A stretch of 64,000 bases of DNA, taken from contig NC_134033.1 in assembly GCF_964204645.1 (NCBI RefSeq), positions 5,180,231 to 5,244,230 on the forward strand. The letters run 5' to 3'. Both the position numbers and the translations under genes were made by a program. Origin of the DNA: Tubulanus polymorphus. Its lineage: Eukaryota > Nemertea > Palaeonemertea > Tubulaniformes > Tubulanidae. The notes under the pieces are model-generated. The model was not told the DNA's origin, made no database searches, and worked only from the letters and a program-made list of their open reading frames with translations. The first letter of the stretch is position 1, and each line of letters opens with the position of its first letter. Shown here piece after piece: positions 1-64,000 of the stretch.

Positions 1-196
1 TATGCATTTTGCAGAATTCTGGTTGTCGGATCCATACGGACTCCAAGTAATTAAAAACTTTCTATTATAGTCGTGGTAATAATGCGATAACTGTAATTTT
101 ATCACATGTTTTTCGATCCAAACAAATTCAACCACGTTTTAGGGTTTCCATGGGTCGGCAAAAATATACATTGGCTCGTTCGTGTAAAGCTTTTAT

Positions 197-3185
197 CTAT
201 TTAGATGATGTCAATCCTAATCGTCGTTTATTGCGTTCACGAATAGATTTCATATCGATAGTTAGTATTGTATAAAGAAGCGGATTAAGAGACGAGTTGA
301 TCGGTAAAAATAGAACGGCCAGCCAAGCTGCCACCTGGTTCGGTATCTCGACCGAAAATACGGCGCAAAACTGAACGATTATTATCGGTAGCCAGCAAAA
401 TAAATTACAAAGATTGATTACTAAACTCCTTCGAGCTAAAACCAGTTCGGTAGGATCGGCTCTACCCGAGCCCGACCTACTTCCAGATACGAGTCTATAC
501 ATCTGAGCGTACGTCGTCATTATCGTAGCCAATATGACCGCATTGACCAAGGCAAAAATAGCGAACGAATAGTGCCAGCCATTGATGTCGATCGTCAGTA
601 AATTCATAGGCAAACAAACTCCGGTTGTACCGTAAAAATTGTCTCCGAAGTAAGACGACGATGACAGCGGTAGAATAGAAACTGTGCTTATAACGAGCCA
701 ACAAATGCAGCAAATACCGATAAAGTATTTCGGAGTTATAATCGGACTTCTAGAAAACGGGTTGACGATCTCTTACGCGTTAGAATTAAGAGAAAAGTTA
801 AGGAGCCTTCGCACGAAATTGTGACAATAACCCCGGCTAGACGACATAATGAGCTATCCGTCCAGGTTTCAGAATTCAGATAATAAACGCCTTTGAACAC
901 GGGATCAGCTCCTGCAATCAAAAACAAATAGACCGACATCAGAAAATCGCAACCGGCAATATTTATGATGAGGATATTAATTTGAAGATGTGTTACGTGT
1001 TCCGGAGGATTACATCCGCAAAGCTTGAACGCGAAACATAATAACGATACTGTTAGCGAGAAAACTGAAAGATGCGATCATCCAGATGATGGCCCTCAGT
1101 ACAGTGTTACCCATCAGGTCAGAGCAGGTCGAAAATTGATCAGCTTCGGGAAGACATCGATCAACATTCGATGCCATGCAGCAAAATTTGTAAGCATCAG
1201 AAGCGAGGTATTTCAGTGATGTAAGATCGCCAAAAACGTTTCTTTGTACGGATATCACTTCGGAATTTTTTACAAAGTCTAGAATTTCAAGTCCAACCAA
1301 TCCGTAAAAAGCGATATTCGAAATATAATGGATTCTGTTATTGCTGATATTTAACGACTGTAATGCGGATAAACCTTTAAATGCATATTCACCGAGAAAC
1401 GATATAGAAAGTCCGTGAAGATCGAGAACAGTAAGTGACGTCAGACCTCGGAAACTACCGTCTTCTAAATGTTGCAGCGGATTTCCGATAAGATATAGTT
1501 CTTTTAAACCGATCAAACCTGCGAATGTATTAGCAGATAATGATAATGGTTTAAATTAGAAAACGCGTTGGGAACGATGTAAGACAAATTAGCACCCGAA
1601 ATATCGAGAAAACGAAGATAAATGAAAGAGTTGAACGTCGACTCGTTAAATACGACTCGGTTATTCGACAAAATCAAAACCCGAGTTGATTCTATAAAAC
1701 GACTAGTAATATCTGATAAGACAGCATTTTCACAATCGATGAAATGACCCCGACAATGACAACGTTCGGGACAGGTGACCTTACAATATGACTCGTCATC
1801 TGAGTTATGTTTACAATTTACGACACCGTCGCAAACTTCAGATTACGGAATACATCGATTTTCCTGACCACATTTAAACATTCCCGGACACGACCAAGTC
1901 TCGCAGTTTCGTTCATCTTCTGAATTAGGACAATCGGATCGACCGTCACAAACGTGTCTGATTGGTATACAGTAAGATGCCGGACATTTTACAGTACCAG
2001 CAGCGCATTCAAAGTCATTACACGTGAGAATATGTTCAAGATTTCTACATACCGGGAAACCAATCGGCATCATTTCTAATATACATCTTTCGTGACGGGA
2101 ATAACAGCGAGGAGAATTGAACATCTTTGTTCATCCGATTCCTTACACAGATCTGTGAAACGAGACGTACAGTGATTGTCATTATTACAGTAAACCTCGG
2201 GATTCACTGTCATATAAGTGACCAATTCGACTTCTTCGAGACTTCCGCTACAATCCACGACACCATCCCGATACAACTGAGAACTAATACATTCACCGTC
2301 CGCGCACGAGAACCCCTGACAAAGTTCGCCAATGCATCCAATCTCATCGGAACCGTCTTTACAATTGGCTAGTCCGTCACATCGTTTATAACTATCGATG
2401 CATTGGTGATTGGAACAGCGATATTGCGTAGATAAACACGGTGGATGATAGCACGAGTTCTCATCCGAGCCGTCGACGCAATCTCTCATAAAGTCACAGA
2501 AAACGCTAATCGATAGAACCTGCCCATCGTTACAGCGGAACTGACTGTGCAAATTGATATCCGTACAATTGAGTTCATCTTCACCGTGATGACAGTCGCG
2601 TCTGGTATCACATACGCGATGGTCGCTGATACATCTTTGATCGGTACATTCAAACTGTCATGATTTACAACCGCTTATAGAAGCTAACTCTTCACCAGTT
2701 ACATTAAAGGTACACAACACGGAATACACTTTATCTTTTGTATCATCGAAAGGTTTCAATAACCATTTAACTGATTGAATATAAGTAATTTCATTTCTGG
2801 CTACAAGTGGTTGGATAACTTTGAATCCGTCGTGGTCCATTGTCAGTATGGCGCCATATTTATGTCGATATTGAAATCTACTGATCAAATCTTTCATATC
2901 GCTTCCTCTATTTGAGGCGATTCTTACTATTTCGGCGCGAATGCTGTGGCACATTTCCATAGCTCTCCGAATATTCAAACCTCGATTGTTTTTCCAGTCG
3001 GTTAGTATTTTATAACATTGTCCAAGAATAGTGACCCAACCTCTTGGACAGGTTGAATTAGTCAAAGTTACATCGTGAATAATTTGATCTATGGTTTTAT
3101 TCAAGTTTGCGCGATCAGCCCGCGTAAATATACAGTCTCCGCAAGCGATCACTAAAACTACGAACAACGCTTTCATTCGCTGCAT
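197..3185 (-). pseudogene. Broken lectin/LDLa/LRR 7TM receptor (relaxin-receptor/GRL101-like)
   Basis: Read on the minus strand, this encodes in order: a signal peptide (start near 3185 or 3176; hydrophobic KALFVVLVIACG), a C-type lectin-like domain (CPRGW...GQCYKI to VLCTF), about six LDL-receptor class A repeats (CDGRSDCPNSEDERNC and similar), several leucine-rich repeats (LYLIGNPLQHLEDGSFRGL, then LQSLNISNN), a cap FCC...CLP..DQFSTCSDLM, and a rhodopsin-type 7TM core ending SSLNPLLYTIL. This is the layout of relaxin-type LGRs and of snail GRL101, which sense extracellular ligands. The frame is broken: TGA at 2658-2660 and TAA at 1843-1845, both inside LDLa repeats, and single-base frame changes near 2120, 1540, 1010 and 750. 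The fourth LDLa repeat has also lost cysteines. No intron is evident in 3 kb, so this could be a decayed retrocopy or a decayed intronless paralogue. Assembly indels could explain frameshifts but less easily both stops. Confidence 0.85.
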
Positions 3186-3239
3186 ATTGAACACAATCCA
3201 CGCTTTAGAAACAACGTTAAGTAACTTATTGCCAGACAA

Positions 3240-4195
3240 TTCTCAGAAGAGTACAATCTACAAGGCAATGCCGAATTCGCCAAGTGAAAAGTTGACGAAT
3301 TGATCGAGTCCAATTATTTTGTTTAAAAAAAATCTCCCCTCAAACTGGCGCCAGTCTCGTATTTGTGAAACTTTCATCTGTTCTCGGTTTCGCTGTTATT
3401 ACCGCGGTTTCTAAATTTAGACGTGTTGCAATATATCGTGTTTATAATCATGTGCAATTATTTTGCAAAAGATGTAAAATGTCGCTGCCGAATTGCGTTT
3501 AGTTTATTTCTGGTGCAATATATCTAATGCTATGGTCACATTTTACATTATATATCCTGCAGCATCATGAGATAATTCGCACCTTAAGCATTTAAGTTTT
3601 TATTCGCTATAAGTTCGACATTAAATTCTAAATTGAAAGTCCATAAACCCGAATCCGAACACAGTCGATTACGTATATCGGTCGTGCTTATTGACGAAAC
3701 GAAACCATTGATTTAAAAGTCACGGCTATGGATGGGCTCTAGCTCATCTAGGAAAGTCCATTCCTAGTGCGCTGATAATATTTTTGATGTTTAAAGTTCG
3801 ATTTCGTTTAGAAATGCCTCTCTAGACGTTCTGACGTCTAAAGTGTATGTAGTTCCTTTTTAAACGCCTCACAAGGAGACCCTAACAGAAATTGATTTTC
3901 CATTTCATCATGTCGACCTTGAACATTTTACAATAGGATCCTGTAATGATGTAGTTACTTTTATGACTGAGCTGAAAAACATTTTTCTTTAGGCAATATT
4001 TCATTTATTTATTTCCTGAATAATTTACATCAATAAATAGATACCAGACAAAATTACAATAGATGATTAATTTGGTTCATACAAAATATATATAAACTGA
4101 TGTAAAATAACAGCAGGGCAACCAGAGGAAAGCAGAGCTTGTAATATCAGGCACCCCAAAAGGAACAAATAGAGATGAAATACGCACGATACACA
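3240..4195. other. Intergenic, no gene seen
   Basis: AT-rich sequence upstream of the broken receptor. I see no convincing ORF, RNA gene or repeat. Confidence 0.5.
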
Positions 4196-4325
4196 CAAAC
4201 ACACACACACGCACACACACTCGCAAGCAAGCAGCACACACGCACACACCAAAACACCCACCACATATAAGAAAACCACACACATATATTCACACACATT
4301 TACAAATAGACACACACACACACAC
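4196..4325. repeat. (CA)n-rich microsatellite
   Basis: Interrupted CA dinucleotide tracts. They lie at the 3' side of the minus-strand LINE and may mark or follow its 3' end. Cysteine/valine-rich ORFs across it are artefacts of the repeat. Confidence 0.9.
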
Positions 4326-4339
4326 AAAAATGTATACAT

Positions 4340-7300
4340 ATAAATACATAAAGTTATACCTTGGAGTTTATTCCAAGGTTATACATACATCATATGAGCG
4401 TAAGTAAGTACCATTTGAGAAGGTCATTGCACCTTATACATAATTATCATTATTATTATCTTCATGAATAAACTGTAACGATTAATAATGAGAAAGTAAA
4501 TGGTTTTTTGTTCGATTTTTGAAACTTTCAATAGAAGGGGAGTTTTTAATTGAATCATTCATAATATTCCAAATATTTGGACCGTTGACTTTTATTGAGA
4601 AACCTTTTAGATTTGATTTGAATGAGTCAGGGCGGATGTTGTTGCTGTTTCTAGTGTTGTATCCAACGTCATTCGTCTTAAAAAAATTATTGAACATCTC
4701 AGGTAACTTGTTATTGACATATAGATACATGAATTGTCCAATTTGAAAATTGTTTATATCTGCCAATTTAAGAATTTTTGCAGACTTTAATAATGGTGAG
4801 GTATGGGCTCTAAAATCGGTTTTAAAGATAATGCGGACCGCTTTCTTCTGGAGAAGTTCCAGCTTTCTTAAGTTTGAAGGATAAGTATTACCCCATACAA
4901 TATTACAATAGGTGAGATGGCAATAAATGAAAGAATAATACAACTGCAGTAAAGTTGTTTTTGACAAAATTCCATAAAGTCTACCCATTATACCAATGAA
5001 CCGTGATAGTTTAGTACAGATGCTATTAATGTGTGACTTCCAAGTAAGCTGGTCGTCAACTTGAACGCCTAGAAATTTTGTTGTCGAGACTTGTGATATA
5101 GACATATTGTTGATTTTGATAGAAATTGAGTGTTTATGTTTAGCACGACTGAAAAACATGAAATGAGTCTTTTTCAAATTCAATGAAAGCCTATTTGCCC
5201 GAAACCAGATATTCAGTTTGTGTAGTTCTGTATTTACTATTATAGTTAACTCATTAATATTGATATGAGAAGTGAATACATTAGCATCATCAGCAAACAT
5301 GATAAGATTAAAAATGCTTGATGCGTTTGCAAGGTCATTTATATATAATAAGAAAAGGATCGGCCCCAAAATAGATCCTTGAGGCACTCCACAGAATACA
5401 GGATAGCTAGTGCTAGTAGTCTCTTTAAAAAGAACAGTCTGAAAACGGTTTGAAAGATAGTTTCTAAACCAGAGTAATGGCGTACCTCTGATGCCATAAT
5501 GGCAAAGTTTAGACAATAGAATTTCATGATTCACTGTATCAAATGCACGCGAAAGGTCTAAAAATATTCCTATAGTTGATTTGCCATTGTCTAAGTTATT
5601 GATAATTTTATCTATGATAACAGTAATAGCCATGTTGGTGGAATGGTCTTTTCTAAATCCAAATTGACATGGAGATAGTATTTTATACTTGTCCAAAAAA
5701 CTTATAACTCTTTTGTAAACTACTTTTTCTAAGATCTTGGAAATACATGGGAGTATTGATATTGGTCTGTAGTTTGAAAAATGTGAAACATCTCCAGATT
5801 TGAACGAAGGTAATATCTTAGATATTTTGAAGGATTCAGGTACTTGTCCATTAATCAAACTTAGATTTAAAATATGAGCTAACGGCCGAGATATAGCGTC
5901 AATTACTCTCTTAAGGATCTTTTGATTGATACCATCATGACCAGTGTTATTACTATTTTTAAATTTTGAAACAATATTTTCAATTTCCAAAGAATCTGTG
6001 GGAGAGAAAAAGATATTATTTTGTTGTGGCGGACCCAGAAAAGAAAAAAATGTTTTGTTAGTAGGTAAAATATCATTGGCTAGATTTGGACCCGCTTGTG
6101 CAAAACACTTATTAAATTCATTGGCTATACTAACATTATTTTTGTACATAACACCATTCTGTTCAAAAACATCAGGATATTTAGAATTTGATGATTTTCT
6201 ATTAATTAGGTCATTAATTATTTTCCAGGTTTCCTTGGGATCTCTCGCATTGTTTAACATAGAGTTATAGTGAAGCGTTTTAGCCTTTTTGATACAAGTA
6301 TTAAAAACGTTTCTATATCTATTGTAGATATCTCTATCAGTTTGAAGTTTACTAGACAGGTATCTTCTATAAAGAGAATCCTTCTTTTTCAAAGAAATCA
6401 ATAAACCGTTAGAAAACCATCCGTGTTTCTTGTCCCTATATATCGAAAACTTTCTATTGATTATAGGGAAACATTGCGTGTAGTATTTATAGAATACATC
6501 ATAAAAAGAGTTATAGGCAACATTAGCATCATGAATATTAAACACATGAGTCCAATCATGTGCAATTAGCTTTCGTTTAAATCGAGCGATATCATGATCT
6601 GACATTTTTCGATAACTAACTGTCCTAGTTGATGTATGGTTGACTTTGATTTCCGGCATAATTGCAAAAATTGGAAAGTGGTCAGATATATCATAGATCA
6701 GAATCCCTGAAATTGCATCGAAACTAGAATAACAGTTTGAATATATATTGTCAATAAGAGTAGAAGATCTGTCGGTTACTCGTGTTGACTTATCTATTAA
6801 ATTCGTAAAACCAGTTGAAAGCATATTAAAAATAAAATCTCCAGTCGGTTTATGAGAGTCGGCGTTGAAAAGATTTATATTGAAATCGCCCAAAATGAAG
6901 CACTTACGCCCTGTTCTAGTTAAGTTTTCTAAGAGTGGTAGAAAATCAGTATTAAAGTTATTGACACTTGCATCAGGCGGTCGATAGATAGTGCCAACAA
7001 TATGTTTTGACATATTATGTGGTAATTGGATTTCTATAAATAAACTTTCGAATGTGTCATTTACACATGTAAAATCATCCAGTATCCTAAATTTAATGGT
7101 GTTGTGGACAAACATCGCTATTCCACCACCACGTGTATCCTGTCTACTTATGAAAATCGACTCATAATCAGGCAAATTATACATTGACTTGTTGTCATGT
7201 TGAAGTTTAGTCCACGTTTCAGTAAAAGCTAAGATCCCAAAATTGAAACAGAGGGAGTGTAAATATAATTGCAAATTCTCAAAATTCTTATTAAAACTCC

Positions 7301-7440
7301 TTATATTTAGATGAAACAAGGAGAAGTTTGATAATCCAAACTTTGATAATTGCGTTAAATCCTTATAATATTTACTACTTGAACCTACGATAAACTCAGG
7401 ATGTGCATGACTGGCCATCTGCTAGTGGAATTGAAGCGTG
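4340..7440 (-). mobile_element. Non-LTR retrotransposon (LINE), ORF2 intact
   Basis: The element spans one uninterrupted ORF plus about 140 bp of 3' UTR containing GGAATAAACTCC on the minus strand, next to the CA tract. Outer limits are approximate because no target-site duplication was found. No ORF1 is visible on the 5' side (7440-7690), so it is either 5' truncated or belongs to a clade with a single ORF. It looks like the youngest LINE here, since the others are broken fragments. Confidence 0.8.
4482..7418 (-). CDS. LINE endonuclease/reverse transcriptase polyprotein
   Basis: 978 residues without interruption. The N-terminal third is an apurinic-type endonuclease/exonuclease/phosphatase domain: LFHLNIRS and TETW near residues 35-70, RGGGIAMF near 98, LGDFNINLF near 178, SDHFPIF near 245. 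The middle is a reverse transcriptase: YRPISILPCISKILEKV, FGFRKDHST, DLSRAFDTVNHEIL, GVPQGSILGPILFLLYINDL, and the catalytic FADD box (FADDANVF). The C-terminal region carries the usual LINE thumb-like sequence (TKFLGV, WGNTYPSNL, GPNIWN). It would nick target DNA and prime reverse transcription there. The family resembles the CR1/L2/Jockey group; I cannot assign the clade without a tree. The first Met at 7418 is plausible because the endonuclease fold starts about 35 residues later. Confidence 0.92.
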   Translation of the reverse strand: MASHAHPEFIVGSSSKYYKDLTQLSKFGLSNFSLFHLNIRSFNKNFENLQLYLHSLCFNFGILAFTETWTKLQHDNKSMYNLPDYESIFISRQDTRGGGIAMFVHNTIKFRILDDFTCVNDTFESLFIEIQLPHNMSKHIVGTIYRPPDASVNNFNTDFLPLLENLTRTGRKCFILGDFNINLFNADSHKPTGDFIFNMLSTGFTNLIDKSTRVTDRSSTLIDNIYSNCYSSFDAISGILIYDISDHFPIFAIMPEIKVNHTSTRTVSYRKMSDHDIARFKRKLIAHDWTHVFNIHDANVAYNSFYDVFYKYYTQCFPIINRKFSIYRDKKHGWFSNGLLISLKKKDSLYRRYLSSKLQTDRDIYNRYRNVFNTCIKKAKTLHYNSMLNNARDPKETWKIINDLINRKSSNSKYPDVFEQNGVMYKNNVSIANEFNKCFAQAGPNLANDILPTNKTFFSFLGPPQQNNIFFSPTDSLEIENIVSKFKNSNNTGHDGINQKILKRVIDAISRPLAHILNLSLINGQVPESFKISKILPSFKSGDVSHFSNYRPISILPCISKILEKVVYKRVISFLDKYKILSPCQFGFRKDHSTNMAITVIIDKIINNLDNGKSTIGIFLDLSRAFDTVNHEILLSKLCHYGIRGTPLLWFRNYLSNRFQTVLFKETTSTSYPVFCGVPQGSILGPILFLLYINDLANASSIFNLIMFADDANVFTSHININELTIIVNTELHKLNIWFRANRLSLNLKKTHFMFFSRAKHKHSISIKINNMSISQVSTTKFLGVQVDDQLTWKSHINSICTKLSRFIGIMGRLYGILSKTTLLQLYYSFIYCHLTYCNIVWGNTYPSNLRKLELLQKKAVRIIFKTDFRAHTSPLLKSAKILKLADINNFQIGQFMYLYVNNKLPEMFNNFFKTNDVGYNTRNSNNIRPDSFKSNLKGFSIKVNGPNIWNIMNDSIKNSPSIESFKNRTKNHLLSHY

Positions 7441-7689
7441 ATAGTAATACTTCGACGGCACTCACCGTTACATAATAAATTTCGCTCATTATGAACATAG
7501 TACGCATATGTATACACAAAAAAATCAATGAAAGCAAAGAAAAATTGACGATGTAGAAAATATGTGATCACAGCACATACTATTAGCAATAAACCATACC
7601 GAGTAACTAATATTTTAATTGACTGTTCAAATTCGCTTTGATAGTCTTGTATATTCGTAAACCGTGCGGAAATCTATACGGAGCGCGGC

Positions 7690-8003
7690 CTATAAGACAT
7701 AATATTATTATTACTGTCATTATTATAATTGTTATTATCATTGTTATTATTATTATTACTATCATTACTATTATTACTATCATAACTATTGTTACTATTA
7801 TTTCTATTATTACTATTATTACCATTATTACCATTACCATTATTACCATTATCACCATTATCACCACCCTCACCATCATCACCACCGTAACCACCATCAC
7901 CACCATCACCATCACCATCTTTACCATTATTACCATTATTATCATTATTATTATTAATATCATTATTATTATCATTATCATTATTATTATTATTATCATG
8001 TAG
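7690..8003. repeat. Trinucleotide (ATT/ACC)n microsatellite
   Basis: About 310 bp of imperfect ATT, ATC and ACC triplets. All six frames give low-complexity I/T, M/V or N/D runs, so the ORFs here are not genes. Confidence 0.95.
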
Positions 8004-8231
8004 CATATATCATCGAAGTTTGATCGAAAGTCTAGTTATTAAAATCACTAACTGTAACAGTGACTGTAACCGTATCCGCTCAATTCATCTCTAGTTCCAT
8101 TTTCACTCAATTTCATTTCAACTTTTAGACAGACATCGCGGCGGTTATTAGCAATATTATTTTTCATCCGGATGTCTCGTTCTTACCGAACACGATGTCC
8201 TGAGATGGTTGAAAGCGACGATATCTAACCG

Positions 8232-8238
8232 TATAAAA
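8232..8238 (+). promoter_or_regulatory. TATA box of the Methuselah-like GPCR
   Basis: TATAAAA lies 73 bp upstream of the proposed start codon at 8311. A transcription start about 30 bp downstream would leave a 5' UTR of about 50 nt. It supports the short first exon. Confidence 0.55.
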
Positions 8239-8310
8239 TAATTAGAGTCGTTCTTTTCGATCTCATTAACGGTTTGCCATCGAGTTGTATCATTTCTATA
8301 TCGGGTTAAG

Positions 8311-11300
8311 ATGTTGGACCGACTATTCGTGAATCGGTTTCTTCTTCTGATCGTTTGTACCGGTAAGTCGAATTTAACTATTTTCTCAGACTCTTCCGAG
8401 GAGGAAATAATGTATAGATATCAAACACGTTTGCGTTCTAATACTGCAGAACGTTTGTGAAACTAGTTTGTTCGAATTTCGCACGGACCAAGCGTTCATA
8501 TTTGCGAAAAGTCCGCTCTTAATTGGTCCAGTCAATTTTAGAACTGAATTGCCACACGTATGCAGTCATAGGTAGAAATGTCCATTAATGCAGTACTAGA
8601 ACACTACAAAGCAGCTAAAAAGTTAGTACATATCCATGCGATATCTGAACGTTGGATGGAAATGGACGGTTTAAAGATGAGTTTTTTCCTTGCAAAGAGA
8701 GTTCGTATTGCAAGTACACGTTACCTTCCTATGAAAAAAAAACTGATAAATAACCGTCGTCAATTGGAGCGAAAAAAATAGTCCGATGCAGGGCCGTTAT
8801 TAACTTTCGAGCGGACCAGTTCTCCATTGAGTAAATAGGAACTTACTGACATAAGTCAGATGAACAGAAAGTTTGCTCAATGTTAAGTTAGGTTTAGACA
8901 TTCGTGTCTTACAAGTTAAGTAATCATGATTACTTAGAAGTAAAGATCGTTATTGTCTCATGTTTATACATAAGGAAAAAAACTATTCAACCATCCGTGA
9001 TAAAATGGTATCAGGTTATTGCCAATGATTCGGTCTTTTTGATTACTGGAGTAAGGCTTAATTTAAATAGAAAACATGGATGCGAGAAAGGGAAAATATA
9101 ATTTCAAAATTAAAAAATTTTACATCAAAAGCGTTTGAAAATGAAAATGACATGTTATCCGATAATTTCCAAAATAAAAGAAACTAAATTGAAAGGAGTA
9201 AGAATTGCGTTGAATTGACTTCAAAATAGGAGAAACAAATGAACTTTACTGCTTACACTAGATTGAAAATTAAGAAGAAAATATCAAAAATGGGTTTTTT
9301 CTGAAAAAAAAATATCGAAGAAAGAGCGATAAAAATCTTTTTTTCGATACGATGTTTTTAATGCGATTCCGGCTGCTGGATCCGTGCTCTAGATATATAA
9401 TAAAAAAGGACCCGTAACTGTAAAAGGCCACATTCTACGGTTCAAATCCTTAAAGGGTAACAGGGGATTTCAATATTTTGATGAAGTTATATTTGACATA
9501 ACTTTTACAAAGAAGAAAATGACGTGTGCTGAAGGCGATCAAAATCGTGAACGTGCAGATTACGATCTAACGTCACTTATCGATACGAGTAGTTGACAGG
9601 GAGAAAACGACGACCCGCTTCTGTTTTGTCGAAATTAAACTAATTGTTGTCATTAATTGTTTCAGATTATTTCATCGCGTCCCAGAGATTTCGGGAACCT
9701 GCAATGCGAAATAGACGCTTTCCAGAATCTGGAATGCCGAGTAGATCGTTTCCCGAATCTGGGATAACGGGTAACTCACGTGGGATGCCTGACCGTAAAA
9801 TCCCCGGAAGCGGCGACATCAAAAACAACCAATTGATCGGAGATTACAAAGTGGCATCAGAAAGGATAGATAAAGATGGTGATTTAGTTCGAGTTTGTCC
9901 AGTCACGGGTTGTTTGTCTGATTTATGTACTTGCGGACTGTTTAACAACTGTTGTGACCTGATTGGAAAGTGCGTCATAAGAAGCGACGCGGACGAATTG
10001 AGACGAAACAAAACGACGCGACAAATTCAATGGACCGACTGTATATACGGAATCGGAATCGAGACGTATCAGTCAAAAGGTTTTATAGCGATCAGTCGAT
10101 GTCCGAGTGATTTCGACTTGAATTCAGACGTGCGTCGCTATTGCGAATCGCCGTCCCGTAATCTAGCAACTACGATACCTGTCTACATCGACGACTGGCT
10201 TCCGTTTAAGAATATGTATTGCGCAATGTGTCACGGGTTCAACGACACTCAATACAAACCGGCTAGACTCGTACTGCAGTGCACTACCACCACACGAATC
10301 GATGACGTCATCAGTAGCGTGCGCAATGCGTCTTCAAGCGACGATGTCGCGAAAGTTCGGCTGCCCGAAGATTGTCGTTTATTTTACGAGCATCAAGGGG
10401 ATATTCGATCGGTATTACAGCCGTGCATGCGCAATAGCATACCCGCCACGTCACAGTGCAACGAGTCAGTCCATCGGGACTTAAGGTCTAAATGCAGACG
10501 GGTTTTCAACCCGATATCAGCTGTAGTCGGTGGGCGGGTGAAAAGATACCGTAATTATTACTGTATGAAATGTGAACTGAGTGACAGCGGTTTAAACGAA
10601 TCAAGCATAGTTTGTGAACGTAATCAAACTGACCAGAAAACATTCGGTTTAAACATCTTACTCGATTTCAGTCTCGCGAACGGCGTAGAATTCCGAACTG
10701 CGGGAATGCCCGTCATCTCCTGGACGCCGAAAGAGTTTCTCTGCTCGGAAACGAACGAAATATTCGACCAGGAGACGCGTAGATGTCGCGGATACGGCTG
10801 TTTACGGGGATACCAACTTCTTGATACCGGTGAAGACAACGCCGTCTGCCGGCTTGTTCGGAACGAATGGCCTAGAATATCCGTAGGCGTTCAATTCTCT
10901 TTGTTTATCACGTTTAATGAAACACAGCGATTAGGTATGGAAACATTGAGTTATGACTTGTCGTATTTCATAGTGATCGGCTGCGGCGATGTCGATAAAT
11001 TCAAGATCGCAGAAATAGGAAGTTTGTCATCTATACTCAATGATTCATCATTATACAGACGAGATTTCACCGTTACCAGTTATGCAGAGTATATCGGTGA
11101 CGTCAACATCGAAACGATTGCGCGCGAATACCATACGATGATCACGTGTATGTTCGGTAAAGATGGCAGTCGGATGACCATTTCCGGTTACGAGTTGTCG
11201 ACTACGAGTTTGACTAAGAATACTCGGTGTGACCTCATCGATTCAGAGCCAGACGTAGGAAGTGATATGACCGGAAGTAGCTTATTTCTAGCCCAGTCCA

Positions 11301-12316
11301 ACCCGTCTTTCAAATATTACAGAATTTTTCAAATCACCACCGACAACGGGAAAACGAAATTTGTAAAATCAAGTAAATGTTCCACCAAAATCACCGACTG
11401 TGTGCGAGTGTATTCCAGTACGGGACTAATGGTTTGCAGACGACAAAACAATTCAAAATTCAAAATAACGGTCAGTTCGTTATTTTCCGATCGCGATTTC
11501 CTGATTACCTTTACCTGTAGCTGCCTGTCCGTCGTCGGTCTCCTGATAACGGTGGTAATCTATTTGAATGTTCCCGATCTGCGAACTCTTCCCGGTAAAC
11601 TCATCGTCAATCTCTGTATAACTCTCGCCGTGGCTCAAACTCTGCATATTTCCAGCCTGATCGGCGTTGATAATCGATTACTATGCGTGTCGATGGCCGC
11701 TGTTAAACACTATATTTGGATGGTTGTTTTCGCTTCGATGGCCGCTGTTTCTATTCACATGTTCACTACATTTTCTGCTGTTCTTAAACTGGTCGATTCT
11801 CCTAAGACGTTACTGTACTATCTACTATCAATTTGGCTCTCTCCATTCCTCATTGTCGGACCCTGTATCGTCCTACACAACACCGATACCAATCAGTACT
11901 CCGGTGCGGTTTACGGAAGCCCCGTTACTTGTTGGTTTAGTTCCAGTTTCTCCCTATTGATGGCGTTCGTTCTACCGATCGGTATTATCGATCTGGTCAG
12001 TATAATTCTATTCGTAGCTACAGTTTACCGCATTCACCGGTCATTTTCCGCGATGTCCACTTCATCATCTAACGCCAAACAGAAGAGGACGACCACATTC
12101 ATTTTCTACCGGATGGCTCTAGTGACCGGGGTCACGTGGGTGGTCGGGTTCGTAGCGTCGTTCGTAAATAACGATTATCTCTGGTATTTCTTCAATTTGT
12201 TGAACTCGTCTCAAGGTTTTCTAGTTTTCTTGGCTTTCATCGTCAACAAACGAGTGTTCGATATGTGCCGGGAGAAATTCAATTCGAGTCAAGCCACCAA
12301 AACCACAAACGAATAA
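8311..12316 (+). CDS. Methuselah-like family B GPCR, two exons
   Basis: Exon 1 is 8311-8362: a signal peptide (LFVNRFLLLIVCT) ending at a GGTAAGT donor. Exon 2 is 9666-12316, after a TTTCAG acceptor; the join is in phase and gives about 900 residues. Residues 24-55 hold imperfect repeats of the type FPESGMPSRS. A large cysteine-rich ectodomain follows (CPVTGCLSDLCTCGLFNNCC; YCAMCHGF; YCMKCE). From about residue 630 there is a secretin/adhesion-type 7TM: FLITFTCSCLSVVGLLITVV (TM1), LPGKLIVNLCITLAVAQ (TM2), VTGVTWVVGFVAS (TM6), NSSQGFLVFLAF (TM7). LPGKLxxNLC is typical of Methuselah-like receptors, and no GPS cleavage motif (HL/T) is seen. The ligand is unknown. The frame is clean, so the gene looks functional. 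Confidence 0.88.
8363..9665 (+). other. Intron 1 of the Methuselah-like GPCR
   Basis: GTAAGT...TTTCAG borders. It contains no recognised gene; short ORFs at 8578 and 8904 lack any family features. Confidence 0.7.
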
Positions 12317-13639
12317 CGAAAACGATTCTACAGAAACAGTAAGACGGGCTTAGGTCGACTAGTGACGAGCATCAGCAACGGGTCTGACAACAATGTTGCG
12401 TCGGTTGATGGATAATCTTTGCATTGTCTTGACCGTGTTTTTGTAAAATGTCGTCGTCGTCAGTACAGCAATATCGCTTTTGATTGAATGCTTCGAAAAT
12501 ACAAATCGATATAATAGACTTAGACCTATCAGTCAAATATATTCTAATATATCTATTCATATGCATGATGAAGTCAAAATAGTAGTCCCAGTAGCCTAGT
12601 AATACGAATATAACCTCGTTAAGCCTGTTGATTAAAGTACTGCATTCTTGATGTCCTGGGTCAAGTTTTTTCGATGCATTTCTCAAACCGGTTATTCGGA
12701 TGTTGCTATGAATTATTTGACCAAATGATACTTTACAACATAATCCTAAACGACGTTCATCTATCGTTAACTTTGATCATTACGTCAATGTCTTTTATCA
12801 TAATTCATAATTCAGTTGTTCAAAGGTTCAAAAATCGGTGTCTTCTGATCAGTAAACTACGAAGGCAAAACGTACAACAATAATGCGTGTAATAGTTTCA
12901 CTCGCATTTGCAATATTTACCCTTCCATCTGCAACTATTAGTGCATTTCTACCAGTCTCACAGGAACAGACAGATTTTCTATTCGAAATTTTTCACACAA
13001 TTTCATGTTTGTAACTATGTGGTAAATTTCATCGTATATCTTTTACTGGGACGAGAAATTCGTGAATATTTCTGATGAAAATTTGTCGTAGAAAATCAGT
13101 AGAAAATATCCATTCATTTCTAGAAAAATCGTCGAGGAAGGAGCCTTGTTTACTTGGTTTAGATTGAAAACAATGAAATGAGAAATGTATTCTGTTTCTG
13201 GTCAGCGCGCACGTCGACCTAGAACCACGCGTCGAAATTTTTTTTTCTGAAACAAAAATCGGCTCCGAAATTCGCGCTATTGTCTGATTGCGAATGAAAA
13301 CAAGCGTGTTGATATCGATATGAATTTTGAAAGGGCCGGCTTCTATACGTCCGTTCGGACTTGTTCCTATCGACTAATTCATCATACCCGATAGTCAAAT
13401 GTAGGAACAATAAAAAAAGAAAACGCATCACTGCATCATTGTTTGCAGAAGGGCCTAACCAGGAAAGGAATATATTTTTTTTGCCTAATCGATCTGATTT
13501 ACACATTTATTCACGTTATCAAAACTTGCAAACCATGCCTTATCTAGTGAATCTTATGACATTTCTGCACGTTATCAACGTGTTTATTCGTGAAAAAATA
13601 CATCGAATTCATCCAATCCGTGGCACGTTGAAATCAACA
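12317..13639. other. Intergenic, no gene seen
   Basis: AT-rich spacer after the GPCR. Short ORFs on both strands show no recognisable domain. Confidence 0.5.
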
Positions 13640-14270
13640 TTGCGATATCATATTCTATGAGATTTATCAAAGGCGTTTGATACAGTCTATCACGAAATTT
13701 AGTTTAAATTGAAAACTTAAATTTACTTATGGAGTAAAGAGACTTTCCGCTTAAAGGTTTGAAAATTATTTTGAAAATTAGAAAACAATTACGATGATAA
13801 ATTCATATAGTATACCCTTATAACTGGAGTTCACCAAGGCTCAATAATTGGTCCTTATTTATTTCTATTTTTTCTGCATTTCAAGGGACGGTTTTTGATG
13901 GTGGATCAAGCGCCAGGCCTTCGGGCTATGTCATGGCACTGGACCCACACGCAATACACTTTTTCCTTACTTTTTTGTTATATGTAAAACATAAATCAAA
14001 TTTTCCAATGTGTTAAAACTTATATTTTTGCTGATATTGACACGAATGCTTTTTATGGTGATAACAATTTAGTCCGATTAATACGTACCGTACTGTATAT
14101 TACTATTGTAAACTATCATCTAAAGAATTATCAAAACTGTCAGAGTCTGGTTTCAAATGAACAAACCGTCAATAAATGTTTTTATGTAGACGTCATTTAT
14201 GATCTTAAGTAAATTTGTGAAACATAACTTGAGGCTATCTATTCCCAAAAGAGATTGAACCAGGTCAATG
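13640..14270 (+). mobile_element. Decayed LINE reverse transcriptase fragment
   Basis: Broken plus-strand translation shows RT landmarks in the right order: DLSKAFDTVYHEI near 13660, GVHQGSIIGPYLFLFF near 13830, and a damaged FADD-like box near 14030. Frame changes and stops separate them. The segment from about 13830 on is duplicated at 40320-40790. Confidence 0.75.
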
Positions 14271-14307
14271 TTACACATTTTCTTGCGGAATTAATTTCAG
14301 TGGAATC

Positions 14308-14730
14308 TTAAGCCCGGCGCATACCTTTGCGATTGCTCGGATGATCGCTTCATCGCATGGTTTTATCGCATCGTCGTAAAAGGTATGCGGTGGCATCCGG
14401 AGCCGATTTCATCGCATCATCGCTTCATCGCAACAAATCAAACTTGTTTGATATTTTCGCATGCGATTTTACCGTGCGATGATTATCGTAAAGGTGTGCG
14501 GGCTACGCTGTCGATGTTCCGAACGAAAATTTTTAGTAGCCAATCAGAATTAAGGATGAAGCAATCACGTGATGTTCAAAATGGCGGCTCAGTCACTTGA
14601 TTGAATCCAACTCGAGGTCCTCATAAAAAAGCGCAAAGGTATGCGGGGATGATGCGATTTTCATCGTGTCATCGTGTCATCGCATGCGATGATACGATGA
14701 CACGATCGCAAAGGTGTGCGCCCGGCTTAA
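14308..14730. mobile_element. TTAA-flanked MITE
   Basis: Ends are inverted: TTAAGCCCGGCGCATACC at the left and the complement of TTAAGCCGGGCGCACACC at the right, each bordered by TTAA. The inside is non-coding and rich in TCATCGCAT-like motifs that pair within the element. TTAA target duplications are typical of piggyBac and Kolobok elements; which superfamily mobilised this one is not shown. A truncated copy lies at 40805-41190. Confidence 0.8.
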
Positions 14731-14851
14731 GCCGTGGTGATCTCGAAATATTGGCATAATGAAAAGAGTTAAATATGAGCTCCCATGTCCGACATGATTC
14801 ACTGGCATACATTCCTTATGTCACCGAAAGACTGGCGATGATAAATATCTA

Positions 14852-15320
14852 CAGTAAACCTCGCATAAGTCGGATCCGCAAAAGTTGGATAAACGGACAA
14901 GTCGTTTAAATTCAGAGATCCCGTTTTTTTCTTCTTATTTTCGACTAAATTTCTGTCCCATAGTCGGATTTTACTAGTCGGAAACTCGCCTATATGTCGT
15001 AGTGTAAAGTGTGATCCCAAAATATAAAATCCATTCAAATCATTGTCTCATAGTCGGATCATTTATTAATTACACTATTCTTTAAGATGTTAAAAATAGG
15101 CTTCATCATAACCAGAATATCATGTTGAAAAAGTAAATAAAAAAAGAGTTTCATTCATTTTCATGTTTTATTTTCATTCCATTCAGTGACGTTTTTCTAT
15201 GGCCATATCGGATTTTCAACTAAGAAAGTGAAAAACTCTACTTGCCCAAAGTCGGATTTTGTTCCTAACTCGGAGGATTTTTTGCTGGTCCCAAATGATC
15301 CGACTTATGCGAGGTTTCTG
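14852..15320. mobile_element. pogo/Tigger-like MITE
   Basis: About 25-bp terminal inverted repeats: CAGTAAACCTCGCATAAGTC at the left and the complement at the right (GACTTATGCGAGGTTTCTG). CAGT...CCTCG ends and a TA on the left flank resemble Tigger/pogo elements of the Tc1/mariner superfamily. No transposase ORF, so non-autonomous (about 470 bp). Confidence 0.7.
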
Positions 15321-15493
15321 TTAACTGAACCAGTTACTAACCAAATATACCGATCCGAAAATCCCTAGAACAGTGGATACATAACCACCAGGAGAGACGG
15401 TTATAACGAATGAAGTCAGACAGTAAGATTACGCACACTGACCGGAGTTCGAACCCGTGTCTCGTGCGAAGAAAGATATCGTGCTGACCTGCA

Positions 15494-15600
15494 GGGTCCA
15501 GTTCCACAGTTCCGAGTTAAGATTTGACTCTGAGGTAACCCAATGAACTAACTTTAACTCAGAGTTAACTCTAACTCACAACTGTGGAACTGGGTCCAGT
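15494..15600. mobile_element. Short palindromic element
   Basis: The left end GGTCCAGTTCCACAGTT is answered by AACTGTGGAACTGGGTCC at the right; the core is GAGTTA/TAACTC palindromes. Related copies sit near 22880-23000 and 31880-32005. Probably a tiny MITE. Confidence 0.6.
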
Positions 15601-16028
15601 AGATCAATAGAAATAGCCCATATGATTAGTCCATATAGCTTGTCATTTAATGTTTTGGATAGCTTGTTTTTCGTCTACACCTACACAAATGTGAAAATTA
15701 GATATATTGATATAAAAGTTGATTCATCAAGTTCATGTCACTTGGGTCAGTCCGATGTGAATGCTAATTGAATGGACTTTGATGGTTTCATGAAGCTGGA
15801 ATCAAACAAATGAGTTTCACTGTGCTATGCACGCCTTCCAACAGTTTTGTATTAGGTATTGGACACTTTAAAATTAACTGCAGTCCGCTTCTAGTTGAAA
15901 CCGTGTACAAAAGTTTTGACCACGTGATCACTGTCGCCATCACATTTACTGAATCGATATAAATCAATGATGACAGATGTCAAGGTTTCCGCCGGGCATG
16001 GTGTACCGCGGCGTATTTGTCAACATAA

Positions 16029-16296
16029 TGACGTCATGTAGAGGGTACATATACACATTTCGTTTCGATGTTTATCCCTGTAAGGCAAATCGATTCGATA
16101 GACAAAGAATGCCGCGAGGCAGTCGTTACATACCGGAAGTAAATTACCGGATGCCGGTACACGTGAATGACCGGAAGTTGATTTACCGGATATCCATGCA
16201 GCTGTTCGGATGGATGGATTTTTGTATAAAACCGCAGTCAAATCTAACCACGATCATCTCGTACTCCAGACTCGAAGGACTTCACATTTTAACAAG
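16029..16296 (+). promoter_or_regulatory. Promoter and 5' UTR exon of astacin-like copy 1
   Basis: A full CRE palindrome TGACGTCA (16029-16036), two ETS-type ACCGGAAGT sites (16132-16140, 16170-16178), and TATAAA (16225-16230). A non-coding first exon ends at AACAAG|GTAAGA (last base 16296). The same TATA/donor layout recurs in copies 2 and 3. The transcription factor assignments are consensus matches only. Confidence 0.6.
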
Positions 16297-16771
16297 GTAA
16301 GAAAATATCAAAATATACAAAAATGTCATTCAACAATATCTGAAATTTGAGAACAAGCTCTTTGCATTGATATTGTTCTATTCTGTACCAGCTCTTGATA
16401 TTTGAGATATTTTTCACTTGATATTTTTAAGAATTTGATATTTGCCAAATAAAAATTAGGAAAAGCATATAGTTGCTACCGTTGTACTTTTATAAATTCT
16501 CCTGCTTTGGCCAGACAAGCGACTACTTGGGATTTCCGATTCAGATGAAAATTCATGATTATAAAAGCGTATCGATATTTAACGTGAACTGTGCTCATTT
16601 TTCTGATGAAGCTGCTATGCCATGTAGCTCGTAATTCAAACTTTAATTTCACCTTTATTGACAGTTAACTACCTATTTTCAAGTTTAATTTGAAACCATT
16701 CTCACTCGGCTGCTTAACAACTGCTTTTAATAAAAGGTGTTGTTTAATTTCAGTTAATAAATTCCACAAAT

Positions 16772-19700
16772 ATGAAGTTTAGTATTTCGATATTGCTGGT
16801 AGCGGTGGCGACTATCGCCATTATTGAGTTGGTTGCTTCTGCGCATTTTACTAGAGGTAACGACCCGCCGGCTTACCGAAGTCTGTCCCGATAAAATCCC
16901 CCTATGAATGTTATGAATAGTGATGTCATAGCGGGACTTGAAGGAGACTAACGTGAGGCTATTTTCCATTTTGGACCATGAAAAGCCGCCTTTGTACATA
17001 ACGATTATTTGTCTATTTTATTAAATCAGCTGAACGCTCATTCAACGTTTCTCAGTCTCAACTATGGAATAAGGGCTCCGTCCCGTTTCAATTCGACAGT
17101 TCTCTCGATAAAAGTAAGTTCACTCTTTACCTAAACTGGAACAACAATTAAGTTAAACTGAACCAACGAAGTTACGAGGAAATGCATTTCAGGAAACAGA
17201 ATATTAAGCCTTCAAATCAATGTGATAGAATAAATTGTATCGATTTAAAACGTTTAGGGCCGGTTGACCACTCAATGGTTCCGACTTGAGACTAGTCTAA
17301 GACCTAGACTAATCTTACAACTTCAAACTGGCCTAAGCTCATTTTAGTATCGAACCTAAATCGCACGAATCTACGTGAAAGCATCCTAACCTTAAAATTT
17401 TGGTTCTATGGCAAATCTAACAACTTTTGGTTAAAGCTCATCTTAGTTTGATATCCAATCTAACAACTCAGGACCAGTAAATTGAGCTCATTTCTGGTTC
17501 TTTAACAAATCTAACAACGTAAGACCAGCCTAAGCTCATTTCAGTTCAATAGTCAATCTTACAACTTAAGTCATGTAACAGTCAAAGATTATTTTGGTTC
17601 TACAATTAATCAAACAACTTACGACCAGTCCTTGGATATGAGATTTAACTTAAACACTTCATTCACTTCATACACGTTGGGCTGATGACGTTTGTTAACG
17701 AACGTTTCGTTTATTTTTGTGTGTTTCTAGAGGTGAAGAAAATGATCAAGGCCACAATGAAAGAACTTACAGAGAAAACCTGCGTGAAATTCCGACGTAG
17801 CAAAAAGAAGGACTCGAGCTGGTTGAAATTCTCCAACGGAGTCGGGTTCGTTAACTTACCTAAATCTACGAATCCGAGTTCATAAAGCCCGGTTTCAATT
17901 TGGATAAAAACAATTTTCCAAGGTTTTCATTAAATTCCGAGAACATGTTTATCGAACTACGAACAAACTAGCTTTCTAGATTATACAAAATCGGTTAGGT
18001 TTTAACACCGGGTTAAAAGCATAAGAAATAAACTTTAACTTTACACTGAAAGGCCGAATAAGCCTTCATTGGCTTCATCTAATCTCCTCCACATTATATT
18101 AAAACATTTCATATTTGTATATTCTCGAATATCTATTTATGACATGTTGTAATTTGTTGTGGAATTAAAATTATTATAAATTGTTATAATGATAACCCCC
18201 GAAACTGTTGAACTAGCTAATTAAAACAATAAAATCTAAAACGAAATTTGTTTAAACGTATTCTTCATTCTTTTTTTCAAATATTTTTTCTATGAAATCG
18301 TTATTCGAAGCATGATTTAGTAGTTGCCATAAAATAAAGATATGATTAAATGAGATATGCAATTCATTGTTTTCAGATGCGCCACTCATGTGGGAAAAGC
18401 CGACGAGGAAGGAGCCCAAGTTGTTTCACTCGGAGCCGACTGCGCGTTCAAAGGAATCGTCATTCACGCCGTTACGCATGCGCTAGGTACGTTTACAAGA
18501 TAGTAGGTGCTTGAAATCTGTGAATCTATTTTTCATCAATGATTTAAAAATCAATATAGATATAAGGATAAGCAATATTATTTCATAAATGTGGACATAT
18601 GAAGCACCCACGGCAAGCGAATTATTTAGCAAGTTATTGATTTTAAGCTCTTCCGTCGTAGAAGTCATCTGACAGCTGACGACGTTTTCCAATAGTTTCC
18701 GTCGAGGCCATGACCTCATAAACTAATTTCTATCGAACTTGTCAAACCTGTCCGCTTGAGCTTTATCAGCTCTATTGCTGTCATACAGTCGTTTAATTAC
18801 ATCGACTAAAACTCGTAGGTCTGGAGTGGATGATTTGTATAATATATCCATTGCAATCTGACTTTGTCATTCAAAAGACCAATTAACCCGTTATGAAAAA
18901 GTTCCTACAAGCGGCACAAACGCAAATAAAGGAAAACCAAAATATTCACAAAAGCTCCCGTATACCGTTAAGGTCGTCGGGAAGAGGTTTTGACTCACGT
19001 ATTTTAACTACGCCTCTCATGACACAGTTGGCCAATTTCGCGATTTTCGCCACCAGTTACTTGGTGTCACAGTCCAATATCAGTTGATATGGGCAGTTTA
19101 AATCATTTAACAAACTGACTTGAAGATCGAAATTACGTAGAAAAGCTGACTAGAAAAAAAAACCATCGTCGGCATTTCAATGAATTACAAAACCTCCTCT
19201 TCACCACGTATGCTAGTATTTTCTTCACAATTACGTTCATAATGAGAGATGTCTATATTTCGTTTACCCGCCTAGCAAGCTCTCGTGAATTCAGTGCTCA
19301 GTTGGAACTGGCTCCAGAGTCACTCCGATACCATAATTGACACTCGTTGAACCAGTTGCTGGTGTCACCGACCACTATATGAAGTGGATATAGGTAGTTT
19401 AAACCATTAAACAAGACTAATTGAAGATAGAAATCATGCTGAAAAGCTCACCAGCGAGGCGACCATCGTCAGCATTTCACTGACTTTCAAAGACCCATCT
19501 GAACCATGTATGCTATCATATTCTTATGAAGTATGTTCATGGGGAGAGGTGACCAATATTGCTGGCCCCTGAAATAACCCTTGAGCTTAATCAACTGCCG
19601 ACGTCGAGAAGGCAGTAGTTTGGTTTCATACCTGCGCTTAGCAAGCTTCCATTAATCTAGCCCTATGTTGGAGCTGGGTTAAGAGTAATTCTAAGACTAT

Positions 19701-20984
19701 TCAGGTCATACGTTATAAAGACTCGTCGTGTTGGCATCAAGAGAATGATTTTCTTTGTTTTTTTTTTTTTCATGAAGGATTCACTGACGCGCAGAGCAAA
19801 CCGAACGTAGACAAATACGTTCATCTTACTCGTGATTACATCACCAGAGGTAAGGAGTACTTTACTAACATTCATCTTAAACGATAGTCATTCGAAACGC
19901 AATAAAAATAGATTAAAAGCGTTGATCTGCCTTTTTTCACAACGGGCCTGAACTTTCATACTGATTGTACGGCATTAATGGCTCTGTTCAAGTTCCTATC
20001 ATCAATTGCCTATCTATATTTTGCATTTAATAAAGGAATTTCTTAATTGATGCCAATATCATTATCATGAATGTCTCATCTTCATGCATTTCTACAACGA
20101 AATGCGATTTTCGAAATCCATATTCGATTCGATTCGTTGCCATTTCTGCTGAAGCTGATTTAAATTATATGCCATCATATATTTCGATTTGTAAATTTCG
20201 TTAAAAAGAAAATTATTTTCTTTTACTAGATGAATTGAGCGTAGCGGAACTTGTTGGTATCAACCAACTGTATGGATGCTCTGAAAACTGTAAGTTGTAA
20301 CTGTTTTTACCCTAATCAGTAGATGGTAGCTCGAACGCCAGGACGTACAAATTCGGTCGAAATGAAATGCCTCCATTCAGATTTCTCAAAGTTCGGGCAT
20401 ATACTTTTTCTACATAACCCCAGATTGGTATTTTTGAAGTCGTATACGTCAATATGTTTACAGTTCGCTTATTGAATTAGGTGAAAAGTGAATTATGGAT
20501 GAATTTTAATCGAATCTGCAAAGAATTTAGGATATGATATTACATTACGCGCTAGTGACACCTGGTGGATCCTCACTTGCCACAATTGGAATCCTCTATT
20601 GCCAGAGTATCTTATGTCAATACTTAACATCTGTCACTTATCCTCCATTGCCTGTGAAGTTATTGCGCACTGGTACATCTAGTGAATTCTCACTTTTCAT
20701 AAGTAGAACCCTCGATTGCCACAGTAGATTGCCTCATTATACATAAGCTAATCAGGAATTTTATTATGTCCTATATAGTGGGCTCACTCGGCAACATGTC
20801 CCCATGGACGCCTTGGACTCCGTGCAACACCGACTGCGTCTCCACACGAAGCAGATTCTGCAAGCGCGACACCAGACTCCGCATCAACCCGATTCATCAA
20901 TGCAGCCCGGGTACCGACCAGAGAGGCATCGAAACAGTGTCGAGAAACTGCCCGCGTGACCGTCTTTTCGGCAGATGCGATTAG
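16772..20984 (+). CDS. Astacin-TSP1 pseudoprotease, copy 1
   Basis: Coding exons: 16772-16856, 17030-17113, 17731-17845, 18377-18486, 19778-19849, 20230-20289, 20779-20984. All joins keep phase and give 243 residues. Residues 1-24 are a signal peptide (ILLVAVATIAIIELVASA). The astacin core starts SQLWNKGSVPFQFDSSLD, then TCVKFR, then NGVGCATHVGKADEEGAQ, matching the family. The active site reads HAVTHALGFTDAQSKP where astacins have HExxHxxGFxHExxRP: the general-base Glu is Ala and the third zinc His is Asp. The chain then jumps from the YVHLTRDYI region to LSVAELVGINQLYGC, so the segment with the Met-turn SxMHY is missing. There is no propeptide. A C-terminal TSP1 repeat follows (MSPWTPWTPCNTDC). 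Secreted and probably proteolytically dead, perhaps a binding protein. Exon 4 uses a weak GG|GTTCGT donor. Confidence 0.85.
17270..17640. repeat. Intronic tandem repeat, about 60 bp
   Basis: Degenerate units around CTAACAACTTAAGACCAGTC, CTAAGCTCATTTTAG and GTTCGATATCCAATC repeat through the intron before exon 4. The same array is in copy 2 (26520-26970). Confidence 0.7.
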
Positions 20985-21020
20985 TCGACTTTTTAAAATG
21001 TAGTTTAGTCAAATTTTGAG

Positions 21021-21026
21021 AATAAA
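21021..21026 (+). terminator. Polyadenylation signal, astacin-like copy 1
   Basis: AATAAA 37 bp after the stop codon. It is conserved in copy 2 (29931-29936) and copy 3 (about 42124). Confidence 0.7.
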
Positions 21027-21168
21027 GTCTCTAAAATTATAGATTTAAGTTAAATATTTTAAGGTATTATCAGATATCCAACGTTGTATCTACGTAAAAC
21101 TGGAACAACAAGATATCCGAAGGACCGAATATCCGAACAGCTTTCGTACAACCCATACACTACACTAC

Positions 21169-21237
21169 GGCAATGAACAGGGCTCGAACCCACGACCTGG
21201 CAACCGAGAGACGCTTTAAACTCTCGGCTACACCGCC
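21169..21237 (-). repeat. tRNA-like sequence / SINE head
   Basis: On the minus strand, GGCGGTG pairs with CATTGCC as a 7-bp acceptor-like stem. A box-like TAGCCGAGAGTTTAAAGCG and B-box GGTTCGAGCCC are present. No proper anticodon arm is formed, so this is a tRNA(Leu/Ser)-like pseudogene or SINE head, not a working tRNA. Confidence 0.6.
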
Positions 21238-21639
21238 ATTTCACAGCTAAAAGATATATTTTTGATGGTATCATTCAATAGTTCGCTTGATCCAAAAGAT
21301 AAGTTATTTGACACCTCTTAATTACCATTTTTAACTTAAATAGTAGTTATTTTAGAACCATCGCGCCCATTGAATTTAAAGCTTCCTTTACTAAAAAAAA
21401 AAACCACCTAGAGCCAAACACAGCGCAAATCACTGGTTGCAAGTTGATTGAGTCAAGATTAGTGTTAGGGTATTTCGAGTTTGCTGTAACGAGGATCCAT
21501 CTGTTTTACACATCAGCCTAAGCCCGAGTTCCCTAGATAACATAGAGTTAAAATGTCAACTTACCAGTTCATGAGTGCAGCTTACGATGATTTCAGTCAG
21601 ATATTATTCATTTTTTGAAGATATGATTATTCGAGCATT

Positions 21640-22236
21640 CTAAGCTCCGTCGGGATAAGATATTTCAGTAATAGCGCATTGACAGCAGTCAGGTCCCGAG
21701 GAAGTGAGGAAGGTCTGCAGTCCGCTCTGTAATCGTTGGTTTAGTCCACTTGTATTGACAGCGATCGGGTCCCGAGGAAGAAATCTGTAAAAAAACGAAG
21801 ATCACTATCAATTTTCAATTTGACTCGATACATATACATTGTATAGTCAGTTAGATCTAGTATCAAATAAGAACAAATCTACTCACCACTGACCTCTGTT
21901 TGAAGCGTCGTGGATTTCGAAAGGTCTTGAGTCAACAATGTTTCAGTTTAGTCAGCTTCGCGGTGTTGACATCAATCGGGTCGCAAGTGAGGAACAACTG
22001 ATCTGAAAATCAACAATTCCATCAATTCTACATTTTCTCATTCCGACTGGAAGAATAGGTTAGACTGAGTAGGATCCCTGACAGGCTATCAACACGGTAA
22101 ATATTCCCCTAGGCCACTTCGTTGCTCCCTTATTGAGTTAAGTAGACTCATCTTTTCAGTTTGAAAACAAATCTTATAGATTGACTAAACCGTTGTTTAG
22201 ATTCAACTCACCTAACCGCGCCGGAGGACTGGACAT
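21640..22236 (-). other. Candidate small spliced transcript, copy 1
   Basis: Minus-strand splice sites: exon 1 from an ATG at 22236 to a GTTAG|GTGAGT donor (last base 22212), exon 2 22002-21887 (TTTTCAG acceptor, CAGTG|GTGAGT donor), exon 3 from 21784 (TTTTTACAG acceptor). The same sites occur in copies 2 and 3. Translation begins MSSPPARLDQLFLTCDPI and meets a stop in exon 2 here, one base short of copies 2 and 3. Exon 3 contains an approximately 60-bp GGACC...CTGCAGACC repeat also recognisable in exon 2. It may be non-coding; the 3' limit is unknown. Confidence 0.45.
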
Positions 22237-22879
22237 ATATTATGCGCGTGTATAGTGAATTCAACGTATGTAGTTAAGAATTAATCCTCGAAATTGGATC
22301 AATCGAACGTAACCACGTGATTTCAAAGACCAATAACAATAACAGGACACAATATGAGTGGGTTTCGTCATAACGCGGTTCAATGGACAGTGTAAAATGC
22401 ACTGCGATACTACCGGCGACACTGGGTAGATATTACCAAAACTGATTACGAACAAATGAAAAGACACTTAATATCCTCATTGCCTCTCTCCACCCAGGAG
22501 TAAAATGGGTAAATTATTCTTCCATGATCGACATTACAAATTTGGTTATTCACGCATTTTTTTATTTCAATTTTCATATGTTGGTATTTTTGATTGGTTT
22601 AAAAATCCATTCATCATATGGACCGTGTCGATGATCTCTAGGATGCGCCGGTGGCTGTGATGTTTATTACGAAAGTAATTGCTAAAAACACTCAGCGTTT
22701 TGAGGCGTGACGAATCTGCTAATCAGTTGGATACCACGCATAGTGATTGTCATAATGTTGGTTTTGTGCGTGATTTTGATTTTAACCTCCAGTTTTCTCA
22801 GTTGAGCCAAACATTGCGATCGGTTAGAGACTTACTAATTGATTATATGCGGTCAATTTTGCAGTAGTTTAAATCTAAT

Positions 22880-23000
22880 ACAGGTTACAGTTCGACACTC
22901 ATGAGTTATAGAGTTTACTCTGAGTTAGAATTAGTTCATTTACGACGAGTTATCCCTACGTCAAATCTAAATTCGCAACTTTGGAACTGGTTCCAGTATA
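22880..23000. repeat. Degenerate copy of the palindromic element
   Basis: GAGTTATAGAGTTTACTCTG and CTTTGGAACTGGTTCCAG match the 15494-15600 element. It is duplicated with the astacin-like locus at about 31880-32005. Confidence 0.5.
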
Positions 23001-23229
23001 GTCTACAAATCTATTCATCCATCACAGTTATACAGACCTGGTCTGATAGGAACTATCATTTGACAACTTATTAACAACTTATTTACTAACTCCCATTCCG
23101 CCGTCTTTAGACTACCATCTGAAATACACAAGATGTCAGTCTAATGGATATGGCGGAACGAGAGTATGTTAATGACATAGATCTTATTGTGAAACACAAA
23201 GGTTCAATTCATTCATTCACCAGGCTCTA

Positions 23230-23561
23230 CAAAAAAAAAGCTCATCAATAGATATTGAATATTCATCCCGTCCCCCTAAAATATTCTATCATGGTATGTT
23301 TATGTTATATAATAGTTATTGTAGTATTACCATTGTATGTTGTATATTGTTTTGAAAATAGCTTACCATAGATAAGCCTTAATTGACATTTGTATCATTG
23401 TCATCATCCATTTCATAGTCACCGGGGCTCGTCCACTCTGTTCAGACCCACAGCCTTCAGGCTCTGGACGAGTCCTTCATAGTTCATTGTGGTATTTTGT
23501 AAGATAAATTATTATATTAAACTATGTTCTATGAAAATAAAATCAATCAATCAATCAATCG
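23230..23561 (+). mobile_element. LINE or SINE 3' tail
   Basis: Ends in an (AATC)n tail (AAAATCAATCAATCAATC) after a sequence able to form a stem (GGGCTCGTCCACTC... and ...CTCTGGACGAGTCC). This is typical of CR1/L2-type 3' ends. Absent at the matching place in copy 2, so it inserted after that duplication or was lost there. Confidence 0.6.
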
Positions 23562-23839
23562 AGTTCCTATTGTTTTCATATTTGCCCTGAGAAAAAAACT
23601 ACGATTAAATCAAAAAATGCCGTAATCTCGACCGCCGATCACACAACTTTATCCGTACTTTGATATCCGATTTCAATATCAAATCCCCTGTTTCGGTCAT
23701 GTTAGGTGTGGTTGGTTTATTAGGGACATCAATCAAAGTCAAATCAAACCAAATATACCACTCAAATAAATAACAGGGTTATTTCCTACTTTAAGATAAA
23801 ATTATTCGATTACTCTTACAAAGTCTATGGATTCAATGT

Positions 23840-23975
23840 AACACAAAGTCAAATACAACGGTTGTATTTGACTTTGTTGGCGAATACTTTGTATATTTTG
23901 TGATTGATACCGCGTCAAGGAATCTGCCTTCGTCCGATATCAACCCACTCGAACCAGCCACAGGAACAGCGTATG
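23840..23975 (+). repeat. Interspersed repeat, probable LINE fragment
   Basis: Closely similar to 33850-33985. The better copy reads FNVGEYFVDFVMDTASKNLP, recalling the F..YFV..G..LA region just before LINE RT domains. Short and broken. Confidence 0.45.
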
Positions 23976-24819
23976 AAATTGATTGCGGTTTGAAATGTGT
24001 TTGGAATCGTGAATGTGATTTGTTCATCAAACGACAAATAACGTCGTCAAATGTCGTTAATATAATACAGATCTGATTGGCGTTGATCAAATGGCAACAA
24101 GCCACTGATGAAGTTACCTACAAAGATGGGTCTAGCTACAGACACTTGCACATGGTCTAATAACATGTTTTACTGATTAAGTTACCGTGGAAGCTTCAAT
24201 GTTGGCAAATCACTATTTTTCAATTTACGTCAATTATTGTAATGGCAATTATAGTGTAATCGAACGTAACATTTATTCAAATAGATAAAACCAAGTAACG
24301 ACCATCTCAAGAGAAAAACACGAAACGCCATGACTGTATCTAAATATTCTTATTCGATTCTCAATAGATGATTCATTTCGTTGTCAATCTTTATAATGTA
24401 TTATGTAGTGGCTTTTTAATTCTTCAATAAACTCTATAACATGTTACGATCGAGTCTGTCGCGTGGGACGATCGGATTTATACGCCTTCAGTAATTCAGG
24501 TTTTGGACCTTGCTTTATTTTGGTCTTCATCTTCTGAAGTTTGTTATCATTATGTCGTTATTAGAATCGCTTTCGTGTACAGTGCTATGATTATTGTGTA
24601 TTATCGTTTTGTGATAATGAACTTTTCCAATATTCCTCAATCGACTGTGTTTATGCATTTGTCTGGTGTGAGGTTCATCCCCTCTCGTATAGAAACGGTT
24701 TGATTGTCTCGGGGGTTGTCTCAAAATTATGGTGGCTGATTCGGGCCGTACAAAGCGATTTGTCTGTTCGGCTAGTGGAACGATTAAACAAAATTCAAAT
24801 TGGCCTGTTCTAATAGTCT

Positions 24820-25142
24820 TGTACCACTTTGTACATCCTCCCTCGGCAGGGATTCGAACCTAATGGCATCGCTACACTCAGCCACGGAACGAACCCCTGT
24901 CACAGTAGACAGGGTGCCCACCAATCAGATTGCTTGTTGTTTAATCGACGAGGTAAATTTGAGAACTGAAAACGGGAAAATCCGGGCTGAAATAAAACGG
25001 GATATCTGATTGGCTAATAATGACATCATCAAAGCTGCGCGTGTAGCTGCGTACTCGGTCTGGTGTGGCAGGGTTTCGTATCGTGGCAATCTCGATGCCA
25101 TCAGATTCGAATCCTGGCGGGGAAGATGAAATTTGTACCACA
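24820..25142. mobile_element. MITE with B-box-like inverted ends
   Basis: Left CTCGGCAGGGATTCGAACC...ATGGCATCG is mirrored by CGATGCCATCAGATTCGAAT on the right, with further pairing outward (TTGTACCACTTTGTACAT). The inside is non-coding. Other members: 49725-50580 and 63655-63930. Confidence 0.75.
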
Positions 25143-25467
25143 GGTATTGGACAAATAGCGTCAAAATGCTATCTACGTAGTTGAACCCAGCTGCAGACGT
25201 ACCACGTGATCGCGTCGCCATCATCCACGATGACAGATGTAAATGTTTCCATCGAGCCCGGAATTTCGTGTCATATTGACACAATAACGTCACGAGGGGA
25301 TAAGTATGATCCTGTTTTTCCCTATACGGAAAATCGATTTGATAAACAAAGAATGCCGCGAGGCAGCCGTTACATACCGGAGGTAAATTCTCGGATCACG
25401 ATACACGTGAATGACCGGAAGTTGATCACCGGATATCCGCGCAGCTGTTAGGATGGATGGAATTTTG

Positions 25468-25537
25468 TATATAACCGCAGCCAAATCTAACCACGATTAA
25501 CCCATGCTCTGGAATCGAAGGAGTTTGCGTTAACAAG
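25468..25537 (+). promoter_or_regulatory. TATA box and 5' UTR exon, astacin-like copy 2
   Basis: TATATAA at 25468-25474 and a non-coding exon ending AACAAG|GTAAGA (25537). Upstream, one ETS-like ACCGGAAGT is kept while the other reads ACCGGAGGT, and the CRE has become TAACGTCA. Confidence 0.55.
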
Positions 25538-26002
25538 GTAAGAAAATATCAAAATATACAAAAATATCATTCAACAATATCTGAAATTTGAGAACAAGCT
25601 CTGTACATCGATTTTAATGGATTCTGTATAAGCTCGAACTTGATATTTGCCAAATAAGAAATAGGAGAAACGGCTGGCTGTAACATATGTGGTACTTTTA
25701 TAAATTATGAGTTGGCCAGACGAGAGATTACTTGGGATTTCAGATTGAGATGAATATTCAAAATAATATTGATGATATCTAACGTGAACTCTCCTGACTT
25801 TCCCGATGAAGCTGCTACGCTCTTGTAGCTCGTCGTAATTTGGTTTATAGTCAGTGTTAGTATAGTTAGTATAGTCATTGAAAGTAACTACGTACTATAT
25901 CTCTGTTTTAAAGTTTAACTTGAAATGATCTTTCACTCAGCTGCTGAACAACATATTTTGATGAAAGGTATTCTTTATTTTCAGTCACAAAAGTCTGCAA
26001 AT

Positions 26003-29000
26003 ATGAAGTTTAGTATTTCGGTATTGCTGGTAGCGGTGGCGACTATCGCCATTATTGAATCGGTTGCTTCTGCCCATTTTCCTAGAGGTACCGACCCGCC
26101 GGCTAACAGAACTCTGTCCCGATAAATCCCCATATGACATCATCTGGTTAAAATAAGCCTTTCGATATTTGAAATGTATATTGAAACGTTACGAATTGTG
26201 ATGTCATAGGGGGGCTTAAATGAGACTAGCGGTTGGCTAATTTCCATTTTGGCTTTAGAAAAACTGTAACAGTCTTTTGTACCTAGCGATAATTTGTTTA
26301 TTTTTTTGTAATCAGCTGAACGCTCATTCCGCGTTTCTCAGTCACAACTATGGAACAAGGGCTCCGTCCCGTTTGAATTTGACAGTTCTCTCGACAAAAG
26401 TAAGTTCACTCTTTAATTCAAACTGAACCAACAAAGTTACGAGGAACTACATTAGGAAACTGAATATTAAGTCTTCAAATCAATATGATAGATGAAATCG
26501 GTCGATTTAAAACTTTAAGGCCTTTTTGGCCACTCAATGGTTCCGGTTTAAGGACAGTCCTCAATGTTCTGGTTTAGAAATAGTCTAGTACCACCCTTGT
26601 TCTATAGCTAATCTCACAACTCCAAACTGGTCGAAGCTCATTTTAGTATCGAACCTAAATCGAACTAATCTAACAACAGCTGTGTAAACTTATTTTGGTT
26701 CTAAGAAAAATCCAACAATTTTAAAGACCAGTCTAAACTAATTCTAGTTCGATATCCAATCTAACAACTTAACACCAGTCAACTAATATGCTCATTTCTG
26801 GATCTATAGCAAATCGAACAACGTAACACAGGTCTAAGCTCATTTTAGTTCCAAAATCCCACAACTTGAGACCAGACTAAGGTCATTTTCGTTGTATAAT
26901 CAATCTTTACAACTTAAGAAAAATCTGAGATTGTTTTGGTTCTCAATCCAATATCTTACGACCAGTCCTAGGTTATAAGATTGCTCGTAAACTTCATTCA
27001 CATCGGTACAACTGAGCTGAATGAATTTGTTAACGAACGTGTGGTTTATTTTTGTCTAGATGTGAAGAAAATGATCAAGGCCGCAATGGAAGAACTTACA
27101 GAGAAAACCTGCGTGAAATTCCGACGAAGCAAAAAGAAGGACTCGAGCTGGTTGAAATTCTCCAACGGAGTTGGGTTCGTTAACTTACCTAAACCTACGA
27201 ATCATAAAGGCTGGTTTCAATTTGGATAAAACATTTTTTCCAAGATTTGCATTAAATTCCGAGAACATTTTTATCGAACTGCGAACAAACTAGTTTTCTA
27301 GATTTTAATAGATCGGTTTGGTTTAAATCATAAGAATAAATAAACTTTAACTTTTGACTGAAAGGTAACCCTTGAAACTGTTGAACTAGCTACTTAAACC
27401 AATATATTCTAAAACGAAATCTATTTCGTAAACGTATTCTTCATGCTTAATTTTGAAATAATTATCTTATGAAATCTCTATTCGCAGCATACTTGTCAAG
27501 TTGTTGTAGAATAAGATTTGATAAAATGAGAAATGAAATTCGTTGTTTTTAGATGCGCCACTCACGTGGGAAAAGCCGACGAGGAAGGAGCCCAAGTAGT
27601 TTCACTTGGAGGCGACTGCGCGTTCAAAGGAATCGTCATTCACGCCGTTATACATGCGCTAGGTACGTTCACAAGATAGTAGTTGCTTGAAATCTGTAAA
27701 TATATATTTTAATTGCATCAATGATATGAATCAATATAAATATAAGGGTAGGCAATATTATTTCATAAATTTAGGCGTATGAAGCACCTGCGGCAAGCCA
27801 ATATCATTTAGCAAGTTCTAGATGTTAAGCTCTTCCGTTGTAGAAGTCATCTGACAGCTGACGACGTTATCCAATAGTTTCCGTCGAGGCCATGACCTCA
27901 TAACCTGATTTCTATTAGATATCGAACTTGTCAAACCTGTCCGATTGAGCTTTATCATCTCTAATGCTGTCATACAGTCGTTTAATTACATCGACTACAA
28001 CTCGTCTGAGTTCTGGAGTGGATAATTTATATGATATATTCATTACACTCATTCATTACACTCATTCATTACACTCTGACTTCGTCATTCAAAAGATTAT
28101 ATAACCCGTTCTGAAAAATTTCCTACAAGCGGCACTAACGCAAATAATTGTGGAACACATATATTCAAAAGTGAAAAAGTTTTCAAAAGCTCCCGTATAC
28201 CGTTAAGGTCATCAAGGGAGAGGTTTGGACTCACATATCTTAACTACGACTCTCATGACGCAGTTGGCCATTTTCGCCACTAGTTGCTGGTGTCACAGGT
28301 CGATATTTGGCAGTTTAAATCATTTAACAACTTGACTTAAAGATCGAAATCATGTTGAAAAGCTCACCAGAAAGGCGACCATCGTCAGCGTTTCACTGAA
28401 TTTCAAAGCCCCCGATGAACCATGTATGCTATCATTTTCTTATGAAGTATGTTCATGGGAAGAGGTGACCAATATTGTTGGCCCCCTAGATTAACCATTA
28501 AGCTTAGTTAATTGCCGATGTTCAGAAGGCAGGATGTTTATTTTCCTTTCTGCGCTTAGCAAGCTTTCGTGAATTCAGCCCAATGTTGGATCTGGAACCA
28601 GAATCACTTTAAGTCATACGTAATAAAAATGACTCGTCGTGTTGGCGTCTAGAAAATGATTTCCTTTGTTTTGTTTTTCATGAAGGATTCACTGACGCGC
28701 AGAGCAAACCTAACGTAGACAAATACGTCCATCTTACTCGTGATTACATCACCAGAGGTAAGCAGTACTTAACTAACATTCATCTTAAACGATAGTCATG
28801 CGAAACGCAATAAAAATAGGTTACTCAGTATAAGCGTTGATCTACCTTTTTCTCAACGGGCCTGAACTTCCGTACTGATTGTACGGAATCACATTTCTAT
28901 CATCAATTTCCTGTTTCAATCATGTATTTAAGTAAGGAATTAATTAATTGATGCCAAAATGATCATCATGAATGTCTCATCTACGACGAAATTCGAAATA

Positions 29001-29864
29001 CGAAATCCCAATTCGTTTCGATTCGTTTCGTTGCCATTTCTGCTGAAGCTGATTTGAATTATATGCCATCATATATTTTGATGTATACCTTTTATTTTAA
29101 AGAACATTTTTTTCTTTTTACTAGATGAATTGAGCGTAGCGGAACTAGTTGGTATCAACCAACTGTATGGATGCTCAGAAAACTGTAAGTTGTAACTGTT
29201 TTCCCCTGTAGATGGTGGCTCGAATGTCAGGACGTACATATTCAGTCAAAATGAAATTCTTCCATTCGGATTCTCAGGCAATTACTTCAGTTTGGCATAT
29301 TTGAGTCATATAAGTCACAATGTTTACAGTTCGTTCAATGAATTTGATGAAAAGCGAATTTCGATAAATTTTAATCGAATCCGAAAAGAATTCAGGAAAT
29401 GATATCATATTGCGTACTAGTGACACCTGGTGGTTCCTCACTTGCCACAATTGGAATCCTCTATTGCCAGAGGAACTGATGTTCTACTTCTCATCTGTCA
29501 CTTAGCGAAATCCTACATTGCCAGAGCAGCATTTTATGCACACTAGTACGTCTAGTGGATTCTCACTTAACATAAGTAAAACCCTCGATAGCCACAGTAG
29601 ATAGCCTAATTATGTGTTATAAATGAGCTAATCAGGAATTTTAATATGTCTTATATAGTGGGCTCACTCGGCAACATGTCCCCATGGACGCCTTGGACTC
29701 CGTGCAATTCCGACTGCGTCTCCACACGAAGCAGATTCTGCAAGCGCGACACCAGACTCCGCATCAACCCGATTCATCAATGCAGCCCGGGTACCGACCA
29801 GCGAGGCATCGAAACAGTGTCGAGAAACTGCCCGCGTGACCGTCTTTTCGGTAGATGCGATTAG
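26003..29864 (+). CDS. Astacin-TSP1 pseudoprotease, copy 2
   Basis: Coding exons: 26003-26087, 26316-26399, 27060-27174, 27553-27662, 28686-28757, 29125-29184, 29659-29864. Exon sizes are identical to copy 1 and also give 243 residues, all in phase. Signal peptide ILLVAVATIAIIE-type, then SQLWNKGSVPFEFDSSLD, TCVKFR, GCATHVGK, and a mutated zinc site HAVIHALGFTDAQSKP. The catalytic Glu is Ala, the third His is Asp, and the Met-turn region and propeptide are missing, as in copy 1. The TSP1 domain differs at one residue (CNSDC for CNTDC). Differences from copy 1 are mostly substitutions that keep the reading frame, while introns carry many indels, which suggests constraint on the protein. Likely secreted, with a non-proteolytic role. 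Confidence 0.85.
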
Positions 29865-29930
29865 TCGACACCCAACCCCGTGTTGATTGATATTATGACT
29901 TCGTAAAATGTAGTTTAGTCGAATTTTGGG

Positions 29931-29936
29931 AATAAA
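29931..29936 (+). terminator. Polyadenylation signal, astacin-like copy 2
   Basis: AATAAA 67 bp after the stop codon, at the place homologous to copy 1. Confidence 0.7.
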
Positions 29937-30075
29937 GTTTGAACTTCTAAAACTATAGATTTAAGTTGAACATTTCAATGTATTCTCAGATTTCCATCGT
30001 TATATCTGCGTTAAAACCGGAGCAACAAGATATTCGAGGCCCTCCGCTACAGCTTTCGTACACTCCATAGCCTAC

Positions 30076-30147
30076 GGTAATGTATAGGGTTCTAACCCAC
30101 GACCTGGCCACCGAGAGTTGAGCGCTCAAAATACTCGGCCACACCGC
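30076..30147 (-). repeat. tRNA-like sequence / SINE head, copy 2
   Basis: Homologue of 21169-21237. The B-box is degraded (GGTTAGAACCC), so it is not a working tRNA. Confidence 0.5.
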
Positions 30148-30499
30148 TCTTCACATATAAAAAACAATATTTTTTGATGGTATCAATTAAAGGTTTGCTT
30201 CATCCGAAATATGGTTATCTATTAAGACGCTTCATAATTCGTTGTATATCGAATTGTCAACCCAAATCGTTAAACCCAAATACTAATTTTGGAACCATTG
30301 CGCCCAATGAATTTGAAGCTTCCTTTTCTAAAAATTCACCTATGACTAAGACCATTTCGAGTTTGCTGTAACGAGGATCCATCTGTTTAACACATACTAA
30401 GCCCGACTTTCCTAAACCAGTTAACTTACCAATTCATGAGTGGAGCTTATGATGGATGATTTCAATCAGATATCAATCATTGGAAGATGTGATTATCCA

Positions 30500-31193
30500 A
30501 GCATACTAAGATCCGCCGGGCCAATATATTCAGTAATAGCGCATTGACAGCAATCAGGTCCCGAAGAAGTGGGGTAGGTCTGCAGTCCACTGTGTATGTG
30601 TGGGTTTGGTCCGCTAATATTAACAGCAATTAGTTCCCGATGAAGGTTTGCAGTCTGCAGTCCACTGTGTATGTGTGGGTTTAGTCCACCCATATTAACA
30701 GCGAACAGGTCCGGAAGAAGAAATCTGAAGAAAACACGAAGACCGCCATCAATTTTCAATGTGACTCGATACATATACATTGTATAGTCAGTTAGATCTA
30801 GTATCAAATAAGAACAAATCTACTCACCACTAACCTCTGTTTGAAGCGTCATCAATTTCGAAAGGTCTTTCGTCCACAGTATTTTAGTTTTAGTCAGCCA
30901 CACGTCGTTGGCATCGATCGGGTCTCGAGTGAGGAACAACTGATCTGGGAAAAAGACAACAATTCCATTAGTTCAACATTTTTTCATTCCGACTGGAAGA
31001 ATAGGTTAAACTGAGTGGGATCCCCGACAGGCTATCAATCCGGTAAATATTCCCCGAGGCCACTTCGTTGACCCCTTATTGAGTTATTTGACATATCTTT
31101 TGCCTCAATCGATTTAGTTTGATAATATATCTTATAGATTGACGAAACACATTTTCGATTCAACTCACCTAATCGCAGACTGCTACTGGACAT
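30500..31193 (-). other. Candidate small spliced transcript, copy 2
   Basis: Exon 1 31193-31169 (ATG, then GATTAG|GTGAGT), exon 2 30944-30828 (TTTCCCAG acceptor, TAGTG|GTGAGT donor), exon 3 from 30724 (TTTTCTTCAG acceptor). Exons 1-2 are open here: MSSSSLRL, DQLFLTRDPIDAND, WTKDLSKLMTLQTEVS. Exon 3 adds about 13 residues before a stop, giving about 62 residues in all. Exon 3 holds two approximately 60-bp repeats. Family unknown; coding status unproven. Confidence 0.45.
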
Positions 31194-31309
31194 ATACGCG
31201 CGTGTATAGTGAATTTGACCAATGCTAAGAATTAGATCCTCGAAACTGGTGACTAGTTGCTCGGATGTTACATCATTAGGGAGAGATGACCGATAAATGG
31301 TCAAAGTTT

Positions 31310-31400
31310 ATAGGCTGGAAATAAAGACACTGGAAAGTAAAGCGCTCTGAGCAGCTTCCCTTGATTTAGCGAAGACACAACATTATTATCATTGTCGTCA
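31310..31400 (+). mobile_element. LINE 3' tail
   Basis: GTAAAGCGCTCTGAGCAGCT followed by TTTAGCG and an ATTATTATC-like end. The same tail occurs at about 40175-40300 and 43585-43720. GCGCT...AGCGC hairpins before an ATT-rich end are common in CR1/L2 3' UTRs. Confidence 0.55.
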
Positions 31401-32752
31401 TTGAATTCCCAAATTTCGAAAAATTAGTCTTCCATGATCGACATTACAAATTTGGTTATTAACGCATTTTTTATTTTTTATTTTCATCTGTTGGTATTGT
31501 TGATTAGTTTATAAAGCCATTCATCATATGGACCATGTCGATGATCTCTAGGATGCGCCGGTCGCTGTGATGTTTATTACGAAAGTAATTGCTAAGAACA
31601 CTCAGCGTTTTGAGGCGTGACGAATCTGCTAATCGTGCAGCATCAACGATTTCATAAATGATATTGCTCTGGTCGGTTTTATCAATTTAAAACACTAACA
31701 GGCTACAAGTCAGTCGAAATAAAACTTGCGATCGGATACCACGCATAGAGATTGTCATAATGTTGGTTTTGTGCGTGATTTTGATTTTAAACTCCAGTTT
31801 TCTCAGTGGAGCCGAACAAGCGATCGGTAAGAGACTTACTAATTGATTATTTGCGGTCAATTTTGCAGTTAGTATAAATCTAATACAGGATCCAGTTCGA
31901 CACTCATGAGTTATAGAGTTAACTCTGAGTTAGAATTAGTTCATTTACGATGAGTAAACTCTGAGTCAAATCATAACTCGCAACTTTGGAACTGGTTCCA
32001 GTATAGTCTACAGATCTATTTATCCATCGCAGTTATACAGACCTGGTCTGATAGGAACTATCATTTGACAACTAATATCAACAACTTATTTACTATCTCC
32101 TATTCCGCCGTCTTTAGACTACCATCTGAAATACACAAGATGTCAGTCGAGTTAAGATGTCGGAACAAGAGCCTGAACATGACATAGATCTTATTGTGAA
32201 ATTCAAACGTTCAATGGCCCTTCGAAGGAACTTCCTACGTTTTAAGTATTTCAATAGAAATGCATCTTTATATTCATAACATGTAATATATTGATTTAGC
32301 GCGCCGCTTGATAAGAAAGTTATGAATTTACCTTTAAGTTAGATGACAATATTGATCACGTGTGTCGTCTGATTTCACAACGATGTTACGATTTAGCTAT
32401 TTTGGCTAAATAGTAATGCTGTTTGTAAAATATTTTTCATATTACTTTAGGGCAGAACATCTGCCGTGTTTATAACATTTAGTGTAGATCGACATTCAAG
32501 ACCCTTCAAACTGGCATCTTTAGGCTTCATTGTTCCAATTCATAGTATCCATTAGGCGTATCATTATATAAACATTGGTTGAAACCATGGTCTTGAGTGG
32601 CGATCTCTCTACTTGTAGAGATTATAGAGTATTTTAGTTATACTATTGTATATAGAATGTTTGGGAGTTTATTTAGTAATTAACTAATGGAAAGGGATTG
32701 AGACTTGGGGTGATATTCTGGGGATAAAAAGGGTTAGTTCAGTAGATTCGGG

Positions 32753-32845
32753 GAGAACGAGACCAAGTAAGAGAGGAGAACGAGACCAAGTAAGAGAGGA
32801 GAACGAGACCAAGTAAGAGAGGAGAACGGGAACTAGTAGAGAGGA
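32753..32845. repeat. 23-bp minisatellite
   Basis: Three exact units of GAGAACGAGACCAAGTAAG plus AGAG, then a diverged fourth. It sits in a region (32.6-33.2 kb) with an LTR-like feel, but no TG...CA ends or target duplication could be shown. Confidence 0.8.
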
Positions 32846-33306
32846 GAACCGAGAGATCAGATCGGGATCGTACGGGAGATTAGCCGAGGGATTGGATCTG
32901 GATCAGACGGGTCGACTATTATAGGATTGTAGCCACACCATAGAAGAAATTATATATCGGATAATGGAATAAACATATATCATATTATACCAGATAAAGG
33001 CAAACTACTGAGTTAAGTTAAGTATACTTTTTATACCCGGATTCTAGGAGCTAGGGCAATCGTCTACAAATAGGTTATCGGTAGCAAGAGATACCGATAG
33101 GTAAGAAATATATACTAAACCGTTTCACTTAGAGTTATCGAAAGCGACGACCACTAAGAGCGAACAACACTTAAAATCGTTTCAACGATTTATTTTACTG
33201 CCTGTTCGAAATCGAAAAATGTTTTCCAATGATTTCTTTCTAGACACTTGTGGACCCCGGCAAAGGCTGCGATGGAACATTTTCGTAGGGATGGGATTGT
33301 GATCAG

Positions 33307-33516
33307 ATATAAATGGCGTCACGGCTGCTACTCTAAGACAGTGTATGAATACATGCGGGAAGCATACAGAGTTTCTCTGTAGATCGTCTCACTATCACCG
33401 ACCATCAAAATTCTGTTATATTCTACCCGAAAATAGATTCACTCGGCCTGATTTGTTCAAAGTATGGACAGAGTATGACTATGTGGAATGGTACTGCGAA
33501 CGTGTAGATGAGTTAG
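33307..33516 (+). CDS. PAN/apple-domain exon, partial
   Basis: An internal exon between a GTGATCAG acceptor and a GAGTTAG|GTATGT donor. The open frame reads VTAATLRQCMNTC, FLCRSSHYH, KFCYILPENRF and WYCERVDEL. The cysteine spacing fits a PAN/apple module, an adhesive extracellular domain. The sequence just upstream (GCDGTFS near 33270) looks like the start of the same domain in another frame with stops between, so either the exon begins at 33307 and the domain is cut, or this is a decayed relic. No further exons were identified. Confidence 0.5.
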
Positions 33517-33849
33517 GTATGTAAACCCCGCCTGTTTTACCCGAATATTCGGTCTAATCGCAGGCTCCGTAGCGAGCGCCGGGTTAAATTCGGAAAAGCG
33601 CCTATATGGTACAGCTTAGAGTCGACTTAAGCAATTTTCGTTAAGTTTGATTCTAGAATGTACCGTATTTTCAGAAAGATTTCGGTAAGCTTTCGATTAG
33701 GTAAAATCTTCGAAGTGCTGGAAAGTGTTCATACTTTATTCTATATATCCCTAAGACTCAAAATATATAAGAAAAAGTCGAATTTAACATTTCCATTGTT
33801 TGTTTTTTTATGTATTTGCCGGTGGAGAGCTACTTTATTTTTGCAAAAA

Positions 33850-33985
33850 AAATCTACCATTAGTTTCAATGTTGGCGAATATTTTGTAGATTTTGTTATG
33901 GATACCGCGTCAAAGAATCTACCTTCGCCTGACATAAACACACTCGAACCGGTCAGATTTAGATTTAGATTGAATATCATATAGT
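33850..33985 (+). repeat. Interspersed repeat, probable LINE fragment
   Basis: Second copy of the 23840-23975 repeat, with open frame GEYFVDFVMDTASKNLPSPD. It is not part of the duplicated astacin-like block, which points to a dispersed element. Confidence 0.45.
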
Positions 33986-34464
33986 TCTGCAGCCCCTTGC
34001 TCGACGAAATCAATTTATACACCATTTTAAAGGAAATGAGATGTAGATATTTGCTGGCGATTCTTGGAATTTTTAACGCAACAATTGAGAACAGTGACGA
34101 TGTGAAACCAAGGACCGCATATCTTAACCGTGCGTAAAAGAAATCGCAATATGTTACTTTTGGAAACACCGAAGACGTTCAATTGATATGATACCACGGT
34201 TTACGAAACAGGATCATCATGTCCACTGCTAACAAAAAAAGTGCGAAACTCTGGTGTGAAAAAAAGAAACCGCGAGTCCGCCACCTTTAAATCGTATTAC
34301 ATCACATACGAAGGTTGTTTGACAAATCAATTTGAATTTAAAGCCACATTTAATTTTAAAAAAACTAAATCATATCGCTAATTAAGTCAAGATCAATACG
34401 ATCAAAATTAACCGAATTCGATTTGACAGAATAAATTCGCCTTTAAGTCAGTCAGATCCGTCGA

Positions 34465-35484
34465 CTACTGCGGCGTTTTCGAACAAGTCACCACCTGCCC
34501 GGTCACCACGCGGAATTTACGACTGGTCATCGAATACACGATGAAGTTCACGGACGAATCCAACTGTATGAGCACCTGTATCATCGGATGCGTGCGCAAT
34601 TTCTTACCGCCGTAGAAAACCGCCTCGACGATGCGCTCCACGCTGTTCGGGCTTTCGCAAACCAAAAACGTCACGACGATACCGAACGCCAGCAAGGTCG
34701 ATTGCAGTTCTTGATCGGCGCCGCCGGTCTTTTTAGCGCCGTCCGCGACCGAGGTCATCGTCCGTCTTTTAGCCCGCGCCGCGAACAGACGAACGGATAG
34801 GATCGTGTTAGTGGCGCCGAGGAGGCAGAACGGTATCACGATGCCGAACGCGCTTAAAGTGACCACGTCGACCACGCGCGGTATATCGCTACGGAACCGC
34901 AACATCGGCAACGGAATCCCGTCGCCGATCGAGCAGTCGGGCTTCTCCATCGTCAACGGTCGGCAACAGTATCTGAACGCGTGCATCGCGACGCTCAACG
35001 CGGCGATCGCTACCACCGCCGTGTTGACGCGATTCCGACTGCACAGAACGATCGACTTCAACGGCGAGACGACGTGCATTGCTCGATCGACGCTGATCAA
35101 CACTATCAGCCAGTTGCGGAACATGCGCTGGATTAGAAACGGTGGTGCCAGGTAGACGATGAACCTCGGCCCGACGAACGCGTCCGGCAGGTAGAAGAAC
35201 TCGGACGCACGCTTGAAATACGCGTAGAATCGCCGCGCGTTCACCAGCGACACGGACACCGCCAGGAAACAGTTGTCGACGACGGCCAGCAGTCGCAGCA
35301 GGTGCAGAGCGTTCGAACGCGACCGGTGACGCCTGAGCACGACGAAACTGAGAGCGTTCATCGCGAAGCCGACCGCGCAGACGGGCGTCGACACGTAGGT
35401 GACAACGACCAGCCAGACGGCGCTCTTCGACGAATATCGACAGCGAGTGGCGGCGATGTCGGTAGCGTTCATGATCCCTTTCAT
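34465..35484 (-). CDS. Intronless class A GPCR, FMRFamide-receptor-like
   Basis: 339 residues with seven hydrophobic segments. TM1 AVGFAMNALSFVVL carries the GxxxN motif; a basic loop RRHRSRS follows; TM2 LLRLLAVVDNCFLA; TM3 ends NWLIVLISVDRAMHVVSPLK. Basic loop 3 (FAARAKRRTM) precedes TM6 AFGIVVTFLVCESPNSVERI and TM7 LDSSVNFIVYSMTSRKFR. This pattern (SP-L after TM3, NFxxY in TM7, SRKFR helix 8) recalls the FMRFamide/neuropeptide receptor-like group enlarged in lophotrochozoans. DRY is DRA, TM6 lacks the CWxP Trp, and NPxxY is NFIVY. No break in frame. Strikingly GC-rich against AT-rich surroundings. Ligand unknown; cell-surface receptor by inference. Confidence 0.82.
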   Translation of the reverse strand: MKGIMNATDIAATRCRYSSKSAVWLVVVTYVSTPVCAVGFAMNALSFVVLRRHRSRSNALHLLRLLAVVDNCFLAVSVSLVNARRFYAYFKRASEFFYLPDAFVGPRFIVYLAPPFLIQRMFRNWLIVLISVDRAMHVVSPLKSIVLCSRNRVNTAVVAIAALSVAMHAFRYCCRPLTMEKPDCSIGDGIPLPMLRFRSDIPRVVDVVTLSAFGIVIPFCLLGATNTILSVRLFAARAKRRTMTSVADGAKKTGGADQELQSTLLAFGIVVTFLVCESPNSVERIVEAVFYGGKKLRTHPMIQVLIQLDSSVNFIVYSMTSRKFRVVTGQVVTCSKTPQ

Positions 35485-36290
35485 CTAAACGTCCTCGATC
35501 AATAGAGTGCGATTATTGAATGAACGAATCCGTATTGAATTTCTAGTGCAGAATAATGATAATGATGATAATTTAGACGCGTATTTTTGAAGGCGATTAC
35601 AACAACATCGACCAAAAAGCGTATCATCTCAATCCCTCAACCTGCGCCGATCAACAACGATTATCAAATAGATCCGTTTTGAATTTTTTGACTTACAATA
35701 ATGATATCCCGATGGTGATTGACGCCATAAGAACCGTTACAAAAATGTTTCAGTTCAATGCTTACTGCTATATTAGCTAACTGCTATTCAGAGGAGGTTG
35801 GAGGTTTTTGGAGGAGACATCAGTTTTATTGTGCGGAGTGTTTCGTGTTGATGTGACGATTTCATGGTTCCAACCAAACCTGGGAAGGTTTTTAGCATAG
35901 TATAAAATGTAAATAATTACAAGGAGGCACTAGATTTCGTAAAAGAAAATCATAACTAGAACTACACATCATCATCGGCCATTTTAGAAGTTGTCTCCCT
36001 CTGCGAGGAAATTAGTGAACTAGCCTAAAGCCTACCAGTGAGGAAGTTCAATGACCTATTCTTTTTATTACTGTAACGCTGATACATGTCTTTCCATCCA
36101 CCAACCCATCGAAGACGAGTATCTTGCTAGTATTCCCATATTTATGTTTTAGCTCTTACATTGCTGAAGATGACTACATGTATTAGGATTTTGGTCGGAA
36201 ACGTCGATATAAGCTACCATAGTCCAATGAAACATTTCGAACTGTTTTTTTTCTTTCTATTATTCATTGTGAGTTTCGGTCGGTTGTGAG
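35485..36290. other. Intergenic, no gene seen
   Basis: AT-rich upstream region of the minus-strand GPCR; no clear TATA box or ORF. Confidence 0.4.
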
Positions 36291-36299
36291 TTGTGAGTC

Positions 36300-36540
36300 A
36301 TAGACTAAGAGCCTTTGCGAACTCTGCCACAGTACTCTGGAATACTTTACCTAGTCCGATTAAATCCATCGATGTTCTTAAACCTAAGCCCAAAACCCAT
36401 TAGTTCATCAAAGCTTTTAACTAGACTCGTTTTAGTTTTCCTGGTTTCTATGTTCTCTGTTTATATATGATGTAAAGCCAATGAGCATATCTTATATGGA
36501 TTTAAGGGTGAAAAAATTATTATTATCATTATTATTATAA
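36300..36540 (+). mobile_element. LINE ORF2 C-terminal and 3' tail fragment
   Basis: Plus-strand translation gives FANSATVLWNTLPSPIKSID and a KTH..FIKAF-like end, the usual C-terminus of CR1/L2/Jockey ORF2, followed by a TTATTATTATC-type tail. Contains stops; dead. Confidence 0.7.
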
Positions 36541-36859
36541 TCGTGAGTTTGAGACGATTGTTGGTGGTTTCATAGTAAAATCCAGACATAATCGATAAGT
36601 GAGAAACTCTATTTCGCTAAATGATGAAAAGCGTCATCTTTAAATTACAGAAGATTGCGCCGTAATTGATGAAATGATGGCGTCTAAGTAAGACGTCGAT
36701 ATCGTGAGGGTAAAACGTGAATTTCCTTTCGTAAAACAAACGGTCTGATTTTGGAATCTCTTCAAGCTGCATTCTTATTCGAGAAAAAAAAAGCAGAAAG
36801 TTAAGAAAGTCAATTCAATGCGATGTTTCAGATGATATAGAAATACGTAAATGTCCTCG

Positions 36860-37025
36860 AAAAATATCAAAAAACCATTCTACAACTATAATTTTTCCCA
36901 ATGGGGTAGAGACCAGAGAACCTTCGACCGAGGAACTCAATCGCTACCAGGGTTTGATCCCAAAAACCCTTGATCGACGAGACCAGTGACCGTTGGCTTA
37001 ACCCAGTCGGCCACTGCGCCTCTCC
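36860..37025 (-). mobile_element. tRNA-derived SINE
   Basis: On the minus strand: GGAGAGGCGCAGTGGCCGAC then TGGGTTAAG (A-box of a Leu/Ser-type tRNA) and a worn B-box GGGATCAAACCC, followed by a non-tRNA body. Not a functional tRNA. Confidence 0.6.
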
Positions 37026-38699
37026 AAGGCTGTTCAAAATGGCCAGCGTCATACTTGTGAAGTACAAGACGTTTTCGTTTAGAAATCATTAACCGCAAAT
37101 ACAGATGGACCTTACTCACTCTTTGACATGTAAACAAAACAATCATTATCTTATTCGATTAAAAGCTTCCACACGTACGAAGCCCGGATGTAATGTCCAC
37201 GAATTGCCCTTCTAAACCCCTCCCGTCCTCAGATTAGATTTCTGCCGGAATATTCCGCCTACTTCGACCTCCTCAGAATATATGGATACCGGATTTTTAC
37301 GGAAATTTCCGGAAGGAAATCTGCTCCCGAATTAAGCCTTTGAAGGTCAATTTCATTGAGACTTTCTTGGAACTGGAGTTTTGTACATTCTAAGCTTTCG
37401 AAAAATAGCTAGGAAATATTTTTCCCGACAGTTTACTGCATTCTGCTACTAGATGAACCCGTCTGATGAAGTTCTGACCACCTGATCGTAGTCGCCAATA
37501 TTTACTGAATCGACAATAAATCAATTATGAAAGATGTCAAACAAGTTTCCGCCGAAGCTGGTGTTCCGCCTCGTATTGACCACCATCCAGACATCATGCG
37601 CGACACGCATACATATTTCTTTTCGACGTTTTAAAATCCTGTTTATCCCTATACGGAAAATCGATTCGATTGACAAAGAATGCCGTGAGGCAGCCGCTAC
37701 TTAGCGGAAGTAAATTACCGGATAACGATATACGCAAATGACCGGAAGTTGATGACTGGCATGGATGGATTTTTGTATATAACCGCAGCCAAATCTAACC
37801 ACGATTATCTCATGCTCTGGACTCGAAGGACTTAAAAAGGTAAGAATGCATGGAAATGTACAACACAAATTGGTAAATACTGCCATACTCGGAAAAGTTG
37901 ATCAAAGTATTTGGCACGCATTTCGGAAAAATCAAATTCAAATTTGAGAAAATAGGCTCTATTCGTTGCCTAGCAGATTAATGGGTTTTACATATGCTAG
38001 AGCTAGTTGGCAAATACAAAAGAAGAAAAACATACGTTTGCTATAAACGGTTGTGATACTTGTAAAATAAGAATACTCCCGAGTTGGCCCGATGATAAGA
38101 AGGGGGATCAGTTTCAGATATCTATATACCATGAACTCTACTCGTTTACCTAATGAAGCTATACAATGCATTAGCAGCGAGCTTTCTATAAGTTATAGTG
38201 ACTAGGCCTACATGTTTTCAGTTTAATTTGAAACCAGCCACGAACAATAAAACAGCTCTTCTCATTAATGGTATTCTTTTGATTCAGATATGAAATCTCC
38301 AATGATGAAGTTTAGTATCTAAACGTTGCTGGTAGCAGCGGCGACTATCGACTTGTTTGAATTGGTTGCTTCTGCGCACTTAACAAGAGGTACCGTCCGG
38401 CCCGCTAAAAAATGTATTCGTTCATAAAATCCCCAAATGACATCATCGGGCTAAGTAGCATTTCGATATTTGATTTAGAAATGTTATAAATAGTGATGTC
38501 ATAAGGGGACTTATGGAAACTAGTGGTTGGCTATTTTCCATTTTGGATTTTGAAAAACTGTTTTTGTACCTAACGATTATTTGTCTACTTTTTGTAATCG
38601 GCCCAACGCTCATTCCGCGTTTCCCAGTCACAACTATCGAACAAGGGCTCCGTCCCGTTTGAATTTGACAGTTCTCTCGACAAACGTAAGTTCACGCTT

Positions 38700-39514
38700 T
38701 AACCGAGTTGGACATGTTTTCAAAAAGTTGTCCTCATTGTTGACGAGGACTTATGGATGGTAACGCGGATATCTAAAATCCAAGATATTGCAATGGATGT
38801 GCATATTACAATGGAAAGTGTAATTAAACGCAACGTTCAGTACGCCTGATAATAGTATTTAGCCGAAACGTCGAGAAACATATCGATTGAACTTTTTAAG
38901 TAGACATTTTGAAATTAACGAGATAATGTTTTTCACTATTTGAAGATAAAGTGCTGTCAACATTTTTGAGTCATGAAATTATACCAAAAAAGTTAATAAT
39001 TCAGCTGTTATACACATTTCAGTTTTTTTTTCTTCTTCGAAATCTACATCTTCTAATTCGTCAGATATGATTAAGAAAACTGTAGTATAACTTCAATATT
39101 GCATTATCCATAATAGGAGACTCGTGCGCAGTAGGTGGTGATGGGGTTTGGGAGGCTCTTACTACGTTCGTATGTGCAATTTTAACAATTCAGTATGATC
39201 ATTATAATTGCAAAAATAACGTTCGTGTAATCCTCTATGATGATTGTGTATCATTGTTTTGCGAAATAGAGCTTTGTTTCAATCTATCCCTCAGTCAACC
39301 TGCATCAAAATAAGTTCATGCATACATTATTCAAATATGTTCGACGAATCAACGTTAGATTAAATTGATTGAACAGAACGTCTAAAAATTAAAAATTAAA
39401 CGAGTTTTGTATCTATGTACCGTGATACGGTAAATCCTAGCTTCAAACCGATGGCAGCTTTAAACCTGCTTATACATATGCAAGTATGGTGGCTGATAAG
39501 GGCGATGGAAATAT
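38700..39514. other. Unique sequence inside the copy 3 deletion
   Basis: AT-rich, no ORF or repeat recognised. It replaces the middle exons of copy 3. Confidence 0.4.
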
Positions 39515-39800
39515 TTCTAGTCCAAAAATAATTTTGTCATGAAAAATAAATTTTCGTCGAAATGTATTTGCAAGTGAAAATAAATTTGTCATGAAAAATT
39601 GATTTTCGTAAAAAAATATTCGTAAGTGAAAATAGTTTTGTCATGAAAAATAAATTTTCATCGAAACATATTTGCGAGTGAAAATCATTTTGTCATAAAA
39701 ATAAATTTCATCTAAATTATTCATCAGTGAAAATATTTTCCTATGAAAAATAATCGCGTTCAGAATGTATTAGTACCTGAAAATAATTTTGCTCTAAATA
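39515..39800. repeat. Tandem repeat of about 60 bp
   Basis: Four to five degenerate units around TTTTGTCATGAAAAATAAAT, TTTTCGTCGAAA and TATTTGCAAGTGAAAATA. Confidence 0.8.
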
Positions 39801-40174
39801 AAAATCGCATGTGAAATATTGTTACGCGACTACCAGAATGACAACGCCTCACATTCCCCATCTACCTGCAGGATGTACTGGGCGACGTCAGTAACTGACA
39901 AACCTGTAAGATTGCTCGAAACACAAATAGCGCAGTACAACCAGCTTGCCCGAATTGAGATTCAGGATCTCAACTAGCACTCAAAGGCGTGACAAGAGAC
40001 TTCATCCCTGCCCGAGGTAGTCACAACGACTCAATGAAACTAGCACTCACACTAAGAAAAATTCTGCAATAAAATAAAATTTCCTTATAAAAATAATTCA
40101 ATCATCGAAAAAATAGATCTCTACAGGGAAATATATTCCGATGACTAAAATACTTTTGCTTTAAAAAAATTTCA

Positions 40175-40300
40175 CAGTTTATAGGCTGGGGGTTAATACT
40201 ACTGGAAGGTAAAGCGCTCTGAGCAGCTTCGCTGGATTTAGCGCTAAATAAAACACATTACTATCATTATCATCATTGAATTCCCAAATTTCGAAAAAGA
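40175..40300 (+). mobile_element. LINE 3' tail
   Basis: GGTAAAGCGCTCTGAGCAGC and TTTAGCGCTAAATAAAACAC, with a TATCATTATCATCATT end. Same family as 31310 and 43585. Confidence 0.6.
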
Positions 40301-40319
40301 ATTTTGACGAGCATTCTTT

Positions 40320-40790
40320 ATTTAACTGGGGTTAACCAAGGCTCAATAATCGGTCCTTATTTATTTCTATTCTAACTGCATTTCAAGGGACGGTTTTTGT
40401 TAAATGGTGGATCAAGTGCCAGGCCTTACAAATGTCATGCGCACTGGACCGACACGCAATACATGTTCCTTACTTTTTTGTTATATGTAAAACATAAATC
40501 AAATTTTCCAATGTGTTAAAACTTATATTTTTGCTGATGACACGAATGCTTTTTATGGTGATGACAATTTAGTCCGATTAATGCGTACCGTACTGTATAT
40601 TATCATCCTAAACTATTATGTAAAGAACTATCTAAACTGTCAGCGTCTCTCAAATGAACAAACCGTCAATAAATGTTTTTATGTAGACGTCATTTATGAT
40701 CTTAAGTAAATTTGTGAAACATAACTTGAGGCTATCTATTCCCCAAAGAGATTGAACCAGGTCAATGTTACACATTTTCTTGCGGAATTA
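40320..40790 (+). mobile_element. Decayed LINE reverse transcriptase, second copy
   Basis: Nearly the same as 13830-14270: GVNQGSIIGPYLFLF and a clearer LIFADDTNAFYGDD catalytic box. Contains stops. It is followed by the MITE in the same order as at 14.3 kb, so the two loci share a duplicated block. Confidence 0.8.
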
Positions 40791-40804
40791 ATTTCAGCGG
40801 AATC

Positions 40805-41190
40805 TAAAGCCCGGCGCACACCTTTGCGATTGCTCGTATGATCGCTTCATCGCATGGTTTCATCGCATCGTCGTAAAAGGTATGCGGTGGCATCCGGAGC
40901 CGATTTCATCGCTTCATCGCAACAAATCAAACTTGTTTGATATTTTCGCATGCGATTTTTCCGTGCGATTAAAATCGATGAAAAGTGTGAGGGCTACGCT
41001 GTCGATGTTCCTAACGAAAATTTTTAGTAGCCAATCAGAATTAAGGATGAAGCAATCACGTGATGTTCAAAATGGCGGCTCAGTCACGTGATTGAATCCA
41101 ACTCGAGGTCCTCATAAAAAAATCGCAAAGGTATGCGGGGATGATGCGATTTTCATCGTCTCATCGCATGCGATGATACGATGAAACGAT
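40805..41190. mobile_element. Truncated copy of the TTAA MITE
   Basis: Matches 14308-14690. The left end is present (flank now TAAA), but the right inverted repeat is missing; the sequence runs into astacin-like intron at about 41195, marking a rearrangement breakpoint. Confidence 0.8.
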
Positions 41191-41605
41191 TAGTGAATGG
41201 TAGCTCGAACGCCAGGACGTACAAATTCGGTCGAAATGAAATTCTTCCATTTAGATTTCTCATATTTCGGGCAAATACTTTTTCTACATAATCTCAGATT
41301 TACATTGATGAAGTCGTATACCTCACTATGTTTACAGTTCGTTTATTGAATTTGGTGAAAAGTGAATTATGGATGAATTTTAATCGAATCTGCAAATAAT
41401 TTAGGATATGATATTACACTACGCGCTAGTGACACCTGGTGGATCCTCACTTGCCACAATTGGAACCCTCGATCGCCAGAGTATCTGATGTCAATACTTA
41501 ACATCTGTCACTTATCCTGCATTGGCAGAGAAGTTGCAGCGCGCACTTGTGAATTCTCACTATTCATAAGTAGAACCCTCGATTGCCACAGTAGATTGCC
41601 TCATT

Positions 41606-41832
41606 ATACATGTCGGGAATTGTTATATGTCAGTTACCAGTAACGCACTCCCCTCAGTTCATGTAACCCCGCCTATGTAAGCCCCGCATGAACTTATGCT
41701 GTAGCGAGTAGATAAATAAATCAGAGTTTACTTAGACACCAAACATATTGGTCGTTGTTCATCTCTCCGGCGGTCTTGCTTATTTTACTCAAACCTGGAC
41801 CATTTAATGTGGCAATCATAGCCCACAATACA
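41606..41832 (+). mobile_element. Solo LTR with 5-bp target duplication
   Basis: A 217-bp insertion (41611-41827) starting TGTCGGG and ending CCCACA, flanked on both sides by ATACA. Copy 1 has the uninterrupted site CATTATACATAAGCTAAT near 20740. It holds an AATAAATAAA-type signal. TG...CA ends and a 5-bp duplication fit a Ty3/gypsy- or BEL-type LTR left by recombination. Confidence 0.82.
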
Positions 41833-42274
41833 TAAGCTAAATCAGGAATTCTATTATGTCTTATATAATGGGCTCACTGTCAACAACAACACTGGCAATA
41901 TGTCCCCATGGACGCCTTGGACTCCGTGCAACACCGACTGCGTCTCCACACGAAGCAGATTCTGCAAGTGCGACACCAGACTCCGTATCAACCCGATTCA
42001 TCAATGCAGCCCGGGTACCGACCAGAGAGGCATCGAAACAGTGTCGAGAAACTGCCCGCGTGACCGTCTTTTCGGTAGATGCGATTAGTCGACTTTTAAA
42101 AATGTAGTTTAGTCAAATTTTGAGAATAAAGTCTCTAAAATTATAGATTTAAGTTAAATATTCTAAGGTATTATCAGATTTCCATCCTTGTATCTATACG
42201 TAAAACCGGAACCACAAGATATCCGAAGGACCGAATATCCGAACAGCTTTCGTACAACCCATACACTACACTAC

Positions 42275-42343
42275 GGCAATGAACAGGGCTCGAACCCACG
42301 ACCTGGCAACCGAGAGACGCTTTAAACTCTCGGCTACACCGCC
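42275..42343 (-). repeat. tRNA-like sequence / SINE head, copy 3
   Basis: Homologue of 21169-21237 with the same pairing ends and an intact GGTTCGAGCCC B-box. Confidence 0.55.
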
Positions 42344-42649
42344 GTTTCACAGTTAAAAGATATATTTTTGATGGTATCAATCAATAGTTCGCTTGATCCA
42401 AAAGATAAGTTATTTACTTTGACGCCTCTTAATTCGTTTTATTTCGAACTTTTTTAACTTAAATAGTAGTTATTTTAGAACCATCGCGCCCATTGAATTT
42501 AAAGCTTCCTTTACTAAAAAAAAGAGCCTAGACCCTAGAGCCAAACACAGCGCAAATCACTAAAATGTCAACTTACCAGTTCATGAGTGCAGCTTACGAT
42601 GATTTCAATCAGATATTATACATTTTTTGAAGATATCTTTATTCGAGCA

Positions 42650-43252
42650 TACTAAGCTCCGTCGGGATAAGATATTTCAGTATTAGCCCATTGACAGCAA
42701 CCAGGTCCCGAGGAAGTGAGGAAGGTCTGCAGTCCGCTGTGTAATCGTTGGTTTAGTCCAGTTGTATTGACAGCGATCGGGTCCCGAGGAAGAAATCTGT
42801 AGAAACACGAAGGCCACCATCAATTTTCAATTTGACTCGATACATATACATTGTATATATAGTCAGTTAGATCTAGTATCAAATAAGAACAAATCTACTC
42901 ACCACTAAATCTCTGTTTGAAGCGTCATGGATTTCGAAAGGTCTTGAGTCGACAATGTTTTAGTTTAGTCAGCTTCGCGTTGTTGACATCAATCGGGTCG
43001 CAATTGAGGAACAACTGATCTGAAAATCAACAATTCCATTAATTCTACATTTTCTAATTCCGACTGGAAGAATAGGTTAGACTGAGTGGGATCCCTGACA
43101 GGCTATCAACACGGTAAATATTCCCCTAGGCCACTTCGTTGACCCCTTATTGAGTTAAGTAGACTCATCTTTTCAGTTTGAAAACAAATCTTATAGATTG
43201 ACAAAACTGTTTTTAGATTCAACTCACCTAACCGCGCCGGAGGACTGGACAT
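42650..43252 (-). other. Candidate small spliced transcript, copy 3
   Basis: Exon 1 43252-43228 (ATG; GTTAG|GTGAGT), exon 2 43019-42903 (TTTTCAG acceptor; TAGTG|GTGAGT donor), exon 3 from 42796 (TTTCTACAG acceptor). Splice sites persist although the neighbouring astacin-like copy 3 is dead. Confidence 0.42.
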
Positions 43253-43584
43253 ATATGCGCGTGTATAGTGAATTCAACGTATGTTAACGAACGCAACCAC
43301 GTGATTTCAAAGACCAATAACAATAACAGGACACAATATGAACTGAGTTTGTCATAATGCGGTTCAATGGACAGTGTAAATTGCGCTACCGGCACCACTG
43401 CGTACACTCAGTGGTAATATCTATACATATTACCAAAACTGATATCACGAACAAATAAAAATACACTTAATATCCCCATTGCCTCTCTCCACCCAGGAGT
43501 AAAATGGGTACCTGGCCAATATTTTACTCCCGATCTCTTATAAGTTGCTGGAATCATCTCACCAGGAAGAGATGACCGATAAAT

Positions 43585-43720
43585 GGTTGAGTTTATAGGC
43601 TGGAAATAATGGTACTGGAAAGTAAAGCGCTCTGAGCAGCTTCCCTGGATTTAGCGCTAAATGAGACACAACATTAATATCATTATAATCATCATTGAAA
43701 TTTCCAAATTTCGAAAAAGA
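43585..43720 (+). mobile_element. LINE 3' tail
   Basis: GTAAAGCGCTCTGAGCAGCT and TTTAGCGCTAAATGAGACAC, then ATAATCATCATT. Third member of this tail family. Confidence 0.6.
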
Positions 43721-44294
43721 ATTCTCCCATGATCAACAGTACAAATTTGGTTTTCACTAATAAATGTCTATGAATTTTGACATTCGCATTTTTATTTAAA
43801 TTTTCATCTGTTGGTATTGTTGATTGGTTTAAAAAGCCATTCATCATCATATGGACCGTGTCGATGATCTCTAGGCTGCGCCGGTCGCCGTGACGTTTAT
43901 TACGGGGGTTATTGCCAAAAACAACAACGTTTACAGGCGGGACAAATTAAATCTGCTTATCGCGCTTTATCAATGATTTCATTAATGGCTAAAGACTGGT
44001 CTGATAGGAAAAATAATTTTATAACTTAAAAACGTATTAATAACTCCTATTGCGCCGTCTTCAGTCTAGACTGGCATCTGAAATTGCTTTAACCATTATA
44101 AGTTCAAGTAGTGTTGTAGATTGTCTAAGTTTCAACTATATACTCTACATAAACCACTAATACGCATTATATTTCATCCACCGATATTTTGATAGATATT
44201 ATGTGTATTCGACTGAAAAGATTATTCTTGACTGATATCATCAATCATATTTTATATAGAACGATTACCACACTCAAACGTGGTGAACGGATAT

Positions 44295-44497
44295 TAAGAT
44301 AAAAAACCCACTATCTACAAATTTAAAAGAATTTAAAAACAAGAAATTTATTTATTCGAACAATCTAAAATATATAAAATACACGGCGTTTCGATCTCAT
44401 ACTAGAGATCATCGTTAAAAAATTATAAAAGATAAATTTCTTGTTTTTAAATTCTTTTGATTTGGATTGTGGTTTTTGATTGCGGGTTTTTATCTTA
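44295..44497. mobile_element. Fold-back (hairpin) element
   Basis: TAAGATAAAAAACCC at the left pairs with GGGTTTTTATCTTA at the right. Inside, AAGAATTTAAAAACAAGAAA (44326 on) pairs with TTTCTTGTTTTTAAATTCTT. The whole can form a stem of about 70 bp. Probably a MITE. Confidence 0.7.
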
Positions 44498-44499
44498 TC

Positions 44500-45215
44500 A
44501 TACTTTATACAACATATCGCAGTATCCACAGGTCTATAAATTGTTTGAGATGAAAGTTTTCCACCTCTTTAATAGCCGATCTACTCTACGTTGAGGTACT
44601 AAACCAGACTGCCGTTTGATAAATCGTTCAATTCGTTACCCATAAATTCAATTTTGAACTCTTTTCTACACCGTTTTACATTCGAACCTTTGATATCTAA
44701 AATCAGCCAAGACACGAAACAATTTTGTCTGAAATGGTTGCACTCTGCTTACCTACATCGTGCACTTCCATCAGCTACGTAATCAGGTTTAATTAGTTTT
44801 TTTTACAATGGGGTACCGGCAACGCTACTGTGGCGAGCGGAATTCCGCCGTAAACCGCCAGGTGTCACTAGTGTACAGTACGACGTCGACGCCGGATTTC
44901 TTCTCAAACTCAATTTAAATATGACAATAATTTCTCAGATTCTATGCATGATACATGAAAACCGTGGTACACACGAACTCTTAAGACTCAGTAGAGTTTA
45001 TTTCGATGCGTGATTTGCCCAATTTCTGGATTGGGAGACCGAAAATTGAGATGAAAGTTACTTGAAACGAACTCGTTTTGATCGAGTGCGTCTGATATCT
45101 CAGTGGCGACATCTGACGGGATACCTGGTGTGACCGGTTCCCCATTCGTAGTCAGTCTAACGGCGGTTGGACATTTTCCAATAGTGCCCCGAAAATGTGA
45201 AACAAGCTTCCTGTC
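44500..45215. other. Intergenic, no gene seen
   Basis: No domain recognised. Near 44830-44880 there is a reverse-complement relative of the ACACCTGGTGG sequence found in the last intron of each astacin-like copy. Confidence 0.4.
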
Positions 45216-45219
45216 AGCC

Positions 45220-45560
45220 TTCAGGAAATCACGAGTTGTTGTTAAACACCCCTCAAAGCTGTGGTGGGAGGTTCCTGGTGAACTCCCCTCACAACTGTCC
45301 TAGGAGTGAGGGACTATCGCAGAGACATGGGTTTTTGGTAAATCCCTTACCGCTGTGCTAGGTGTAGGGTGACTTGAATGGGTTATTGCTGAACCCCTCA
45401 CAGCTGTGCCGGGAATAAGCGACTAGAACAGACACGTGGATTCCTCGAGAACAACCCTCACAGCTGTAGTGGGAGTGAGGACTATAACAGACACATGGAT
45501 TCTTGGAGAACTCCCCTCGAATTGCTGTACCCGGAGTAAGGGACTAGAAGAGGCAAGCAC
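45220..45560. repeat. Minisatellite of about 62-66 bp
   Basis: About five units containing AACCCCTCACAGCTGTG, GGAGTGAGGGACTA and CAGACACATGGATTC. Confidence 0.8.
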
Positions 45561-45760
45561 GCGTGAGGTACTTTCATTTTAAAAAGAATGAATGCAATCT
45601 GATCCAGGTTTCGGACTTGATTTTTTTCTTTTTATTTCGGCTCTCTGGGGTGACGCGGGCGGCTTCGCGCGATTTGATGAGAAACAAGATATCAACTTTG
45701 AAGTGCCCGATAGTTCCCATAAAACAACCAACTTTGTTTGGTATCTGAAATCATGCATCA

Positions 45761-45766
45761 TTTATT
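45761..45766 (-). terminator. Polyadenylation signal of the RKIS-repeat gene
   Basis: AATAAA on the minus strand about 76 bp past the TAG stop at 45842-45844. Confidence 0.6.
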
Positions 45767-45841
45767 TGAATATGTTAAAACGACTGGAATTCAGATTTTT
45801 CATACACACAGAATATAATTGGTAAAACCATTGTACGACTA

Positions 45842-48019
45842 CTACAGGCTAAAATCATCAAGGTCGGCTAAAGACTGTATGATAGCTTGCCTTGACTGCA
45901 TGCGACGATCTTTTTCAGAAATGATAACCTCTCTCAGGTTAGACACGTTATCTTCCACCATTTTCTCGAGTTGTCGTTTGCGTTCGGTTTTCGACAGCGC
46001 CACGTTCATTTTGAAGCGCTCGGTCGTTCCGTGCACGCTAGGTGGCGCTTCTTTCATCATCTCGCGCCTCCATTGCGCCATCCGCGGCTCGACGACGTCC
46101 GACAGTTTCGGCTGCGCGTTCGAGCTCTGCTTGCGAGACGGGGGAGCGTCCGAGCGAATTTTCCCGGTCGAGTCCAGCCGAACCGCCACCTCGCCCGACG
46201 TTCCTCCCGTACTCAAAACAGCCCGCGTGCGACTCGAACTTACTTTCCGTTCGCGATTGTTCGTTTCGACGCCACCTAGCGGTTCCGGCCGCGTTATCTC
46301 TTTCGAGCCAGTAGAGGTCGCTTTCGCGTGATGTCGCTTAGGTTGTTCTTTTTCGAACGAAACGCGTCGTACTAAAGGCTTATGTTCTATTCGTTTCACC
46401 CCGGACGCTTCCCCCGTATGTCTTACCCACGACACCAGCGGCGCCATCATACTACTTATCTTTCGTTCGCTGCTTATTTTCCGTTCAGACTTTTCGCCGC
46501 CTTCCTCGCCGTGACCGTCTTGAGATACGGCACTTATTTTACGGTTGCGGCTTGTCTTTCGTTGTTGTGGATCGTTGCCATTTGCGTTGCTGATTTTACG
46601 AGCTTGTCGGTCAGCAGTGACCGCAACGGTCGACCTCTTCAGCGGTCGATACTCTTCCATATCCGCCCTGAATCCAACATCACTTACCGCAGCCGCCTCC
46701 ACGTCTTCTGGCTCTATTTCACCGTGACCGCTAGGCTTATCTTCGCTTTGCTCGCTGGGACCGACATGCAGCCGAGTCTCCCCCGCATCGGAAGCGGCGT
46801 CTACGGCTGGTTGAGAATCACCGGCCGCCGAGGACCAGTGCACCTTTCTTGCAATATCCGTAGAGTTCTCTACACCATTGTCTCGAGAATCTACCGCCGT
46901 CAGGTCGTTGGCGATTTTAACTCTGTCCAGCAGTTCTTCGTCGTCGATTTTTTCGCGGTTGTCACGTCTGACTATTTCACTAGTTGCCGATAATCTCGTC
47001 GCGCAGTCGTCGTTCGTTCGTTTCAAAATCGATTTCACGTTTAAATGCTCGACGGCGTCGTTCTTGTCGTCCGTCGTTGTTTCGCGCTCGGGGGATTCTG
47101 CCGTCTGCTCGGCTCGCAGATTATCGCAGGATGCCGACTGTTGCCTCGACGATCGCGCCTTCTTATCGCGCGATTCTAACGACCGTTTCGTGTTAACGCG
47201 CTTGAACAGTTTTTCATCGCCCGACGCGGAAGCGGTTCTCGGTCTGTTCGACCCGGTACTCCGGGTACGCCGTTGTCCTAGTTCGATAGCGCTGGCCGGT
47301 CGTATCAGACGCGAACTCGACTTCGATTTCTGCTTTCGAGACACTCGATTCGCGTATTTCCTCGCCTCGTAGCTCTGCCACGATTCGACCGAGAACGCCG
47401 ATGTTACCGACCCCGGGCGCCCTCGTTTGATCTTGTGGTTATTTTGTTCTTTATAGGCGGCGTCCAGTTCCTCTTTCAGACAGGCGAACACGTCGACCGG
47501 TTCGCTTTCTTTTACCGTTACATCCAAGTCGACCACGGACGCTCGCATTGCCTGGTCCGCGGCCTCCTTCATTTCGGCCTCGCCCGCCTCGCGTCGGATC
47601 TCTTCCAACAACGCGTACAGCGACCTCTGTCGTTCGGATTCGTCTTCTTTGTCCTTCAAGCCGACGCTACTGACGCCCAGCGCCCGCGTTAAGAATTCCT
47701 CTTTCACGCGCCACCGCTGCAATCGCTGATCGCTTATCAGTTGCCCGCGACGGTAATATTCCGAGCTTATCACGTGCTTATCATGCAGCCGGCTCGGTTC
47801 GCTTTCCGTGCTCAACCCGGTGGTGGTTTTAACCGTTTTCAGATGTTTGAAAATGTCCTTTTTCTCTTTGTGAACGAGAAAGCGCGTGTGCTGGCGTTCT
47901 CGATCCAACAGTCGTAATCTCAGTTCCAGATGCGCTTTCTCACGTCTGTTCTTCCTGTCCGCCTGCACGGTGCGATTCGACTGCACTTTGTTTTTCTCAG
48001 TTATCACGACCATTTCGAC
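45842..48019 (-). CDS. Unrecognised charged/coiled-coil protein with RKIS repeats, last exon
   Basis: A long GC-rich exon starts at a TATCTTTTCAG acceptor (first base 48019). An in-frame ATG follows at 48013 (MVVITEKNKVQSNRTV), so this is either the start exon after a 5' UTR intron or a continuation from upstream. About 723 residues follow. Residues 15-130 are helical and basic (DRKNRREKAHLELRLRLLD), with another helix LLEEIRREAGEAEMKEAAD. The middle is disordered, Ser/Arg-rich, with repeated basic-serine motifs RQARKIS, RNRKIS, SERKIS, SERKIS that resemble PKA-type phosphorylation sites. The end is a conserved-looking helical block (MAQWRREMMKE, KMVEDNVSNLREVI, SLADLDDFSL). No membrane segment or enzyme motif. 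I do not recognise the family; an intracellular scaffold or cytoskeletal role is only a guess. Confidence 0.75.
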   Translation of the reverse strand, partial: VEMVVITEKNKVQSNRTVQADRKNRREKAHLELRLRLLDRERQHTRFLVHKEKKDIFKHLKTVKTTTGLSTESEPSRLHDKHVISSEYYRRGQLISDQRLQRWRVKEEFLTRALGVSSVGLKDKEDESERQRSLYALLEEIRREAGEAEMKEAADQAMRASVVDLDVTVKESEPVDVFACLKEELDAAYKEQNNHKIKRGRPGSVTSAFSVESWQSYEARKYANRVSRKQKSKSSSRLIRPASAIELGQRRTRSTGSNRPRTASASGDEKLFKRVNTKRSLESRDKKARSSRQQSASCDNLRAEQTAESPERETTTDDKNDAVEHLNVKSILKRTNDDCATRLSATSEIVRRDNREKIDDEELLDRVKIANDLTAVDSRDNGVENSTDIARKVHWSSAAGDSQPAVDAASDAGETRLHVGPSEQSEDKPSGHGEIEPEDVEAAAVSDVGFRADMEEYRPLKRSTVAVTADRQARKISNANGNDPQQRKTSRNRKISAVSQDGHGEEGGEKSERKISSERKISSMMAPLVSWVRHTGEASGVKRIEHKPLVRRVSFEKEQPKRHHAKATSTGSKEITRPEPLGGVETNNRERKVSSSRTRAVLSTGGTSGEVAVRLDSTGKIRSDAPPSRKQSSNAQPKLSDVVEPRMAQWRREMMKEAPPSVHGTTERFKMNVALSKTERKRQLEKMVEDNVSNLREVIISEKDRRMQSRQAIIQSLADLDDFSL

Positions 48020-48129
48020 CTGAAAAGATACACAACAAAAATGAAGATGAAAAACGATTATGAAATATAGGCAGCTCGCGGACGGTAATGTCAACGGATC
48101 GAATTGTTGTGACTTCACGAAGTGCTGCG

Positions 48130-48345
48130 CAGCATCTACAATCGTATATCATCCGATTGCCGATTGTCGAATCGAGAAATGGTCGACTGTCAGGTTTACA
48201 TGATTGCCGATTGTCGATTGTCGACCCGAGAGGAGAACTGGTCGACAATCGAGATTTCTGAATGCCGATTGCCAATTGTCGATTCGAGAAATGGTCGGCA
48301 ATCGGCAATCAGAAACGGTCGATTATCGATTTTTTCGACTCTAAG
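48130..48345. repeat. Degenerate direct and inverted repeats
   Basis: Repeated GATTGCCGATTGTCGA and GAGAAATGGTCG motifs, with their complement (CGGCAATCGG), just upstream of the RKIS-gene exon. Confidence 0.65.
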
Positions 48346-48919
48346 TACCGAATGAGAGGGGGTGTTCGGCCGGTATCGAACGAACCCCCTTAATGTTCCA
48401 AGTTCCCTTCAACAACTCAGCGTTGAAAAATTTGGGTCAAGATTTTTTCGAAATTTGGATACAATTTTCATGTATATTTTTGGAAATTGAAAATTAATCC
48501 ATTCTCACATTATTTATTCAGTTACCCGGGCATTTCGTATTAACGATCTGTCCTTTTTCAATAGAAGAGTGTCCTTTTTGCGATGAAAAGTGCCTTTTTT
48601 CTTGAGGACCGCCCCTCAAAAAAGCTCGGCACGGGCATGCTTTACAAATCTCAAAGGAAAAAAAACGTCAACACCTCCACCCGTGGAAGTGGTTGTTTCC
48701 ACAGTGATCTACGGCGCTCAATGATCCTGGTGTAACCACCTCCTAAATTCACCCTTACTTTTCTTAGAATCTGGTAGATTACAGACACAGAAAGTTCTCG
48801 GCGAACAAAACCCAGTCCTGATAAGGGATTGCCAATCTAGTGCAATCTACGATGTTTGTATTCGATCGGGGCCATCAGTTCACATAACACACCCGAAGTA
48901 GCCTATTTTCAACATTTTT

Positions 48920-49200
48920 AATCCCAGGATTGATACTCGCAAATATATAGTGAAGTTCGGTGTCAAATCAAATCTACACAACTGTAGAACTGGATCTAGT
49001 GTCATATAAAAACCCTGCCCACGCAACTGTGGAATTAGGTTCAAAGACAAATTAGACCCACGAAATAATTGTGAAACTGAATCCATAGTATAACAAATGT
49101 TAAAAATCCTCACTTAACTGTGAAACTAAATCATTACTCGTAGTTCCACACTTGAATAGAATGGAATCATATAAACATAAATTGTGAAACTGGTCGAAAA
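48920..49200. repeat. Degenerate repeat of about 60 bp
   Basis: Recurring CAACTGTGGAACTGGAT-like units, related to the ends of the palindromic element at 15494-15600. Confidence 0.5.
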
Positions 49201-49344
49201 AGGGACTCGAGTCAAATTGAACTTACAACTATTCGTTTAGATCCAAAGTTCCTGCAATTGTTGCTAAGAGGTTGTAAATCCTGAAGGGCTTTTTCAGCTC
49301 CCGCTGTTATCAACAAATGTCTAAGGAGTTTCCGCGTATCTAAG

Positions 49345-49365
49345 CAGCAGCAGCAGCAGCAGCAG
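49345..49365. repeat. (CAG)7 microsatellite
   Basis: Seven uninterrupted CAG triplets followed by CCG; not inside a recognised exon. Confidence 0.9.
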
Positions 49366-49724
49366 CCGCTACGCTATAAACCTCTCATGTCGCGTGTTTA
49401 ATGTATATAAGATATTTATGAACACAATTAATCCTTTTTCCGATAAATCTTCGATTTATTACTGATTATTCACGACGACACGACGACAGGGAATTGATTC
49501 TTTAATCAAAACGTGGAACTTCGAGCACGCAACTGAAACAAATCGAACGAACCAAAGCGAGCCAAATTCCCGCGTTCATCATATCATGTTTAGTTAAATG
49601 GTCAGTTTAAGATATTTGCTTTAAAAGCCCAAAACGTTGAATTCTAGTAATTGGTAGATTCTTTGATTACTTTGAAGGTATGTTATACGTGTATATCACT
49701 GATTGTGTTTGCTAACAACCACTA

Positions 49725-50580
49725 CTCGTAGCGTAGTCCATCCTCCCCGGGCAGGGATTCGAACCTGATGGCATCGAGATTGTCACGATACGAAACCCTG
49801 GAATGTAGTTAAAATATCCCGGGAAAAAATGTCCCCGGAAAAAATGTCCCAGGAAAAAATATCCCGGGAAAAATGTCCCATAAGGTAGAAAAAAATGTCC
49901 CAGTCTATCATTACTAGTTTAGTAAATTTCACATCAAAATAACACCAGAGAACAAACTTGTTGTGTAAATTGCACACTTACCATGAAAAGGAATTCATTG
50001 AGTGACCATGAGAATTATAGGCCTAAAATTTGGCATTAATTGATTTTTCCTATTGAGAACATGTGAACTCATTACATGATACTTCAAAATTAAGAAGATG
50101 TTGCATCTATAATACAAATAATTACATCAAAGCAGAACCATTATTTGTAATCAAATGTTGAAATTGTTATTAAAATATATTACCAAGTCTGTTTTCTTGT
50201 GTTATTATGATGTTAAATCAACTACATTACCAAGTTAGTAATGATAGACTGGGACATTTTCCCGGGGACATTTTTACCGTATACCGAAACCCTGCCACAC
50301 TAGACCGAATGCGCAGCTATACGCGCAGCTAAGATAATGTCATTAATATTAGCCTTTTCATTTTAGCCCGGGTTTTCCCATTTATAGTTCTTCCATGGAA
50401 TTTACCTCAGCGATTATACAACGAGCAATCTGATTGGTGCCGCAAGTTTTCGTGCGCAAAGCTGCGCATGTACCTGCGCACCCGGTCTAGTGCGGCAGGG
50501 GTTCGTGCCATAGCTGAGTGTAGCGATGCCATCAGGTTCGAATCCCTGCCTGGGGAAGTCAGGATGAGTGTAGTCAAGCC
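49725..50580. mobile_element. B-box-ended MITE interrupted by another element
   Basis: Left end GCAGGGATTCGAACCTGATG at 49752 and mirrored right end CATCAGGTTCGAATCCCTGC near 50530. The middle matches the family (TTTAGCCCGGGTTTTCCCAT near 50365, also at about 63795). The left arm is split at 49800 by a 484-bp insertion. Confidence 0.75.
49801..50284. mobile_element. Nested fold-back element
   Basis: Flanked by a 10-bp direct repeat CGAAACCCTG (49791-49800 and 50285-50294). Ends are inverted: AAAAAATGTCCCAGTCTATC and ATTACT on the left pair with AGTAATGATAGACTGGGACA on the right. The left arm has been expanded by tandem copies of GTCCC(C/A)GGAAAAAAT. A target duplication of 9-10 bp would fit Mutator-like elements, but the superfamily is not proven. 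Confidence 0.72.
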
Positions 50581-53050
50581 GAACGCGACGGCACAGGCGC
50601 GCGTTAACTCCAGCTAGCCGAGCGGAGGTCCATGACGTTCAAACCACATCTCTAGCTCTTGACTATCGTTTACGGTGACCTGATTGCGACGGAGAGCACA
50701 CAAGTTCTCGCGCCTTGGTCGTACAGTCCATATTGGCATTTAAACACGCAGATTCACATGACAGTTTCTACATCCCTATATCATTACCTTGATAGTTATT
50801 CAACCAAAGTAGTTTCTCAATCCTCATTATAATGTTGATAATCGCATGAGAGATCGCCGTAAGTTTCTACATCTCCATGTTCCAACTAATATTTTTCATA
50901 ATTCACTAGCTGTACGACAGCAAACTCTACCTCGTTTAGCTATGGCGCCGAAGCAATTTTTAACAGTCGCCGTTTATCAAATACGGATAATTCACGTAAA
51001 TGGTTCGGTTTTTACGTGATGGTTTTCATAAACGCGAATGACGCGCGTCTGTCAACAAACGCGGGCGTCGTAAACAAACAATGACGTCACGTGTTCTCTA
51101 TACGAGCGCTACTGTACTAAAGCGTGACAAACCGATTCTCGAGTATCAACAGAAATGATATGAACGGAGCTGCTGCGTATACAATTAAGAGATGGACATA
51201 GAATGTGCGCATATCATATAGCTGACTGAAGATCGCCACTCTGAAATGATTAGACTCCATAAAATGGATGTAAACCCACGGGCAGACCATGGACTCTAAA
51301 ACGATGATTCCTTGGGATCTAGGAAAATTGAAAGCCGGGGTTCTGGACGAGGAATTATTTTCAGATAAAGTGGGGCGTCGTTAGCTATAGAGGGGTCCCT
51401 TCCTATGTGTTGGTGTTGAATATTTTTGAAGAAAGAAATATACAGTTTCTAAGAGGATGAGCATGAAATTTGCTGGTTTCACGAAAAGGGCAACCTCATT
51501 AGGAAGGCAGGGACCGGACCACCAATGCGTGAAAACACGTCCATGAAACTATTCGTAAGAGGTAATGTACTCACTAATGCTGACTTACCTCATCAAACAC
51601 GGACACAAATTAGTTATCTATTTTGTCAAATAGAATCCAAATGTAAAGCGTTATATGAAGACGTGCGAAAACGCCCTGGGACATAAGTTTACAACCCAAA
51701 TAGTCGATGTTTTTTTTTTCAAATTAACCAACTCCAAATACCGGTTTTCTCAGTTACAGCGATGTTCGAGATTTATTCCGAGTTGCCGGGTAAGCCGAAA
51801 TAAACTATAATCCCATAACTTATATCATAGGAAAGTATATTGTTTCTTACAAACGTCATCATTCTGAAGGAGCGGAATAAGTCGGAATGAACTGCTCTCG
51901 GTACCTCTAACTAAGAGCTTAACTTTTTTGTCTTTTTCTTAAACTCACTCGGAATAAACCGCGAAAAATCATTTTTAACTGAGAAAATTATATCATTACG
52001 AATAACTAATACTCGAATAAAAACCTCGAAAATGTTTTTAATGAAAAAAAACTCTATTGATGCGAATTATTTACTAGAAAAAAACCTCGAAAATGTTGTT
52101 TATTTCCTCGGAAATAACTTAAAACGGGAAAAAACCTAGATCATTTCGAGTTACAAACTCGGTATTAAACTCAGAGTCATTCCTTTTAACGATAATCGTC
52201 CACGGGACGCTTCTGTACGCACGTATTACCGACGAACGAGGCAATAAAAAGTTCAACTCGATGATTTATACACCTGTCGAATTCTCGAAATCTTTGCGCG
52301 AAATACCCCTCGATTCTCTAATCGATCTACGTCGGCATTTTGCTTAAGTTCGTGGGAACGTTTCGCATTAGAAAAAAACCCTCTCATTAATTACGAAAGT
52401 GCCAATTTCGCCGATATGTTCTAAACAACGCTGTACATAATAGACCCCTATTAAGCATTTATAGAATTTTTATTTTTGTGAAAGTCTTTGTCGAATTACT
52501 TGCAGAAGTACAGCGCATCGACGCGCGATCGAGATCACTGGGTTATTGATGACACCGCGGGTCACAAGGATCGAGAAGTTTGTTTTAAAAAAAAGTGAAT
52601 TCTGGCTTGTAATGAAAACGCATTAATCATGTGACAAAGTGCACTTAATGGAAGAATGGGAGCCGATAGAGATAGTATATATCTATTTCTTTACGCTCGA
52701 GAATTCGTTTCAATCGTTTGAATTCTAATTCTAAATGTAAATGCTGTTCGTCATTAAGGGCAAGAGGGCTTATAAACCAAATCGGTCGGACCAGATATCA
52801 AGAACAAGTACGATCCTAAAGAAATATGCCTCATTTTATCTAAAGATCACAAGAATTTAAGAATCGTATTTAAGATATATATTTTCACGATCAACTGTGA
52901 AATATGTAACAATTTCTTATGAATCACGTTTCGTTTGTGTTATCGTGACTGGAAACCTATTCTATATAGTCTTGAAGGTGCTAACAATTATGTTGCATTT
53001 TTGGTCGATGTTCTAGCAATTTATTTAGAAAAAAATGACGTGTTATTTCA
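50581..53050. other. Intergenic; CpG-rich patch with CRE/E-box near 51.08 kb
   Basis: No gene recognised. Around 51010-51120 the sequence is CpG-rich and holds TGACGTCACGTG, a CRE overlapping an E-box, which could be a promoter, perhaps of the minus-strand RKIS gene 3 kb away. That link is speculative. Confidence 0.35.
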
Positions 53051-53099
53051 AACGACGTGTGAAATTAACATATTCGAACTACATTGTTCATTTCAATTA

Positions 53100-53760
53100 A
53101 AATCGCCTGACGTGTGATTTTTCCCATTAAAATGTCCCAAGTCCTTAACACACGTACGTACGTGGACCTTAGACATTGAACATTATTGTGATGAAATGCG
53201 TTTTGCTTGTGTACTGATAAAATGTCTAATATCTGGTGTTTTTGGTTTATTTTCAATTTACAAATGTCTCGGGTGAAGTAGTGAACACATGTGAAGTGTG
53301 GATGATCAGTTTTTGAAAGTGTGCTGATAAAATGTCTAATATCTGGTGTTTGTAGTTCATTTTCAATTAAAAATGTCTCTGGTGAAGAACTGAACACATG
53401 TGAAGTGTGGACGATCAGTTTTTGAAAGTGTGCTGATAAAATGTCTAATAACTGGTGTTTGTAGTTCATTTTCAATTATAAATGTCTCAGGTGAAGTTCT
53501 GAACACATGTGAAGTGTGGACGATCAGTTTTTGAAAGTGTGCTGATAAAATGTCTAATGTCTGGTGTTTGTAGTTCATATTCAATTAAAATTGTCTCAGG
53601 TGAAGTACTGAACACATGTGAAGTGTGGACGATCAGTTTTTGAAATTGTGTTGGTAAAATGCCTATGAATGTAAAGTGTATTTAATTCCTTTTCAATTGA
53701 AAATGTGTCGAGTGAACTTCTAAATACTTCAAGTGTGGACGATCAGTTTTAGTTGAAAAA
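53100..53760. repeat. 109-bp tandem satellite
   Basis: Units begin GTGCTGATAAAATGTCTAAT at 53321, 53430 and 53539 (spacing 109 and 109 bp), with a unit near 53211 and worn units to about 54000. Each contains ACACATGTGAAGTGTGG and GACGATCAGTTTTTGAAAGT. Because 109 is not a multiple of 3, the long ORFs here are not protein repeats. Confidence 0.92.
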
Positions 53761-53999
53761 GCGGCGAAAGAATAATTTAAATGTGTGTAATTACGTGTAT
53801 ATTTTGAAATGAATTAACATATCTAATGTAAAGTCCTGATTGCACGGTGTTGACGATACGTTTTTGAAAGTGTGATGATATAATTTCCAGTGTTCGTAGT
53901 TAATTTTCAATAATATTTAAAATGTCAAAATATTGTGAAGTCCTGAACAGACGTGTACTAGTGGACAATCACTTTCCAAAATCTAGTGACTAAAATCTT

Positions 54000-55780
54000 T
54001 TATGTCTGGAATTTGTAGTTTGTTTATTAGTTCATTTTCGTTCGGAAAAAATACTACGAGACATTTCTCGAAATTATGTTTAAGTTACGATACCTTTTGT
54101 CGACTTCCTCGTTCATTCGTTTCGAGTCGTTCTCATATTTCGGAAATTCCGTGTGAAAAAAATCTATTCGTTCATCGACAGACGAGGTGCGTAAGATATA
54201 CAACATAAACAAGCTACGTAGGCAACTGCGAGCGGTAGCGACAATTTCACTTGCAGTTTTGTTCGCATTGCATTCACGCACACTACGCGCCGACAATCAC
54301 CGCATTGAAGCCGAACACCGAAGTCAAAAAAGCATTTTCGTGTATTAGGCTCGATCAGTCATCGCCGCACGCGAAGACAAGGGCACAATAGACCCAGACG
54401 ACAAGCGCGCTCGTACGGGCAATAATGAACGCGCGAAAATGTACCCGTTAAAACATTTATTCAATCATAAAGCCAGTTTTCGCGAACGAATCGATGAAAG
54501 GAGTTATTGAAAAAAGACACGCAACTAAGTTCGGTTTGTGTACTGAATGCGTATACATAAGATTAGCCTATATAAGTCGCTCAAACCAAGACGGAGATAG
54601 CTACCGTGTGTATACATACACGGTGTATAGCTTTTTTTCTTTAAAAATGCAGTTCGCAAAATATCAAACAACACGTCAATTTATTTTTATTAGCTTTCAT
54701 TCTTCGACTAATTTTAGGGGACAGATTCCCTTTCGTCGCACGTTGAAAACCGGTTTGTCGGGATTAGCAAAAGCTGATCAGGTATCGTCGTGCTAGTAAA
54801 ATGCTACCGCGATAGGCGGATTCATAAAACCAAGGTCTCTGGTCTTTCATTCGTAAATTTCTGAGATAGCCCGTAGTTAAAACGATGATAATTTGTTTTC
54901 AGTCAGCATATGGGGGAACAAGAAATCCCCGAAAAACCAAGGAGCGCTCCTAATACAACTATACCGGCATAGAAGAAGAATGAAGTTCAAGTGCGCCTCT
55001 TAAAAAAATAATAATATTCATCGGCTCAACGTCCCATAGTTTAATGTTGACAATAAGTATACTTCTCTTCAAAAATAACAACCGGCCTTTAAATATGCTT
55101 AGTTACCGAGAATAAGTACATTGATGGATATTTGATATTGAATCACTGTCAATGTTAATGTTTCACTGATTTCAAATTTTCTGATCAGAAAACTAAATTC
55201 CATGCCTGGTTTAATTAGGCCTATTGCAGATATACATTTTCCGGGACGAATATTTTTCTATTACGATTCATTATCTTTGAATGTATTGAAATGGCCTCAG
55301 ACGACATTACGATTTCGAAATGAAAGCTCGTAACCCAAAATCGCTGTCCTGGACCGGATAAGAATATCCCGAAAATCGGATAAGAGAGTCTATATATAAT
55401 ACAGCACTTCCAATATTCAACGCCCCTGGTGAATATATGGCCATGAAACTCAAAACAATTATAGAACGTTGTTGTGAGCTACAATTTTGCAATTAATTGT
55501 GGTTACTAGTAAACCTAATATGGAAATGATGATTTTTACTGCAATCAATTCAATATCATGCAGTGACATTGAAACTCAGCACAACCAAAGAACATGCCAT
55601 GAGCTACAACTTAGCAATTGATTGTGCTTACAATATACGCTTACAATATATGCATCAAGCATGGAATTTAATTTTCTGATCCGACAAAAGAATTCAATAG
55701 TGGACGCGAACGATCCTCTCGTATGAACTAGAACTAGGACGTCAAATTGAATGATAAGCGAGAAGCAAGTAAGTAGTTAT
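54000..55780. other. Intergenic, no gene seen
   Basis: Short ORFs only. A small inverted repeat (GTGTATACATACAC) lies near 54608. Confidence 0.4.
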
Positions 55781-55820
55781 CAATTCTTCAGGCGAATTCT
55801 ATTAACGAGAATTTTGCCTA

Positions 55821-55826
55821 TTTATT
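55821..55826 (-). terminator. Polyadenylation signal, Gly-rich gene 1
   Basis: AATAAA on the minus strand about 130 bp after the stop codon. Confidence 0.45.
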
Positions 55827-55958
55827 GATCACAGAGAGAATATCAATACGTTTATCCACATGTCAGAGGATTGTAGCAATTTGGTTCCTGTGTGCCTCCT
55901 AGAATGGAATAAATAAACATGAACAAACAGATCTTAATAGCGTAATGCGGAATGACTG

Positions 55959-56361
55959 TCAATTACCGTTTCCATTTCCATTACCGCCGCCATTTCCACC
56001 GCCGTTTCCACCGCCGTTTCCACCGCCGTTTCCACCGCCGTTTCCACCGCCGTTTCCACCACCGTTTCCACCACCGTTTCCATTGCCATTGCCTTGACGA
56101 ACATGACGTGAATCTGGAAAATGTTGGTGGTATCATAATCAAGTCAGTTCAGCTTTATTTGACCGCATATTTAAATGATGACCTTGACGCAGCGATGCTG
56201 CGATTGAAGATAGGTAATTTAGAATCAAAATCTAAGATTTCATAGCGCAGATCCTCGGCCAGCTCGATCTGTTTTAGCAACTTACGCGCGGCATCTTCGG
56301 AGTTTACAGTCGAAGCAACCAGCACTACCAGAGCAAAGAAGAGTAGCTGTTTGGAAAACAT
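55959..56361 (-). CDS. Small secreted Gly/Asn-rich peptide, gene 1
   Basis: Two coding exons, 56361-56286 and 56113-55959, joined in phase (GCGC|GTAAGT donor, TTTTCCAG acceptor), encode 76 residues. Start MFSKQLLFFALVVLVASTVN is a strong signal peptide. The mature part begins about EDAAHSRHVRQ and continues as GNGNGN followed by about seven GGGN units coded by a 12-bp GGCGGTGGAAAC tandem, then GNGNGN and stop. The exon pattern, signal and 3' region are shared with the gene at 60822-61249, which argues that both are real despite the low complexity. No known family is recognised. Gly-rich secreted peptides elsewhere act in cuticle, shell, mucus or defence; which, if any, applies here is unknown. 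Reads on the other strand give meaningless FHRR repeats. Confidence 0.72.
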
Positions 56362-56459
56362 CTGAAAGTGATAAATAGTGTACTTTAAAAACAAGTTCTA
56401 TGATGCCCAGTGATACTCATGGACATGTTATTCAATAATGAGTTTCGAAGGTTTAGATA

Positions 56460-56650
56460 GATAGATATTTATTTTTCGTAAACTGCACATACAACATAAT
56501 TGTATGATTTTTATTTTTTTCTCATAAATACATGATGTTTTCAGGGATACAGTGCGAGCCGAAAGGCTGTACTTAAAAATTAAGGCACTGAAACCCTATG
56601 CATAGTGCATTATTGGTGCAATTGTGTACAAAAGAGATATAGTAATAATG

Positions 56651-56683
<33 letters not shown>

Positions 56684-56880
56684 GTAGTAGTAATAATAAT
56701 GATGATAACAATAATACTAATAATAATAATAATGATAATAATATTAATAGTAATAATAGTAATGATAACATTAATGATAAGAATTACTACACGAATAATA
56801 ATAATCATAAAAATCATAGTACAAATTATAGTAACAGTATTCATGACAATCATAACAGTAATAATGAATTATAATACAAG
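56460..56880. mobile_element. Retroelement 3' end with (AAT)n microsatellite
   Basis: AGATAGATAGATATTTATTT, a stretch with a GTGCGAGCCGAAAGGCTGTA stem, then about 240 bp of AAT/AAC triplets. Probably a LINE or SINE tail that expanded. ORFs across the triplets are artefacts. Confidence 0.55.
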
Positions 56881-57499
56881 AAAAAATAAATTCAATAAAT
56901 TCACGGTTAGAGGCAACGGTTAATGTTAAAATTCTTTACAGTGATCTTATAAACGAACTTAATTTCAATAACTATGAGCAGATAATTTAAACCTTGAAAC
57001 AAGAGAACAGATACTAGGCGCTTTACGAAGATGATCAGGAGTATTTTGCCATATGATAGGTACTTGAGCCAAGAAAGAATTATGAAAAAGTTTAGCGGTA
57101 TGCTGTTGAAATGAGTTTCGAAGGTTTTATATGCGTCTATCGAGCCTCTGTCAAGCTATATATTTTCTGAAAGTACTAAGAGTTACTTAAAAGGTTACGT
57201 TAACTGCTACCAGGGTTGCTACTATTTTTTATTATGAATGTCATCTCGCTCTGAGTGGTCACAAAAATCGAGTTAAAGAATAAGCCCCAGATTAGCTTAA
57301 CCACGTACATCGAACGCGTCTCATGGCAGGATACACGTGTCCAGTTAATGTACATTGTTGGGTTAAATTGCCTAATTCTCGATTGAGGACGACGGTAATC
57401 GTCCAGCAAGTCCTTAGAAAAACGGCAATGCCATTGGGAAAAGGTCTGACGATGGATACTGATTTTGGCTGTGTACCTTGCATTGGTAAAACACATTGG

Positions 57500-57860
57500 A
57501 ATGCTATAACTATTTTGCATATCTTAGAATTGATGTCTTCAGTTCAGTACCTTATTGTTCGGCCTACTCATGTTAAATATCAGAAGTGTCTAAATTATAA
57601 TCGCCTAAAACGGTGGTTTGAATCACATCACGGTCTTAAGCAAAACGTCACCAAAATCCATAAACATTCTATATCTGCCCTTTTCAAGAGTTCCTACCTT
57701 GATTGCCGCTGTTTAATTCAGGAATGTAATCAACGTATCCTGTCCATTCTGATGTATTAGTCCCTTATATGAAATTTAGTGGGATTCATCGTCACATACT
57801 GGTGCATGTTCTTCTTATCGGCAAACGTCGACTTTTCTCCTTTTTATCTACGAATGTCAA
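57500..57860 (+). repeat. Duplicated segment, copy A
   Basis: The part from about 57690 (AGAGTTCCTACCTTGA, then GGATTCATCGTCACATACTG and GTGCATGTTCTTCTTATCGG) recurs at 61625-61830. The 145-residue ORF at 57323-57760 has no recognised domain. It is probably a broken gene or element copied along with the Gly-rich gene. Confidence 0.5.
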
Positions 57861-58739
57861 TCACCAGAATACGATACAGCACAAAATGTGGATGAACGTA
57901 TAGATAAAGTCAAGACGAGTATCGAAGATTGAGTGATGACGGCAATAATGCTTGCGTGGGTGAATCGAAAATGAGTTGTTAATAATTTACCAGGTCGTAT
58001 TGTGAGCGGACGCCGTACAAGGTCAAAACTCATCAAATACAATCCCCGATCATCAAAATGTCCCATGCATTAAACTATATTTACTGATATCCAGTAATGC
58101 CTTGATACTTTTTTTCCGTCAGATGCACGTTTCAGACACTTTTTTCCAATCTTGTTAATTGATAGCAGCTAAAAAGAACTGAATTTTCTGGTGAAGTGAA
58201 TTCAAATTATCGGGCACAAAAGGAAAATCAAATTTTTACCAAATCAATCGAAAATTGAGACGAATTTTACAAAAATGTTATGAAATATCGTCGTGAAACC
58301 ATAACGGACGACTAGTAAAGGAAATGGGACCGTACTTCAAGTAATTACAATGGCCAAAATCTAAGCGAACTTTTACAAAATACGTCAAGTAATAAAATGA
58401 TGAAAACGCTAAGTCTTTCCATTGTTTTAATGTCGAACAGTCCAAACAAATGCTCTTTAAATGATGATCCATAGGGGAATCAAAACCACGACAAAGGTCA
58501 TGGTAATTGGAAAGAATGAAGGACCGAGCTGATTGTATAGGAGACGAAAACAAAGTCACCGAAGTTTTAGAATCGTATAAAGATGGGTAATTATCCCGCG
58601 TCCATTAAAGAATGACAATAATAAAGACCCGGATATTCGGCAGAGGTAGGGCTAAATTCGAACATACGATCTGTTGCGAATACGTTATATAATCAAGGTT
58701 TCCTTCAATGTTTTTCAATTGTACATGTGTCAGGCTGTA

Positions 58740-58930
58740 CACATGTACTAGGTAAATAAATCAGATATCAAAACAGAACCTTGTGGTACACCGCATTTAA
58801 GTTTGACTCTTTATCATCTTTCCATTTAGACTATTATTTTGACTAATTTATCACCTAGATAATCGTGAAACCAATATCTATACGCTATGATTCTCTGATT
58901 GTAATGAAGATAAAAATTTACATTAAAATT
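58740..58930 (-). mobile_element. LINE reverse transcriptase fragment
   Basis: Minus-strand translation gives WFHDYLGDKLVKI, then LKCGVPQGSVL with stops between. These are the usual pre-FADD RT motifs. Dead fragment. Confidence 0.65.
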
Positions 58931-60320
58931 ACCCTTAACCCTTTCTACAGCTAGATCGCAATCAAGATGGCCGACTTGAGTCCAGTTCGGCAAAATCAGC
59001 ATTTAGTTTTTGAATGCAAAATGTTGAAGACGCTCCGATCGATTGTTTCAACCAATCAATCCGACAATTGCCAAATTGTAGCTCATGATATCTAACACTT
59101 CATCGTTATCCAATTTTGACTAAATGTAATACACAGAGTATATCGTGAAGCACATTAATCTCTATATCTTATATAGGTGTTGGTTAGTAGATGGCGCTCC
59201 TACAAAAACCGTCGTTAATTCACTGATTTAAGATTGATTTCGTCCAAATCTAAATACGACATTTCAACCAACTTCTCAGAAAACCCGTTATCGCTGCTTT
59301 GAAGCTATATTTGTAGATTTGTATTTGTATCAAAAATTCTCATGAGTTCATCTCAGGGTGAGGTTGTAGGACGTGAATTAAACTTGTGGTTATTTGACTG
59401 AATTTCCACAGCAGATTTTGGTGCAGAAATATTCACGAATTTCTCATCCAAGTAAAAGTAATGTAAAAATTAAAGACAAAGTTAAAGACATGTTACAAAC
59501 ATGTGACTGAGTGAAGATGTCCAACAAAAAGTCTTTATATACCGGTGATATTGGTTATATTGCAGGAATAGTAGCTGGATGTGTGAACATTGGAAATACG
59601 AGTGAAACAGTAACAAACATCATTGTTGTGCGTTTTGATTTTATACTCCTATGATCAGACGAAACCATTTTTGAACCACTAAATAAGTTTCTAAAATAAA
59701 TCCACTAATATGGCGGAACTTATTTGACAAAGGAGCCAGGAACAGCAAGGGCCACGAGTGCGAAGCTCTCTGCGGAAGGTTTGGGGGTCCTCCCTCCAGA
59801 ACATTGGATGCGTTTTAGAGACGTCGTAATCTGATAAATTTTCTTTGACAAAACTATTATGGAACTCGGGATCTTTTTGGGAGGTGCATTCGCACCCAAC
59901 GCACCCCCTAATTACTAAAGTTCTAATTACAACTTTCCAATGTGGTAAATATACGTATATAAAATTTGTTCTTTTACAAGACCTTCTTTTATGTGAACGG
60001 ATTCCATATCTGAGCATTTTTCGGAATTATCTTTTTCGCCTTTCATTAACAGTTTGCGATGGCTAATGACATAGATTATTTGAAACTAGACTGCTTGTAG
60101 CATACCACATTGCACAGCAGTATTCAACCTCGCTTGCCAGGCAGTGATTGATTGCTCCAACCAACAGATATCCTCATGCCAACACATATCCTGGCCGAAA
60201 TTCCTTCATCGTCAACGACACCGCCCAAGATTTCTTCTGCTCAGCGGCTACCAGTCTTTTTTATCTAGCCATGACGCACCTGATTTGATTTACACAAATA
60301 TTAGTTGACGAAAAGCGGCA
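58931..60320. other. Intergenic, no gene seen
   Basis: Short ORFs without family features on either strand. Confidence 0.4.
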
Positions 60321-60321
60321 A

Positions 60322-60350
60322 CCGTTATTACCACCGTTTCCATTGCCTTG
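60322..60350 (-). pseudogene. Fragment of a third Gly/Asn-rich gene
   Basis: CAAGGCAATGGAAACGGTGG then TAATAACGG, matching the start of exon 2 of the 60822-61249 gene but cut off after 29 bp. No signal-peptide exon is nearby. Confidence 0.6.
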
Positions 60351-60673
60351 CAACATTGCAACATAAGTAGTCACCAAACCTCAGCCTTACTTAACTGATG
60401 TAGTATAATATGTAATGTTGATATATGCAAATATATGGTGTAAGAAGTTGGGTCCCTTTAGGAGGGTCACTTTGTGGACCACCGGCACCAACACTGTCCC
60501 CTGAGAATGAGCCGCCTTAATTAAGGGGCTATAATGAATAGACATTTAAATGATTGAATAACCCAGCTAAAATGCACCTGAAATAAAGCGTTATCCTTCC
60601 TCTCATCTGAACTAGAATTTCGAATTTTGAATAATAGGCAAACAACAACCAGTATTTACTTCTTCAGAAGAAT

Positions 60674-60679
60674 TTTATT
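60674..60679 (-). terminator. Polyadenylation signal, Gly-rich gene 2
   Basis: AATAAA on the minus strand about 145 bp after the stop codon. Confidence 0.45.
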
Positions 60680-60821
60680 GACGGGAATCTTGCATAATAT
60701 TTGACGAAAGATACTCGAACAATATGTTTATCCACATGTCAAAGGATTGTAGCAACCGGGTTCCTTTGTGCTTCCTACAAATACAAACTTGAGGTGTGAA
60801 AAAATTTCAAACAGATTTGAA

Positions 60822-61249
60822 TTACGTAATGCGGTGTGACTGTAAATTTCCATTACCACCGCCATTTCCGTTGCCGCCGCCATTTCCGTTGTTTCCGCCA
60901 TTTCCGTTGTTTCCGCCATTTCCGTTGTTTCCGCCATTTCCGTTATTACCACCGTTTCCATTGCCTTGGCGCACTTGTCGTGAATCTAGAAAATGTTAGT
61001 GGTATATTATTCAAATCTTATATGACACCTTATTATAACATTGACCTCATATTCAAAATGTTAAGTACAAGATGTACAAGATGGTTGCTGCGATTCAAGA
61101 TATTCAACTCAATGTCAAATTTTATTCTCAAATTGTTTAGCGCACATCTACAGGCTACTTGATCTGTACTTACGCGCAGCTTCTTCGGAGTATACAGCCG
61201 AAGCAACCAGCATTACGAGAGCAAAGAAGAGAAGCTGTTTGGAAAACAT
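60822..61249 (-). CDS. Small secreted Gly/Asn-rich peptide, gene 2
   Basis: Coding exons 61249-61174 and 60985-60822 give 79 residues. Exon 1 has the same length and phase as gene 1 and encodes the signal peptide MFSKQLLFFALVMLVASAVY. The mature start is EEAAHSRQVRQGNGNGG; then come NNGNGG units (15-18 bp period) and GGGNGN units, ending NLQSHRIT, where gene 1 stops earlier because CAG-preceding TTA is TGA. The paralogue pair diverges in repeat unit (NNGNGG here, GGGN there) while keeping the signal, the SRxVRQ linker and the splice sites, a pattern seen in rapidly evolving secreted peptides. Function unknown. Confidence 0.72.
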
Positions 61250-61624
61250 CTGAAGTTGATACAAATATTTTTTACAATATAATGATATTATATAATTACA
61301 AAAGATATTTACTGGGGACATTTCATCGGTCAACAAATTGCGAACAGTGCGGCTATGAGACGCAAGACAGATCTGACGGATGCTAACTATGGACATTGCA
61401 ACGATCTTGCAAACTCAATGGAAATGATATTAGTGTTTTGCATATTTCATGTGATGTTTTGATATATTTCAGCAATATATTTCCCCTTTGTATTCACTCG
61501 CACTGCTTAGACAATTATTAATTCAGTCTAGACATAACGTTAACCAAAGACGGTGGTTTAGATGACCGGTACTTCAAAGACAAAATCTTCTAAAATCCGT
61601 AGAAAATGATTTTTGATCCACCCT

Positions 61625-61830
61625 TAAATTTTCCTGATTACTTGTCACTTCTGAGAGTTCTTACCTTGAATGGAGCAGTTCAGGAGTGTACTCGTATCCT
61701 GTCTGGTCTGATTTACCCGTGTCTTATATACAATTTTGTTGGATTCATCGTCACATACTGGTGCATGTTCTTCTTATCGGCAAACGATGACTTTTTCTTT
61801 TTTAATCATGTTTATGAATCATCAATAGTC
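61625..61830 (+). repeat. Duplicated segment, copy B
   Basis: Matches 57690-57860 (GGATTCATCGTCACATACTG). It lies 0.4 kb beyond Gly-rich gene 2, as copy A lies 1.3 kb beyond gene 1. Confidence 0.5.
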
Positions 61831-61849
61831 TAAAGAGATATACGCAGAG

Positions 61850-63640
61850 ACAACGTCAAGATGAGGAGATTGGTAAACAAAGGCAAATACTAAATGCTAG
61901 TTTGGATGTACTGATGAAAATAATCTTGGTCATATCATGAACGAGGGTACCCCACAAGCTCGGAAAGCTTCAAAATCTACCAAATTATACGCTAATTTCC
62001 AGTTTAGCCTTTCTACTATATACATCATCTATATACGTTGTATCGCATCATGTCCAGCGTAAAGAGGTTTTCCATAGAGTTCTGCCAATTTTGTATATAT
62101 CTTTTTAGATGGATTAGACAAGTCATGTTCATTGAAGGGGTTTTCAACTACCCGACGATAAATTCTTCGAATCTCGAACTAAGACGCAAAATGGGACCCT
62201 GTGTTAGTGAACGACAGTACTCTGGTACTACGACCCGTGGGTTGTTGGTAAAAGACAATGTAACAAGACCTGGTTTCTGTGTACTGACTGACTGAGAACA
62301 TTCATTCGGGAGCTCATACAAGTACGAAAAAGAGGATTACTTTGACATTTGAACGGTTTTGAATTTGAACAGTTTTGGTTGATTTGGTGCTATTATATGA
62401 TAGCCTAGTACTGTAATATGAGTCTATTTACAATTCCCGACACCTGGTACTCTCCTTGATGACTATGAACAACACATATAGCTCGATGCGCAAACGTAGC
62501 TCGATAGATTCTGAGTGACATGATCAAATTCGAACCTCTAGCTGCTAGACTAAATGCTAAATTCTAAACAAATTGAAGTCTATGAAGCTTTATTTTTCAG
62601 ATATTTTTCTTCTTCATATAGTACTCGGAGTTACGGATTTTCTTCGGGATATATCTTTTTCTTATAATTGCGACGAGGCAAAAAGGATGAAAAATAATGT
62701 TCTTATAGTTTACGAGTTTTGCGGGATCCAGAGGTGGATCCGAACTCAAAGCAATTAAAAAAGGCATCGAAGTAATCATTAGTCCTTGGCCGGCAGATGC
62801 AAGTTGACATTGGCCCGGCTCATATTCGTCGACGCCATGAGGCGTTAACAACGGGAAGTTTTCGACAGGTACGATTTGTCATTACTGGACCCCCAACAAG
62901 AACAGGATAGGTATAATCACCAATGAAAGCACACAGGTCGATTCCATGCTCGTTTACCATACCCGTGATAATGTGGTGTTGCCCTGATGAATTCTGCCAA
63001 TCAGCATCCTAGTTGAGTTCATGATTCACGAGGATCCAATTAGACTTACGTACTGACGGTCTGAGAACGTACTGACTGTCGAGGTGTTACCCGTGCTTCC
63101 CGCGTATTGGAAAATTAATCTTACATGGAATAGTTCTTTATTACGGCTGTCAATTTTCAGATGTCATTTTGTCAGCAAATGACAAATCAATCCTCTGAAA
63201 CATAACATAAACGTCCGCGTTTTTGTGTTGATATTGTCGTCATCATTTATGTATTTATTACAAACACAACCGTTTTTAATATTGTTTACAGCAAATTTAA
63301 GGAAGGTTCCAGAAATCTAGCGCAATTAAGGCCTACTACGGTTTTGTGCAAGTTTATTATTGTGTAAAACATAAATATAATTGAACTAAATATGAATATT
63401 CGTTGTGAGAAGTTCATTGTCAATGGTGAATTATCTCATAGTAAACCACGTAAACTAGTTGGGGAATGTCTATGAGTTCTATACAGGAAAAACACGGGTA
63501 GAATAGCTTCAAATTTTAAAAGGTTCATAGGGCCACCAGACCTACGTTCATTTCCGCCCAAATTAAAAATGAACCACGTGCTATAGCAGGTGTGGGGGCA
63601 CATTTAGTACCTTCATTCTACCGGCATTCCATTACTTCGT
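61850..63640. other. Intergenic, no gene seen
   Basis: No ORF with recognised features, no clear repeat structure. Confidence 0.4.
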
Positions 63641-63654
63641 TCAAACATGAAAAT

Positions 63655-63930
63655 TCCACGCATATCCATCCTGTCCCGAGAGGGATTCGAACCTAATGGC
63701 AACGAGTCTGGCACAACACCTTTAAAACACGAGTGTGCGGCTCCATGTGTGTGCAGCTTAGATGACTTAGCCAATCACATATCCCGTTTTATTTTAGCCC
63801 GGGCTTTTCCATGTATAGTTTATCGGTGAAATTTACCTCAGCGATAATATAACGGTCAATCTGATTTCGCGCAGATGTTTGCGCATGAATCCTGCGGGCT
63901 TGGGCTAAAGTGTGGCAGTGTTTCTATCTC
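63655..63930. mobile_element. B-box-ended MITE, right arm decayed
   Basis: Left end AGAGGGATTCGAACCTAATG and the family's middle TTTAGCCCGGGCTTTTCCAT. The right inverted arm is worn or missing. Confidence 0.6.
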
Positions 63931-64000
63931 AGGACCTAAAGACTTACCTTCCCTTTTGTATCATTTACTGTTTAGTAACGTGTGCAAACCCTTTACCAGT

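Follow-up and report, generated by a model that had tools for sequence, protein, structure and literature searches.

Astacin-like genes without a catalytic zinc site in Tubulanus polymorphus probably encode secreted binding proteins

What can an astacin gene still be good for when its zinc site has been destroyed? Two neighbouring genes raise this question in the window, by which we mean the whole stretch of 64,000 nucleotides analysed here. In exon models inferred from the sequence, they are tandem seven-exon genes on the forward strand, copy 1 at 16772-20984 and copy 2 at 26003-29864 (Table 1), and the preliminary description had correctly put the ATG of copy 1 at 16772 and the end of the copy 2 stop at 29864. 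It had also described an open frame of 243 residues, equal exon lengths and drifting introns in both copies, and this holds: each copy encodes 243 amino acids, the spliced exons measure 85, 84, 115, 110, 72, 60 and 206 nt in both, and all six introns of either copy have GT-AG borders. The exons of the two copies are 92-98% identical, while their introns are unequal in length and 78-87% identical where aligned. An AATAAA starts 37 nt past the stop of copy 1.

Are there more copies? A genome search found five on one contig, four of them intact with identical changes and one decayed. The decayed one, copy 3, is represented in the window by three exon remnants, and its exons 3-6 were undetectable within 38686-41882. 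Two further intact copies lie about 0.6 Mb from the window pair. Copy 3, the two distant copies and the intact relatives treated below had been overlooked in the preliminary description. Copies 2 and 5, separated by about 0.6 Mb and oppositely oriented, have introns 96.3% identical, which would fit misassembly or haplotypic duplicates of one gene. Such an origin of the copies is extremely improbable, as copies 1 and 2 have a dS of 0.12 and differ at 16% of intron positions, copy 4, the most diverged, has a dS of about 0.2, and the duplicated unit stays in register past the gene ends, from about 16.1 to 32.2 kb. Copy 4 carries the Ala and Asp changes of the zinc site as well. Because a more diverged copy shares them, the changes probably predate the window duplication, as had been proposed, though their spread by gene conversion is conceivable in principle.

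Table 1. Exons and exon remnants of the astacin-like copies in the window
Copy	Exon	Position	Strand	Content
1	1	16772..16856	+	Signal peptide (judged by eye), hydrophobic stretch ending ASA
1	2	17030..17113	+	Mature N-terminus LWNKGSVPF, without propeptide aspartate-switch motif
1	3	17731..17845	+	Astacin helix A region, Cys74
1	4	18377..18486	+	Cys96, Cys117, HAVTHALG (catalytic Glu to Ala)
1	5	19778..19849	+	GFTDAQSKPNVDKYV (third zinc His to Asp, family Glu to Ala)
1	6	20230..20289	+	Shortened Met-turn exon counterpart; only C-terminal GINQLYGC left
1	7	20779..20984	+	Six-cysteine TSP1-like domain and stop
2	1	26003..26087	+	Signal peptide
2	2	26316..26399	+	Mature N-terminus
2	3	27060..27174	+	
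2	4	27553..27662	+	HAVIHALG
2	5	28686..28757	+	GFTDAQ
2	6	29125..29184	+	Shortened Met-turn exon counterpart
2	7	29659..29864	+	TSP1-like domain and stop
3 (decayed)	1	38305..38389	+	Remnant, in-frame TAA at codon 6
3 (decayed)	2	38602..38685	+	Remnant, acceptor AG to GG
3 (decayed)	7	41883..42088	+	Remnant

How much of the astacin active site is left? The zinc motif HExxHxxGxxH has become HAV[T/I]HALGFTD, with HAV[T/I]H and GFTDAQ in all four intact copies. The first two zinc His and the GF are still present; the catalytic Glu is Ala, the third zinc His is Asp and the family-specific Glu is Ala. The preliminary description had reported the first two of these replacements as HAVTH or HAVIH with GFTDAQ, and they are there as described, but the damage goes further than it stated. 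About 52 codons with the SIMHY Met-turn and the zinc Tyr are gone, and exon 2 of the four copies has no [EG]GDI aspartate-switch motif of the propeptide. Its picture of a kept astacin framework thus holds for the first two His, the GF and the cysteines, but not for the C-terminal subdomain, which is largely missing. All four disulfide cysteines of astacins are retained among the 10 cysteines of each intact copy. The Pfam Astacin profile, which had been suggested as a check, matches copies 1 and 2 (2.7e-29 and 7.6e-30) over profile positions 2-116 of 189 only.

Could an intact active site be hidden elsewhere? An alternative exon with HExxHxxGFxH had been named as an objection, and the window contains no candidate for one: no sequence coding for HExxHxxG occurs in the 64 kb on either strand, and the Met-turn motif is absent both from the gene models and from the six frames of the window. 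When intron 5 of the four copies was aligned and translated for a hidden Met-turn exon, no conserved open frame appeared. The piece of copy 2's fifth intron that a spliced aligner forced onto the Met-turn was rejected, as it contains a stop and has no similarity. Genome-wide, the pattern of the Ala motif has five matches, four of which are the intact copies, and none in a reversed control. The fifth (C47:73250) was taken as a chance match, about 2 random matches being expected by our own estimate. An astacin fold can accommodate Ala in place of the Glu: in alignment, the crystal chain 3lq0 (pro-astacin), an engineered inactive mutant, reads HALMH at the HELMH of wild-type 1ast. By the marks of a catalytic M12A peptidase (HExxHxxGxxHE, SIMHY Met-turn with Tyr, aspartate switch) these proteins are therefore not members. 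By descent they belong to the astacin domain superfamily, as seen from the profile match, the cysteine pattern and the shared intron phases; we call them pseudo-astacins.

The last exon carries a six-cysteine W..W..C pattern, with six Cys in each of the four intact copies. Pfam gives three matches at E<=10, all of them TSP1 models and all far under their cut-offs (TSP1_spondin 0.19-0.25, TSP_1 1-1.5), and among five related sibling exons scanned one passes (L085, 22.3 vs 21.6). Outside the family, this exon has six weak matches in the genome, and five of them lie directly downstream of astacin exons. The TSP1 label of the preliminary description can thus be kept on account of the WxxWxxC and six-cysteine pattern, with homology to accepted TSP1 through related exons that occupy the corresponding position in sibling genes, but not by the Pfam cut-off. 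An AlphaFold model of the exon had a mean pLDDT of 45.4, too poor for use.

From which genes did the pseudo-astacins come? Ten astacin genes modelled in the same genome have their intron positions and phases, and these relatives likely mark the ancestry. The third His, the Met of the Met-turn and the [EG]GDI switch are present in 10/10, the catalytic Glu, the zinc Tyr and a TSP1-like exon in 9/10 each. The Met-turn exon measures 212-220 nt in nine of the ten models, against 60 nt in the pseudo-astacins. One relative, L003, aligns to copy 2 with 40% identity over 141 aa (E 2e-35), and a search of about 8.9 kb downstream of it revealed no TSP1 exon. The branch leading to the pseudo-astacin family is long, at 1.99 changes per site. 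The ancestor would most likely have been a catalytic astacin-TSP1 protease resembling others in this genome. Its line would have replaced the catalytic Glu by Ala, the third zinc His by Asp and the family Glu by Ala, and would have lost about 52 codons from the 5' part of the Met-turn exon, as well as the propeptide together with its aspartate switch. What remained may be described as the N-terminal subdomain of the astacin fold, the final strand and the cysteine it carries, the four disulfide cysteines and the TSP1 domain.

Then are these genes simply dying? Copy 3, one of five, is plainly decayed, and damaged sites are found in 5 of 80 zinc exons of other astacins in this genome (L064, L067, L069, L075, L081), so the rest might be recently decaying pseudogenes whose frame is still open through chance or because the duplication is recent. 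A dN/dS near 1, named beforehand as the sign that would speak against a recruited protein, was not found: the ratio is 0.18 between copies 1 and 2 and 0.085-0.255 over the six pairs of intact copies, pairs that are not independent, the four copies being few and related and possibly kept alike by gene conversion. For each of the six pairs 2000 neutral simulations were run, and every one had more amino-acid changes than the real copies. Moreover, 243 codons, all splice sites and the cysteines are kept in four copies, while introns have fallen to 58-65% identity against the most diverged copy. Decaying pseudogenes are therefore very unlikely. The frame is open and under purifying selection despite the lost catalytic residues, and this marks a pseudoprotease.

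The proposal that the genes encode a recruited, non-catalytic secreted protein is supported in this way, as far as sequence can tell. We give a probability of roughly 0.8 to the reading that they encode a secreted pseudo-astacin with one TSP1-like domain, derived from a catalytic astacin-TSP1 ancestor and now serving as a binding module. The protein is inferred to be secreted and held by disulfides, unable to cleave peptides and acting by binding. Might some chemistry remain? Asp is the third zinc ligand in snapalysin-type metzincins, and H125, H129 and D135 are invariant across the four copies, so that two His and the new Asp could hold zinc in a structural or an unusual hydrolytic site. Such a residual metal site seems rather unlikely, with Ala in place of the general base and neither a Met-turn floor nor a Tyr ligand; hydrolysis is not expected, since the general base is missing.

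Where does selection act most strongly? The four copies have 10 variable columns in residues 1-40, 11 in 41-116, 4 in 117-175 and 2 in 176-243. The TSP1 exon is thus the slowest-changing part (2 of 68 columns, dN 0 to 0.013), and it most likely would dock the protein to matrix or cell surface, the dead astacin module most likely binding a partner. One possible role is that of a purely adhesive or structural extracellular protein: it would act independently of the active siblings, attaching to matrix, mucus or the coat of gametes by means of TSP1 and the pseudo-astacin core. The conservation of TSP1 agrees with it, and so does the action of ascidian sperm-surface astacin-TSP1 proteins in the interaction of sperm and egg coat (PMC6353882, PMC11673157), as well as the finding that inactive ADAMs often work via other domains (PMC11266112). 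A mere spacer, however, would not need residues 117-175, the former active-site helix, to be nearly invariant (4 of 59 columns variable). Our first choice, held tentatively, is that the pseudo-astacins and the active astacin-TSP1 siblings compete for the same substrates, docking sites or inhibitors; such a decoy and a plain adhesive or matrix role are about as likely as each other. The family could then be pictured, with the same reserve, as a metzincin cut down to its N-terminal subdomain, with both disulfides left, and put to new use beside TSP1 as a stable, secreted binder, a miniature astacin in four functional genes that regulates or competes with proteases of its active ancestors' kind.

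How do the pseudo-astacins compare with known systems? Like the M12A astacins (astacin, meprin, BMP1/tolloid) they match Pfam Astacin at an E of about 1e-29 with the first two zinc His and the GF, and their cysteines correspond to the disulfides C42-C198 and C64-C84 (PMC9848320); unlike them, they have no catalytic Glu, third His, family Glu, Met-turn, zinc Tyr or propeptide switch. The word 'inactive' is absent from the main text of that astacin review. Tunicate Tast proteins are similar in having an astacin domain followed by TSP1, entry to the secretory pathway and clustered genes, but those described are longer, mostly carry at least two TSP1 repeats (a single one in HrTast5) and follow the family consensus HEXXHXXGXXHE; C1.332/Tast2d of C. 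robusta is given an unclassified zinc domain (PMC6353882, PMC11673157). Pfam Cellulose_synt has no match in the host genome by a search that can miss exons, and a COX1 search aimed at the mitochondrial code had no match either. Among inactive metzincins, those with known roles are mostly ADAMs. The inactive ADAMs of M12 (ADAM2, 7, 11, 22, 23) likewise combine a dead zinc site with an extracellular place and an adjoining interaction domain, but they belong to another subfamily with other domains and typically keep the Met-turn, which is deleted in the pseudo-astacins (PMC11266112). In the available part of that source, astacins are mentioned once, as a metzincin family, and the M12 entries are unc-71 and ADAMs. 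Closest are the siblings L084, L085 and L087-L092, which share intron positions and phases, the 115-nt exon 3 and a TSP1-like last module, but keep the full HExxHxxGxxH, a SIMHY-type Met-turn and an EGDI-type propeptide motif. With every catalytic element lost, the Met-turn subdomain and latency switch among them, with selection kept and with intact siblings of matching exon pattern in the same genome, the pseudo-astacins form a clean natural experiment: which of its parts does an astacin need for catalysis alone, and which are useful by themselves?

Copies 1 and 2 of the pseudo-astacin and TSP1-like family were each modelled as seven exons of the same lengths (85, 84, 115, 110, 72, 60 and 206 nt), with all introns GT-AG and 243 codons of coding sequence. 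These spliced models bear out the open 243-residue frame and equal exon lengths of the preliminary description. Between the two copies there are 11 residue and 31 nucleotide differences, and the block duplicated with them keeps its register from about 16.1 to 32.2 kb of the window. An AATAAA starts 37 nt past the stop in copy 1 and 67 nt past it in copy 2. Judged by eye, residues 1-24, ending in ASA, look like a signal peptide. Is the family confined to this pair? A protein search of the 268 Mb genome (77 contigs) found at least five copies, all on contig C9, which also holds the window. In copy 3 no exon 3-6 is detectable; unrelated AT-rich sequence lies between exons 2 and 7, the middle exons having been lost.

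Features of the window and family copies elsewhere on the contig
Feature	Position	Strand	Basis or state
LDL-receptor-A, leucine-rich-repeat and rhodopsin-type 7TM receptor exons	window 200-3242	-	Pfam domains
LINE-type element, 979-residue open frame, endonuclease/exonuclease and reverse transcriptase domains	window 4485-7421	-	Pfam domains
890-residue frame, secretin-family 7TM domain	window 9644-12316	+	Pfam domain
Copy 1 gene	window 16772-20984	+	spliced model from sequence
Copy 2 gene, tandem with copy 1	window 26003-29864	+	spliced model from sequence
Copy 3, decayed	window 38305-42088		stop at codon 6, broken acceptors of exons 2 and 7
768-residue charged open frame in GC-rich stretch (GC 0.55)	window 45842-48148	-	
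Copy 4	C9:5812012-5815922	opposite to window copies	protein search of genome
Copy 5	C9:5827259-5831071	opposite to window copies	protein search of genome

Among the neighbouring features, the rhodopsin-type receptor presumably resembles relaxin-receptor-type proteins. The long cysteine-containing N-terminal part of the 890-residue frame has no Pfam match at E≤0.01, and no Pfam match of the 768-residue frame reaches the cut-off.

The astacin ancestry of copies 1 and 2 is clear from Pfam Astacin (E 2.7e-29 and 7.6e-30, over profile positions 2-116 of 189 only) and from a PDB sequence search at E≤0.1, where 17 of 18 chains are astacins, meprins, BMP1/tolloid or hatching-type enzymes. In the PDB sequence alignment the zinc helix of the family is HAVTHALG or HAVIHALG, versus HELMHAIG in astacin, followed by GFTDAQSKPNVDKYV versus GFYHEHTRMDRDNYV. 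Thus the catalytic Glu is Ala and the third zinc His is Asp, as had been claimed, and the family Glu of astacins, which comes next after the third His and is E103 in PMC9848320, is also Ala. Ala and Asp are common to all four intact copies (1, 2, 4 and 5). The claim that the astacin framework was kept stands only in part: the Pfam match remains, and cysteines 74, 96, 117 and 172 are counterparts of cysteines in both astacin disulfides, but the SIMHY Met-turn, the zinc Tyr and the propeptide are gone.

The loss of the Met-turn with its Tyr from the family models had been overlooked. Could it lie in a hidden exon? Intron 5, aligned across the four copies, has no common open frame for one, and neither a Met-turn nor HExxHxxG, hence no alternative exon with an intact zinc motif, was found anywhere in the window, all six frames included. 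For comparison, 12 relatives were modelled by spliced alignment, ten of which share with the family the intron positions splitting HALG from GF. The Met-turn exon has 212-220 nt in nine of these ten (its length is unclear in the tenth, L086) versus 60 nt in the family, where the last strand, GINQLYGC, is the remnant. An EGDI or GGDI motif 5' of the LW segment occurs in 10/10 relatives and 0/4 family members, and exon 2 of the family is without propeptide. By our own reading this motif would be the aspartate switch of astacin zymogens, a latency mechanism described in PMC9848320. If anything, the preliminary description was too cautious on how much of the enzyme has gone.

How common are such changes? 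The genome has at least 161 astacin exon matches, with several tandem runs on contigs C4, C8 and C10, and 80 of the 161, spanning the zinc helix, served as controls after near-identical duplicates and fragments were left out. HE stands in the HxxxHxxG frame in 76 and HQ in one (L075), while three lack the pattern. Those three, L064 (RELIH; C4:7056486-7056780), L069 (QQLLH; C6:10561679-10561970) and L081 (QQLLT; C1:24073484-24073802), have the first zinc His replaced, and two of them the Glu too, with the downstream PDRDxxV retained. The third His is present in 67 of the 76 HE exons and Gln in one (L067, with an in-frame stop); eight end before the site. Ala together with Asp occurs in 0/80. 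Therefore damage occurs elsewhere, and the combination is seen only in the family. Genome-wide, the Ala-motif pattern matches the four intact copies and one further site, C47:73250.

The ten intron-sharing relatives all retain the third His and the Met-turn Met, and nine each the catalytic Glu and the zinc Tyr; nine have a TSP1-like W..W..C exon. L086 (C10:3308500-3316000; zinc exon L075) has Gln for the catalytic Glu (HQLMH) and Phe for the Tyr (MHF), which could make it another inactive astacin-TSP1 gene, independent of the family; its gene model is poor. The relative L003, at 5.75 Mb of the family's contig, has a signal peptide start like that of the family and 40% identity to copy 2 over 141 aa; no TSP1 exon was found in about 8.9 kb downstream. 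In a 16-row tree, with rows short and partly missing, the four copies form a clade (100/100) whose stem is 1.99 changes per site long, and they group with the ten relatives, leaving L093 and L094 outside (100/100), with no single sister gene picked out.

At E≤10 the Pfam matches of the last exon are all to TSP1 models (TSP1_spondin 0.19-0.25, TSP_1 1-1.5), none reaching the cut-off. Among five sibling exons scanned, that of L085 passes the TSP_1 cut-off (22.3 bits) and the other four fall below; L088 has a second, more canonical W..W..C..C stretch further downstream. In the genome outside the family the exon has only six weak matches (E 0.02 to 2.7), five of them directly downstream of astacin exons. 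The name TSP1-like is justified by descent rather than by the exon's own Pfam score.

Are the copies then maintained? The six pairwise dN/dS values (NG86) of the four copies, which are not independent, are 0.085, 0.142, 0.183, 0.191, 0.227 and 0.255, so none is near 1. Neutral simulations scattered as many changes as each pair shows over random positions, with stops avoided; 0 of 2000 for every pair had as few amino-acid changes as the real pair. Of the 243 columns 27 vary: 10 across residues 1-40, 11 across 41-116, 4 across 117-175 and 2 across 176-243. Variation is lowest in the TSP1 exon and in what was once the active-site stretch. As far as sequence can tell, the reading as a recruited, non-catalytic secreted protein was right.

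What might such a protein do? Peptide cleavage is not expected because the base, third His, Met-turn and Tyr are absent, as we infer from known metzincin chemistry (PMC9848320). Loss of the latency switch would fit a protein without activity to restrain. The remaining parts would be an N-subdomain held by disulfides and the TSP1. In the simplest working model the protein would be secreted and act by binding, its TSP1 docking it while the former active-site face or the sheet holds a partner. Adhesion alone, without competition with the active siblings, would fit as well; competition with them is the detail we prefer for the binding protein.

In the main text of the astacin review PMC9848320 the word 'inactive' is absent, and among the papers listed by literature searches no title concerns an inactive astacin-TSP1 family, titles alone being no proof of absence. 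In the parts of PMC11266112 covered here, the M12 pseudopeptidases tabulated are unc-71 and ADAMs, and are said typically to retain the Met-turn. Astacin-TSP1 proteins as such are already known as the tunicate Tasts, according to PMC6353882 and PMC11673157.
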